This document shows, piece by piece, positions 1-64,000 of a stretch of DNA of 64,000 nucleotides. The notes under the pieces were generated by a model. It made no database searches. It saw nothing but the letters and a program-made list of their open reading frames with translations, and was not told where the DNA came from. The DNA lies in contig NC_092680.1 in the NCBI RefSeq assembly GCF_964355755.1, forward strand, positions 2,891,001-2,955,000. The letters run 5' to 3'. Both the position numbers and the translations under genes were made by a program. The DNA is from Antedon mediterranea (lineage: Eukaryota > Echinodermata > Crinoidea > Comatulida > Antedonidae). Each line of letters starts with the position of its first letter. Within the stretch, counting starts at the first letter, position 1.

Positions 1-3000
1 TAAGACAAATATTCAGTGACACTTTTTACACACTAAAACAACAGTTATATCGTATTTCTTACCAATGTTAAGAAATCCGTGCATCACAGGGCCTTTTATA
101 TTCCGTTGAAGATAGTATTTGAAGTTTCTTGGGTAAATCTTATAGTTTACATGAAAAACAATAAGATATGTAATATTTTACTCATTTTTAACGCATGTTT
201 GAGATGTTCTCAAATATTGTAAAATTAGTAGAAATTTGAAAAAAAAGAAAGAAATCAAAACTTGATGATATTTACCTCCTCAAACTTTGCCAGGACATGT
301 TGAAGATGTTCGAAATCACGTGTTGACAATACACTTTGGACCAAACGAGCGTTTCCCGCATTCTTACGAACAGACTGTAAAAAGATGTAGAGAACTTTAA
401 TTTTTACTTGAACCGACTGTTTGTTTAAAAATTATAGTATAATTACTTAATTAATATTTCATTCAGCAAGTCTACACTCATTGGTGCTGTGAACTATCTG
501 ATACCAGATATAATCAAAGATTAGTATTTTTTAGTAGCTTAGAGAGTCAACATTTAAATAAGAAATAGTAGAATGTCCTTACGTCTCTAAGTGTATGTAC
601 ATCTGTATCCAACAGAGTTTCATCAAGAGAACCAGTCTCATCTCGGCCACCCTATATCAAAGATATTATATATAATTCACTTTTAATTTTTGGCATTGAT
701 ACAAAAGATTTGTTATGGATTATCACATGCAGTTTATGTAATTACTAGCTACACAATAACAGCAAACATAACAAACAGAATGTCGTTACAGATACATTGG
801 TTAAGCTTGGTTCCCACTAGAATGTAACGCAAAAACGTAAACGCAACGCAAGCGTTTTAACCAATGACAACCGAAGTTATAGACAGTTAGTAATCACAAG
901 CGAATAAGCCATCGCTTGTGATTGGTCAATTCACTTGCGTTGCGTTACGTCTTTGTGTTGCGTCGCCAGTGGGAACCACGCTTTATATTTACTAATTACA
1001 GAAGCTTTAAGGTGATTACTTTACCGCCTCTGATGCACTATTGGAATGCAATTTATATAATAATCATACTCTACCTCTGCAAGTGACCGTAAAAGACGTT
1101 CATTATTTGTCTGGAAAACATCAGCTAAATCAGCATCCATTGTTCGTCCAGTCACTAGATTTGAAATTTGACAAAATATTATGAGACTATTAATTCGTAC
1201 TGATGTAAACAATGACAAAAGTACAGGAAAAAATTAGATCGTTATTTGATATTTTAACTCATGTTCATATGTCTATAGTTTATAATTTTTGCTTACAAAA
1301 ACTTAGTACTAAAACATTAAAATTAAAGATACCTTTCAACCAATTAATAGAACACGTCTATCGAAAAATCGCACATATAAAATATTTGAATATTCAATAA
1401 CTTACATTGTGTATAAGCGTCGTTGATTTTATTGACCTCCTACAAAACAATAAAATAAATTATAAATATATTTTATCAACTTTTTAAACAACAGCAACAA
1501 TTTGCAACTGTTTCATTATGTAAAAGGAAACGTCTGTCTCAATTATGTTTCAGTTTCTTATATTGTTTGATAAAAAAACGAAGAAGAACTTTACCTTATT
1601 CGTTTTCTGGATCAACACTTGGCTTATCACACGTTCATCGTGATTCTGTAATCACGAACACACATTGATTAATATTAAAAGTGTTTTCATTTTGTTTATT
1701 ACGTGTATATTTTGATTACTGTATTTTGTAATATGAATAGTTGTGTAAGGAGAGTTTAGTTTTACTTAGAACGAAGTAAGAAGTGGGCATTCTTTTTCTT
1801 TTCTACTGGTAACTTCTTAACTAGTTTTGTATTGTGATCCCATTTCAACTGAGTTCTATATTACAATACCGATAGGATTGAGGAACTAGAAGTCTCAAAT
1901 ACTATTTTTTCTATAGCAATATTTGAACGAAGAAGAATGTAAGATAAATAAGGTGAAAGAGTAAACAATAAATTAAATTTAGATTATTGTTCTCCTCTAG
2001 TTAACCGTTTTTTTCTAAAGTTGAAATAAATCTGGATTACCTGGATAGCAGGTATTAACACGTTGGCGGAAAAATATTCTGCCGATTCTAGAAGCAGAAG
2101 TAGGCAGTCTAGTCCAATGTAATCCGGTATTGATTCAATTAGCTCATCGACAAGTTCCTAAAATGGAAATAATTAATCACATAAATTAGATATACAGATT
2201 TAGTATTGATAATATATACAAATATGAAACCAAAAACAAAAATATCTAAAATTTAAAAAATTCTAGTTTCAAAAACAAAAGTAACCATCTAATAACACTA
2301 AATACTTTTATTTCCGCGATTATAAAACATTCAGGATAATTGAATTAATTAAAGATTTACAGCAACTAAAGTAATAGTTGTATTATACTTTGATAGGACG
2401 AACACAAAATAAACTTACACTTCCATATGCTACTTTGTAGTATGACTTAATTTCCTGGCGCTCTAGGTTTGTCGGTGGTCCAAGCTCTGATAGAATCACA
2501 GATATATCTGGATCTATAACATATATACAATATCAAGTTATATGATAATGTTTAACATTGTTTACTGATATTACATTTGTATATTTTTTCTCTTTTTTTG
2601 TTTAGGTGGAATAGTATCTCAATAAGATTACTTAAGGCACAAACTCACTTACAAATTATAATATCTTTTGAACTAAGAAATTATGGAACTCAACATTATT
2701 TCGATATTTTTCATTCATTTTTCGTGACTCGAAAACAATTAAATAAACCCAATCATTCGACATAGTTTACTTTAGTTCAAATAGTTATTATCAATAATAT
2801 AAATGCATACCATTTGACTGCAATACTTCGCTTAGAATGACTGAAGCCGTTACTTTGCTGAAAATTCGCATTTCACACTAAAACGAGTAATAGTACATTA
2901 GTAACAAAAGTGTACCTGTACATTTAGGTACCCATAAAGCTTGGTTCCCACTAGGACGCAACGTAAGGATGTAGACGTAACGCAAGCGAGTTGACCAATG

Positions 3001-4160
3001 ACAAGCGGCAGTTGAAATAATCCATCACTTGTGATTGGTCAAACCCCTTACGTTAAGTGTTGTGTCTCTTGTAGAACGCAACGCAAGGACGTAAGCGCAA
3101 TGCCGTTGTCATTGGTCAACTCCCTTTTGTTGCGCTTACGTTTCTTTCTCTTTATTTTTTTCCTATCAGTGCATATAAAGGCTTTAATGACTTTATTATT
3201 TATTATGAAAAAATGTGAATGAACACGTTAGATAAGCGAATACTTGATTATCCAACTCACCGGATATTCTCTGGACTCAATGCCGTCATTCACACTACAT
3301 TCGCCACCACAAACTCCGGATAAGGTTGGTCGAATTCTGTATTGGGAATCTCCTGATGGGCAAAACCCCCAGTTGCTCCAAGTTCCTGTAATACAGCCAG
3401 TACTAAGGCTATCATTGTGTCCTTCACCGTCATCACCGTCGTCACCTCCTCCATCGCCGCCGTCAACTCCTTCACCGCCGTCGTCATCGTTGTCCTCATC
3501 TTTGTCGTCATCTGTATCACCATTGTTGTTATTATTGCCTCCCGTACCTGATCCGCATGTATCAGAGCCTTTGCAGGTTTTTGTCTCCGTGTAGTCACTA
3601 CTTGTACATTCAATTCCACCACACGTTGCTTGTTCGTACAACCTGTAGCGTGTTTTAACTCCGCTTTCGCTCTGGCAATTCACGGAGCATTCTCCCCAGT
3701 CACCCCAAGTATCTAGCTGACAATTTACAGGACAACATCCCTCCGGTTGACAGGGAACACCCTCAGCTAAATTGTCACACTCATCGCACTCCGGGTACTT
3801 TGTACGCGTACGATTTTTGTACGCGTTGGCATCGCATTGTTCGGGACACGTGCTCCATTCAGACCAAGCCGTCGTAGGGCAGTTTTCATTACAGCATACT
3901 TCGCCACAATGAAACTCAACTGAAGATTGACAATTGCAACCGTCTGGTTTGGTTAGAACAGCTTGTCGACGAATACACTCCCGTCTATACTCTTGTTGGG
4001 TTGTGCTATGCTCGCAAATATGGCAAATACAAGATGTCCATGATCCCCAGTCACCATATTCACACAAATCGCTTTGGCATGTACTTTGTGCAGATACGCC
4101 ACTAAGATCATATATAAGAAAGATAAACAAAAGTAAACAATAAATGGTTTTAACGACCAT
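1..4160 (-). CDS. Secreted TSP1-annexin chimera, short form (3' end outside window)
   Basis: Exons, in transcript order: 4160-3261, 2877-2811, 2513-2419, 2157-2041, 1645-1595, 1439-1406, 1154-1075, 651-583, 374-276, 138-63; the last two expected annexin exons lie left of base 1. All junctions are GT-AG and in phase. Exon 1 (300 residues) has a hydrophobic signal peptide (1-25), three TSP1-like modules (about 33-88, 90-140, 142-202) with WxxW and six-cysteine patterns, an Asp/Gly/Asn-rich acidic linker (203-250) and a fourth module (256-301). The last cysteine of that module is the first codon of exon 2, which supports the splice. Exons 2-10 align with annexin repeats 1 to 4, including GGRDET, LSTRDFEHLQHV and GPVMHGFLNIG at the usual annexin exon borders. 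The GxGTDE calcium loops are missing. If the 3261 donor is not used, reading runs on to a stop at 3228. The role is unknown; I infer a secreted protein. Confidence 0.8.
803..983. mobile_element. Foldback MITE, family 1
   Basis: AAGCTTGGTTCCCACTAG at the left and CCAGTGGGAACCACGCTT at the right, with internal CGCAACGCAAGCG / CTTGCGTTGCG arms. Lies in an intron of the short TSP1-annexin gene. Confidence 0.85.
2937..3141. mobile_element. Foldback MITE, family 1 (compound copy)
   Basis: Starts AAGCTTGGTTCCCACTAGG and contains two rounds of the ACGCAACG.AAGG.CGTA block, so two copies are fused or nested. It sits in the intron joining the TSP1 exon to the first annexin exon. Confidence 0.75.
3411..3554 (-). 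repeat. Low-complexity Asp/Gly/Asn coding repeat
   Basis: Imperfect GAY/GGN triplet repeat inside exon 1 of the short TSP1-annexin gene. It encodes an acidic linker of about 48 residues (an Asn run, then Asp/Glu/Gly) between TSP1 modules 3 and 4. It is prone to length change and looks like a flexible, possibly cation-binding spacer. The long divergent antisense open frame here is an artefact of this repeat. Confidence 0.8.
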
Positions 4161-5200
4161 CGTGGAAGAGCTTTATAAACGTTCGTGCAACTGACCCTGG
4201 CTATTCAATATTCTGCTTTAAATACCATTCCTTCGCAGGATGTTGCATTACCCGCAAAATCAAAAGAAAGAAAGCATACTCGTATTACGTGACGTTATTC
4301 ATGAATCTTTTTAGTCAGATGTTTGGCATCGTAACGCGAGAACACTATATCTAACAATAAAATGATATGATCATTATATTGTATTTGGCGCCAGTGCTGT
4401 CACTATCGAATTAGATGTTAATTTTGTTTTCTAATTTAAGTTCAAATTTATTGAATCATATTCGTACTCCCGTGTTTCAAACAGAGATATCCATTTGGTA
4501 AATACACAAAAACACTGTTACAAACAGTATTCTTCCACAATTATTTTATAGTATCTCTCCAGTTAAGAACACTGAAACACTGAAAATGTCCTTTGCTTGT
4601 CTGGTCGTTATTTATTTACTGTTGTAAGACTGTTAAAACTTGTTATTTTGTTTGATGTTTTTATCTGTGTTTATTTTAATTGCTATGTTATTCTGTATAT
4701 TTGTTCATTCATGATCCAGAATTAGCTGGTCTTGTTGTAAACAACAGTGTGATTAAATTAAAATAAATAATAATGAATATATAATATTTATAACAACATT
4801 ATACTTACGCTCTAATCACTAAGTTCTAATACATCAACTTAGTTTTAAAAAGGAGTATTTTGAGATACAAATTATATGGTCATGAATTGTTGGATTACTT
4901 CATTAAAAACTTCCTAAAGCAGCTGTTGTAAAAACTTGTTTATAGACAATTATTTTAGGAAATAAGATACGAGTAACATATGTCAGGCGCATTGTAAAGT
5001 TAGGGTGTCTATTAGCAGTTTCTGTATATAATAGGGAAAACATGATATTCATATTTTGAATGATGACGTAGATTGTACAGTACATCAGTTACACTAATTC
5101 GTATCAGTTAGTCTGGTGTTAGCTTAAAATAAACTGGCTATTTTCAAATATCGCATCGTACTGAGAATGTTTAAGATTCCATCGTATTAACATAGTTAAG
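4161..5200. promoter_or_regulatory. Divergent intergenic region between the two TSP1-annexin genes
   Basis: About 1 kb of AT-rich DNA separates the two start codons, which face away from each other, so both promoters must lie here. A TATTTAAA-like box (reverse strand, near 4213-4220) sits about 55 bp above the minus-strand ATG. I see no convincing TATA box for the plus-strand gene. No other gene is visible. Confidence 0.5.
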
Positions 5201-8200
5201 ATGTATATTGTTAGTCCTTGTATTACTACACTGTTAATGCTTATTAGTCTATCTACTTGTGTATACGGAAATTGTCTGGAAGAGGATTGTGTTTTTACAA
5301 AATGGTCTGAGTGGTCTGGATGTATATGTGCAATATGCGACGAAACGGGAGACACAAAACAAAGTTGTTTTCGAACAAGAAGTTTGTTGAATCACGCTGA
5401 TGGCTGCCAGAATGAATGCGGTGAAACATTTGAGTCTGGTTGTATTGGCCAGTGCTGCAATACGTTTTGCGCTGTGACTGAATGGAACCAATGGTCTGAC
5501 TGTCGCTGTTTTGACGATGAGTTGATTGGCAGACGATCTCGGAACCGCACTGGTATAGATGGACAATGTTCAGTGCCATGTGATATAATATACGAAGAAA
5601 GCACATGCGATGACTTCTGTTGTCCAATTGACTGTCATCTTGGACAATGGAATGATTGGTCAGCGTGCTCAGTGGAATGTAACACAGAGGTAGGATATAC
5701 GACCAGAGTTAGAGAAATGGTACAGGGAACTTGTGGTGGAAACGTGTGTTCATTATTTGATTCCACTGAAGTTAAACAATGTAATGGAGTATGTGAATTA
5801 TCCGAATGGTCCTCTTGGAATTGCACTTGTGATCAGTGTATGATCAACTCGACAAATATTTTTGATCACTGTGTCCGAACCAGAATGAACTGTAGCGATC
5901 GTTGTGGTGATTTACTTGAAGAGAAATGCACTGAAGGTAACTGCTGCGATTCTACTTGTGAGCTGAACATTTGGAGTGAATGGACGGAATGTTCTGCACC
6001 ATGTGATTCTGCAGAGATCGGAACACAAATCAGGAGTCGATCAGTCGCAAGTCAATGCGCTGGACACCCATGTCAAAGTCTGGAAGATTCGCGTTTATGT
6101 AATGCTTCGTGTTGTCCACACCACTGCACTGTTAGTGATTGGGGTCAATGGACTTTATGTACCGCTAACTGTGAATCAGATAACGGAACACAAGTTCGTA
6201 CACGTAATTTGAATCAAGGAGCATGCGGAGGGTTAATGTGCAGTGACGAAGATTGGCGTGATATAAGAACATGTCAGGGAGCATGTCGTTTGGATTCATG
6301 GTCAGATTGGGTATGTCTTTGTTCGTCATGCAATAAAAACGACCCTGATAATCCTTACAGAGAATGTTCAAGACGGAGAGACGAGATCAATCCAGACATC
6401 TGTCGTGGTAACTGTGGAAGTCTTTTGGAGTATAAATGTGAGGGTGACTGTTGCGATGAGCTCTGCACGGTTGGAGAATGGGGCGATTGGACAACGTGTG
6501 ATGCTGCATGTGGGTTTAGCAGTATGGGAAATATGACTAGAACACGCCAACCATCTGAATCTTGCTCTGGCGATCCTTGTAGCAGTATTGTGGAGATTAA
6601 GGAATGTTTTTCACCCCACTGTTGTCCAGAAGATTGTGTAATTCATCCATGGGAGTCTTGGTTACCATGTAGTAATGAATGTTCAGTTGAAGAAGGAACA
6701 CGGGTAAGATATCGTTCTTTTACTCAAGGATCATGTAATGGCATGCTCTGCTCGGAAGGAGATCGTTTTGAAATTGAAAGCTGTCAAGGAAACTGCAATG
6801 TTAGTACATGGTCAGAGTGGTCATGTGATTGCCAAACTTGTTCAGTTATAAATAACACGGTGTTATATAATTATTGTACGAGAAATAGGACAGTATCCAT
6901 GTCAAGCGAATGCAGCACATGTGAAGAAAATGAAAGCATGTGCAGAAACTTTGAAGAAGAATGTTGTGATGAAACTTGTCTTGCCGATGAATGGTCTACG
7001 TGGTCATTATGTACTGTTGGATGCGAAACATATTCTAACGGCACACAGGAACGAACACGTCAACTAATTGAATTATGCACTGGTCGTCCATGTTTTGATG
7101 TTTATGATCAACGTGAATGTGGGTCTCACTGTTGCCCTGAAAACTGTACTTTTGGACCATGGGAGGAATGGGCAGAATGTAGTAGCAAATGCAGTACAAT
7201 AATTGGTTCGCAAGTACGATTTAGAGATATCAACCAAGGATCATGTGGTGGAAACATGTGCAATGAGACAGATGCAATAGATATTCGTACCTGTTATGGT
7301 TATTGTGAAGTTTCATCGTGGTCTGAGTGGAGCTGTGTTTGTAGTGATTGCTCAAATAGTAACTCAACCCTCTTTAATGATTGTCGACGAACACGTAGTG
7401 AGACAAATGATTGTGAAGGGTTAAATTCATGCGGAAGTTTATTTGAGAGCACCTGTTCTGCTGAGTGTTGTAATGAGATGTGTAGCCTGTCACAATGGAC
7501 AGAATGGACGTCTTGTTCAGCGGAATGCATGACAGATGGGACTGGATCTCAATATCGAGTTCGTAGCATCGATGATTTTTGTATGACAGACCCTTGTGAA
7601 GTATTATTTGAAAACAGAACATGTAATGCTATGAATTGTTGTCCTGTTAGCTGTACATTGGACGAATGGCAAAACTGGTCAACGTGCACAAGTGTTTGCA
7701 GTGACCAAGAAGGTTATCGAGCAAGGTATAGAGATTACAATCAAGGGTCCTGTGGAGGAGTAATATGCACAGACGACCATTATTATGAGGTTGAGGCTTG
7801 TATGGGCAATTGTACACTTACCACCTGGAGTGAATGGGATTGCATGTGTGAATTATGTAGTGACGAAGACACCAAGTTACGTAACTCATGTATAAGAGAA
7901 AGATCACAGGTGGTACCTGGTAGCTGTATAAGTGAGGATGTATGTGGATCGCTTGTAGAACGGGGTTGTTTTGAGGTCTGCTGTGACAAATCATGTGCCG
8001 TTACCGAATGGGGAGAGTGGAATACATGCAGCGCTCCATGTGATACAGACGAATTTGGAGAGCAGATGAGACACCGTAGTCCAATCGGTATTTGTCAAAG
8101 TGACCCATGTCATAATTTGACAGAGATTAGATCATGTTTAGCTGGATGCTGTCCAATTGACTGTTTTATGGGTGAGTGGACTGAATGGTTTACATGTTCG

Positions 8201-11200
8201 TCATTTTGTCAACATACAACAGGAGTACAAGCGCGGGCGAGAAATATGGAACAAGCATACTGCGGAGGATTAAATTGCACAGTCGACGACAACTACGAAA
8301 TACGGCCATGTCAAGGTGAATGTTTACTTTCAGAATGGTCATCATGGAATTGTTCATGTACTATTTGTAATCCGAACGAAATAAATTTTCACGAAGAATG
8401 CGTCAGAGAGCGTTATGAGATTCGCCCCGAAGAATGTGATGGTAGATGTGGATCATTGCTGGAGACTACATGTTCTGAGGAAGACTGCTGTGACGAGTTC
8501 TGTAGTTTAAGTCAGTGGTCTGAGTGGTCGGATTGCAATGCTGCTTGTGGAGTGAATGATACAGGCATAGCTTCCAGAACAAGGCAACCGGTAGCAGCGT
8601 GTTTTTCAGATCCTTGTGTCGATGTTTATGAGTCGAAACAATGTATGGGTCCAGAATGCTGTCCTGTGGATTGTAACATGGGAGAATGGACTCAATGGTC
8701 ACTATGCTCATCGATATGTTCCAGTGACAGTGGGTTAATGCACCGTAATCGAGAGATAATTCAGGGTGTCTGTGGTGGTGAGCTTTGTTTTGATAATGCT
8801 GGATATGAAATCGCTTCCTGTTATGGAAATTGCACACTAAGCGAGTGGACAGATTGGACATGTAAATGTGACTTTTGTGATCAGGATGCGATTCTTAAAA
8901 ATGACTGTATTCGCCAGAGGTCCGAAGTTTCTCCTGAATTTTGTATCGATGACTTATGTGGTACACTGATTGAACGGGTATGCTCTAGAGAGTGCTGTGA
9001 TGAATTTTGTATATTGAGTGAATGGTCTGTCTGGTCAACTTGTTTAGCATCTTGTAACACAAGTGTCATTGCTACAAAAGAGCGTAGCAGGGAGCCTATA
9101 GTTTGGTGTCTCGCTCCTCCTTGCAATTCTACCGAAGAAGTATCAATTTGCGATGACAGTTGTTGCCCTATAGACTGTACACTTGAAGAATGGAATGCGT
9201 GGCTGCCATGTTCATCCGCATGCTCGGACATAATAGGAACACAAATACGAGAAAGAGGAATGCATCAGGGATCTTGTGGTGGAGTGATTTGCTCAGAAGA
9301 TGCGGCATATGAGACACGCGTCTGCTATGGTACATGCCATGTTAATGATTGGACTGATTGGACTTGTAACTGTACAGCTTGTGCCATGGAATCTAATAAT
9401 CAGTATCAAAACTGTTCTCGAAAGCGAACATCAATATTAGACGGCTATTGCTCCGACCATTGTAGTGCCACAGAGCTGAAATGTGATGACTTGTGTTGTG
9501 ACGATTCTTGTACTGTAAACCAGTGGTCTGAGTGGACAGACTGTACAGCTCAGTGCGAATTAAATAGTACAGCATTGCAAGAGCGTTTTAGGAATTCATC
9601 ATCAACATGCGTTGGCGTACCGTGTGCTGAATTGTATGAAGCACGTACCTGTTACAGCCCAGAGTGCTGCTCTGTAAATTGTACAGTCGGTGTATGGTCC
9701 GAATGGACCATATGTTCATCTCGGTGTTCTGGTGAAATAGGCGTGAAACATCGTGTACGTGACGTACAGAATGGGTCATGTGGTGGAACATTATGTAATG
9801 TAACCGATGATCGAATTGACAGCGAATCATGTGTGGGAGAATGTCAGGTTTCAGAGTGGACGGAATGGATCTGTGACTGTAGTTTCTGTAGCAATTCAAA
9901 TTATTCGAGGCAAAATTGTACGAGACATCGAAATATTATTGATCCGGAAACGTGCTTATTGTCAGAATGTGATCTTCAAGAAACCAAATGTGGTGAAGAG
10001 TGTTGTGATGAAGATTGTGAATTGAGTGAATGGAGTGTCTGGTCAAATTGTTCTAAGTCATGCGATGAGACAGGTTCTGGAATAATGTATAGAGAACGTT
10101 CCATCATAAACCAATGTAATGCCGATCCGTGTGAACCTATCTTTGAAGAAAACGAATGCTTCCCGTCTTGTTGTCCCAAAGACTGTAAAATCGGCGTCTG
10201 GACTTTATGGTCACAGTGTACTGTACTTTGTTATTTTGATGTTGGAATTCAATCTAGATCAAGAGATATATGGCCAGAGGTATGTGGTGGGCGCTCGTGT
10301 AACAATTCGGATGTATATCAAGTGAAGCAGTGTTCAGGCCCATGTGAACTTTCAGAGTGGAGTGAGTGGGCATGTGAATGCTCACTTTGTAATGTTACGA
10401 CTGACCTACTCTACAATAATTGTTCAAGATCAAGAACTGAATCTGATTATATATGCAATGGGAACTGTGGTAACATAATAGAGCATCAGTGTGTGCAACT
10501 ATGTTGTGATCCTCAATGCAACGTGACTAACTGGAGTTTATGGAGTTCGTGTAGCCTAGATTGCGGTGTAGAAGGACACGGAGAGCAAACTCGAATAAGG
10601 TCTGTCAATGGTCCCTGTCGCGCCGACCCCTGTGATGCATTATTTGAGATTAAAAACTGCTCATCTGAATGCTGTCCTAGAGATTGTTTAATAGGATCTT
10701 GGACAGATTGGAGTAATTGTTCTGCTAGTTGTTCCTTTGCTGTAGGAACCAAACGTAGGTCTAGAACATTCTTTCAAGCTGAATGTGGTGGAATTGAATG
10801 CTTAGATATGGACAACAAAGAGGAGATAGAGTGCAATGGTGCATGTGAAATTTCAGATTGGAATCAATGGTCATGTGTTTGTCATTTCTGCGTTCCAGGT
10901 GACCAGTACCTTCATAACCAGTGTACACGGACTAGGAGTCAATCTCCCGAATGTACTGGTCTTGAAGAATCATGTGGACAACTTGAAGAAGAAATATGTG
11001 GTGATGAATGTTGTGATGATTTTTGTTTTGTCAGTGATTGGAGTGAATGGGGTGAATGCTCAGCTAATTGTGCAAATGAAACGAATGGAATACAAGAGAG
11101 ATCAAGGACGCAGATATCTCAGTTCTGTTTGGGTCCGCCATGCGAAGCATTGGTTATAAATAGAACCTGCAGCTCTACCTGTTGTCCACGTGACTGTAAC

Positions 11201-14200
11201 GTTCTGGAATGGAGTGAATGGTCAGCATGTTCTGCTAGTTGTTCTTTTGAAGTAGGAAATAAACGAAGATCTAGAACAATAGTCCAGGCCGAATGTGGTG
11301 GAATTGAATGTTTAGATATGGACAACGAAGAAGAGGTTGAGTGCAATGGTGCATGTGAACTTTCAGATTGGAGTCAATGGTCTTGTACCTGTCATTTCTG
11401 TGCTCCTGGTGACCAACATCTTCATAACCTGTGTACACGGACTAGGAATGTATCTCCCCAATGTACTGGTCTTGAAGAATCATGTGGACAACTTGAAGAG
11501 GAAATATGTGGTGATGAATGTTGTGATGACTTTTGTTTTGTCAGTGATTGGAGTGAATGGGGTGAATGCTCAGCTAATTGCGCAAATGAAATTAATGGAA
11601 CACAAGAGAGATCAAGGACGCAGATATCTCAGTTCTGTTTGGGTCCGCCATGCGAAGCATTGGTTATAAATAGAACCTGCAGCTCTACCCGTTGTCCACG
11701 TGACTGTACCGTTCTTGAATGGAGTGAATGGTCAGCATGTTCTGCTGATTGTTCTGCAATAGATGGGACACGAAATAGAACACGTGGTTTTATTCAGGGA
11801 GCGTGTGGAGGTGCTACGTGCGATACGGACATTTATGAGATGGAGACGTGTACAAGTTTATGTTCTCTTGGTGAATGGAACAATTGGAGTTGCTCGTGTG
11901 CATTTTGTAATCCCGAATCAACATCATCATTATATAACCTTTGTGAAAGAACTAGAGAAGAACATGGTATTTGTGACGGTCGATGTGGAGAATTAACTGA
12001 AGAAAAATGTACTGAATCATGTTGCGACGATTTCTGTGCCACTGACGAGTGGAGTCCTTGGAGCGATTGCAGTGATGGTATATCAGTGCGGAATAGAAAT
12101 GTGGTTTCAGTATTCTGCTTTGGAGATCCATGTGGAGGAATTCAGGAAGAAAACGTTTGCCAAGAAAACTGTTGTGTGTACTCGGAATGGACGACATGGT
12201 CTAACTGTTCAACTAACTGTGCTGAAACTACTGGATATCAGTCAAGAAGCAGAACATTAGAAAGCGAGTGTCTGCAAAATGCGTGCACTGACAGTGATGA
12301 AATCCAATCTTGTGTTGGAACATGCCACCCATCTGATTGGTCTGCTTGGGAATGCACATGTACGTTTTGTAAGCCAGAATCACAGATATTATTCAACAAT
12401 TGTCAACGTTCCAGACATGACGATAGTTCAGCATTTTGTTTTGAAGCGTGCGAACCAGTTGAGGAAACAGAATGCACAGTCGAATGCTGTGATGAGTTTT
12501 GTTTCTGGACCGAGTGGACATCTTGGACGGAATGCCAACTAAATGAAAGGTCAAGAAGTCGAAGCCAGTCATCAACCTTTTGTATTGGTTCACCGTGTGG
12601 ATCATCAATTCAGGTTGAAGAATGCCTTTCATCGCTGACTACCGTTTCAGCTGCAATCGATAAGGCTATAACTGTATTCATCACTGACGAACTTAAAATC
12701 TGTAGTTCTACAACCTGGACGACTTGGAGTGATTGCTTCTCAAAATGTTATGAAAATGTAAGTCAACTAAATACAAAATAATTATCTCATATCATTAAAT
12801 ATTATATCAATTCATTGCATATCGCCCATTAATAAAAGTCTATTTCTTTCATCTCGTACGTATATTATAAGTGGGTCAAATCTATTTTTATTTATCATAA
12901 AGTTAAGTAATAATGCATTGATCTTTATTTATTTAAGATACATCATATTCAGCGAAAGACCTCATTATTATTACCTCAAACTCAATATCATAATTAAGCC
13001 TATTACTAATTGTATATACATAATATAAAAATAACGCTTAAAAAAGAACAACGTTTCGACTCATTACGATAAACGTACCCTCATTACTAATTGTATGTTA
13101 TTTTATCAATATAACTAAAATTGATAATATAAATATTTTAATTTTGGTATTTAATAAACAGAATCCACTACAATATCGTAATCGACAGCTTGTGCCTATG
13201 ATGTGTAATAGTACCCAGTGTATTGAAACAGAGGAAGAAACACGAGCATGCCAGGTATTGTTCAATATTAATAGTCAACTGGCTCTATTATTCCGATTAA
13301 TAATTGAACATTACGTTTTATATTACTATGACTATTTTCAGGGTACCTACTACAAATTAACAAATCATTCGGAGTTCGATGTTCACGAGGAGTTGGTAAA
13401 TCTACACAATATATCAGGTAGCTACCTGTTTATTATTGATATATTGAGACTGTTCATATACTAGATTTAATGAGCATAAATGATATACTAAAACAGTTAA
13501 GAAATATTTTCTTTATTGAAGCATTCTTTCTTTAATTTTTTTCAAATAAATGTAATGCTTTTCGTTCATTTCAACACTATCCAGCCTACCCTTGCGTACT
13601 TAAACCTTTGACTCCATAGTTGCCACGACAGATTACCATTGCCGTCATGTATAGCGGCTTAATTCACTGAATACATACTACACTATACTAAATACTGTTA
13701 CTAACGTTTATATTATTACAGCAAATCAGGATGAGGCAATAAGCATATTCTTCAGTTCAAAAAGTATGAGAGAAAGGCTGCTAATACGTGATAAACATTT
13801 AGCTGCATTTGGATACGTGAGTTTTTATAAAATCAAATGTTACTTTATTAGAGTAGTCACAAAATGATAAAACAAACTCCGAAATATTGAATTATATATT
13901 GTGTGCGTATTTTTCAGCATCGACAACCATTAGACAATGTATACCACGATCGGAAAACACCCCTATTTGTGGAAAGTCGTTGAACCTAATCTTTTTTAAT
14001 CGTCAATAACTAATTATCTAACTCAATTTAATTAATAAACAGGGTAACATCAGGTGGTTAAAATCATGACCGAAAAATTAACGCGCGATTTACCGAATTT
14101 TGCCCTTACGTAAATTTATATATAGATGAGTTGCATTACTTGTTTGTTTTCAAACTTACTAGTGGACCCCCTCTGGTTTTTAGTCACAAAAGTTAATAAC

Positions 14201-17197
14201 ATACCTTTAGTTGATTCTAGCCTCCATGATTCTAGGCAGGTTCAATTCACAACGTTCTGCAGAATTACAGTAGGCACACACGCGGGGGCCTCGTTTGTAA
14301 ATACCGAGGTATGGTGTGCACTTGCTGCCTGATTCTTATAACCCTGGCCCACATGAGTTGAATACTCGAGATACTAATAACAAATGGACATTGTAATGGT
14401 ATTTCGATGTTATCACACGATTGACAGTATTGTTATGTGCATTCTCTTTTAAGCTTAATCTTTCGAGCTATCTTATTTGTAGCTTTGGCTGAAAAAATAA
14501 TAAAAACTAGAAATTTACAAATTAATAGATCTCTTATTTTTTTGTCAATACAGACACTTTCTGAATTTCTAATAAACGTTACGTCACATGACACCCATGC
14601 ATGTATCAATGTTTTGCTAGAGAGTACCACTCAATCGACGACACGTCTTTTGAACGATCTCAGTTCAGGAACATTTGACGTGGAATCAATTCTGGAGGTA
14701 ATAATACCTCTTTCTAACCAGGTAAGTCATCATGACAGTGCCGTATATTGATACATTTAATGCAAATTATTATTTAAAAAGAAAGAATTGAAAACTACCA
14801 ATTACTATAAATTCAGAGCTAATTTCTAAGTACTTACTATTATACTATTTTTTTTATTTTGTTGTTTTTTGGTGTTGTTTTTAAATTCTTCAGACCCAGT
14901 TAAAGTCTGTTGAAGACTTTTTGTAGCTTCTATTATTTAAAAAAAATCAAAATGGCTTCCTTAACTTTTTCCAATAATTATGAGGAAATCTTATAATGTT
15001 TCCTATTATTACTGTATAGGAAATGTTAACAGTTCAAGATTCATACATGGAAGGTAATAATGATATATTTTATTTTGTAAATAGACAAAATAGCATAAAA
15101 GTGAAGCACTCGATTCTCGGTACTGTATCTAGATGTCTACAGCATCATAGGAATATTCAGTAATACAGCATCACATATGTTTTCCATGTATCGACTAGTT
15201 CATAACCTAACCCTGAACAACAAAATTGACAGGCACCACATGTGATACAAATTAGATGCTTTATTCCAATGATACTCGACAACCGATGTTGGTATACAGC
15301 ATTGAATATCGGATAAACACAAGTGAAACCTCTCCAGACAAAGTAGTAACTATTAGTTTAAAAGTCTAATATTATATTATTATTAAAAATATTTCCGATT
15401 TTTATATAGAATACAATAGAAGTCTTGAAACAGTTGTTTTAAACAGTGAAATGGACACAGCGGTAAAGAGGTTATTAGGTTCACTGCTCTTGGTAAGATT
15501 TTTATATTTTAATAATAGGGCCTATGGTGTAAGTTTGTTTTCAACATATTTAAACATGATTGCATTGATTAAGCCAGTAATGAACTATTATTTTATTTCT
15601 AGGGCATGCGTGCTGAATCCAAAGTTGTAAGCATCTCTCAGATAAACAAAGACGTTAACAGAATTTTAGAAGTAAGACGACCATTATTACTATTTTCAAC
15701 TTTTTGGCTTACTATGACCACTTGTTTCTTCCTAAACACCACATTTTGTCTCCTTTATGTACAGAAACTTCCACCTAAAATACTCACGTTTCAAGTATAG
15801 TGTATCAATAGAGAGAGATAGTAAGAAAATTCAGTCGCAATAACACTAATATTTTAGAATAAAATGCTGTGTACTGTTTTGCCATAATTTAAATAATACA
15901 ACATATTTTCTAGGGTGATGATATAGATGTTCAAAGTGTTTTAGCCATACGAAGTTTGGAAGACATCAACACAATTTATGAAGAATTTACATTGGTAAGT
16001 AACATTTAATTTATAATGCACAGTGGTATACAATTAACATTAAACAATAACTAATTCCTATTGATAAAAAAAAAATTAATCTATTAATCATATAATATAC
16101 GATAACAATACTCAGTTAAGTTACTGACAGAGGTAATAGTGTTCATAAATTAGACTAATGACTTATACATTTCTGTTTAATCTAACTAGTCCAATAGTGA
16201 CCTAACAGAATTTTTATTCGACCAATCAGAGGATATTTACATCATGGGATATGTTAAAATCGGTACGTAATAAACCATTTTATCATTTGTGTTTGGATGA
16301 GAGGCAATGATTTTGAATTTTTAAAATTGAAAAGTCTTTTCAATACCTTTTAGAAACTTTTAAGTGTTATATCTTATTTATATAAACTTTCCAATGGAGA
16401 CCTATGTAAAACAGATTAGATGTAAACATCTCCAATATTACAAATCGACAATTTGGCGTTAAGATTTTGGAGCTAAACTGTAAAAGTTAGCCATAATAAT
16501 CTACGTATATCTACCAATTTCGGTGAGTGGCCAGATAAAAATCGTCATAAATGTGTGTGTTGAGTAGAACACATTCACAGCTCAATTTGGATATATGTAT
16601 GTGATCAAACGGACCGAATCCGGGTTCAATGTGAACGTAGCTTATGTCTGATATTTAAACATTTCTTGTAGTTTCTTATGGACGAAGTACTACTGATTAC
16701 TGGGCTGCCGTTTTCAACCGTTTGATACACGTTACACCGTCTTCAAGCAATCATTTTACACGAATATTGGTACAGAGAGCAGAGGTAACGTAATGTATTT
16801 ACTACTGTATTCTTGATAAGAGAATTTGAAAATAAATATGGTGTCTTATTTGGGTGACCTTTACAGAATGAATGTCTATGCATTGGATATGTTGTTTTAA
16901 AACGAAAGAAACGTATATTATGGTTTAAAGACAGATACAGTATAAATAATTGCATTTTTCTTTTGTTTTTAAATTGCATTCGATCATTGCCAAGGTACAT
17001 ATACTATTTAACATTTAAAAAGGTTTTGACAAAGACTATATTATTTAACATCTTTACAGATCGACTTAAATGGAATTACACAACGTTATCAAGAACTGTA
17101 TGGCCGAAGCTTAGAAGATGACGTCATTAATAACTACAGTGGTCCTTGCAAGGAGCAAGCAATTACTACTATTAATCATCAATTTATACATGCCTAA
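5201..17197 (+). CDS. Giant secreted TSP1-annexin chimera (2859 aa, 45 TSP1 modules + annexin core)
   Basis: Exons: 5201-12757, 13162-13254, 13342-13417, 13722-13816, 14554-14721, 15020-15053, 15410-15492, 15603-15671, 15914-15994, 16190-16262, 16672-16784, 17060-17197. The summed length, 8580 bp, is exactly 2860 codons. Exon 1 is one 7.56 kb open frame: signal peptide (1-24), then 45 TSP1-like modules as 15 repeats of a three-module unit (leads CELSEWSxW, CCDEFCxxSEW, CCPxDCxxGxW). The last module continues into exon 2 after an AAT|GTAAGT donor and ends at residue about 2550. Exons 3-12 encode a four-repeat annexin core of about 309 residues; for example LAIRSLEDINTIYEEFT and IDLNGITQRYQELYGRSLED match annexin repeats 3 and 4. 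Exon sizes 95, 34, 69 and 113 equal those of neighbouring annexin genes. The calcium loops are degenerate. Many N-x-S/T and WxxW sites fit a secreted glycoprotein. Function is not known. Confidence 0.85.
5270..13254 (+). repeat. 15-fold tandem array of a TSP1 triplet (~165-170 codons per unit)
   Basis: Coding super-repeat of about 500 bp. Each unit has three different TSP1-like modules: one with a CxCxxC insert after WSxW, one starting CCD/CCN, and one starting CCPxDC with a CGG motif in its middle. Counting the leads gives 15 of each class. Unit 14 has a shortened CCV lead and unit 15 a degenerate one interrupted by a cysteine-free stretch of about 25 residues. Confidence 0.85.
10721..11740 (+). 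repeat. Recent 510-bp tandem duplication inside the TSP1 array
   Basis: Copies 10721-11230 and 11231-11740 are in register at exactly 510 bp (170 codons) and much more alike than other units, with long identical blocks such as the one coding CGDECCDDFCFVSDWSEWGE. This shows the array still grows or homogenises by unequal exchange. One CCP lead became RCP in the second copy. Confidence 0.9.
13342..17197 (+). other. Annexin-coding exon block of the giant chimera
   Basis: Ten exons covering annexin repeats 1-4. Repeat 1: FDVHEELVNLHNIS then NQDEAISIFFSSKSMRE. Repeat 2: SSGTFDVESILEVIIPLSN. Repeat 3: GDDIDVQSVLAIRSLEDIN. Repeat 4: YWAAVFNRLIHV then LVQRAEIDLNGITQRY. Intron phases (1,0,0,1,0,0,0,1,0) match the annexin genes downstream. 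One intron inside repeat 2 that the minus-strand annexins keep is absent, merging two exons into one of 168 bp. Confidence 0.85.
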
Positions 17198-17589
17198 TTA
17201 TAAATTTAATTTACGTAATATATAACGTTATTATGATCTGTTTTAATCAATTAGTTTGTTAATGTAGTAACTGTTTCTACGTAACGAATTTAAGCACATA
17301 CGTTTGCATAAAATTAGCAATACTTTTTTTAGCCTGTACTACTTCTTTATACTTCTGCATTTGTTTGCCTATTTACGCATACTTTAATCGAATATCTATC
17401 ACTCATTTGCTCAATTTGAATTTATATTCTTTAATTTCATTCCATTAAGTTTACTTTTAATTTTCAAATATCGCCTGACGATTACATATAACTAGATACT
17501 GGCATTTTAGTTGCATTAATGTATTTCATGAGCTTTATTTCCTGAAGTAATGGGCAACTCATGAACTTTTGGCCTGCGTTCCTACGACT
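17198..17589. other. Short 3'-3' intergenic region
   Basis: AT-rich spacer between the stop of the giant TSP1-annexin gene and the stop of the converging annexin gene. It holds a minus-strand AATAAA (17534-17539) for the annexin. I see no clear AATAAA for the plus-strand gene. Confidence 0.6.
17534..17539 (-). terminator. Poly(A) signal AATAAA of the minus-strand annexin
   Basis: AATAAA on the minus strand about 50 bases after the stop codon at 17590, a usual position for a short 3' UTR. Confidence 0.5.
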
Positions 17590-20500
17590 TCATGATTTCT
17601 GCTCGTTAATCAATGCAAGTAACGCGTTTTCAAAATCTCCTCGCGTTTCACCCTTAATTGTGTCACGAAGACTCTTCCCATGCTTAGCTGCATACACTGC
17701 CTTAATTGTTCCAAGATCAACCTGAAATGTCATCCGCTTATTATTAATGATTTGAAGGTATGTAATTACGTTTTGCAGGACAAATTATCAACCACCCACC
17801 ACCACCAAAAAAAAAATGCACTGATTTTACTAACCTCACTACGCGAAACCAAACAGCGCATCAATTTCTCTTCATTTGTGCCTATCCCTTTCATCGAACT
17901 TGCAAGCATGTCTGCGTAATATTCACTTGGGTTACGCACACATTTTACTAGAGAAGAAAAACACGATTATATAATTAAAATCTTAAAGAAATTGTATATT
18001 TTGTGAGTTAGGTAGAAGTGATATTTCAGAAAATGCGATGATCGCATACGTATTCATATTATATTATAAATTATAGCACTGTTTAAAGGTTAAAAGATAA
18101 AATAAAGTGTATACAAAAGTTATTTTTTGATTATTTGTATTCTTGTGGGAATAAAATAAATTAATTGTAGGCATAAAAATAATGTTTTATAGGCTTTACA
18201 TTGTTATACGTTATTACAATTCAAATAAAAAATAATAATAAATATGATATAACCGATGGTAAGGTAACTTTATTCTTGTGGGAATAAAATAAATTAATTG
18301 TAGGCATAAAAATAATGTTTTATAGGCTTTACATTGTTATACGTTATTACAATTCAAATAAAAAATAATAATAAATATGATCAAACCAATGGTAAGGTAG
18401 CTATACTGTAGGTCACCGGACATTTCACTTTTTATTGCTTCTTCAATAGACTTCTTAGAAATCTAAAAAATCAAATAGCAAAAATAGATAATCATCTCAA
18501 AATAAATAACATAGTATAATGACATTAATTTTGATTTTGTTTATATATATATTTAGGCAAATTCCCAAGGATAACAATGAGCGAATTCATTCACTATCCT
18601 TAAAGGTGACAATCCAGTTCACAAGAAAAACATACATAAGATGGTCTACATAAACAAAATCTTATTACAAGTCTTTAGGAGTAGAGTTATAATTTGTCAT
18701 TAGATCAAATCCTGACATGATAGAACTTGAACCCAGGACCCTTGGATTGGTAGGCCACCGACCATATCTCCATTACTAAATCTCAGACGCACTGTAAAAC
18801 AAGTGAAACATTTATGTTTGAAACAGGAGGAAGAATCTTACGTTTCCATAAGCATCAAACACCGCCCTCACGTGTGCATAACTTCTTCCCAGTAATACTC
18901 GCTGAAATTCAGACTCATCTGTTCCAAATTTACCTTCACCAGCCTGTAATGAAAACAAAATAATATTATAATATCAATATATTATTACGTCAATCGTCAA
19001 TGTTCATTGCTCTATTTGTAGTAAATTTATATACAGCACCATAATAATTAGTAAATATACAAACATCCTCTAAATACCTCATAAAGGGCTTTTGCATCCG
19101 AATCTATCTTTTCTTGGTCAACTTCATCCGAGTCATCCCTTCCGGCCTAAACAAATATAAAAATATAGTAAGCGCCCAAAAACTAAGTAAAATATTATAG
19201 CAAAATACAAAGAGCGACGACAGAGGGCGTGATATTTAATATTTCGGCCTATATTGAAGATACTGTTAACTCGAGTTTTTAAAACTTTGTTCCCAGGCAC
19301 CGCTCTTTTTATAATTGTTTAGAATTGTATTTACTCCTAAATTGATTATGAAATTTAAAATGGATTTCTAGTTCGAACTTACTGCAGAAAGCCCAACCAG
19401 TAGACGCTCGAAATCACCCTTTGTTTCACTTTTTAAGTCTTCCTCAAGATTGCGACCAAAACCTAAGGAAATAACATTCGATATTCAAACTGATTGCAAA
19501 GGAAAGATGAGTATATTAAATGTTTCAAGATACACATAAAATACTTTGTAACGTTTAACTAGTAAACGTTTCGTAGGCCTACTCAGAAAGCGTTGCACGA
19601 TGAGGCCCGACGGTGCATGCTGTCTTAAAACTCGACTCGACGAGTCTTCTTCCTCTTGAGATAGCGTCAGGGGCGTATTTTTTATTTTTCTCCAGACGCG
19701 ACGAGACGACTCGTCGTACGATGCTGTCTGAGTTAGCCTTTACGGAATGTAACATTGTATATTTTTATCTTTAAAAAACAAGTCTTACCTTCCTTATACG
19801 CTACTTTTATTGCTTTTATTTGCTGAAAAACAAACACTTAAAACTTAAAATAAAGTATGTTTATTATCTAAACTGTTTTAGGCCTAGGAAAAGACTGCTG
19901 CGTGTACTTCTCTACTTTCTTTTATCATATTCTTTTACAATTGATGAAATAATTAGGACCATTGTAGGCCTACAGTATGTTTAAATGAAAAATAAGCTGA
20001 TAATTACCGCACTGGTTCGAGTACACAGGATTTCAATCAAAAGATTTTCATTAGTTCCTGCACCCTAAACGTGCATTAAATACATAAAAAAAATCATCAT
20101 TTAGTTTATAAACATTTAGTATTAAATGCGTTGTATGCAAATGTTTTCAATTTATTCTACTAAAACACTTGGTTAAGCTTGGTTTCCAATTGGAAGTAAG
20201 GAAAGATCGTAAGTGCGCCGCAATTAATTTGACCAATCACGACGCATGAATCGTAAGCTAATAGCTAATATATGCTAATAATGATTGGTCGACTCATCTA
20301 AACCAAGCTTTATAGAGTTGTTCATACGTACTTTCATTGCCGCTCCAAGACATTTGGCATCAAACAACGGCGGAAGATCCAATAAAGCTAACAGCACCTT
20401 TTCAAAATTGCCACTGCATTCGCTCTTAATGTCGTCAACAAGATCCTGAAATGAATTGTTGAGTATGTTAAACATAACTTAGTTTACACACAATCGAGTG

Positions 20501-23420
20501 AGGTATACGTTTGTGGAAATAGAAAGTCACCAAAGGTCACATTTAGAGAGGGTCATTTTGGTGTACATACTCAACTCATGCAGCATTAACTTGACCCGAC
20601 TTACAATACCTGCCACCAGCAACCACACTGACGTGATCCTTTCTTAAACGCCGAAACAGGAATGTATATATTAATGTATGTATGTATGTTGATTGATTGA
20701 ACCTACCCTGCCATAACACGTTTTATAATGCAGCTTTAGTTCCTGCCGTTGAGGATTGTTGCGGTATGCAATGATATCAACTAGTGCCTTCTCATCGGTT
20801 CCTGAAAAAAAGAGTAAACGTAATTCATTAATCTATATTCATTACGTTACGTTGTAGAAACATAACATACCGTAAACATATATTTCAAGTTTAGAAGTAG
20901 ATAACACTGTCTTGTTGGATCAGTTTACACTTATATAAAATAAGGGATAGGGAAACTTCCAGTACGACAGGCCGTAGGCCTACATTATATTAATTAATAA
21001 TATTAACTTTTACTTATAACATTACAGCATTTTCATACTATATGAAACCAGAATATATGGTACATAGAACGGAAACAAAATATGAATTAAAAAAGGAGAT
21101 GAAAAGTCTATCAATATTTGATAACGATTTCTTTAAATCGTTTAGTCTACTGTTTATTCAGTTCTCAACAAAAGATTAGTGAAAAACTGAAATTTCCGCC
21201 ATTTGTACGATTACATAACACGCAATGCTATACCCTCGGTGGTCGAGGATATAATTATATAACTTGAAACGTTGATATGAAAATGAGGTGAATTATTTAA
21301 CTGAACTTACTTAAATGATAATCATCTAATACTTACCCATTCCTTTCATGGCCTTCCGTAAGATTTGAACATCTTTATCTTTGTCAAAGTTTGCGTATGC
21401 ACGGATTGTTGGCTTGTAACGGAACAAAATAAAAATGTATTTTAGTTTATTTAACTAAAACAATACAACATCTATCAGTATAAAGCTAATTCATTTTAAT
21501 TTGATTTATCTTACAACGGAACCGAAACATATACCTTAAACTATTTGTACTTCAACATAAACAAGATGCTTGTTCCCTTTGCAAAATTGAAAACTTTTTG
21601 CAACACGATCACGTAGCCACAGGTTCATTATGGTGGAATGAAGGATCGAATTATGACATTACTTTAATCGGATCTTCAAACGTATTATTAATTAAAAAAT
21701 ATTATAAATTATAACTGCTGTAAAGCCAGCATATCTTGTACATGGTTTGTTTTTTATGGCTTAACTAATGGTAAATTGGCAACGTAGTAGTTTGAGGCAT
21801 TTCTGCTGCGTATGGCGCCCCATATTTCAGGTATAGTAATTAAATAAAGTATATGGTTATCTACATATCAGTAGGCCTATAGCGCCACAAAATATGTATA
21901 CAATAATCAAACACGAATAAACCGTTTCTACACATACTTGGTGTTAAAATTTAACACAAAATAACTTATATAGAAATTTATTCAATTGTATAAATATTTA
22001 ACGTAGGTAAATAACATGTGAATGAGGTGCTCGTGACTTACCAAGATAAAGTGAGTTGACCGAAAGAACGATTAGAGTTCACAAAGTAGGCTATCGGTTT
22101 CGTAATTCAGCGCTTGTGTGTAACGCTTAGTTCCCACTAGGATGTAACGCAACGACGTAAGCACGACGTAAGCAATCTAAACAATTACAAGCGATGGATT
22201 ATCCGAACTTTCACGCGTGATTGGTCAACTCGCTTGCGTTGCGCTTACTACGTCCTTGCGTTGTGTCCTAGTGTGAACCAAGCTTAAAAGCGAGCGCACG
22301 CATTGTGATAGTTCGCACGTCAAGCACGCACATTAAATAGTCAATCCTTCTCAACAGGTACACATATCCCCAAAATCATTACCATCATTCCCCATTAGTG
22401 AGGATGGACATCATGTATGGAATGGATTGAATAAAGCATAATTCCCACTGAATGTTTTCATACGATGATATGCATGTGAAATGTTGATGAACAGGCGTAT
22501 GAGATGCGTGAGCGTGAGTTTCATGTCATAGTGTAGACTGCCTGTTATGCTGGGATATGGAGGGAGTTACCCTCATCATTCATCCTGGGTTCTCTATAGC
22601 TCAACCCTGAGGGCCCAGTCAGTTTCAGTTGGTCATCTGATAGCCGACCTCGTCCCACCCACAAATCTTACCGTAAGGAGAGTAGGCCTACCCTTAACGC
22701 ATAAAAAGACCGATATAACCTGACTAAATTAATACTGTCAACAATTATAGGCTACATTAACATAATACGGTATCTCCGATGTTACTTAACGCAATGTGAA
22801 TTTGTATCACTATTATTACGTCTAATGTATTTTTAGCACATTTTACATATGTTTTTTTTTCCATTTTTTTGGGAGAGATTTGACACTTATTAGTGGTTTA
22901 ATCATAAATCTTAAAAGCTTCGACAATTTAAAGATTTTCTCTCATCGTTTGACATTTAAAAAAATAAATGTATTGTCGTAATTAACATACCGGAAATATA
23001 AATATTATTGCTTGTTTCTTGTTGAGTGGGTACTAAAATAAAATTGTATAGTCTTTGAACGTTTTCTCACATGCTGTAACACAAAATGTAAATAATTTTT
23101 GCCGTGAGCACTTTCTTATTGTTACGACTCTATCAAGCTTAAAATCATGTAGGTATCAGTATACAAATGCCCCATATTTAACAATGGCAAAGTCTATATC
23201 ACGTCAAAGCTGGTCAAAATAGCATAGAGCGTTGCACAGATTCGCGACAAAACGCATACCGTATATAACCATTGATTTTGATGACCATTTTCACCATCAT
23301 ATTCACGTACAGTATTACAATAATTATACACAAAATACATACACTGTATAATATCTAATATTATTTAAAATACTATAATTAACGTTAAAATTAGCAGTAT
23401 ATACTTACAACTGCAGCCAT
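17590..23420 (-). CDS. Annexin (319 aa, four repeats, intact calcium loops)
   Basis: Exons, in transcript order: 23420-23409, 21412-21337, 20801-20707, 20445-20332, 20064-20008, 19822-19789, 19462-19383, 19146-19078, 18943-18842, 18462-18387, 17947-17835, 17721-17590; total 960 bp, 319 residues plus stop, the usual size of an annexin. A very short N-terminus (MAAVPTIRAYANFD) leads into four annexin repeats. Type II calcium loops are present in each: KGMGTDEK, GAGTNEN, KFGTDES, KGIGTNEE. Annexins bind acidic phospholipids with calcium and act in the cytosol at membranes; there is no signal peptide here. All splice sites are GT-AG, though the donor at 18386 (GTTTGA) is weak and lies in a tandem duplication. 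It shares every internal intron with the short chimera at the left edge. The paralogue starting at 24942 diverges from it. I cannot name the vertebrate orthologue. Confidence 0.9.
18138..18403. repeat. Two-copy 133-bp tandem duplication covering an exon end
   Basis: Units 18138-18270 and 18271-18403 are almost identical, starting TATTCTTGTGGGAATAAAA. The second unit includes the last 17 coding bases and the splice donor of the annexin exon 18462-18387. The first unit is a decoy copy of that exon end. Confidence 0.9.
18721..18787 (-). mobile_element. tRNA-like SINE head (relic)
   Basis: On the minus strand it reads as a degenerate tRNA with a B-box-like GGGTTCAAGTTC. No intact A box or cloverleaf, so it is a SINE fragment rather than a tRNA gene. 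It lies in an intron of the minus-strand annexin. Confidence 0.4.
20175..20310. mobile_element. Foldback MITE, family 1
   Basis: AAGCTTGGTTTCCAATTGG at the left and AACCAAGCTT at the right, in an annexin intron about 20 bp from the exon ending at 20332. Confidence 0.75.
22124..22285. mobile_element. Foldback MITE, family 1
   Basis: GCTTAGTTCCCACTAGGATG at the left and CCTAGTGTGAACCAAGCTT at the right. In the first intron of the minus-strand annexin. Confidence 0.8.
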
Positions 23421-23493
23421 GATGATTGATCTTCGACCCTTGGAACGTACCACTTCCAAGCAGGGATGTAACTACGATATGACCAATCGATCG

Positions 23494-23501
23494 TTTAAAT
23501 A
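23494..23501 (-). promoter_or_regulatory. Candidate TATA-like box of the minus-strand annexin
   Basis: TATTTAAA on the minus strand about 75 bases above the ATG, with a CCAAT motif (plus orientation) at 23483-23487 just upstream. Spacing fits a core promoter with a short 5' UTR. No transcript data. Confidence 0.3.
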
Positions 23502-23705
23502 GCAGCAGATATTGACTTATATTACGTCACACATCGTTAATAATTAATACACTGCAGGAAGTCACATCGATACTGTATGATATTGAACAAGAGAGATGAA
23601 CACAGAACCTGTCTCAATCCATAATTAATTACCTTTGCGCAAGCGTAGTATAAAATATAAAAAAAACTGAATATTTAAGAGGAAGTTACCATACATTGTT
23701 TTGTA

Positions 23706-23731
23706 TAAGTAGGCCTACGTAGGCCTACTTA
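23706..23731. repeat. Perfect 26-bp AGGCCTA palindrome
   Basis: Two AGGCCTA cores in a perfectly self-complementary 26-mer (TAAGTAGGCCTAC, then its reverse complement). Single copies of AGGCCTA are scattered over the whole window. Confidence 0.85.
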
Positions 23732-24073
23732 AACAGTAGATGATTAATGTGTTTAACTATATTAATACCAGTATAAATTAAATCGATTAATTATGAGTGA
23801 TGAGGTTTTTACAGTGATGTTTATATTTACATGTTTTTAAGTAAGCATAATGATTATAATGATTTATTGATATTGCACTCTTGTACTCGTGGCACATATC
23901 AAACATAGACAGATTAATATGGTTATCAAACATTAATTATTTGAACAATAACATCATGTGGTTATGCGGTTAATTATAAATATGGTTCTAGTGTGTACAC
24001 TTGAGTTATATATTTGTTTGTTTAATAAAACTGGTGTATGTATTTAACACTTATTTTAATAATATAGTACAGG

Positions 24074-24103
24074 CAGGGAAGAGTTAAATTTAACTCTTCC
24101 CTG
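24074..24103. repeat. Perfect 30-bp palindrome (CAGGGAAGAGTTAAA...)
   Basis: CAGGGAAGAGTTAAA followed directly by its reverse complement. The same CAGGGAAGAGT arm recurs at 28007-28036 as an inverted repeat and singly near 41611. Confidence 0.85.
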
Positions 24104-24400
24104 GTACATGTATAGTTTATATATCATACATTATCACAGATCACTCACCACAACTTCCCACTCTGCTAAGTCACCGAAACGGCACCTTATGGCTAGCCAA
24201 ACTAACAATTTATACTATTATTATACTTGAGTGAATGTATAATGTATGTCACTTTAAACCAGGGAAGATTGAATAGCTTTAAATGAATATTACCATCATT
24301 TTGAACACAATCCATATAAGCCTACTATGATCTTGCGCAGTTGCCCATATCTATGCGTCCGCGTAATAATCTATACTTCAATGTGTATATTGTGCGTATA

Positions 24401-24525
24401 AAGCTTTGTCTACACTATCACACTTTTTGTGACGAAAACATGTGATGATGATGATGTCATATCACTACCATATTTGGACACATCACACTTTTTTTGCCAA
24501 ACTAGTTTGATAATGTAGACAAAGG
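24401..24525. mobile_element. Foldback MITE, family 2
   Basis: About 125 bp with terminal inverted repeats CTTTGTCTACAYTATCA and inner subterminal CATCACACTTTTT / CCATATTTGGACACATC. Partial relatives are at 35379-35448, 57885-58005 and 58330-58395. Non-coding. Confidence 0.7.
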
Positions 24526-24941
24526 TTAATTCTTTAAGTAATTACAGTTTAAATTGCTTTCTTATTTCATTATATGTATGTATTTAATCTAAAATAAAAT
24601 GTTGAATTATTTTTAATAGAATGCAGTATAGGCTTATTGGCTCTTTCGCACCATGTACGATTAGTGTGTAATTTTTTTCTTTTATGTTAAAGTTAAAACA
24701 TATTATCAGTCCACTTGTTTATTTAACAGTTAGCCTAATGGATTGCATGTATTATTATAATATATTTCCTGTGGTTTATGATTAATGTTAAGTATACTCT
24801 ATCCGCCTATCAGAACCAAAATCGTGTAAAATGATAACAATTTAAATCGGACCTTGGACAGTAGGCTTGGCTTGTCTGAAGTAGCACTCTCTTGATTTCT
24901 TTCTCTTTTGCTGCCTGCAACCAACACACAAGTAAAAAAAG

Positions 24942-27900
24942 ATGGCTGAAGTCGCTGAAGTAAGTACATTTATAGTTTATTTTCAAAGAAATTAAACAAG
25001 TGTTTATAATAATTATTACTATGAACTAAATTTACATTAAAAAAATTAGCATTGCCTTGTCTCAAAAGTTCAAGAATGTACCTAATTAATCTATAATTAT
25101 AACAAACAACGATACCGTATTCTGCGTTTAAAAATATTGTTATATTATGTTTATTAGTAAAGTTAATTTAATATGGTAGTCTATTATTAGATTACTGTAT
25201 AGAAAATGGAAACATTTTGCCCTTTTCTTCATTTTTGTATGGACTTATGGTAATCCGATACAAGATAAATGATAATCGTATAATGGACAAATTAAATTGA
25301 AATGAATATAGATATGTGTACATACATAAGTATTACATTAATAATACCAATATTTAATCAATTGAATGGTTGTCGTATAGATTGGTGGTTAATCATATAA
25401 TATAATATAATTAAATAATAATAATTTTTATCTAATTTTAACAATTTTTAGCCTCTTAACTTTTTGTGTGTGTTTTTGTAAATTGTATTTTATATTTTTG
25501 TATTTTGCCAGTTTTCAAATCACATTTCTGTTTTTTAAATGGACAATAAAGTATATATGACTATGACTAAACCATAGACCAGTACATGGAGGTCCATGGT
25601 TACACCTTTAAGCACATGGGAATTCATATTCTGTTTTACGATTTGGTAATCTTATATTATAACCTCCCAATCATCATTACAGTAATTTATACTCAGTTTA
25701 AGAGTTTAAACGTAATGCTGGATATTGATCTATTTAATAATACAGAATTAACTTAAGTTTGTAATTTCTTCAACCAATGTTTGAGCCTCCTGATGTGAAG
25801 AGTCTCATTAACTAAATTTAAGTACTCGAACCATCTGATTACGATCAGTTTTTGTGGACTTTGGAGTAGAATCAAAGTATGACTAACGTAGTGCAACAAA
25901 ACGATATACGATCTGCAAACTGCCACAATAATCATTGTGATTCAAATAATGTCTTTTGATTTAAGTGTATTTACGATAATATTAGACATTTAATTATGCA
26001 CCACAACATTTATATTAGTTTCAATTGCCTACACTACACGTTTCTATAGCTAATTTATTATAACGTAGAACTCTTCAAATCTATCAATCATTTTAGTGGA
26101 GAAGATCAATTATGTCTAAATTATTTCATTTCTTAATGGTTATATTGTAATTAAAATATAATTGTAATATAATGTATTACAATTCTTTGTATTTTATTTT
26201 CCAGTACTTAGCAAAATACCGTTTGGCCAGAGGTGCCATGGAGTTATTTGTAAGTGTTGATTTTGTTTGTCAATAAATTGATGCTGATTGTTAAGATACA
26301 CCATTTCAGCTTAAACCCAAAACAAAGAGGCGAAACACAATAAATTATTATTTGAATTAATATCTAATCTTGAGTTAATATTTGTATGGTCTAAATTTGT
26401 TTGACTTTTTCAACGGACTATTTTTTTTAAATGTTAGGGTACTATTTGCCCATGGGCTGACTTCGATGCCGAGGCAGATTGCGAAACTTTGAAGGGAGCA
26501 ATGCGCGGTATTGGAACAGACGAAGATGAGATCACGGAAGTTCTGGCCAATCGTACCAACGAACAAAGACAGGACATCAAGCACACCTTTACATCGTGCT
26601 ATGGAAAGGTAAAACAAGATTGAAGGCACTTTTTCGTTGGCTATGGATCGGCGTTCCATAGTTGGCAATTTAAATATGTAGTATAAGTGTTTCTCGTGGA
26701 TAAATTGAGAAATCCCTTCTTAAGTATCATTTAAAACGAATAAGAAACAAAGCTATCAGAATTGATAACCATTATTTCATCGTGTTCTTTGAAATTCATT
26801 TTCAGGACTTGGAAGAGGAGTTGAAAGAAGAACTTCGTGGAAATTTTGAGGATGTTGTGGTGGGGTTATTGGATACACCTCCAGTTTACGACGCAAAAAC
26901 ACTTCGTAAAGCCATGAAGGTACACCTTAACCTATATTATGCTATAATGATTTAGTTTTTTACTTTACATAACATTTGTATATTTAAAATGGTTACCGGA
27001 TATGTATTCTAAATTTCAAATAATTTTATTGTAATGTTAATATATCTTGAATCTCTAAGAATAATAATTACTTTCTTCATAGGGCGTAGGAACTGACGAA
27101 AAGACAGTTATTGAAATAATGTGCACTCGACTGAATCAGGAGATTGAAGGCATCAAAGAGGCATATACTGAATGTAAGTGCTTACAGCAACAACGATGAC
27201 TTTATTTATGGAAGATAAACTTTACACAATTTGTTTGGCTTGAAGAAATTGTCTTTTATATTCTTTATTTTCACATACGTAAAGCTAGAAAATGGGAATG
27301 TGTATAGTCCAATTCAGATATACATTCATTCATTCAGGATTATCGCCTGACTTTATTTACTTTAGGCCTCTGGCCTCTAGTTATACACAGTAAATGTAGG
27401 CATATTAGACTATACGTTTTTGTAGCACAGTAACTAACAGTAATAATGGTAAATATATATATGTACTTACATATTGTAGACATGACCTTTGTTATTATCT
27501 CATCTTCACAGTGTTTGAACGTGATCTTTGCGAAGATTTAGAGAATGAAACATCTGGTCATTTCAAATACTTAATGATCTCAATTGCCAACGTAAGTCCT
27601 CAATAATATACCATACCTAAATAAAAATCACATGTTTTACAAAGTGGCTTTAAAGGGTGTTTTTACACCACACCAACCAATCAAATCTAACATGAATGGA
27701 TTGGTATTGTCTATACCTTTTCTCTCTCGACGTCTGACTCACAAATAATATTAATATCAGATTGTAATATATTTGATATAGGCTGGCCGAGATGAAAGTG
27801 ATGAAGTTGATGAAGACGCTGCCACCGAAGACGCCCAAGAGTTATTTGATGTAAGACTAAAATATTAATTTTGATAAACTATAAAGGAAAATAATAGTTC

Positions 27901-29245
27901 TCATCAAAAAAGGAATACAGATACATATAATTATATCTTAAGATCTTTCTTATTTTAACGTATTTTAAGATGTATACTGTAGTTTAATCACTTTCACAAA
28001 TTGAACCAGGGAAGAGTGAAAATGTACTCTTCCCTGATTGAACATATGGAAAAAGTTATTCATTCAATAAATAAAAATACAAATTTATTTTCTGTAGGCA
28101 GGTGAAGATCGATGGGGAACTGATGAAAGCTGTTTTAATAAAATCCTAGCAACCAGAAACTTCGATCAACTTAAATTCATTTTTGAGAAATACACTGAGG
28201 TAAAGAGAAACAAATGATAAAACAGAACTATAAAACTATACAATGGTGATGTCAGATTGGAATTAGATGTCAGAGTCAGAGTAGAAGAGTTGTTGCTGGG
28301 CATTGCATGGCATTTATATATTCTGTACTAATGATGTCTGTTTTTGGTTTTTCTTTTAATAGATAGCTGGCTGTGACATCGAAGACTCAATTCGTGACGA
28401 AACATCTGGTCTCCTACAAGACGGATACTTAGCTATTGGTGAGTTACTGTTGAATCAAATGCAGATTACAACGATGTTAGCTCTGTTAAACTAGAAAGCA
28501 GTGTTGTTTTTCAAATGTTTATACACTATATGTATGTACATTTATCTTTCAGTTTCTCGAGCACGTAGCGTAGGAGAATTCTTTGCTGAGCGTGCATACG
28601 ACGCCGTCCATGGTCCAGCCACTGATGATGAACAACTTATCAGAGTGATTATTTCAAGATCAGAGGTAGGTTACAACAAATGTACTAAAATAATAGAAAC
28701 TTCAAGCGCCATATTTTAATTTGCTGTATTTTGTCCACATATACCACTAATAGCCGTAGGTATTCAATGCATTTCATTGTACTGTATCAGTCCTATTGTG
28801 CAAGTGACTTTGGAAAGACATACTCGAAACAAATATCTTGAGTGTGAGATTGCCTATTCTTTCCAGAAGTAAATTGGTAAAAGGTTCAATCATGGCTGCA
28901 GTCGCGTGTTTAAGTTAGTGTTTGCCGACCAAGCGACCGACCCAATGACCAACCGACCGACCAACACAGTGAGCTATAAAAATATCTCAGTTGATAAAAC
29001 TTCTTTGATGAAATGCTTGGTACCTCATTCTTTTCTTTTGAGAAAGTTGCATAATTAATGTTATTCTTCTCACCAACGTTTTAAAATTATGATTCGCATT
29101 TTTTTAGATTGATTTGAAAAGAATAAAGGCAGCATTCATGTTTAAATACGAAAAGGGTCTGGCAACATTTGTAGAAGAAGACACGAGTGGTGACTACAAA
29201 AAGATGTTGATTGCCTTGATAAAGGGAGATGCAGACGACGAGTAA
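24942..29245 (+). CDS. Annexin (338 aa, four repeats)
   Basis: Exons: 24942-24959, 26205-26249, 26438-26608, 26806-26919, 27083-27173, 27512-27591, 27782-27850, 28098-28199, 28363-28438, 28553-28665, 29108-29245; total 1017 bp, 338 residues plus stop. The ATG follows an A-rich stretch after a pyrimidine-rich leader. N-terminal tail [15 protein letters not shown], then four annexin repeats. Calcium loops [16 protein letters not shown] and RWGTDES are intact in repeats 1-3; repeat 4 has HGPATDDE, which is degenerate. Expected activity is calcium-dependent binding to acidic phospholipids, acting in the cytosol; no signal peptide. Compared with the neighbouring minus-strand annexin it lacks two introns (merged exons of 171 and 91 bp) and has an extra 45-bp exon near the start. 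A poly(A) signal lies at 29584-29589. The vertebrate orthologue cannot be named from this. Confidence 0.92.
28007..28036. repeat. Inverted repeat CAGGGAAGAGT ... ACTCTTCCCTG
   Basis: 11-bp perfect arms around an 8-bp loop, in an intron of the plus-strand annexin. Same arm sequence as the perfect palindrome at 24074-24103. Confidence 0.75.
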
Positions 29246-29583
29246 TTGACGTTAATAGTATCAATAACTTTAATTACAATTGTGTTTTCAGTTGTTAGTC
29301 AATTGTATGTACGTAATGATTTTGGTGTAATAATTAGGCTTAGAGTAACAACATAACTGAACTGAAAATAGAATGTAGGCCTTAGCTATTACTATTCAAA
29401 ATCCATATGTGATCTCATTTGGTTTTTTTAATTACGTTTTGTATTCTTTAAGTTCTTTCTCTAAGCATAATACGGTATCAAATTAAACTATTATCAATAT
29501 TAAAAATATTATAATTATGTTAAAAATCCTGCACCTTTGAATTTACCGTCTATGTAATGTTAGAATGTAAAGAAACAATTAAC

Positions 29584-29589
29584 AATAAA
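29584..29589 (+). terminator. Candidate poly(A) signal of the plus-strand annexin
   Basis: AATAAA about 340 bases after the stop; a second AATAAA follows near 29621. Confidence 0.4.
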
Positions 29590-29825
29590 TATTAACTATT
29601 GCCATGACCTGAAATAACAAAATAAACTCTTTTCTATGGCTGATAGAAAACAAATCTATGCGAATCTTGATTTAAACAATTAAATTTCAATAGATACCGC
29701 AGTGTTGTTAGTAAATTTGTATTTATTTGTGTTGAAATCAATTACTTTTCGTAACAATAATGGATACCTTACAAAGAAATAAAGGAAAGATAAAAAAAAA
29801 CCGGCTTTAAACAATTGATAAAAAT

Positions 29826-30045
29826 AAGTTGAGATTGGCAGGCCACGTTGTAAGTCTCCAGAACAATAGATGGACAAGCAGGACCACGGTTTGGCAACCA
29901 ATGACAAGGACAAGGAAAACAGGCAAACCCAGGATGAGATGGAGAGAATGATGACCTGAGGAAATATTAAAAAAAGAGAGAGGCAAATGTGAAGCTTTGA
30001 ATGAAGAGAATTGGAAGAAGAAAAAGAAGACATCAATTAATTTGG
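29826..30045 (+). mobile_element. LINE reverse-transcriptase C-terminal relic
   Basis: Plus-strand reading LRLAGHVVSLQNNRW ... KTGKPRMRW ... EALNEENWKKK matches the well-known tail of non-LTR retrotransposon ORF2 proteins (LxWxGHVxRxxDxRW, GRPxxRW, A.DRxxWR). It is broken by stops after RWRE. Confidence 0.65.
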
Positions 30046-30483
30046 GGTTGGATGGTGATTAATGAAAAAAAAGAAATGAATGGAAAAAATTAAATCATAG
30101 TTCAATATTCAACATTGGTGGCGCTATTTAATTCATAGAAGAAAAAAAAACGATAATCGAAAATATCGATAAATAGATATTGATCAGCATCATAAATAAA
30201 TAGCAACAGCGTCGTAAAGTATTATAAAGATTATAGAATGAATGCAAATTATATTGACTCTATAATAATTGTTTATTCATATGACAACAATTGATCTTGG
30301 TGAGAAAAGAACATCTGGTGGAAAGACGATTATTATAAAACGTAGCGCATATAGCACAACTATTGAGGAAACAACATTTCACATTTTTTACGAATTATAA
30401 AGCTAAAAGTTGATGTGAAAGAGTTGGATATTTCAACCAAAAGTGACATTTTTGTTTTCCTTTCTTTTCGGATTTTTATCAAA

Positions 30484-33400
30484 ATGGAAATTAAACAGAT
30501 ATTGTTGCTTGTTTTATTGGTAAGTTCAATCACTTAGTTCTGATAATACTGGAAGGCATTCTAAATTATATAGATTCGCTTGCTTTACTTCTTTTCATTA
30601 TTAATAATACAGCTATTTAATGTACATACGAAGTATATTACATACATTTTGCTTGTAAGATTATCAAAACAATACTATAAGTATTTTGTGCTGTGGTCAG
30701 CAACAAACCGATTTGAAGAATAGTTTACACAAAACAAGTAATAATGTTATATTAATGAAGAAATGTTTCCGAATGAAAAAACACAATTATAGGAAATATC
30801 TGTAGAGGAGGGGTGGCGTGTAGAAGAGGATCGCTGTCTTAGTTAATCATTTTCATGTTGTTTCTTTCTACAGATTGGTTTGATAGGTGTTCCTCATTCC
30901 ATGGGTAAGTTGTAATAATAAAACAACTCGTACATATTAATGTTGGTTGGTTGGTTTTCCAATTCGAGGGTATGTTTACGTTGTAAAATTGAGATAAATA
31001 TAAATAATTTTATATTCACAGACGTCTAAAAGGTTAATTTTTAAAAAACGTCTAGTTTGAGGGATTCTAATACGAGACTAAGCTACTAAAGATCACTTGT
31101 GAGAGAGAACTGTACTTTATAAATATTTATTGTATTGAAATATTTTGTTTTTATTGCTTTGTGACTTTAATATTCGAATCCTCCAATTTAAAATTATTAT
31201 TATTATTATTATTATTTATTGTCATTACAATAAACAAAATATGTTACATATTGAAAAATAGATATGAATTATGAACGTTACACTACTCGTATTGATTTTT
31301 AATATGTCATATTAAAATTTCTTGAACTACTATTTATGACTTTATTGATTTGACGTGTTGAGATATACCAATCGTTCACTTTCCGTTATATAACAGCCAA
31401 GTTCTGGTGGCTAAGACAAATTAGATGTATTAAATGCAATGGTATTTTTACAAGAGTTTAAAATAGGCTAAAAGTGTTGGTTTCTGCAGCCTATCTACAA
31501 GCTTATGTAAAATCACTATGAAGTGAAGGTGTAATAAGTAATAAATTTACTTATTTTTCCCACGTCCAAATTTATTCACAATTCACAAGTACATTTACAA
31601 TATTTAATAGTATACCAAAAAAAGCGAGTGCTTGTTAGTTTGGTAACTATTGAAATATATTTAAATGTACGGTACATACATGCCAGACAGCATTCAACAA
31701 CAATTATGTACAAAAAAACCAAAAAAAAAACCAACAAAAACAGCATGGGTCGCCAACGACCGTTCAGCATTTTGATTTGAGTTGAGAATTAATCTTAAGG
31801 CTCAGGTACAGGCATGAATTTTAAATATAATATTTGGTTAATTGTACATAAATCAAATATTTTTAACAGAAATCAAGACGAAAAAACATGAATTTCCCTT
31901 AATATGGTCAAATACAAAATTTGGCAAAATTCTTCCATAAAAACCAGGAAGACTTTTTTTCAGTAGTTAGGTAGTTAACATAATGTAATAACATGTCTGG
32001 TGACTCCCCAGACGGTGAAAAAAGGTGGTGGATATATGGTGGATAATTTTTGCTATAGCATGAAAATGAAAATCTGAAGTTGAATAAAAATATCAGAAAT
32101 GTAATATTCAAGTTATATTACCTATATTTAGTCATCTGATAACATTTTTTACCACACCGTTTATTTTTCATAGCTTTTTAAAATGCCTCTCTATTTACAA
32201 CATTTTTGTATAAAAGAATAGAGATTTTACTGTTTTAACTATCCCCCCACTGATAAAAAGTGCTTATTTTTAACAAGCTCGTGTAACACAAATAAAATCC
32301 CAAAAATTATGAAACATAGGGGAAACTATAGATCGATAATTATTGGAATTTATGATCAATAGAAATTTTTTGCCCACACCTGGCCTTTAAAGTTAAACTA
32401 GTTACGGCATATCTGGAACTAATAATTATTAATACAGTAATAAATTATATAATTATAATGCATATTAGGCCTAGTGGTTATTATTTGTATGTTTTTGTAT
32501 CGACAGCTGATGGATGGTTGGAATGGGGAGAATGGTTTCCCTGTACAACGTCATGTGCTGGTGGTGTAACTATACGAATCCGGGAATGTGGTGGCACGGA
32601 TTGTGTTGGAGACGAGTCTCAAACTGGTCTTTGTAACACCGAAGGCTGTCCAGGTAAATGTTTATATACAATAAGCTTGATGAAGACCATCTATCTTCAA
32701 GGACTTATATAATAGTAAAAAGTTAGTAGGCCTAGACTTAAACTGACATGGAATCGCACCATTTCCCTCTTATTTTAACCTTATTGTCTTCTTGTTAGAT
32801 TAATTGTTAATTAACTAATACTGTAGGCCTAAATATTTTGTAAATGTTTAATCATTTGCTGGAATATCTTTCAGTTGATGGAAGCTGGACGGGTTTCACA
32901 AACTGGTCACCATGTAGTGCATCCTGTGAAGGTGGAAACAAGACGAGGACACGAAGTTGCTCAGATCCTGCACCAGCTTATGGTGGTGCAGAATGTGAAG
33001 GCGATGAAGCAGAAGTGGAAGAGTGCAACTTACAAGAGTGTCCAAGTAAGTTACAGAAGTCTATGAGAACCATTGTAAATTAGTTTTAAATGCGGTTTTT
33101 TAAATCGTTTGCATGATGTAAAACTCTGTCTGGTGATGTGCAATACTGAATACTGTATTATATAATTATACACTTTTAGTTGCGTCACATTATAGGCATA
33201 TCAGATATCAAATGTATGGTGCTATATCAGTCAACAGCCATAAGTGTAGATAGTATGTATATTTCTTCTTCTGCAATTGTTACGATTATATGAGTATACG
33301 ATTGTATGTACTTATTATAATTATTATGTTGAAATTATACAATGTAGACTTTTCAAATGTCCAGTAACTAAGTTATAATGACAGGGTGATATAACGATTG

Positions 33401-36400
33401 GTTTCTACTAGTAAATTAATAATACTATTAAATTTGATTTTGATCTTGTTTACCAATGCGATCATCATCTACTCAGTATTCATAGTCATGTTTATGTTTC
33501 CTGCAATGATCAGTGAACGTAAGCTGAGTGCTATGTAATTTTCTTTTCATTTGTTTTCGAACATAAAATGATGATCAATAACTGAATTTTTAAACACTTC
33601 TGTACTCGTTTTGTCTTTATTCTAGTTGACGGTGATTGGTCGTCGTGGACTCAATGGACCAGCTGTAACACCGATTGTTTACAATTTCGGTATAGATCTT
33701 GTGACGACCCAGAACCTGAATATGGGGGAGCAGAATGTGATGGTGATGATATTCAAGAGCTACAGTGTAGTATTCTGAATTGCCCACGTATGTTTGTTTT
33801 GAACTGAAATGATCTATTTTTTAATTTAATTAATTAAAATCTGTGTTGACAAAAACACAATGATTATGGCGTTTTCGACGACTGACGTGGCAAATCGAAA
33901 GCGGTCAAAAGCTTATTTCACACCATGTCCTTACCAGGACGTAAGCGCAATGCAAGCGAGTTGACCAATCACAATTCGGATAATCCATCGCTTGTAATTG
34001 GTTAAAAATTCTTACGTCGCGCTTACGTCGTTGTGTTACATCCTAGTCGGAACCAAGCTTAAAGCCCCATTCCCTACGTTTTTTAGATCTATTTTAAGAT
34101 CACAAACTATATTTAATGTAAAAATAATACTATATGGTCCTATTGCGATAACTTTTTTCGTCTTTAAACGGTTAAAAATGTGAAAAATAAATCGATTCTA
34201 ATAATTATAGAGGCCCGCTATAAATCCCAAAATGCATTGCGCGCGGATTGATATTTTTGTTTTTCACCTGTAATTCGCCCACTTTTCGATCGATCGTGAA
34301 GCCAAAACAAATGGAAGACTCCTAACTTTTCAGCGAAAATACCGGGTTTTCCCCAATTTGTATCAACGGAGTCTGGCAAAAATAGAAAGACAATTAATGC
34401 AGCAACTATACAACGTCAGGCTAGGTATATAGCTAGCGTACGATGTTCGTACGTTATCGATGTTTACCAGCTAGGCCTACAAAACTAAGCCTAGCTAGGC
34501 TAGGCCTAAGACCGTCCACGAGAGGTCGATCGCCGCGAGCTACTTAGGTAGTGCATTGTTTCTCACTTTTTATCATAATTTACCATAAAACGTACATTTA
34601 AGACAAGGAATGACATGGTTTAATGTTTTTAAAGTGATATATATGTATTATTTTCCAAAAAACGTCCAAAATTGCAGGGAAGGGGTCTTTAACATTGCGG
34701 TTCCTGAACTACCCATTACAATATTTACGGAGCATGGTCACTGTCGTTTTTTATTTCTGTTCTGAGGGAAGGGATGTGAGAGGGAAGAGAAACCTGTTAT
34801 TTGTTATAACAAAGTATTCATTTCTTCTAACTCATGTTGTCTTCATAAATGTTTTGTCTACAGTTGATGGCCAGTGGACCGAGTGGCATGAGCAAAACTG
34901 TGACGCAAGTTGTCGTGGTAGAAAGGTTCGATATTGTGACAACCCCCAGCCGTTACGTGGTGGAGCGGATTGCATTGGCCCGAGAGTAGAAGAATATGGC
35001 AATTGTAGTTCATTTGACTGCATTCAAGACGGTAAATTATTGATTTTTGTTAATTTATACACCAGACATGATAATAAAAATTTGAAGAATGATGTTTAGT
35101 TTCTGATTGATTAATTTATCATATAATTGATTATCTTAAGTAATATAATTAGTACAGAAGAACTATTTCTTCCCAAATTCATGTACAATAGGTGCATGGG
35201 GAAGTTGGAATGAGTGGTCCGATTGTTCCAAGTCCTGTTCATACGGTATTCAGACGCGGTATCGTGAATGCGACAGTCCATGGCCAAGAAACGGTGGAGC
35301 ACCATGTCCGTCAAGTGACTCCTACATCTCTGAACGCACATGTTACATAGACAAATGTCCAAGTAAGTTTGCTTATTGATGACGATGTTATATCACTACC
35401 ATATTTGGGTATATCACTAAAATAATTTGATAGTGTAGACGAAGCTTTAAAATGGGCACTTTTGCTGTTAAATTTGTTTATTTTAAAGATTGAATCGACA
35501 TTAAGTACAAAACAAAAACCAAATGTAATTTACTATGGGTAATTACTGCACAAATTTTCACTTTCGTCTTTGCGATTAGAATGCCATTGCTTTATAAATA
35601 TAATAATTGTTTATTATGTCGTTTATTTTGTGAGTAAATGACTCGACAGGTGTAATAGAACAAACACATGTACTGGTGTATACTCATCAGGTAAAATAAG
35701 CAGGAAGCAATAATTCCAAAACGAAACAAGTTAAAGTACCTTTGAGAAAAAACAGTATGCATAAATGTCATTTTGTATCAGTGCGAAATAAAAGAGGCCC
35801 ATTAAAACTGCGCTACACATTATAAATAGAAAGGAATTTTAGATATCATTGTGTACACGATCAACATTGACATATGTCATAGATTATGACATTAATTTCT
35901 AAATGAAAAATACTTTAAAAATGTCCTAAAATTAAAATTTACAACAACTATTTAAAATGTATTCATTTTTATTCAATAGAACCACTGGTTCACAGAAAGA
36001 AATATAAACCAAAGAGTAGTGACCGTGACGTCGACTATGCTTTGATACTTTCGATCATTTTCGGAGTTCTTGGAGGTCTAACATTGATCTTACTAATCAT
36101 TCTTACCATTCGCCGAACTCAGCTAAAGAAAATGCGAGACAAGGCAGTGGTAAGGCAACTGATTCTCATTACTGTATCTTCTAATAATAGTATCTTAAGT
36201 AAATACACACCATCTCCTCATATGTTTTGAATGTGATGTTATCATGGGAATGTATGGGTATATGGTATAACTAGATACCACCGAGGGGCTACTAGTTTAA
36301 AAAACCTTAGTATAAGAAAGGTATTCACTTTGGTGTCAATCAAGGACTTACGAAAGTTGGAAAAGCTCTCGAAAAAATCTGTAAAAGCAGTAGCTGATTG

Positions 36401-39400
36401 TAAAATTTTTTTAAAACGTTCGGCGTTTTCCCGAGTATTTATTATAATTATTTAACTGTGTATGCACCACACACGAAATGGAAACACTTGCAAAAGCAAG
36501 AGCTAGGGGAGCAGTAGCCTTCAACAATAAAGTTTGCTACTAAATGGAAGAAATATAATGAAGGTATCAATAGTTTTGATTGATAATCAATAAGTGATCT
36601 AATTTTTTTTTTATTTGGGTTGTTAATTAGGAGGAGCGAGAGAAAACACCTTTATACAAGGAGGCTGCCGAGATGAGTGTTATACCGGTACGTTATGAGA
36701 TAAAATAGATAGCAGTTTGTGTTTGTTTTTATCTTTTCCATAATGAAAGAATAACCTTTGAAATTTCCAAATCACTTTTAAACGACGACCATAATTATAA
36801 ACTGTTTTTTTGTTTAAGGTTGGGAAGCGTAGCGCCGCTGCTAAATTACGTCGTCAAAATCTAAAAGCTAAACTGAAGAAACCTGATGAGAAGAAAAGGC
36901 CAACAACTGTAAGAATATTGTCCATCAAAACTGTTACTTCTGTTTAGAAAAAGTTAAAATTTATTGAAATGAAATGTAATTTGTTACTACCGGATAAATG
37001 ATAATATTCATGATCGTATTACAATGATATGCCACCAAAATGAAGATGTTCCATTGTTTGTTTGAAGATTAGACAAAACAGTGACTGAATCTTACAACCC
37101 CCCCCCCCCCCCCCACAAACAACAATACAAACCAAAAAGAATAACTTTTGTACATTGCATTGGCATTAATGTCCTATTTCACACTTGTTTGTAAATCCTA
37201 TCAATATGAATCGTCATGTATCGTAACCTTTCAATCTCGCAGTTTATCGACACTGTATTTCAATTCAATGAAGAATTCGACGATATTGGGCGACCACAGA
37301 GTTCGCTGTTAAGATCAGACAGTGTACTCTCTAGGCCGGAGACAGCTACTTTTGACCGTCCAGAGTCCCGACAAGTTACCTTAGATTCTAGAGCTGACAC
37401 CCCGATGATGGTGAAAGGCCTCAAACAGGTGGGATGTTTATGTCTTTGTTACAATTTTTAAGTGATTACAATTATCATTTTTTATTAAATAACGTGATTA
37501 TTATTATTATTATTTTATTTGTATTATTCTATTATATTATTCACCTAGTTAACTGAACTTTCCTGGCCACAAATTCTTCCATATAATATACATAGAACAA
37601 AAATTTACAAAATATTGACCTGGTCCACTAAAATTGACCCAAAAATAGTTTGAAAAACACGGACTACTTTGGTTAACACAGCACAGTACCACTACAAATT
37701 CGTTTATGTGACACGCGAGTAATCTCGTGTGACAGGCGAATAGTATTCATATTTGTATAAAAAAAGCCAAGAAGCAATTGTTAATTTAGAATATTTCACA
37801 CATTTACAAATTTCAATAGGGAAGAATTGATTTATGTTTTCTAGATTGATCAACAGTTGCGGGAAATTGGGTCTGTAAACCCAAATGATTCGGTGGCAGG
37901 TATGACGTCACTTGAAGCGGTACTTGGGATCACACCAGGCGGTAAGAACACACATCATCATCATCATTTATATACGATTGTTGGAATGAAACAACCTTTT
38001 CAAATTTTCGTTTCAAATGGCTTTCTCATTGTAGGAAAGAAGTTACCAAGCTTAGGCCAAGAAACTGTAGGTACCAACCGTCTACCACCCATTTTACCAC
38101 GAGGTCTACCATCTTTGGACGCAGCCATGAGCACAAAAGGTCTCAAACCAGTCGGCGTCTTGCCATCTCTTCAAGTCAACACAAACTCGAATACTCTTAA
38201 GGTTCCAGTTACGACTCATCCACAACAACTTAAAGGGCAAGGTATCACTCTCGATGAAGCGATGGGCGGCGGAAAGACTTCTACAAAAGACTCAAACGCA
38301 CCGATGAGCAGGGTAATATTTCTCTTCAACTGCTGTTTTACTTTTATTCGAATATAGAAAAGATTTCTGGTTTACTATAAACTTACATCTTCTTGTACAT
38401 CTCTATTTAGGAGGAAGAAGTAGATGAAATTGTTGAAAACTTTTGGGAGGTTCCACGAGAGAGTATTGAGATGATTACGACATTGGCTACTGGAAGCTTT
38501 GGACTTGTGATGAAAGCAAAGGCTTGGGATCTTCTTAGTAGTCAAGGGGCCTCTTTGGTTGTAATCAAGGAACTTGACCGTAAGTCTACAGATAATGGAT
38601 TCCAGTTCTACTCTAAAACAAATTTACTTATTTAACAAGTTTGAATGTAGCTTTAATCTCGTTTTCGTGTTTTTTTATTGTTCAAGTTAACCTTCACAGA
38701 TTACACAAATTGGGAACAGTTTTATGATATGATTTTCTTTTAATTTTATCTTGTAGCACAAGCGTCAGTAGCCACACGAAACGCGTTCCTGAAACAATTG
38801 GACGTACTTAAAAAGCTCGATACACATACAAATGTCATATCTCTTCTTGGTTGTTGCACAATTCTTGGTAAGTTATACTAAAGTAGTGTGAAAAAGTATA
38901 ACATATTAAAAAGTAAAGCTAAGCTAATATTTTAATGTTTCAAATAAGATAATTATTATTAATTAATAATTAATTTGTGGCTGCTAAACAGCATCTTTTT
39001 CAAAAGAAATTTGTACTATTAGTACTTTGATGTTATGATAAAAAATATTCCTAAAATGTTAAATTGATTGACAGATCCTTTGTATATGGTATTGGAGTAC
39101 GCCCCCAACGGTGAACTACAGAGCTTTTTGAGACGTAACCGACCACACACACCAGGAGCTAAGCCACCTGTATCCAAAAATCTAATGAACTTCGCAGTGC
39201 AGATTGCCAAAGGAATGGCGTTCCTTCATAAACACAAGGTACAATAGCCCGCACGCGCAAAATTGACGCAATTACTGGCGTCGGTGTATTAAGCTTGGTT
39301 CCCACTACGACGTAACGCAAAGACGTAGACGCAAGCGAGCTGACCAATCACACGTGACTGCTCGAATAATCCATCGATTGAGATTGGTCAAATCACTTTG

Positions 39401-42400
39401 CGTTGAGTTACGTCCTTACGTTGCGTCCTAGTGGGAACCAAGCTTTTGTAGTTCCAAGAGTGACTAAAGAGAACCAAACATAAGTAAGTAGCACATACAA
39501 CTTTAAATATACTATTAGCATAGCATAATGGATTAAACATTTCAAATTTTTTTGCAATTTTAGTTGTTTTGATATTTAGAAAAGTTTCATCGTTTTCAAT
39601 ACATCGGTACCTAATCTTATATTATATTTGATTTGATTATTCTCATCACGATTGAATAGCTGATTAATAATTACTGCTTTGTTACATATTTAGCTAAATA
39701 TTAGTAACAAAAAAACTTTGTTTCAGGTGTCCCACGGTGAACTGTCCAGCCAAAATATTTTGTTGGGAGACAGACTGGTTTGCAAAGTGTCGAATGTTGC
39801 TCGTGTACGCAACGTTGTCGAGAATGTAGCAGAGGTAAGTGATTTGTTGTCCCAAACCTTTCAAAAACATTTCCAATCAGTTGTAATTTTGTGTTTATAC
39901 CAATACGCGTTCCATATTCAGTTCATGTCATCAATGATACGTATATTGTAGTATTATTGTTTATGCGTTTCTGTCAAGACTGAGAGAGAAATTAAAGTAA
40001 ACGACTTTTCAAAGCTCTTTTGAAACGAATGAAGTACGTTGTCAATATAAATACAGACAATTCAGAGAAGTAGGCCTACAAACATATGAAGTTTAAATGT
40101 CTAACATACCCACATACGCAATATCATGTGAATCACTTGAATGTGATTACGTCTGACGTAATCTTTATACTAAGTACATTTGAGAATATTTGCGAAAAAA
40201 AATCGCAAGTAATTATCGGGTGAGACTCGAATCCACGACCCCCAGATCACTAGCCTGGCGTCAGAGTAGGGCAAAACATCTGACCAACCACTCAACTTCC
40301 TAATCAAATAACGTTTTTAGAGTATCAATCAAAGTATCAAAAACTGTTCAATACTTATAATGGATATCGATATTGTCCAATCATACATTTTACTTTGTGT
40401 TAGGGTTAAAAAACCCAAAAGCCCATGTGTATTGTGAGAAGGATATAAAGGGGTTTAGCTATGCCCAATTGGATTAAACTGCCATTATTAAATAAATGAG
40501 CAGGATATACGAGTCATATGATATAACAATGTGTATAGGCCTATGATGCGTATACATGTATAAAGAACAACTCAGTTCATCTATGTTTTGTTTTTTTAGG
40601 GACGTCTTGGCTTGAGATGGATGAGTCCAGAATCCATCTGCGCAAGCGTACAGAACGAACAGAGTGATTCTTGGTCGTTCGGTGTTCTTCTTTGGGAGAT
40701 TGTTAACTTTGGTATGTACTGTTTGATTACACCTGATGCCAAAGCAGACATTTACTTTCCTCTGCTATTTTAAGGTTGTAGCCCTAAATTTGTTTGTAAT
40801 TAATATAATAATCAATATAATATTGTATGTACTACAATGTGAGTGGGGGTGGGAGGCGGGGGGAGGGGGGATGGATATGCACAACAAGATACCCCTCCCC
40901 TATTAGAACATAACACAAACCGGACTTCTCTATCTTATTATAATTTGAGTAGAATATATTCAATTCTTTACATCATATATACATTTAAAAAAAATACTAC
41001 TATATACTATACTAATAAAGAAATATGATGAAACAACTAACTTTTTCAATATGTTAGACACTGATAGCTTTAAGTTACACTTCCAAAACATTTGAATACT
41101 TTTTTGTGCAGTTATTGTGTATTTAAATGTAGGGGAGAAAACAATGATAAAAAAAATACACCATGTAGTCACGTCATTATATATTTATACTTTTCTTGTA
41201 AATAAATATTATTATAAAGTGTTACATTATTGAGGTTATTTATGTTTTTAAAAATATGCACAAAATTGAGTATAACTTACCCTAATTGAAAGTAAATTTG
41301 GATACAATGATGAATGTGTCGGGAGCATAGGTCGGGACTGTTGATGTACAATACTGCATGAATACTGCATGAACGTTATTATAAAGTGTTGCACCTTAAG
41401 AAAAAAAAAGTAGGCCTACTGTTTTTGTATCAGAAATGCACACAATTCGCTAAGGCGAAATACTAGTATCTTCAACTATAATGAAGTTGCATACTTGGAT
41501 TTGGGTGCAGGTGGGGCTACTGGCATTTGTTACCTAATAGTAATAATACAGTCTGATTTTTTATCTAATTGTAAAATACATTACACAAGCGTTTCGGAAT
41601 ATTGTATATCCAGGGAAGAGTGAAATGTATATGCACAGAATTTAACTGTGCCGGTGGGACTTGGAACGTTTTTAATACCTAGAGTGGGCCTACATTACGA
41701 TTCTTTAATAAATAATTCTTTATTTAATACATATATCTTATTAAAGTGTTACACATTAAACATAGGGTAGGAAGGGGTAGGGTAATATATCAGAAATAAT
41801 CACAACATTGAACATTCGTGGTGTAACTTACCCGACTGATTTTCGAACGTGTCTCTCCTACCGGCGGGAAACAACAAACGGACATACGTAATAACACGTT
41901 GAATAGCGTGGCCTCGTTCATTTGTTGTTTGCTTGATTTTCATAAAATTTATTTTATCAACAAGTTATAACCGCTTTAAAAACGAATCAAAAATCTTTAC
42001 ATGGAACTGTTTGTAATACACATAAAAAAAAAATATATTTCTAGAGCGTCATCTGCTTATACCCATTGATGAGTTTTACAATAACACACCTTTTTTCTCT
42101 TACTCAAATTATAATAAGATTATGCCAATCTTAATTTGTTTTACCTTCTTATATTAATGTGTCATGATATTATAAATTCAGTAAATTGAAATGAAATAAA
42201 TGTCTTAAAATAACAAATCAATTAAACAATAAATTTGATAATAGTCCGTATCGTTTAAAAAGTGTTCATGTTGTATTGTTAACTCCTCAGTATTGAGTAT
42301 TAACTTTACTGAAAAAAATTGGCTATAGAACATTAACCGAAAACTGGTATAGTCTTATCGATTATATATACTGATAGTATCAGAAATATTACTGGGTCGT

Positions 42401-44664
42401 GTGAATAAAAACCAAATTTGAAACATATCTGTCGTCTGAATCTCAGAAGCGAACACCTGTCACAGGTGTTGTTTTAAACAAAAGTCACAAAGTATTCAGA
42501 AGTGACAACACATAGACAAAGCAAATCGGACAGAACTTTCACAATCAATACAATGATGTAGAGTAATCGCAGAAACCTAATGCTTTTTTTATTTATAAAA
42601 TAGACGTTCAAGAACAATAAAGGGGGAATATTTGATTTGTCTACACCTGCCATGTGTCACATAACTGTGCTGTACATTCTTGAAAATTAAAGTTGATCTT
42701 CAATTTTTATTAAGTTAAATGTTTAAAAACAATGGTAAAGTAAGTTAACTAATTAAATGACATTATTTCCACATGTTAAAGTACAAACTGTTAGCTATCC
42801 TTGTTATGTTGTTTTTCTGAAAACATGAATGTGATCTGAGATGCATGTATTGTATTTTGAATTACTTTAAAAATAGGTGACTCTGACATCGTAAATGTTT
42901 ACATTTTAATGTAATGTTCGTTGTTCATTTTGAAGGCTCTACACCTTATCCAAACATGTCCGAAAAGGATATTAAAACTCGAATCAAAGTCGGATACCGT
43001 ATGCCTCATTCAGCTCATATCACAAAAGATCTGTAAGTATTAATGCGTTAGAATTAGTATCAAAGTCGACCAAGTGTATTCGTTCCACAAAATGCTTATT
43101 TGATCATTACAATGCTTGTTGAACTTCTTCACAGTTACTTTCTTTTTCATGGAATAGTCTTTGTATTCATATGGTCTTTGTTCAACTCTATGCTTTGACA
43201 TGTTGTAAAGCTATGGTTTCTTACACTAAGTTATATTTAGTCGCTTAATGATATAACAACATCTTTGTACAGCTGTGGCATAGTGACTCAGAAATTACTA
43301 AAATAAAACGACTATAATACTACTATGCCCTTGACGTTCAAATTAGGCCTAAATATAAATTCGCGGGAATTATTTGTATGCTGTTTCTGATCCATGATTA
43401 ATAAAAACGTATGATGAAGTGTTGTGTGTGTTTTAGAAGGAAGGGGCTAACGGTAGGAGTTTGTAGTAATTTCATCAACATGGTGAATATTTAGGCTTAC
43501 CCTTCCCGTTGAGTTTTGCAGCTGTTGCTGTCATATCCAATTCTCACTAGGCTAAAAAAGCACGTGCTAAATGTCACTTAACAATAGAACTTAAAATGTC
43601 CCATGTTAGTCACGATGACTGAGCATGCGCATCTGAAACAGAATACCCATTTTGAAAGATGCGCACGCAGAAAGTCAGTCGTATGGGATATGTTTTCTGT
43701 TAGCACGTAACATATGCTTTTAGTTTCTGTTCCTTCTTATTGTAATATCTTAACTGTCAATCAATGGGATTATTTTGGTTAAATATCATTCATTTATTCA
43801 GAATTTCCCACGACTCATGCGATTTTTTCCATTAAAATAGGTCTAACCACCATCTTATTTTTCAGTGCATAAAATGTAATGAATTGTTTTTAACTTAAAT
43901 AATTCCAATGTATATAAATGACTCCATGGTCATACATGAGTAATCTATGATTTTACTTCAAAGGTATAACTTGATGAAATATTGTTGGAACGACGTACCA
44001 AGTAAGAGACCTCCATTGAAGGCGTTGGCATCGACAATTTGGAAAATGAATGTTGAAGGCATTGTAAGTATTTTTAGTAACACAATTAAGAAAAGAATGT
44101 ATATAACTACATCGGGTATATTAGTCCTGACGTCACTCCTGAAGACAATCAAAGCATATTGATCGAATCGTCGAGAAACTCAACAGTTCTTTTCAGAACT
44201 AATGTACGTGGTGTACAGCAAACTTTATATAAACTATTGATCTAAAACCTAAAGTTGACGACTTTCATAATGCAATCAAATAGGCCTAATACAGTTTATG
44301 ATTTTACATCAAGAAAAATAAAGAATTAGTTTTGTTCATAGTTAATATTCATCCTTAATAAATATCCTGTTAAAAACGATTTAAACTGTTTCAAAGGCAA
44401 ACGTAATGTTGTTAATCAAACTCGTAGGGTTAAAGTAGGCCTTTTGTGTTTTTGAAGTTTTCAGCAACCCAGTGGTATACCTGGATTTGTTCAATTTCCA
44501 GCTCTTCCTTTGTTGCATTCTTAAAATCATATCCATAAGGGTAAAAGACAGTTCTAGAAGACGAAATCAACCAAAATTAAGTTTTTCTTCTACAGGTGTT
44601 GAGCCTTCCATATCCTGTTTGGTCAAAACATAAAGATGGACAGACGGCTTGTTTCCTATGTTAA
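30484..44664 (+). CDS. TSP1-repeat receptor with tyrosine-kinase-like pseudokinase domain (897 aa)
   Basis: Exons: 30484-30519, 30874-30904, 32507-32653, 32875-33045, 33626-33787, 34864-35031, 35192-35362, 35980-36149, 36631-36687, 36819-36908, 37243-37428, 37845-37941, 38035-38312, 38411-38579, 38757-38867, 39075-39238, 39727-39834, 40600-40711, 42936-43032, 43964-44063, 44596-44664; 2694 bp, all phases agree. Signal peptide (about 1-22); five TSP1 domains (24-71, 72-128, 129-182, 183-238, 239-295), each a symmetric phase 1-1 exon; membrane helix about 316-339; basic juxtamembrane region; kinase fold about 600-870 of receptor tyrosine kinase type ([31 protein letters not shown]). Lys641 of beta-3 (VVIKEL) is kept, but the glycine loop is ATGSFG, the alpha-C Glu aligns with Gln, HRD is HGE (739-741) and DFG is N-V-A (759-761). 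It is probably catalytically dead or very weak. An alternative last exon lies at 45052-45141. Confidence 0.88.
30905..32506. other. Intron 2 of the kinase-like receptor
   Basis: 1.6 kb AT-rich intron with a TTA/ATT microsatellite near 31195-31220. No exon or element recognised. Confidence 0.5.
33909..34060. mobile_element. Foldback MITE, family 1 (intronic copy, worn left end)
   Basis: Right end ATCCTAGTCGGAACCAAGCTT and inner GACCAATCACAA / GTAATTGG arms are typical; the left terminal repeat is degraded. Confidence 0.6.
34059..34692. mobile_element. TTAA-flanked non-autonomous element (~630 bp)
   Basis: Inverted ends AGCCCCATTCCCTAC and, reversed, AGACCCCTTCCCTGC, flanked on both sides by TTAA, the target-site duplication expected of piggyBac-type elements. 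The interior is GC-richer than its surroundings (GCATTGCGCGCGG, GATCGATCG) and has no open frame. It abuts a family 1 MITE at its left end. Confidence 0.55.
35379..35448. mobile_element. MITE, family 2 (half copy)
   Basis: TATCACTACCATATTTGGGTA and TTTGATAGTGTAGACGAAGC match the right half of the copy at 24401-24525. It begins 16 bp after the fifth TSP1 exon of the kinase-like receptor. Confidence 0.6.
37098..37114 (+). repeat. Poly-C run (17 nt)
   Basis: 17 consecutive C in the intron before the exon at 37243. Likely length-polymorphic. Confidence 0.8.
39291..39445. mobile_element. Foldback MITE, family 1 (well preserved)
   Basis: Starts AAGCTTGGTTCCCACTACG and ends CCTAGTGGGAACCAAGCTT. 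The arms are self-complementary over most of about 155 bp. Lies in the intron between two kinase-domain exons. Confidence 0.85.
40213..40300 (-). mobile_element. tRNA-like SINE head (relic)
   Basis: The minus strand has an A-box-like GTTGAGTGGTTGGTCAG and a B box GGATTCGAGTCTC at tRNA-like spacing. It lacks proper tRNA arms, and a degenerate tail follows. Intronic. Confidence 0.5.
40712..42935. other. Long intron within the kinase-domain coding region
   Basis: 2.2 kb. Contains a G-rich tract (40844-40872) and a single CCAGGGAAGAGTG arm near 41611. No exon recognised. Confidence 0.5.
43559..43712. mobile_element. Foldback element (MITE-like)
   Basis: Paired arms AGCACGTGCTAA / TTAGCACGT, TGTCCCAT / ATGGGATA and GATGACTGAGCATGCGCATCT / AGATGCGCACGCAGAAAGTC form a long imperfect hairpin. 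Lies in the intron before the exon at 43964. Family unknown. Confidence 0.5.
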
Positions 44665-44761
44665 GCCTGTCTCTTGTTATAATAATCTACATCAATTCCC
44701 ACTAGATCTTCTTTTCTTTAGTTATGACGTACTTCCTTGCTTTGTTTTTCTGAACTTTTAA

Positions 44762-44767
44762 AATAAA
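44762..44767 (+). terminator. Candidate poly(A) signal after the proximal terminal exon
   Basis: AATAAA about 100 bases after the stop at 44664. For the distal terminal exon, AATAAA at 46047-46052 and 46165-46170 are candidates. Confidence 0.4.
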
Positions 44768-45051
44768 ATTTGTTTTAAACAATATATTTAAAGCGAAGTT
44801 CTATCTACTATATTTATTTTTGTTTAATTTATAAGTTTGAGTGACTTTACAATAAACAATTATTCAATAATGTGGCACTATGATATCCAACAAAATATTG
44901 TAAGATTTATCATATCTCCCACCAATATTTTTGTAATGATATGGGGTACATTATAAAGATAAGGACATGTAAAAACTAGCCACAACCGAGACTGTTTGAA
45001 ATAGACCAGAACAGCATTCATATACGATCTAACTTTTCTATTTCTTTTTAG

Positions 45052-45141
45052 GAGCACATCAAGGTTAATGAGTTCAATTCAAAACTGTGTGTTGATATGG
45101 ACGACATGCGCCCTCATACTCCTGGTTCAATCCTTTGTTAG
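45052..45141 (+). CDS. Alternative terminal exon of the kinase-like receptor
   Basis: A pyrimidine-rich acceptor (TTTCTTTTTAG) precedes a 30-codon phase-0 exon, EHIKVNEFNSKLCVD ... PGSILC-stop, which joins in frame to the exon ending at 44063 and gives a 904-residue protein. The other terminal exon (44596-44664) has an equally good acceptor and also ends -LC. It carries a stop, so the two must be mutually exclusive. Confidence 0.6.
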   Translation, partial: EHIKVNEFNSKLCVDMDDMRPHTPGSILC

Positions 45142-46804
45142 AGTCAACAAACAATCGTGTGATATTGCATAACTTGTTCAAACTAAGTTAAAGGTCAAAC
45201 TAGCATTAGTATGACTGTAATAAGTAGCGGAACTGTTTATGTCGGTCTATATCTAAACATTTCACAATCGTTGTACAGTACTCAGAAGATTAATAATAAT
45301 TATGATAACAACTTTGATTAACTAACGTAATTATCGACAATATTATATACATAGATGCTTTAAATTAGTTTGAAATTCTTATTGTTTTTAGCAATATAAT
45401 AAGTATATATTACGTAAAAAGTATTCATTTAGGCCTATAGATATTAATTGTTGTCTGGATCACTATACAGTAAGCGAGTACAGTCACCAGAATACACACT
45501 TACAATGAGAAATACATTATATATTTTAAAGAATTTTATTATTAGAAAAGTATTTTGGAGCTCAGTCTGGTAAACTAAATATAAAACGTGTTCCTGTACA
45601 TTGATATTGTAATTACAATGATTTATTTTCAGTATACAGTATGTATTTTACCTATTTACATTATTTAAACAATTAAAAACCTGTTTAAATATTCAAAGCT
45701 ACGAAAACACTTATAAGTGTTGGATATCTATATTTTTAAAGTTATTTAACTACTTTCAGACATATCATATACTCAATGTAGAAGTTTGTTGTTCAATATA
45801 CTCAGAAAGAGCTAGTGGTTATGTACAATAACTCCGTTTTATTTGAAATTTCAATTAAAAAAAAGACCACACACAACATATTCAAATTTAAATAATTGGT
45901 TACGTAATTTCGTCAGTGAAACCACGAAAAGACATACAGTTTACGCGTGCGTACAAAAGCGGTATCATTATTATCAACGTTTCAACGTGCTTGTCACATT
46001 ATTGTATCTTTTCTTGCCACACACTGAACAAATAACCAAGTAAAACAATAAAGCTTTTTAGTGAAGTGTTATAGACACAGACAGACAACATGGTAATAAT
46101 ATCAATAGTAATTTGTACGGATATTGAATATTATGTTGTACATGGTTATATCTATAATTGGTTTAATAAAGTATTATTGATGTATGTATATCCTTTGTCA
46201 GTAGTTTCTGATTGTAATTGATTAGGAATTGTTTTTCAAGAAACCACGGATTAAAAGATCATTCATCCATTACCGGTAAATATTTTAACAAGAAATTCCA
46301 ACTTATTAAATCGAGCATGTAATAAGTTAACGGGTCAATTTCTTGAAATCCTAATTCGAGTTCAGTAAAAACAATGTCAAGATTTGTGACAGCTTTGCGT
46401 AGATATATTCTGTATTGTTTGTAGTTTTTAAATTAGTCATCCTGTCAGTGACATATGAAGTTATTTGCCTTCTCAAAATGCTCTGCCATAATGATGTAAA
46501 CACATCTTTGCTAAATATATACAATAAAGATTTTTTAAATTATAAACAAAGCAACTAATATTGCAGATTTGATAAGATTTGTTGAGAAATATTATCATTA
46601 TAGTAATAATACTTGATCAAAGTGAAGAGTAGGCTGTTATACTAGAACTTAGTTCAAAATAAGCAAAACATAATTATATACATTATTTTAGCTATTTACA
46701 CTAATAATTAATATTAGTCAATTAGTTCGAAACGTAATTGTCTTTTATCAAGGAATGCATTCAGCTCTTCGGCATGAATAATCAAAATATGTAACGGCAA
46801 CAAC
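45142..46804. other. 3'-3' intergenic region, kinase-like receptor to discoidin receptor
   Basis: AT-rich, with plus-strand AATAAA at 46047 and 46165. No gene recognised. Confidence 0.5.
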
Positions 46805-49800
46805 TTAATTTATTTCTGGTATTTCAGAATATATATGTGACTTTCTGAATTCACCTCCCATCTCATCATAGTCTGCAAAACAACCTATCCTGAACACCAG
46901 ATTGCTTTCTGAGTAGTCTAACGTTGAAGTGGTATAGTCAGTATCTGATAGAGAATCAGAGTCTTCGTATATAGGGTTGTCTTCCCAAATTGTTTCATCC
47001 TCCGGCTCGCTATCGAAATCAAAAGCAGAATCTTTCGATTTTGCTAGAGAGGTTTTGGCTTCATGATCAAAAAGAGTTTCTCTAGGTTCAGCATAAATCG
47101 CATCACTGTATGCAAGATTGTCTGTCAAGTTGGACATGCGAACTACCGATAAATCACAATTTTGCTGAACTGGTGGTAGGAATACCGTGTGGTGAGAGTT
47201 CAATTTTAACCCATTATTCTGAACGTTCATATCACTATGAGGACGCGCGCGTGGTAATTCTGGTGCGCTACAGTATTCTCTAACATGGAAAGTATGTGCA
47301 TGGCTAGTGTGGGGTAGACTAGGAACAGGCGGAGGAGGCGTGCGCGGTACCTTGCGCCTGAACTCTATCCGAGGTGGCGTCTTTTTCGACAACGGCCGCC
47401 GTACGTACATCTCGGGTCTTCTTTCATTTCCCATCGAACTGCTTTTTCTCGGTAATGTACGTTCCTTGAAGTCGTCGTTGTGACTCCATGTTTTACTTCT
47501 TGAAACAGTTTTGCCACCTGATCCTAGCCCGCTTACCACCACACAACCGGTGTTAACACCACCTTGCTCGTCACGTCGTTTTATCTCAGATATATCCTGA
47601 TAAACGGCATCTTTTTCTACTAAACTGTTTATTGAGTACATCGAGTACGCATTATTGATGATACTTCGTGACTTCAAGTCATCGATACACTCATACGCGT
47701 TGTATAGTAAACGTCTTCTGGACTGGGCTGGAGTATTACAATCCTCTTCTTTTCGTCTGTGAAATTATAAAGAAAAGGTTATTTTTGGCATTTTTCCTAG
47801 TATAGTTTTGATTTCATCAATCAGTAGTTTGTGCCAAAACTACCATAATCGTATATAAGAGATGAAATAGTTATGGGAACAAGATTTCTTTCTTTCTGTT
47901 TCTGTTTTATAAAGTATTACAATGACCCATTCAAAATAATTATATATTGAGTCAAGTTCTACTTCAAATGCATCTGTACAAAGTCATTCACTTGTCCTTT
48001 GTACCAACTTTCTCTTTTCGTTCACCACCCTAACTTTATTGTTTTACGGCAGAACACAAAAGAAAACACCGTACATTTGCTAGATGTACTTGACAATACA
48101 ATCCAGGTGTTTCGAAGTTCCTTTTAACCTTACCTTCTATTTAAGAAACAAATTCGATTGTAACTTTAGAATCTTTTAATCTGAAACGAACTCCCCGAGA
48201 GTTTTAACCTACAATTGCTATCCCCAAGACTTCATTTTGAACTATATTCTATCCTATACATTTTACTTGTTCGTAAACCTTTATTTGGGGAATTATTTCA
48301 AGGTTATTAATTTGATGTGAAAGGACCGTTTGAACTTGTGTCTTCAAGCTAGATGACTAAACACATATCTGTTCTGATCAAACACACATGTGAAGTTCAA
48401 CTGTGGGTTTACTGTAGAATAATGAAAGTATAGGCTTACGGCTAGTGAGTGAGTAAAATATTGAATTTCTCAAAAATAATGCAGACATTTTTTTTTATTG
48501 TTTGCAATTTTGTTTGCAAGTTATCATTTTTCTTACTAATTTTAAATTTAACATTTAAAAGTTTCTTTAATAATTTGGTTGTTTTTCAAGTTATCATTTT
48601 TTTGTATTTCAATTTACTAATTTTAAATTTACGAGTAACATTCTAAATAATTTGGTTGTCTGTACTTGTAGGCCTAAGGTATATGCTTGATTAGAGCTCT
48701 GCAAAGTGGCTTGGAACGTGCATTTGAACTTAACCTAAACTTAGGCCTAACTCAACAGACTACAATGCTAATGGAATGGAACTAAACGGAACTTATGCAG
48801 TAGCATACAATTACCGGTCATTATAACTAACAGCTAATCTTGGTTAATTTCACACTTCCCTGCTGATATTGTATGATAATGTATGTACCACGTACACGTT
48901 AACATTGTGGCAATAACGCACGCGGTGTCTTTTATGGAGGGCGGCGGCTTATGGAAGGTGTCCGCTAGACATGTGTCCACACAGCAGAGGGAGATTAAAC
49001 GATAGATTACATACAATGTGATAGCACACATATGCACACAACGCTGCACATATACACTGTTGTACGTAAACACTATTGCACAGCGAGTACAATGTGGCAT
49101 GAAAACAATGTGTGGCACGCACATATCGCGGTACGAAACACGATTCACACGCACATCAAACCAAGATAAACACAAAAACAATCAAATAATACGTAGGGGA
49201 GGGAGGGGCTAAAAGTCACAGGGGTAAGTTGTCACAGTGCTTTTTCAACCCTTTAAAGAAATGGAATGTTCCAGTTAGTGACCTGATTTGTGACCCCTTA
49301 CTGTGCACTTCACACATACCGAAGACCAAGACAAAACTATTTCTAGATTTCATGTACTAAAAACACCTCATTTTTTGGCCTATAGATCAACTTTTTGTAT
49401 TTCTACTAAAAACGGTATGTATGCTTATCATTGTGGTTTACAAAGGAGAAATTTATGTTATAATGTAGTTAAATATCAGTGCTAAACAATGTACAAGTAT
49501 GGTCGCTTGTTTACCACGGATTTTGTGTAACGAGTGGGTTTTCTATAAAATATGGCAGTGGGGCAAGTTGTCACAACCTGTGACAACTTGCCCCTAAACA
49601 TTTTATTTTAGTGTTTTATCTATCCCAGTCCTACGGCCTAAGAAACGTTCCCTAGTCATATACACTCTCTTACAGACTATTTACTATTTTAGGCCTCTAT
49701 TACTGTCATATAAATAAATAAACTGCTAGATAGGCCTATTCTTGCTTTGTAGGCCTTAATCATTTTGTTTTCTTGTCAATTGGATATAGGGACCCCTAAT

Positions 49801-52800
49801 AATCGAGAAAACACAATGTTTATATTATTTTTTCTATTTTATTCATATGGTACGCAATTAAAAGCGTAAAAAAAAGTTTTAGATGAACATCAAAACCAAA
49901 GAAGAAGAATAAACCTAGCTCAAAAGATAAAGTGCACAAGAAAGAAATTGGATGTGTTTGTACTGCAAAGAAGATTATTCCGTGTCAGTTTCAGGAGGAA
50001 TCTGTATCATGTTCTCTGTCTGTGAAGAATAGGCTCATGAAGATTGTGCTGGATGAATCAGATGCAGACTTCACATGTGAATGATGTTGCTAGCTAGATT
50101 TTATTTAAAGTGACATTGTAGATAAATGTATTGCGAACTCTCTACAACAGGACTATAAATAGACCTATATCGATTACAACATACTTTAATACTTATTATT
50201 ATTGTTTTTAATACATTATTCATCATCTAAACTCACTAAAATATGTATAAACACACTTTCTATAAATAAATAAGTTTTAAGCAGATCTTTCATGCATATT
50301 GTCTTATTTTTAACGATGTGACAAAGTGCCCCACTGCATGTGACAACTTGCCCCATGTACGGGGCAAGTTGTCACATCTGACCCATTGGGGGAAAAGTGC
50401 TCCCCTGGGTCACGGTCAAGAGTATTTTCACAATCAATGGTCCCCTTATATAGACCATACCCTAGGCTATATTTGAAGGTACAAACTAAGTTAATTTAGC
50501 CTAAAACTTAATATTTATAGGAGATTAGAATGAATTTGTGACTTTTAGCCCCTATCTCCCCTAATGCCTCACAAACACAATGTGACACGCACGCAATAAC
50601 GTGTGTACTTTAACAGCCACACACAAAGTTTGCTTGCATAAAATGTCGGATGAACAGTAGCACATAACAATAAGAATTAGTTAAAGATTAATAAATCTAG
50701 ATAAATTAGTTTTACCTTTTAATTTTCCTTGTAAGGCAAACTATGATAAGCATTGATAGAATCAGCAACAGTAATCCAATTGATATACAGATTATTTCAA
50801 CTACAACAAGAAATTAAAAAGTATACATTAAACACAATAACGTTTCATTTTAAAATTAAGTGTGCGTTTACACTAGCAAGCTTTCGCTCCAGGACGCTAA
50901 TACATGGCATAGGCCTATACTGTTCGTGGGTATAAGCGACGTAGAAAACATGAGTTATTTATTATTCGTTATCTAGTACCATCTTCTTCATTCATTGTCT
51001 CCGGTCCAGTAGAGAGAAGACTTGTTTCAATTTCATCATATAATTATCTTTACTATGTCATGATAAAAAAATAAACATCATTTCTGATTAACGTTAACTT
51101 TCTTTTCATGATTTATATTTAATTGCTTCTAATTAACATTGGTTTCCGGGCATTCTGTACATTACAAAACGTTATGTTCTCTACATAGACTCACCGCATC
51201 CGTACAATTAGATATCATGTCATGATTAATTATTCAAGTGTATATGAGAATCCATTGAATCTGAATGAGGTTAGTATTGGAATCTGGTCATGTGACGGAT
51301 ACAGGAAAAAACCACTATATTTGGAATCTGGTCATGTGACGTATAAATGACAAAAGCCACCATGATATTTGGATTTGGTTCAGAAACCGAAAAGGGAAGG
51401 AAATGATGGTTCACTTATCGATATAATCTTGTTTCAAATGGTGTAGGCCTATGATCATGATGATGATGTGGAGACCTACCTAAAACAAGTGAGTAACCCC
51501 TTCCCTCCTGAACATTCTCGGGCTGGTCCATGGATGATACATCGGTTGTTGTTTTATTGACCTTTTCACTGTGGCTAGATGTTACCAAAGCGTTCGGATA
51601 CTGCGTTCTATTCCCCATTTGTAACATTGGAGTCTGATCATTGTGGTCTAATGTGTGGCTGCTTGACTGACTTGTTCCCATCGTAGTAAACTCAATTGGA
51701 TGTGTTATGGGATGTGTTATGGGATTTGTGGTTCGATTTTCACGAAAATACAAATATTCTGAAACAATTCAAGCATAAAAGAAAGTTTAAGATGCATTGT
51801 CCCACTGAAAAATAATTTTTAAGTTTTTTATTTAAATATGCCATGTTAATGTCACATAATAGTTATCCACTTTTTTCCAAAAAATTGGATCTAAACAAAA
51901 TTTATTTACCTGAAAAAACTGTAATTTAAAGCAAAAAATGGTCAAATTGGCTGCCAGCCAATGGATTCCTGGTTGATTTTAATCATTTATTATGTTATTT
52001 TATAAATGAAAACATTCTTTTTTTTCCAAGGGAAGTGATTAACTTTATTAAAATTACAAAATTACCTATTCAAAGTCTGATTTAATTAATTTTCATTTTT
52101 TATGTTTTTTGGTGTAGTTAAAGTTGACTTTTAAAAAGAAACTTTTTATTGACAATAAAGGGAAGAGTTCATGGCTGTAACAATGGACTGAGCTAAGTAA
52201 TTTAAAGTCCTTGTTTCCTACGTGACCATCCCACGCTCCCGCCCTTTCAATTTTCGCTCACAAAACAGAACTGGAAAGAAACAAACGACCTGGTCCACCA
52301 TGGTCAATAATAACTTGTTTTCAATGTATCTGGTTTTATGTTATGTAGTGATTTTTTTGTGTGAAAAAGGTCAAATATAATAAATATTAGGCCCTATTAT
52401 AGATATCAATAAATGAAATGTTAAAAATCTCGAATGTTGCTTCCATGAATATCCTTACAATAATATACAAACATTCATTGTGTTTTAAATTTATGATGAA
52501 ATTACGTAATTTTATCGTTTATAATTATCATACATAACTCAATAATACTCAACTTGAATCTAATTTTATAACAATAGGAAACTACAATTAGTCTAACAAT
52601 AAAAACACAATATGAAAATAACAAAACTATGCTGCATAATAAAAAAACAAAATAAAAACATAACAAACTAGAATAACATTTTAATACATATAACTAAACT
52701 CATTAAAAAGATTGAAAGTTTTTGTTTTATGTAAAACGCAAAACATAAAATTATGTAAGAACTATCTACAATAGATTTTCCACAACTTAGCACAATAAAA

Positions 52801-55800
52801 AATATTTTTTATCCTGTTTTTATTTTGATGAAATTACGATATAAAAATATGAGAAAGAAGAAACAATGACCTTACCTCTACAACCAAACACCTCCCAACG
52901 CAAGCTAATATACGAATGCCACTTTAAAGGGTGTACACGTATGAACCGAGCTTTGATTGGATCCTGGAAGTGCGCGCGTACAGCTCTCTTCCCTGGATTA
53001 GCACTATAACCACATAAAACCTAACATAAATGTAATCAAGAAACAATAAGAATGTTCACCTGATACATAGATAGAGCTTTCTAAGACATTCACAAAATGT
53101 TGTAGATCAATTTATAGGAGTTACTATAAAGTGCGCCGCCTGAAACTCTCTTTTTTAACCGGTGCTTTTTTTTGTCTATAAGCAGGAAGCCTCAGTGCCT
53201 AACTGAATTAACTAGTTCCTTATGAAATATTAACATCAGTGCATCATACTACTCCTAAAACTATATGACAGTAATAATTGCGTTATGTGTAGTACTAGGA
53301 ATACTAGTGTTAGAAACGTGTTTTAAAATAAAAGATACACATTAATGGAGAATTTAAACTCCCAACACTTACAATCACTTTGTTTGACATCTGTTAATAC
53401 AGACAGGTTCAATTTCAGTAGCTTAAAAAAGTGAGAAATCAATTTAAATAATTAATTTATAAAACGTACCGGGGTATAATTCCAAACTGAGTAAACATCC
53501 AGCCGATATGATACTTGATATGAAGAAACCCACTGTATTGAATTGTATCTCGCTTGCACAGCAATCCCGATGACCAGATAATTTTCAACTAGGTCCACCT
53601 GTATCCATTGACGTTGGTCAAGTATCCCTGCTGACCATCCACCTTTGTTAGGGGGCAGTGGTAGGCTATTAAGTCGTGAGTACTCCGGGCCGAAATTTGT
53701 TCCGAATGAACTAGACGCCGTGAGCGCAGAGTCTGGGATATTTCCATATTCGATTCCTAGGCCGCTATAACAGTAATCTATTTTAATTAAAAAAAAGTAT
53801 TGTTAAAGTAATACATTTCATTATGTTTAATTGAATAAAAGGTTATAAATTTAGTAGGAAATAGAAATTAATTACAACATAATTATCACTAAGATAATAC
53901 TGTTTGTTTTCTTTTTAATTTCATAACTTTAATATTTTAAACTATGTATACCCTTTATTAAATGTAATTAAATAAGGAAATTTTAACGTGGGTAACGTTT
54001 ATTGAACCGAAAACATGGTTACCGTATCTTCTTTCACATCGCGTACTTTCTGGGCGTTTTTCATAATATTGACGTCATATAAATATTTGCCCTGCTAGCC
54101 TTTCTGTTCCAGTTATCTTACAAGTGTTGATGCACTTTGTTTCAGGAAACTCTTTATAAGTATTAATAACGGAGCCTAATTAATTCACTTTCAAGTAATG
54201 ACCTCAAGTCTATAAGCATAAGCGGCCACAAACCAACAAGCATTAAGGCCAATTTACACAGACGAGCGGTAACGGTAAGCGAAAAACCGCGTAGCATGTC
54301 CTACGTACAATCTGTACCGCCCGTCTGGTCAGCGCTTTGTGGAAATAGTCATAAAGAATAGCTAGCATGTCCTTTCCTCCACATTTGAAAAGCGCCATTG
54401 TTCTTTTTTTTTTAATTCAAAATAAAGATCATAAACTGTTATTTGTATATCTCTCGTGATTTCTAAGTATAGATTTGAGAAAAAGAAGGGCTCTGTAAAA
54501 ATGTGCAAAAATATTAATTTTAGAACCCAAGTACTGATATCACAAGTTCTCTCCATTAAGGGTTTCCATTCGGAAGTTTACGGAAATTGCATAAAATAAT
54601 GTGGAAGCTCACGTCACAGTTTGACAGTGACAAGATTATAATGATACTTTGATATAAAACTGCTTCTGCAATTTGAAATTAGAAAATGTCTTAATTTCCG
54701 GGATTGAGTAAGATATAATTAATGAACTTACCTTCTAATAGAGGATTGTCCTTGACTGTTAGAGTATCAATTGCAACGTCACCCAACTCACCAATTCCAC
54801 GAATAGCTTCAAATTTTAACTAGGTTGAAGAGTTGTATTAAGTTAAGTTAAAATAAACATTAGAGTAGAATGAAGAACATTAGTTATATAAAATAACACT
54901 ATCGAGATATAGCTTGATGGATAGTTTGAAGTTCAGTTTTCACAAGTAAGCCTACAAAAAATAACGACAACGAGTCAATCAAGTCAACTCTACATCGTAG
55001 GCCTACAACAATGATTCAATTATTCGATTGTTTTGGAAAAAGACTTTGAAAATGAAATGAATGATTAATAAATACTACAGACATTATTTTAGATTGAAGA
55101 TAATTTGTCAGAAACGCCAATATTTTAGATATTATTGCAGCACAGTTTTTAGCTCATCAAATTTTGGGTGTTTAGAAATAAGTTTTTCTTTTAAACTTAC
55201 ATTTTTATTATTGTTTTTTTCAATTTATAACTTCTGTCATTGATGATTAATGTCATATTTTTGTTTTTCGATTTAATTGTTATTTACTCATGATAGAATA
55301 ATTAATGTATGTAAGCAGATGATAAATTACGGAAATAATTATGTTATCATTTTGCTCACATATTTTCTCATCTTCGCCGTTTTTAACTCAATTAATTATT
55401 TCCAGAATATCACCAGGCGATTAAGAATTGCTCGATGGATGATTGAAAGTAGGCAATATTATAAAAACTGTTCTTAATAAATCCTAATTTAAGAAGATTA
55501 ATCAGTAAATCATGAGTAGGTCTTACACACTCTGATAAACAAACTTGTGTAAGTTTCTAAGACCACTTTGGAAATAAACTATCCTAACAAGTTATGCTGT
55601 TGGATTTTGTTCATGCTGTTTTGGCATTGTTATTCATTTTTAAGTTTCTTAGGACCTCTTAGGACCACTTTGGAAACAAACTTTATCCTAAAAAAAATAT
55701 GCTATGGGGTTTGTTCATGTTGTCTTCGCATTGTTATTCATGTTGTACACATATTGGTAATGTGTTGATTTAATGTAAGTAACGACAACAAATTTTGGAA

Positions 55801-58800
55801 GAAGTTAACCAATCTACCTTAAACCGATGTGGAGATTCTCCCAACACCACCTGTACATCAGTTCTCAGCCATACATTGCCACTACTGCCAGATGTTCCCC
55901 ACACTAATCTACTACTGGACGAGACACCATTGCACACCAGAACATACAAATTAAGACTCCCAACGTGATCTCCGTACATGTGACGGTAGAACGATATGGT
56001 GATGTTTGTTGATCTTGGCTCCATCCAACCGGTTTGCATCGTGATGGCATCTCCCGGATTTCCTTGAGTAGCTTCTGTGTACACATAACGCCCTATAAGT
56101 ACATTAAGACACAAATATGGCATGTTAGTTGTGGATGACTGGGTCAGTTTGTTTGAATGTAAGAGGAGCTTCGAAAAACAAGTTGTTTTATCATCACATC
56201 CATGGTTTTGTGGGTGTTTTTTATTTTTAGTATTCATACTAGGCTGTTGGTAATTTTTGTATCATACGAATGAAACTCCATATGTGTCAAAATGTAAATT
56301 GTTCTCCAATATTTAGGCGAAACGTCGTCCAGAACCTACCATCATTACACATTTTGGTTTCATTTGGCCGAATTTTCTGCGCAATTTTGGTTAAATCTGG
56401 CCTAAATATGGGAGAGGAGTACGAATTCAATACAATGGGCCTACGATAAATAACCAGCTGTAACTTGAAGAGTGGAAGACCAAAAAGCTGATCATTCTCT
56501 TCAAAACTCAAAACACAGTAGCTCATCTCAATGTGAATAGGAAATCATGTTTGTATCGGTGAATATCGTTTCTGTGTCAGTAGTTTGCCTAGTTAAATTC
56601 ATTAATGCGATTACATAAGGTTAAGGTTATCCATTTTCTCTGATTCAAATTCAGTCACCGACAGTCAAAACATTTGGGAGTTCCAAACTAAAATGACTTA
56701 ATAGTCGACACGCAATTATGTTAAAACAAATCTATTTCTAAAAGTATTTCTAAAAATAGCCTGACAAAATTAATATTGTTATGGCGATAAAATATCGCAT
56801 CAAACTACAAAACATTGCAAAAGGTTATCTCGCGACCGATCATACTGGTGCATGATCTAACCTCTCCAGTGCAAACGATCATTCTAATGCATTGTATTTT
56901 AGATATTATCTTTAAATATTGAATACACATGCAATAGCGTACTATTTGATTTGGATTTAAATCATGACAAAACAGGTTAAACCAGAGGATTGTTTTTTAC
57001 ATTAGGTATTAAATTTCAATTTCTTATTTAAAGAAAAAGAGAAACAGCTGAAAGACACCGTTCTCTTAAAGTGGAAATATGCCAAAACAAATACTACACC
57101 CGACACTGTTCAAATTTTTTATTGATAACATAGACATTTCGTTATCGTGAATTTTAGGTCTACGATTTGAAACAAAAATTGTCGGGAAGTAACATAATTT
57201 AGACCTTGACTTCAACAAACACGGAAAGCCCCATCACTATTAATATTGAGGATGAGCGAACATCAATTACTACAAGTGACTAAATAGATTTGATTTACTT
57301 TTTCATAATCATTACGGCATCTATGGCATCTTCACCTCACCTTTCCATCTTTGATATCACATTGTTAAGTTGCATGCAAACAAAGTCCGAAACGAATTTC
57401 GGATAACATTATGTGCCGTGTCCAAGTATGATACGCGTATTTATTCATCATCACTGATGCACCACGTTTGGTGTGTAGCCATACCGAACACAATTTGGAT
57501 TTTGTATGAACTTTTGAGTTCTGATGGTCCATCACATGATGATTTTGTCAATTCACGTTGGGCTTACGTTCTTGTCAGGTGGGAAACAAGCAGAAACGTT
57601 TTGTATTCAAATGCAGGCCTATTAGATAAGAAAAGCATTTGAGTTAACACCTGATTGTATGCCTATTTGGGAAATTGAAAACTTGTTTTTCATAACACGT
57701 GCATTTCCTATGTTTGGTATAGCAGTGATTCTAATTCAAGAGACATGATTTTATAAAACATTTTGGTGGGAATTTATTAGAACTTTCCGTTGGTAACAGT
57801 AAAAATTATTATTTCCATTAGGGATTATGATAGAAGAGTTCCGTGTCATAATGGTCTGCAGTAGGCTACATATTTATATTAATCTTACTATCAAACTTTA
57901 TGTGACGAAAACATGTAATGTCATCACATCCATATGTGGGCAAATTATTACAATATTTGGGCACATCACACTTATGTTTGTCAAACAAGTTTGACAGAGC
58001 TTTACATTGTTTCCAATGTAATCCATTTAACTGTATACAAGACACTACAGCATTTTATTAGCCTACTTATACGCATAACTTCACCATAACAAAGATACAA
58101 ATCAATAACGAGGGATTTACAATTCACTGCTTTTGATATTTCATTAAGAATTTGTACAAATTGTATTACATCATTTTTACTTGGTTCCAAATTGGACGCA
58201 ACTCAATGACGTACGCGCGCCGCAATAATTTGATCAATCAGGATAACCATCTGATCAGTCGCTTATTGTGCTTATAAAAGTAAACTCACTTGCGTCACGT
58301 CTGCGTCCAAATGGGAACAATTCCTTTGAAGCTTATCACTACCATATTTGGGCACATCACACTTTTTTTTTTTTAAACTAGTGTAGAACAGCTTTACACA
58401 TTATACAACGTCTATTACCGTTCTGTGGGTGAATCTCTGTCTGTAATGTATGGTCTTATAGTTATGATACAACAAAATTGAGAAGGGAAAGAAGGTTTAC
58501 CATTAGTGATGACATTATATCACTGATTATGTCACAGGTCCATTCGTCATTTTCATGACAGTTCATTACCGATAGAGTGCGCTATATCCGTCTTCTGTCG
58601 GTAAATACACGCTTCTGCGTTATCAACCACGTATACAATGATTTTTTTAAAAATCATATAAATAAGTTATACAATGGTAATGCCAATATTATATAAAAAG
58701 CAAAATGACGTGTCATTATGACCATGAAAGTGTATTACCGTTAGAGTGCGCTGTTTCCGGCCCCGTTCTGTCGGTATATGTCCGTTTCTGTGTTATTAAC

Positions 58801-61800
58801 CACTTATATCCGTTATTGGCCTGTTGTCTAAAGTCACATATATTGCTGTCAAAATCGCAATAAAATAACACTGAAATGAAAGAAAATGGACTAATTTAGA
58901 TTGTTATCCCTGATAAAATAAATATGTTAAACTGTTTAATATTAGATAATAGAATACAATGAGATTCATCATAGAGATTATTATAGTTCACTATAATATC
59001 TCTATGGGATAACTATATATTTATTATTCTGATACCAACGACATTTAAGTAAAATTAAGAAAATGTTGTCACGTGAAAACAAGTAAATGTAGGCCTATAC
59101 ATATATTATAGATTATTCTATTTATTATAATTTACTTTACACTACTTTTATACACGAAGCTACACTTCGTATTTTTAAACCGTTAAATCCTATAGTGTGC
59201 CTCAGTATTAAACAATCTCAACACAGCACAACACGACAAGTCATCCAATACTCGAAGGATTTGGTCTGTAGAAACGCCAAGTATTTGTTTTTTATCAGTT
59301 CAATAATCTACATAACATTATTCATATCAATAAAGTATCAGACATACAAACGAGTATTAAACGTTATAAACATAATATGAAGAGTAGACCTACAGATACG
59401 AATCACGGAGCGGTACCACTCCACTTTACAATTGAGTTTGATAATGTAAAGAACAAAAAATAGCAGCCTACAATATCGAAGACTTGTGTCTATTAGTTAT
59501 GTAGGTAGAATATATATGTTTGACTTGATTTAACTATCCCTCTCTTTTCATGTTATAGGTTTAATCTTTTTAATACTGTCTGGTGAGAGTGTGCATTTAG
59601 ATTTCTCAGTTCAATATATAATAAAATAAATACATTTAATACATAAATATGGAGACTTGGGTTTATCTAGCTATGTAGATGTACATATTTAATATATGTT
59701 TGATATGATTTTGACTTATTCCTCTCCCTTATTTTAGAGGTTTATTCTTTTCAATACGGTCTGAGAATCTGCATTGGGATTTCTCAGTTCTTTTTATTGA
59801 AAGCACTGTACGTGATAAGTACTCAAATCACACGTTTAATATAGGCATACGTTTTATTTAGCTAACTTTCTTCTAATTTGCTATATATTCCCCACACATG
59901 TGTACATAATTTAATTCTGTAATTCAACTGTTATTTTGAAGAATTTGAAATATCATAATAACGCCTATAAATGTCAAATAACATTTTGACACACAAAGAA
60001 ACGTCTAGTTAACTTAATGACACGGCTTATTGCCACGTGTTATATATTTATTTCTATAATTTGATATGTTTCAAATGTTATCGTACACAAAGAGAATAAA
60101 ACATAATTAGGCGTATAGTGAGTTATTCAACAGGTTACACAAAAAATAAAGGTGCACTGTCATTTAGCTGTAACATGAACATTTGAAGAAAGAAATAAAA
60201 TCGACAATAAACATTCAATTACTAATAAACAATTATTAAAAAAATAATAATTATTATTATTAAACACTAATCTTAGAAAACGTTACTAATAAGTATACAT
60301 AAACAAAAATATATAAGGATATACTCTGTTCACCTGAAACTGTAGTTAACATTTTTAACAATATAGGCCCATATTTATTTCAAAATTATATATTACTAAT
60401 TATGAAAACATCAACCTCAGTATTATTATTATTAATGAAAATTAGCAGACATTTTTCAAACCTTTAATCGATAATATTCTTTTTTTTAATGAAATTCATT
60501 TGTTTCTTTCATTTAAAATTAATACATTAAAAATGCTGAGATTTTCTTTTTCATAATAATGATATGATAATAATAAATAATACAAATTTAAACTATTACT
60601 TTGGAGTTATACTTGCACTTGCACTGTCTTAAAATGTTAACTATATCGATGAGTCAGTCATTTAGTAAACTAAGACTCTATAATGCCCTGCCAGAACGGT
60701 CTCCCCTGATTGTCCTACGCTTAAAATATTATACGTGACTAATACAGGCTTCAATCACGAAGCATTTGTTGTATAGAGAAAACTGAAAGTTAGCATAGAA
60801 ACTTAAATAAAATATTCTCGTAAAATAAACTTTAATTATATGGTAAAAACAAGTGTTTTAATAAAGGGCCCATCTTTAAGAAGATCTCCTTTTGCTGAAA
60901 TCTTTAATTTTCTTTCTCTAAGTAATTTTTAAAATTATTTTCACAAATTGCTAATGGACATGTATTATTATTTTGATTTCTGATAACTAAGATGATAAAA
61001 GCTTGTATTTATTTAGATATGTCAAAATAAGCACAAGGATGATTACCATTCATTATGTACTTTGAGACCTACACAACGATAGCCTATAAACAAAAACAAC
61101 AAAGAAACTAAATTAAAAACACAGGAAAAAAATGCAAAAGACAAATTAGTTCAAAAGTTATAGATAGAAACTACATCAGAGAGCTGGAATAAATACCAAT
61201 ATTCAACTAAATTTTTAAACAATAGATAAAATTAGTAAAAATATGTTGTTTTGACTACCACACGATGCAAAAAAAAGAAGCTACAATCATCACATAAACA
61301 GTCATTAGTGTGAAGAGTTGTTCTACTTTCCCCATTGTTCGAGTGAACCCGAAAGATGCACTCTGTTTTTCAAAGTCAACTTTTCCAATACCAGACCCTT
61401 CGGGCTGACCCATCTCTGCTCTTCCGGATTGTCTGTTAGTATCCTAATGTATGCCATTAATAATAAAATAATTAATAAATTAACAATGATATATAACATG
61501 ACGAAATCTTTTACCTATTAAACGTCTTACGGTACATTACTAAATACTGTAGACGGTTGTAATAGTAATCAGTAATCTTTTTATTTACCACACACTCGTA
61601 AAATACATGACTTTATGGAGGGAAAAAAGAAATTATATACATTGTATGGAAGGAGACTATGTAAGTTAAGACAATAACTTGAAGTTATAACAAAGTTTTA
61701 CAGAAAGTCATTAGAGGCTAGCTTATTAAATAAAAGATAAAATTAATGAATTTAAATAAAAATTGTAATACATTTTTTTTAATCTATAAAATAAAAACAA

Positions 61801-61880
61801 TTACCTCTGTCTATTCTATCCAATGCTGTGCATTGTCCCAGTGATATAATAATCACAGCATACACTAGAAATAGCCGCAT
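46805..61880 (-). CDS. MAM-discoidin (F5/8 C) single-pass receptor with long cytoplasmic tail (735 aa)
   Basis: Exons, in transcript order: 61880-61805, 56092-55818, 54819-54732, 53777-53470, 53020-52876, 51758-51480, 50800-50716, 47756-46805; 2208 bp, phases agree throughout. Signal peptide (MRLFLVYAVIIISLGQC). MAM domain about 26-146 (RYVYTEATQGNPGD, FYRHMYGDHVGSLNLYV, FEAIRGIGELGDVAID) lacking the usual N-terminal 40 residues. F5/8 type C domain about 147-297 (IPDSALTASSSFG, QWIQVDLVE, FIRVHPLKWHSYISLRWEV). Ser/Thr-rich stalk about 298-390. Membrane helix about 392-412 followed by a basic stop-transfer. The tail (419-735) has a PRTPPPPVPSLP SH3-type motif and tyrosines in VYQDI, IYAEP, IYEDS and IYSEI contexts. 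These domains occur together in neuropilin-type receptors, but the CUB domains are absent and the tail is long. Likely an adhesion or signalling receptor; no named orthologue recognised. Confidence 0.87.
48517..48660. repeat. Imperfect tandem duplication (AT-rich)
   Basis: CAAGTTATCATTTTT ... ACTAATTTTAAATTTA ... AATAATTTGGTTG occurs twice in succession with small indels. Confidence 0.65.
49560..49594. repeat. Perfect palindrome GGGGCAAGTTGTCACA with 3-nt loop
   Basis: 16-bp perfect arms around ACC, inside the TA-flanked element. Confidence 0.9.
50339..50376. repeat. Perfect palindrome TGTGACAACTTGCCCC with 6-nt loop
   Basis: 16-bp perfect arms around ATGTAC, the same arm as at 49560 in opposite order, inside the TA-flanked element. 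Confidence 0.9.
51272..51345. repeat. Short tandem duplication (GGAATCTGGTCATGTGACG)
   Basis: The 19-mer occurs twice about 47 bp apart in an intron of the discoidin receptor; a worn third copy may follow near 51370. Confidence 0.7.
54259..54327. mobile_element. Short hairpin element CAGACGAGCGGTA
   Basis: 13-bp near-perfect inverted ends (CAGACGAGCGGTA / TACCGCCCGTCTG) about 69 bp apart, resembling a mini-MITE. Intronic. Confidence 0.4.
55552..55745. repeat. Imperfect ~100-bp tandem duplication
   Basis: AAGTTTCT..ACCACTTTGGAAA ... TTGTTCATG.TGT ... GCATTGTTATTCAT occurs twice in succession, just downstream of the MAM exon in transcript sense. Confidence 0.65.
57885..58005. mobile_element. 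MITE, family 2 (degraded)
   Basis: TGTGACGAAAACATGTAATG, CATATTTGGGCACATCACACTT-like and AAACAAGTTTGACAGAGCTTTA blocks match the copy at 24401-24525. Confidence 0.55.
58181..58324. mobile_element. MITE, family 1 (degraded)
   Basis: TTGGTTCCAAATTGGACGCA at one end and TGCGTCCAAATGGGAACAA at the other, with GATCAATCAGG inside. A variant of the AAGCTTGGTTCCCACTAG family. Confidence 0.6.
58330..58395. mobile_element. MITE, family 2 (half copy)
   Basis: ATCACTACCATATTTGGGCAC, then a T run and AAACTAGTGTAGAACAGCTTT match the right half of the copy at 24401-24525. It abuts the family 1 copy. Confidence 0.55.
58530..58820. repeat. Dispersed duplication (ATTACCG.TAGAGTGCGCT)
   Basis: About 75 bp at 58566 and again near 58735: ATTACCG[AT]TAGAGTGCGCT, TCTGTCGGTA, TCTG.GTTAT.AACCAC. 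The two copies are separated by about 100 bp. Confidence 0.65.
59481..59800. repeat. Imperfect ~170-bp tandem duplication
   Basis: GACTTG.GT.TAT..AG.TATGTAG ... TATGTTTGA..TGATTT ... CCTCTC..TT ... GGTTTA.TCTTTT.AATAC.GTCTG ... GATTTCTCAGTTC occurs twice. Confidence 0.65.
61255..61443 (-). CDS. Possible orphan terminal exon with hydrophobic C-terminus
   Basis: Minus-strand open frame after a plausible acceptor (ATACATTAG at 61444-61452), phase 0, 62 residues: a polar part (SGRAEMGQPEGSGIGKVDFE) then a hydrophobic end (LFTLMTVYVMIVASFFCIVW-stop) like a GPI-anchor or membrane tail. It lies in intron 1 of the discoidin receptor but does not match the phase of that gene's exon 1, so it would belong to a gene starting further right or to an alternative first exon. 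Family not recognised; may be chance. Confidence 0.25.
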   Translation of the reverse strand, partial: DTNRQSGRAEMGQPEGSGIGKVDFEKQSASFGFTRTMGKVEQLFTLMTVYVMIVASFFCIVW

Positions 61881-63717
61881 TTTCCAAACATATATATCCT
61901 ACGCCTCCTGGCTGGAAGTTAAACCTCGAATTTGGTTTTAAACTTCACTTTCGTCTGAGCATTTACACACTGAGTACGCTTCTGATAGTCGGAGGAAATT
62001 TACTTAATTTGGATTTCCTCAGTTCGCGTCACGTTCAAAACCCTGGTCATTTTAGAAGAGTCAAGTGAAACGCGTTTTAAGCATTTAAGCAAAGTTTTGA
62101 ACGCGTTGGACTAAAAAAGGTAAAAACGAACGTGTACTTTTTGACGATTCAACAACGCTCTGTTGCCGATTACAGGATAGGTTGTGAGGCTGAAAAATGC
62201 TCGCTAAAAAATAGGATATGGCATGATTCATTTATCTGAGCTGAGAATTACAATTTAATATCAGAGCCTCCATTCACTTTTCACTGATCGGGTTGGGTTA
62301 TATTTAACCCACGTACGAATGTAGTTATTACATTACAATTTGTAAAATGTTTTACAATAAATCTAGGCCTACATTTTAAAACTGGATTGAGAAACGCCTC
62401 GACATTGATGTTTACGTAATGTAGGCCTAGGATTCCTTCTTTTTATAAATTTAAAAAAAAATCGATATATGGCCCGTAGTGTAGACTTAATTCAAGTAAA
62501 AATTGTTCAGTCTCAACGGTTAGAGACAACGTATTATATAAGTCAAAGATGCTCTCCGGGTAAATGCTATCCTGAGATGAGTATTAGTAAATAGTACAGT
62601 TTTTGTTTTGTTTTTTAATTAATTTATACATAATTTTACTTTCTATGGGCCAGAGATTCCGAAATAAAAATGTGAATGAATGAATGAAACTCACAACGGT
62701 TTGTTTCTTGTTGATTAAAGGTCAATTGAACATTTATTTCAAGATATAACTGCGGCGACTGGCAACTTTTGAGTTGAGACAACAAATACGAAAGAACATA
62801 ACATGTACAACCTCTAGCCTATACTGACCCACGCACTAGCTAGTAAGAGTCCAGATGTACGTCAGCATCACTAGATATTGTATGCAAATCATTCCAGGTA
62901 AGCATACCATCATGGCATCAATGACGATTACATAACCACTAAACTCACTTACACTTACTGCCGTATTTTGAATTATAGAGATCAGTTTATAAAAAAAATA
63001 TTTCATTATGCAGGTAGTGTAATATTTTGAATTAAGTAAGTAGAAGTGACTACATAAAGTTTAATTGGTTAAATAAAATGTCCCATAGGTACACGCCTAC
63101 CAATGCAACTCACATGCCGTTTCAGAGTTACAGTTCAGCTGAAGTGTATAGAAAAGGGAATTGAACATTGAATAAACCATGACTCATTCACATTTATATC
63201 AGAAAGCCTGTGCGCACTTTATGTCTTATTCCTTGGTGTGGGATGAACCCCCATGGCGCTCCAATTCGCCAGACACCAATTTTCTCCACAGATATTGCAA
63301 TTTATCTGATCAAATTTAAGCGTTTCTATATATAATATAATATTGTTAAAAGTCTTCTAGCGTATTATGTTACACCCTGTTTATTTTATATATGAAAACA
63401 TGGCGTTTACTTCTTAATGATTTGGGTTAATATTCAATTCAAGCTGGACGTAATAGTTGATGGTATAAATTTGGTCTACGTGCAACTTATTTAATTGTAA
63501 AATCAACACATTGGAATCGGTTCGTGTTATTTGTCTGCTTTTCTCTATGGAACGCCTAGTAAGCAAACACGGATGTTTTACTACATTCTCGATAACATAA
63601 TTGCAATTAAGCATATAATCAAATAAGCATACATTCATGCTCACTTAACACGTGGAGTAGTACGTATAAATTATAACAATACATTCATATATAGATACCC
63701 TACTATACTATTAGTAA
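61881..63717. other. Upstream region of the discoidin receptor
   Basis: Promoter side of the minus-strand receptor. A TATATAT lies only about 12 bases above the ATG, too close to serve as a TATA box for this start. No gene recognised. Confidence 0.45.
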
Positions 63718-63861
63718 GATGAACTCGTCGTTCAAAGTTGCAGCGCTAAAATATGGAATAACCTACCAATTGAAATTAAATATTACCCAACAATTGCTTC
63801 ATTCAAAGCTGGATATCGATCTCGTTTTTTTCTTAACAAAACTAAATATTCGTTTTCCTGA
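63718..63861 (+). mobile_element. LINE reverse-transcriptase C-terminal relic
   Basis: Plus-strand reading IWNNLPIEIKYYPTIASFKA matches the WNxLPxxI...SxxxFKxxL tail common to Jockey/CR1-type ORF2 proteins. The frame ends at a stop soon after; no upstream RT domains in the window. Confidence 0.65.
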
Positions 63862-64000
63862 TTTATAATGCTTTAGAGATAATCTTCAAAGCATATGTTA
63901 CATGTATCGTATTAGATAGATAACAATAAGTATAAATTTATTGTGAGCAATTGCAAATCTATCAGATGTGTTGCTTTAGCTTAACAAACACCACTTGTGA

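Follow-up and report, generated by a model that had tools for sequence, protein, structure and literature searches.

SCO-spondin and properdin are examples of secreted proteins that carry multiple TSP1 modules. For annexins, the route out of the cell and the action outside it in the absence of a signal sequence are described as still enigmatic in the part of the source available (PMC10882027). The preliminary description of the locus studied here took annexins to be normally leaderless, a rule to which exceptions have been published: the available portion of one study reports signal peptides in annexins of the cyst nematodes Heterodera schachtii and H. glycines (PMC4388550), and the annexin SmANX6 of Spirometra mansoni is classed as secretory in the accessible text of another (PMC11195529). 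Bacterial annexin repeats can be combined with other domains (PMC3894181, available part), and in the sea urchin spicule matrix annexins and Thsd7b-type thrombospondins are found as separate proteins (PMC2909932, available part). Among the literature matches listed, which cover titles and the beginnings of abstracts with most subscription journals outside their range, none names a TSP1-annexin protein.

The locus lies in the crinoid Antedon mediterranea, whose genome comprises 354 Mb in 18 contigs. We analysed a stretch of 64,000 nucleotides (C11:2891001-2955000; the window) and find that two neighbouring genes, A (5201-17197, + strand) and A2 (from 4160 leftward, - strand), probably form a divergent pair, each encoding a single protein with a signal peptide followed by TSP1 modules and a core of four annexin repeats, as far as can be judged from the genomic sequence.

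The TSP1 array and annexin core of gene A

The local annexin cluster runs in the order F (+), A2 (-), A (+), B (-) and C (+). Gene A and its surroundings consist of the following features.

4161-5200, no strand: stretch between the A2 and A start codons, 1,040 bases, from the ORF coordinates
5201-12757, + strand: gene A exon 1, signal peptide, TSP1 modules 1-44 and start of module 45, uninterrupted
13162-13254, + strand: gene A exon 2, completes TSP1 module 45 (..YRNR..C..C..ETRACQ), phase 0 in and out
13342-13417, + strand: gene A exon 3, start of annexin repeat 1 (aligner, query e only; boundary comparison)
13722-13816, + strand: gene A exon 4, annexin repeat 1 (aligner, intron map)
14554-14721, + strand: gene A exon 5, from the end of repeat 1 into repeat 2, with the first shared Cys (ACINVLLES)
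15020-15053, + strand: gene A exon 6, annexin repeat 2 (aligner, intron map)
15410-15492, + strand: gene A exon 7, annexin repeat 2 (aligner, intron map)
15603-15671, + strand: gene A exon 8, linker and annexin repeat 3 (aligner, intron map)
15914-15994, + strand: gene A exon 9, annexin repeat 3 (aligner, intron map)
16190-16262, + strand: gene A exon 10, annexin repeat 3 (aligner, intron map)
16672-16784, + strand: gene A exon 11, annexin repeat 4 (aligner, intron map)
17060-17197, + strand: gene A exon 12, remainder of repeat 4 with the second shared Cys (SGPCKE) and the stop codon
17608-21424, - strand: ordinary annexin gene B, context and control for the intron map
26238-29245, + strand: ordinary annexin gene C, MELF first coding exon, phase-0 intron before GT

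The open reading frame of gene A starts with the ATG at 5201 and remains open until 12781, and AATAAA/ATTAAA-like words are present 3' of this unspliced stop, a point against the fused reading. Its protein begins MYIVSPCITTLLMLISLSTCVYG, judged by eye to be a typical signal peptide, and the donor AAT/GTAAGT, at which the preliminary description ended the leader and TSP1 array, is found at 12757/12758. The TSP1 modules carry W-x-x-W, R-x-R and six Cys. Since two of the 46 W-x-x-W matches overlap within one module, the array holds 45 modules, the number originally proposed, and reading the module list reveals three module types in the same order repeated fifteen times. Both Pfam TSP1 families score above their cut-offs on gene A, TSP1_spondin with E 9.4e-87 over 26 stretches and TSP_1 with E 5.6e-9 over 23 stretches. 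By reading, modules 34-36 and 37-39 are near-copies, and the array has therefore grown by recent duplication. The remaining elements of the proposed gene model could likewise be reproduced: exon 2 completes the last TSP1 module, module 45, contributing its R-x-R, three of its Cys and its closing residues, and joining the 12 exons (1 + 1 + 10) yields exactly 2860 codons with a single terminal stop.

The four annexin repeats claimed for gene A are borne out by PDB and Pfam matches and by an alignment that spans all four. Against PDB sequences (phmmer) the core matches annexin VI with E 4.2e-25, 6b3i covering query residues 10-305, and the Pfam comparison returns Annexin with E 2.3e-16; the Pfam, PDB and first genome searches used a 316-aa query that includes 7 residues of an exon since dropped. 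Pfam marks two Annexin stretches in A and three in A2, with the start of repeat 1 weak, and repeat 1 is the weakest part of the gene A core.

Exon boundaries were obtained with a custom-written splice-aware aligner, using six ordinary annexins of the same genome as queries. The scores on the A core were 190.5 for e, 187 for d, 161 for C6a, 160.5 for C, 157 for C6b and 148 for B. Controls with query d gave at most 71.5 for 15 shuffles, 45.5 for the minus strand and at most 67.5 for 15 of 16 other 4.5-kb tiles, the sixteenth (159) being A2; the background in larger 8-kb tiles reaches 124.0. From 15020 onward all six queries return the boundaries first described, save for a short 3' end and a 9-nt exon at 15812 in the aligner output, which was rejected as spurious. 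The exons at 13722-13816 and 14554-14721 are set by four of the six queries (C, d, B, e) and misplaced by C6a and C6b, and exon 3 is recovered exactly by query e only. An extra exon at 13918-13938 (21 nt) or 13918-13968 (51 nt) was discarded, as C, d, B and e jump directly from 13816 to 14554.

The neighbouring gene A2

A hidden annexin core was found on the minus strand of positions 1-3400, directly downstream of the TSP1 open reading frame that starts at 4160. Gene A2 is thus oriented head-to-head with A and transcribed away from it, and the 4161-5200 stretch between them is likely to be a shared promoter region. The A2 model has 12 exons.

3261-4160, - strand: A2 exon 1, leader judged by eye to be a signal peptide, with four TSP1 modules and an Asp/Gly/Asn-rich linker; donor CCG/GTGAGT, phase 0
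2811-2877, - strand: A2 exon 2, the least certain, entered in phase 0 and left in phase 1; first a Cys possibly closing the final TSP1 module, then the beginning of repeat 1
2419-2513, - strand: A2 exon 3, annexin repeat 1
2041-2157, - strand: A2 exon 4, from the end of repeat 1 into repeat 2, with a shared Cys (DCLLLLLES)
1595-1645, - strand: A2 exon 5, annexin repeat 2
1406-1439, - strand: A2 exon 6, annexin repeat 2
1075-1154, - strand: A2 exon 7, annexin repeat 2
583-651, - strand: A2 exon 8, annexin linker/repeat 3
276-374, - strand: A2 exon 9, annexin repeat 3
63-138, - strand: A2 exon 10, annexin repeat 3
C11:2890876-2890758 and 2890273-2890154, - strand: last two exons of A2, left of the window

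These exons join to 609 codons including one terminal stop (608 aa), with intron phases 0,1,0,0,0,1,0,0,0,1,0. With the sequence left of the window included, six queries scored between 137.5 (A) and 256 (e) in the aligner; most A2 exons are set alike by d, B, C and e, and query A placed them poorly. The A2 core matches annexin VI in PDB (9.1e-37), and the whole protein matches Pfam Annexin (2.9e-18); as in A, the alignment with other annexins extends over the four repeats. By reading, A2 contains four TSP1 modules, the fourth preceded by the linker rich in Asp, Gly and Asn; the two TSP1 families stay under the curated Pfam cut-offs (27.1 of 41 and 19.4 of 21.6 bits), and the TSP1 part is 37% identical to the N-terminal part of A. 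Exon 2, one of 8 open candidates, is weakly annexin-like. In the intron where it lies, its acceptor ranks second among 35 and its donor third among 47, and its first codon is a Cys that would complete the last TSP1 module before repeat 1 begins. The order of signal peptide, TSP1 and annexin is hence present twice, in A and in A2. The proposal of one secreted TSP1-annexin gene is well supported at the genome level, with a second gene of this layout next to it.

In a genome search with the A2 core, ten of the eleven matches are its own exons, and the eleventh is annexin C10 (E 0.92). The tree neither recovered nor rejected a grouping of A with A2 (p-AU 0.464), its branches being long. The nearest paralogous TSP1 array, at C10:22138673, is followed by exons that by eye resemble cadherin, EGF and CCP. 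No annexin core was detected in this C10 TSP1 gene, its best scores of 124.0 and 115.0 being taken as background, and none was called in 8-kb tiles near the C9 and C10 TSP1 loci. The best 8-kb tile scores were 124.0 for C10 (20 runs), 115.0 for the C10 end (18 runs), 120.5 for C9 (60 runs) and 97.5 for 29.3-64 kb of the window (32 runs). An intron that interrupts a TSP1 module of the C10 paralogue was considered as a possible homologue and set aside, its position being near and its phase, by reading, different. Left of the window the same tile scans brought up annexin F, with scores of 614.5 and 646.5, a gene that stood outside the matches listed in the genome Pfam search; the C11 tile at 2887001 on the + strand, with a score of 217, is probably the 3' part of F.

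The junction between the TSP1 modules and the annexin core

In both A and A2 the TSP1 and annexin parts are joined by a phase-0 intron, and that of gene A sits exactly where ordinary annexin C has an intron before its core. The C exon upstream of this intron consists of four codons, MELF, in whose place A has the exon that closes the TSP1 module; an 87-bp intron then leads from exon 2 to exon 3 with the frame kept. The boundary at exon 3 of A, AG/GGT AC in phase 0, is that of the second coding exon of C, and d and F show AG/GGA AC. By reading, B has AG/CCA AC at this boundary; for e, C6a, C2 and C10 an AG is present a few codons upstream of it, and for C6b none was seen there. Within the core, all nine A introns agree in phase with those of B, d and e within 4 columns, eight of them exactly, and the number matched falls to seven in C, C6b and C10, five in C6a and four in C2. 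Among the nine annexins of this table, which covers neither A2 nor F, intron 184/0 is confined to those on chromosome 11 (A, B, C, d and e). This agreement of the intron maps suggests that gene A most likely descends from the chromosome-11 annexin group and has retained its gene structure.

The splice sites at the junction of A are weak. The exon 2 donor, CAG/GTATTG, ranks at the 2nd percentile of 60 donors, the exon 2 acceptor at the 3rd percentile, and the exon 3 donor below all 60; the intron, with 87 bp, is below the minimum of 101 among the 60 compared. Weak sites also occur beyond the junction, with two acceptors deeper in the A core below all 60 and two A2 acceptors below all 70. The junction sites of A2 are ordinary to weak (donors at the 21st and 26th, acceptors at the 9th percentile of 70).

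These weak junction donors, together with the ordinary annexins that adjoin, lend some weight to a reading with two genes per locus, namely a TSP1 gene followed by a leaderless annexin that starts from an ATG in the junction exon or from an unseen first exon, the pair having been duplicated as a block. Core-leading ATGs that could start standalone annexins exist at both loci: every ATG within 12700-13341 able to lead in frame into exon 3 of A lies inside exon 2 (13198 and 13201, and a third at 13248 that would do so only with a very weak donor), and exon 2 of A2 contains a Met codon. A first coding exon of four codons, as in C, is easily missed, and joint duplication of a neighbouring TSP1 gene and annexin would also yield the pair without any fusion. 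Against this, the TSP1 frame is free of stops from exon 2 to exon 3, and reading on from exon 2 would otherwise lead into the annexin exon. Separate genes would also require a 3' end that has escaped notice for each of the two TSP1 genes, and in the present A2 model the final Cys would be missing from the last TSP1 module. A search of the 8.2 kb upstream of the A core for short first exons (ATG, at most 24 codons, GTAAG or GTGAG donor, phase 0), which recovered the known first exon of C, returned two only, both inside the TSP1 exon in other frames. Separate genes are therefore improbable in our assessment. A variant of the fusion in which intron 2 of A stays unspliced, merging exons 2 and 3 into 13162-13417 with a 29-residue, largely hydrophobic linker, would account for the weak donor and for the fact that the 87 bp are a multiple of three and stop-free in frame. 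This segment has, however, the GC content of an intron (0.25, where the exons on either side have 0.42 and 0.37), and its acceptor, at the 40th percentile, coincides precisely with the start of the annexin exon in C and with the start set by query e, which makes retention distinctly unlikely.

A further possibility is that the annexin tail is a decaying passenger, produced by a read-through fusion and free of selection. The A core is only 20-24% identical to the ordinary annexins of the genome, which apart from C10 are 44-58% identical among themselves, and it keeps 19 of 62 invariant residues. Yet it contains no stop in 309 codons, where about 22-24 would be expected from base composition and the other two frames of the same spliced string contain 25 and 23; this count is biased, as the model was chosen to be open, though most boundaries were recovered from paralogues. 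Hydrophobic columns are kept in 61 of 75 cases, compared with 34 of 159 for polar columns (Fisher p 1.4e-18), the intron map is intact, and the lysine content lies below the drift expectation (P 0.003), drift toward intron composition being expected to raise it. A2 provides a second copy with an open frame and the same hydrophobic pattern (65 of 76 hydrophobic against 31 of 166 polar columns). Taken together, these observations render a decaying passenger very improbable. We conclude that the preliminary description gave the correct gene model and that a fusion is the best interpretation, to which a second gene now adds support.

Putative extracellular features and comparison with known systems

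The reading frames of both A and A2 open with a hydrophobic leader, judged by eye, a feature that extends to the annexin core only in the event of a fused transcript. One suggestion that is not supported is that of a classical membrane binder: a scan of the A core found no type II Ca2+ motif (K/R-G-x-G-T), and reading of the A2 sequence likewise found none, compared with two or three copies in seven of the eight ordinary annexins scanned and none in C10. As the motif is lost from both cores, classical Ca2+-dependent membrane binding by either is predicted to be unlikely.

The A core has two Cys, and each aligns with a Cys of A2 (ACINVLLES with DCLLLLLES, SGPCKE with DGRCQD) in ten-row, eleven-row and pairwise alignments. 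None of nine ordinary annexins has Cys at either position. The chance of two Cys landing on two of the six in A2 over about 300 columns is near 3 in 10,000, a figure calculated after the fact. In annexins the end of repeat 1 and repeat 4 pack together; as each of these two regions contains one of the shared Cys, a putative disulfide between the two repeats is possible. Lysine is scarce in both cores, with 8 residues in A and 14 in A2 where nine ordinary annexins have 20-36, and also in the TSP1 array, and compared with eight other annexins, a set without A2 and F, the composition of the A core comes closest to that of the array. N-glycosylation motifs are not enriched, with five in A (P 0.27 by shuffling) and none in A2, and a gain of such motifs was dropped as evidence for secretion.

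We propose that TSP1 exons joined an annexin of the local cluster (F, A2, A, B, C) at the phase-0 intron before its core, and that this event would have sent the annexin into the secretory pathway. The secreted protein may then form a secreted TSP1 rod in the extracellular matrix, long and glycosylated, topped by an annexin core that would act as a Ca2+-independent binding or assembly head in place of a Ca2+-switched membrane binder and would perhaps be pinned by the disulfide between repeats 1 and 4. We regard this mechanism as a whole as tentative. The fuller history, in which an annexin lineage captured TSP1 exons at its own first intron, lost its Ca2+ sites, gained an extracellular disulfide and came to serve as the terminal head of giant matrix proteins encoded by a divergent gene pair, seems to us evenly balanced between right and wrong. 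That the TSP1-annexin fusion itself is real and a new architecture we hold with good confidence, its function being inferred from the features above.

The annexin fold, normally intracellular, thus seems to have been moved outside the cell in two neighbouring genes. If true, a multidomain annexin with a signal peptide would be a natural experiment on a fold committed to the outside, showing what an extracellular annexin fold loses (Ca2+ sites, lysines) and gains (shared cysteines), and it would extend eukaryotic annexins to a multidomain architecture.

Among the described systems, bacterial multidomain annexins differ in their partners, which are proteases, lipase and toxin domains; the word thrombospondin has no occurrence in that paper (PMC3894181). 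The secretory annexins of worms share the predicted entry into the secretory pathway, and the available portions of their descriptions present annexin repeats with no mention of a TSP1 domain (PMC4388550, PMC11195529). With the annexin superfamily (PF00191), A and A2 have in common the four repeats, the intron positions and the similarity to solved annexins, and are set apart by a signal peptide with TSP1 modules, the absence of the type II Ca2+ motif and an identity of about 22%. Multi-TSP1 secreted proteins (spondin-type, PF19028) have the same long arrays of six-Cys modules with W-x-x-W, whereas gene A arranges 45 such modules in a 15 x 3 pattern and follows them with an annexin core.

Annexins outside gene A

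C11:2882876-2889258, + strand, annexin gene F, found by splice-aware alignment
C10:5709608-5713882, - strand, strongly diverged annexin, the third such

Gene F adjoins A2, the head-to-head partner of gene A, tail to tail; it was detected only by splice-aware alignment with annexins of this genome and is not among the matches listed for Pfam across the genome. By eye, its Ca2+ motifs appear mostly altered. The type II Ca2+ motif K/R-G-x-G-T is absent (0 occurrences) from the diverged annexin on contig C10, in which lysine depletion is not seen and near which no TSP1 is found among the matches listed.

TSP1 arrays of gene A and contig C10

Window about 10700-11720, + strand, TSP1 modules 34-39 of gene A, by reading
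C10:22138673-22156500, + strand, TSP1 array paralogous to that of gene A

Reading of the giant exon of gene A revealed that module triplets 34-36 and 37-39 are adjacent and near-identical, and on sequence grounds they represent a recent duplication within this exon. The paralogous array lies within one open frame of 1425 aa, beyond which there are more TSP1 exons, and this locus has no callable annexin core. Other exons after the array resemble, on visual inspection, those for cadherin, CCP and EGF domains.

Further domain combinations in the window

32356-39948, + strand, gene with TSP1 modules, a likely membrane-spanning stretch and an HGELSSQN motif (Pfam; by eye)
53455-56261, - strand, neighbouring frames with F5/8 type C and MAM domains

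Pfam identified TSP_1 in all three segments tested of the first gene, and inspection by eye indicated a likely membrane-spanning stretch downstream of these modules. Further downstream, the HGELSSQN motif is accompanied by a weak kinase match below cut-off (E 0.052); the gene is possibly a TSP1 receptor carrying a changed kinase domain. The F5/8 type C and MAM frames probably constitute a single extracellular gene.
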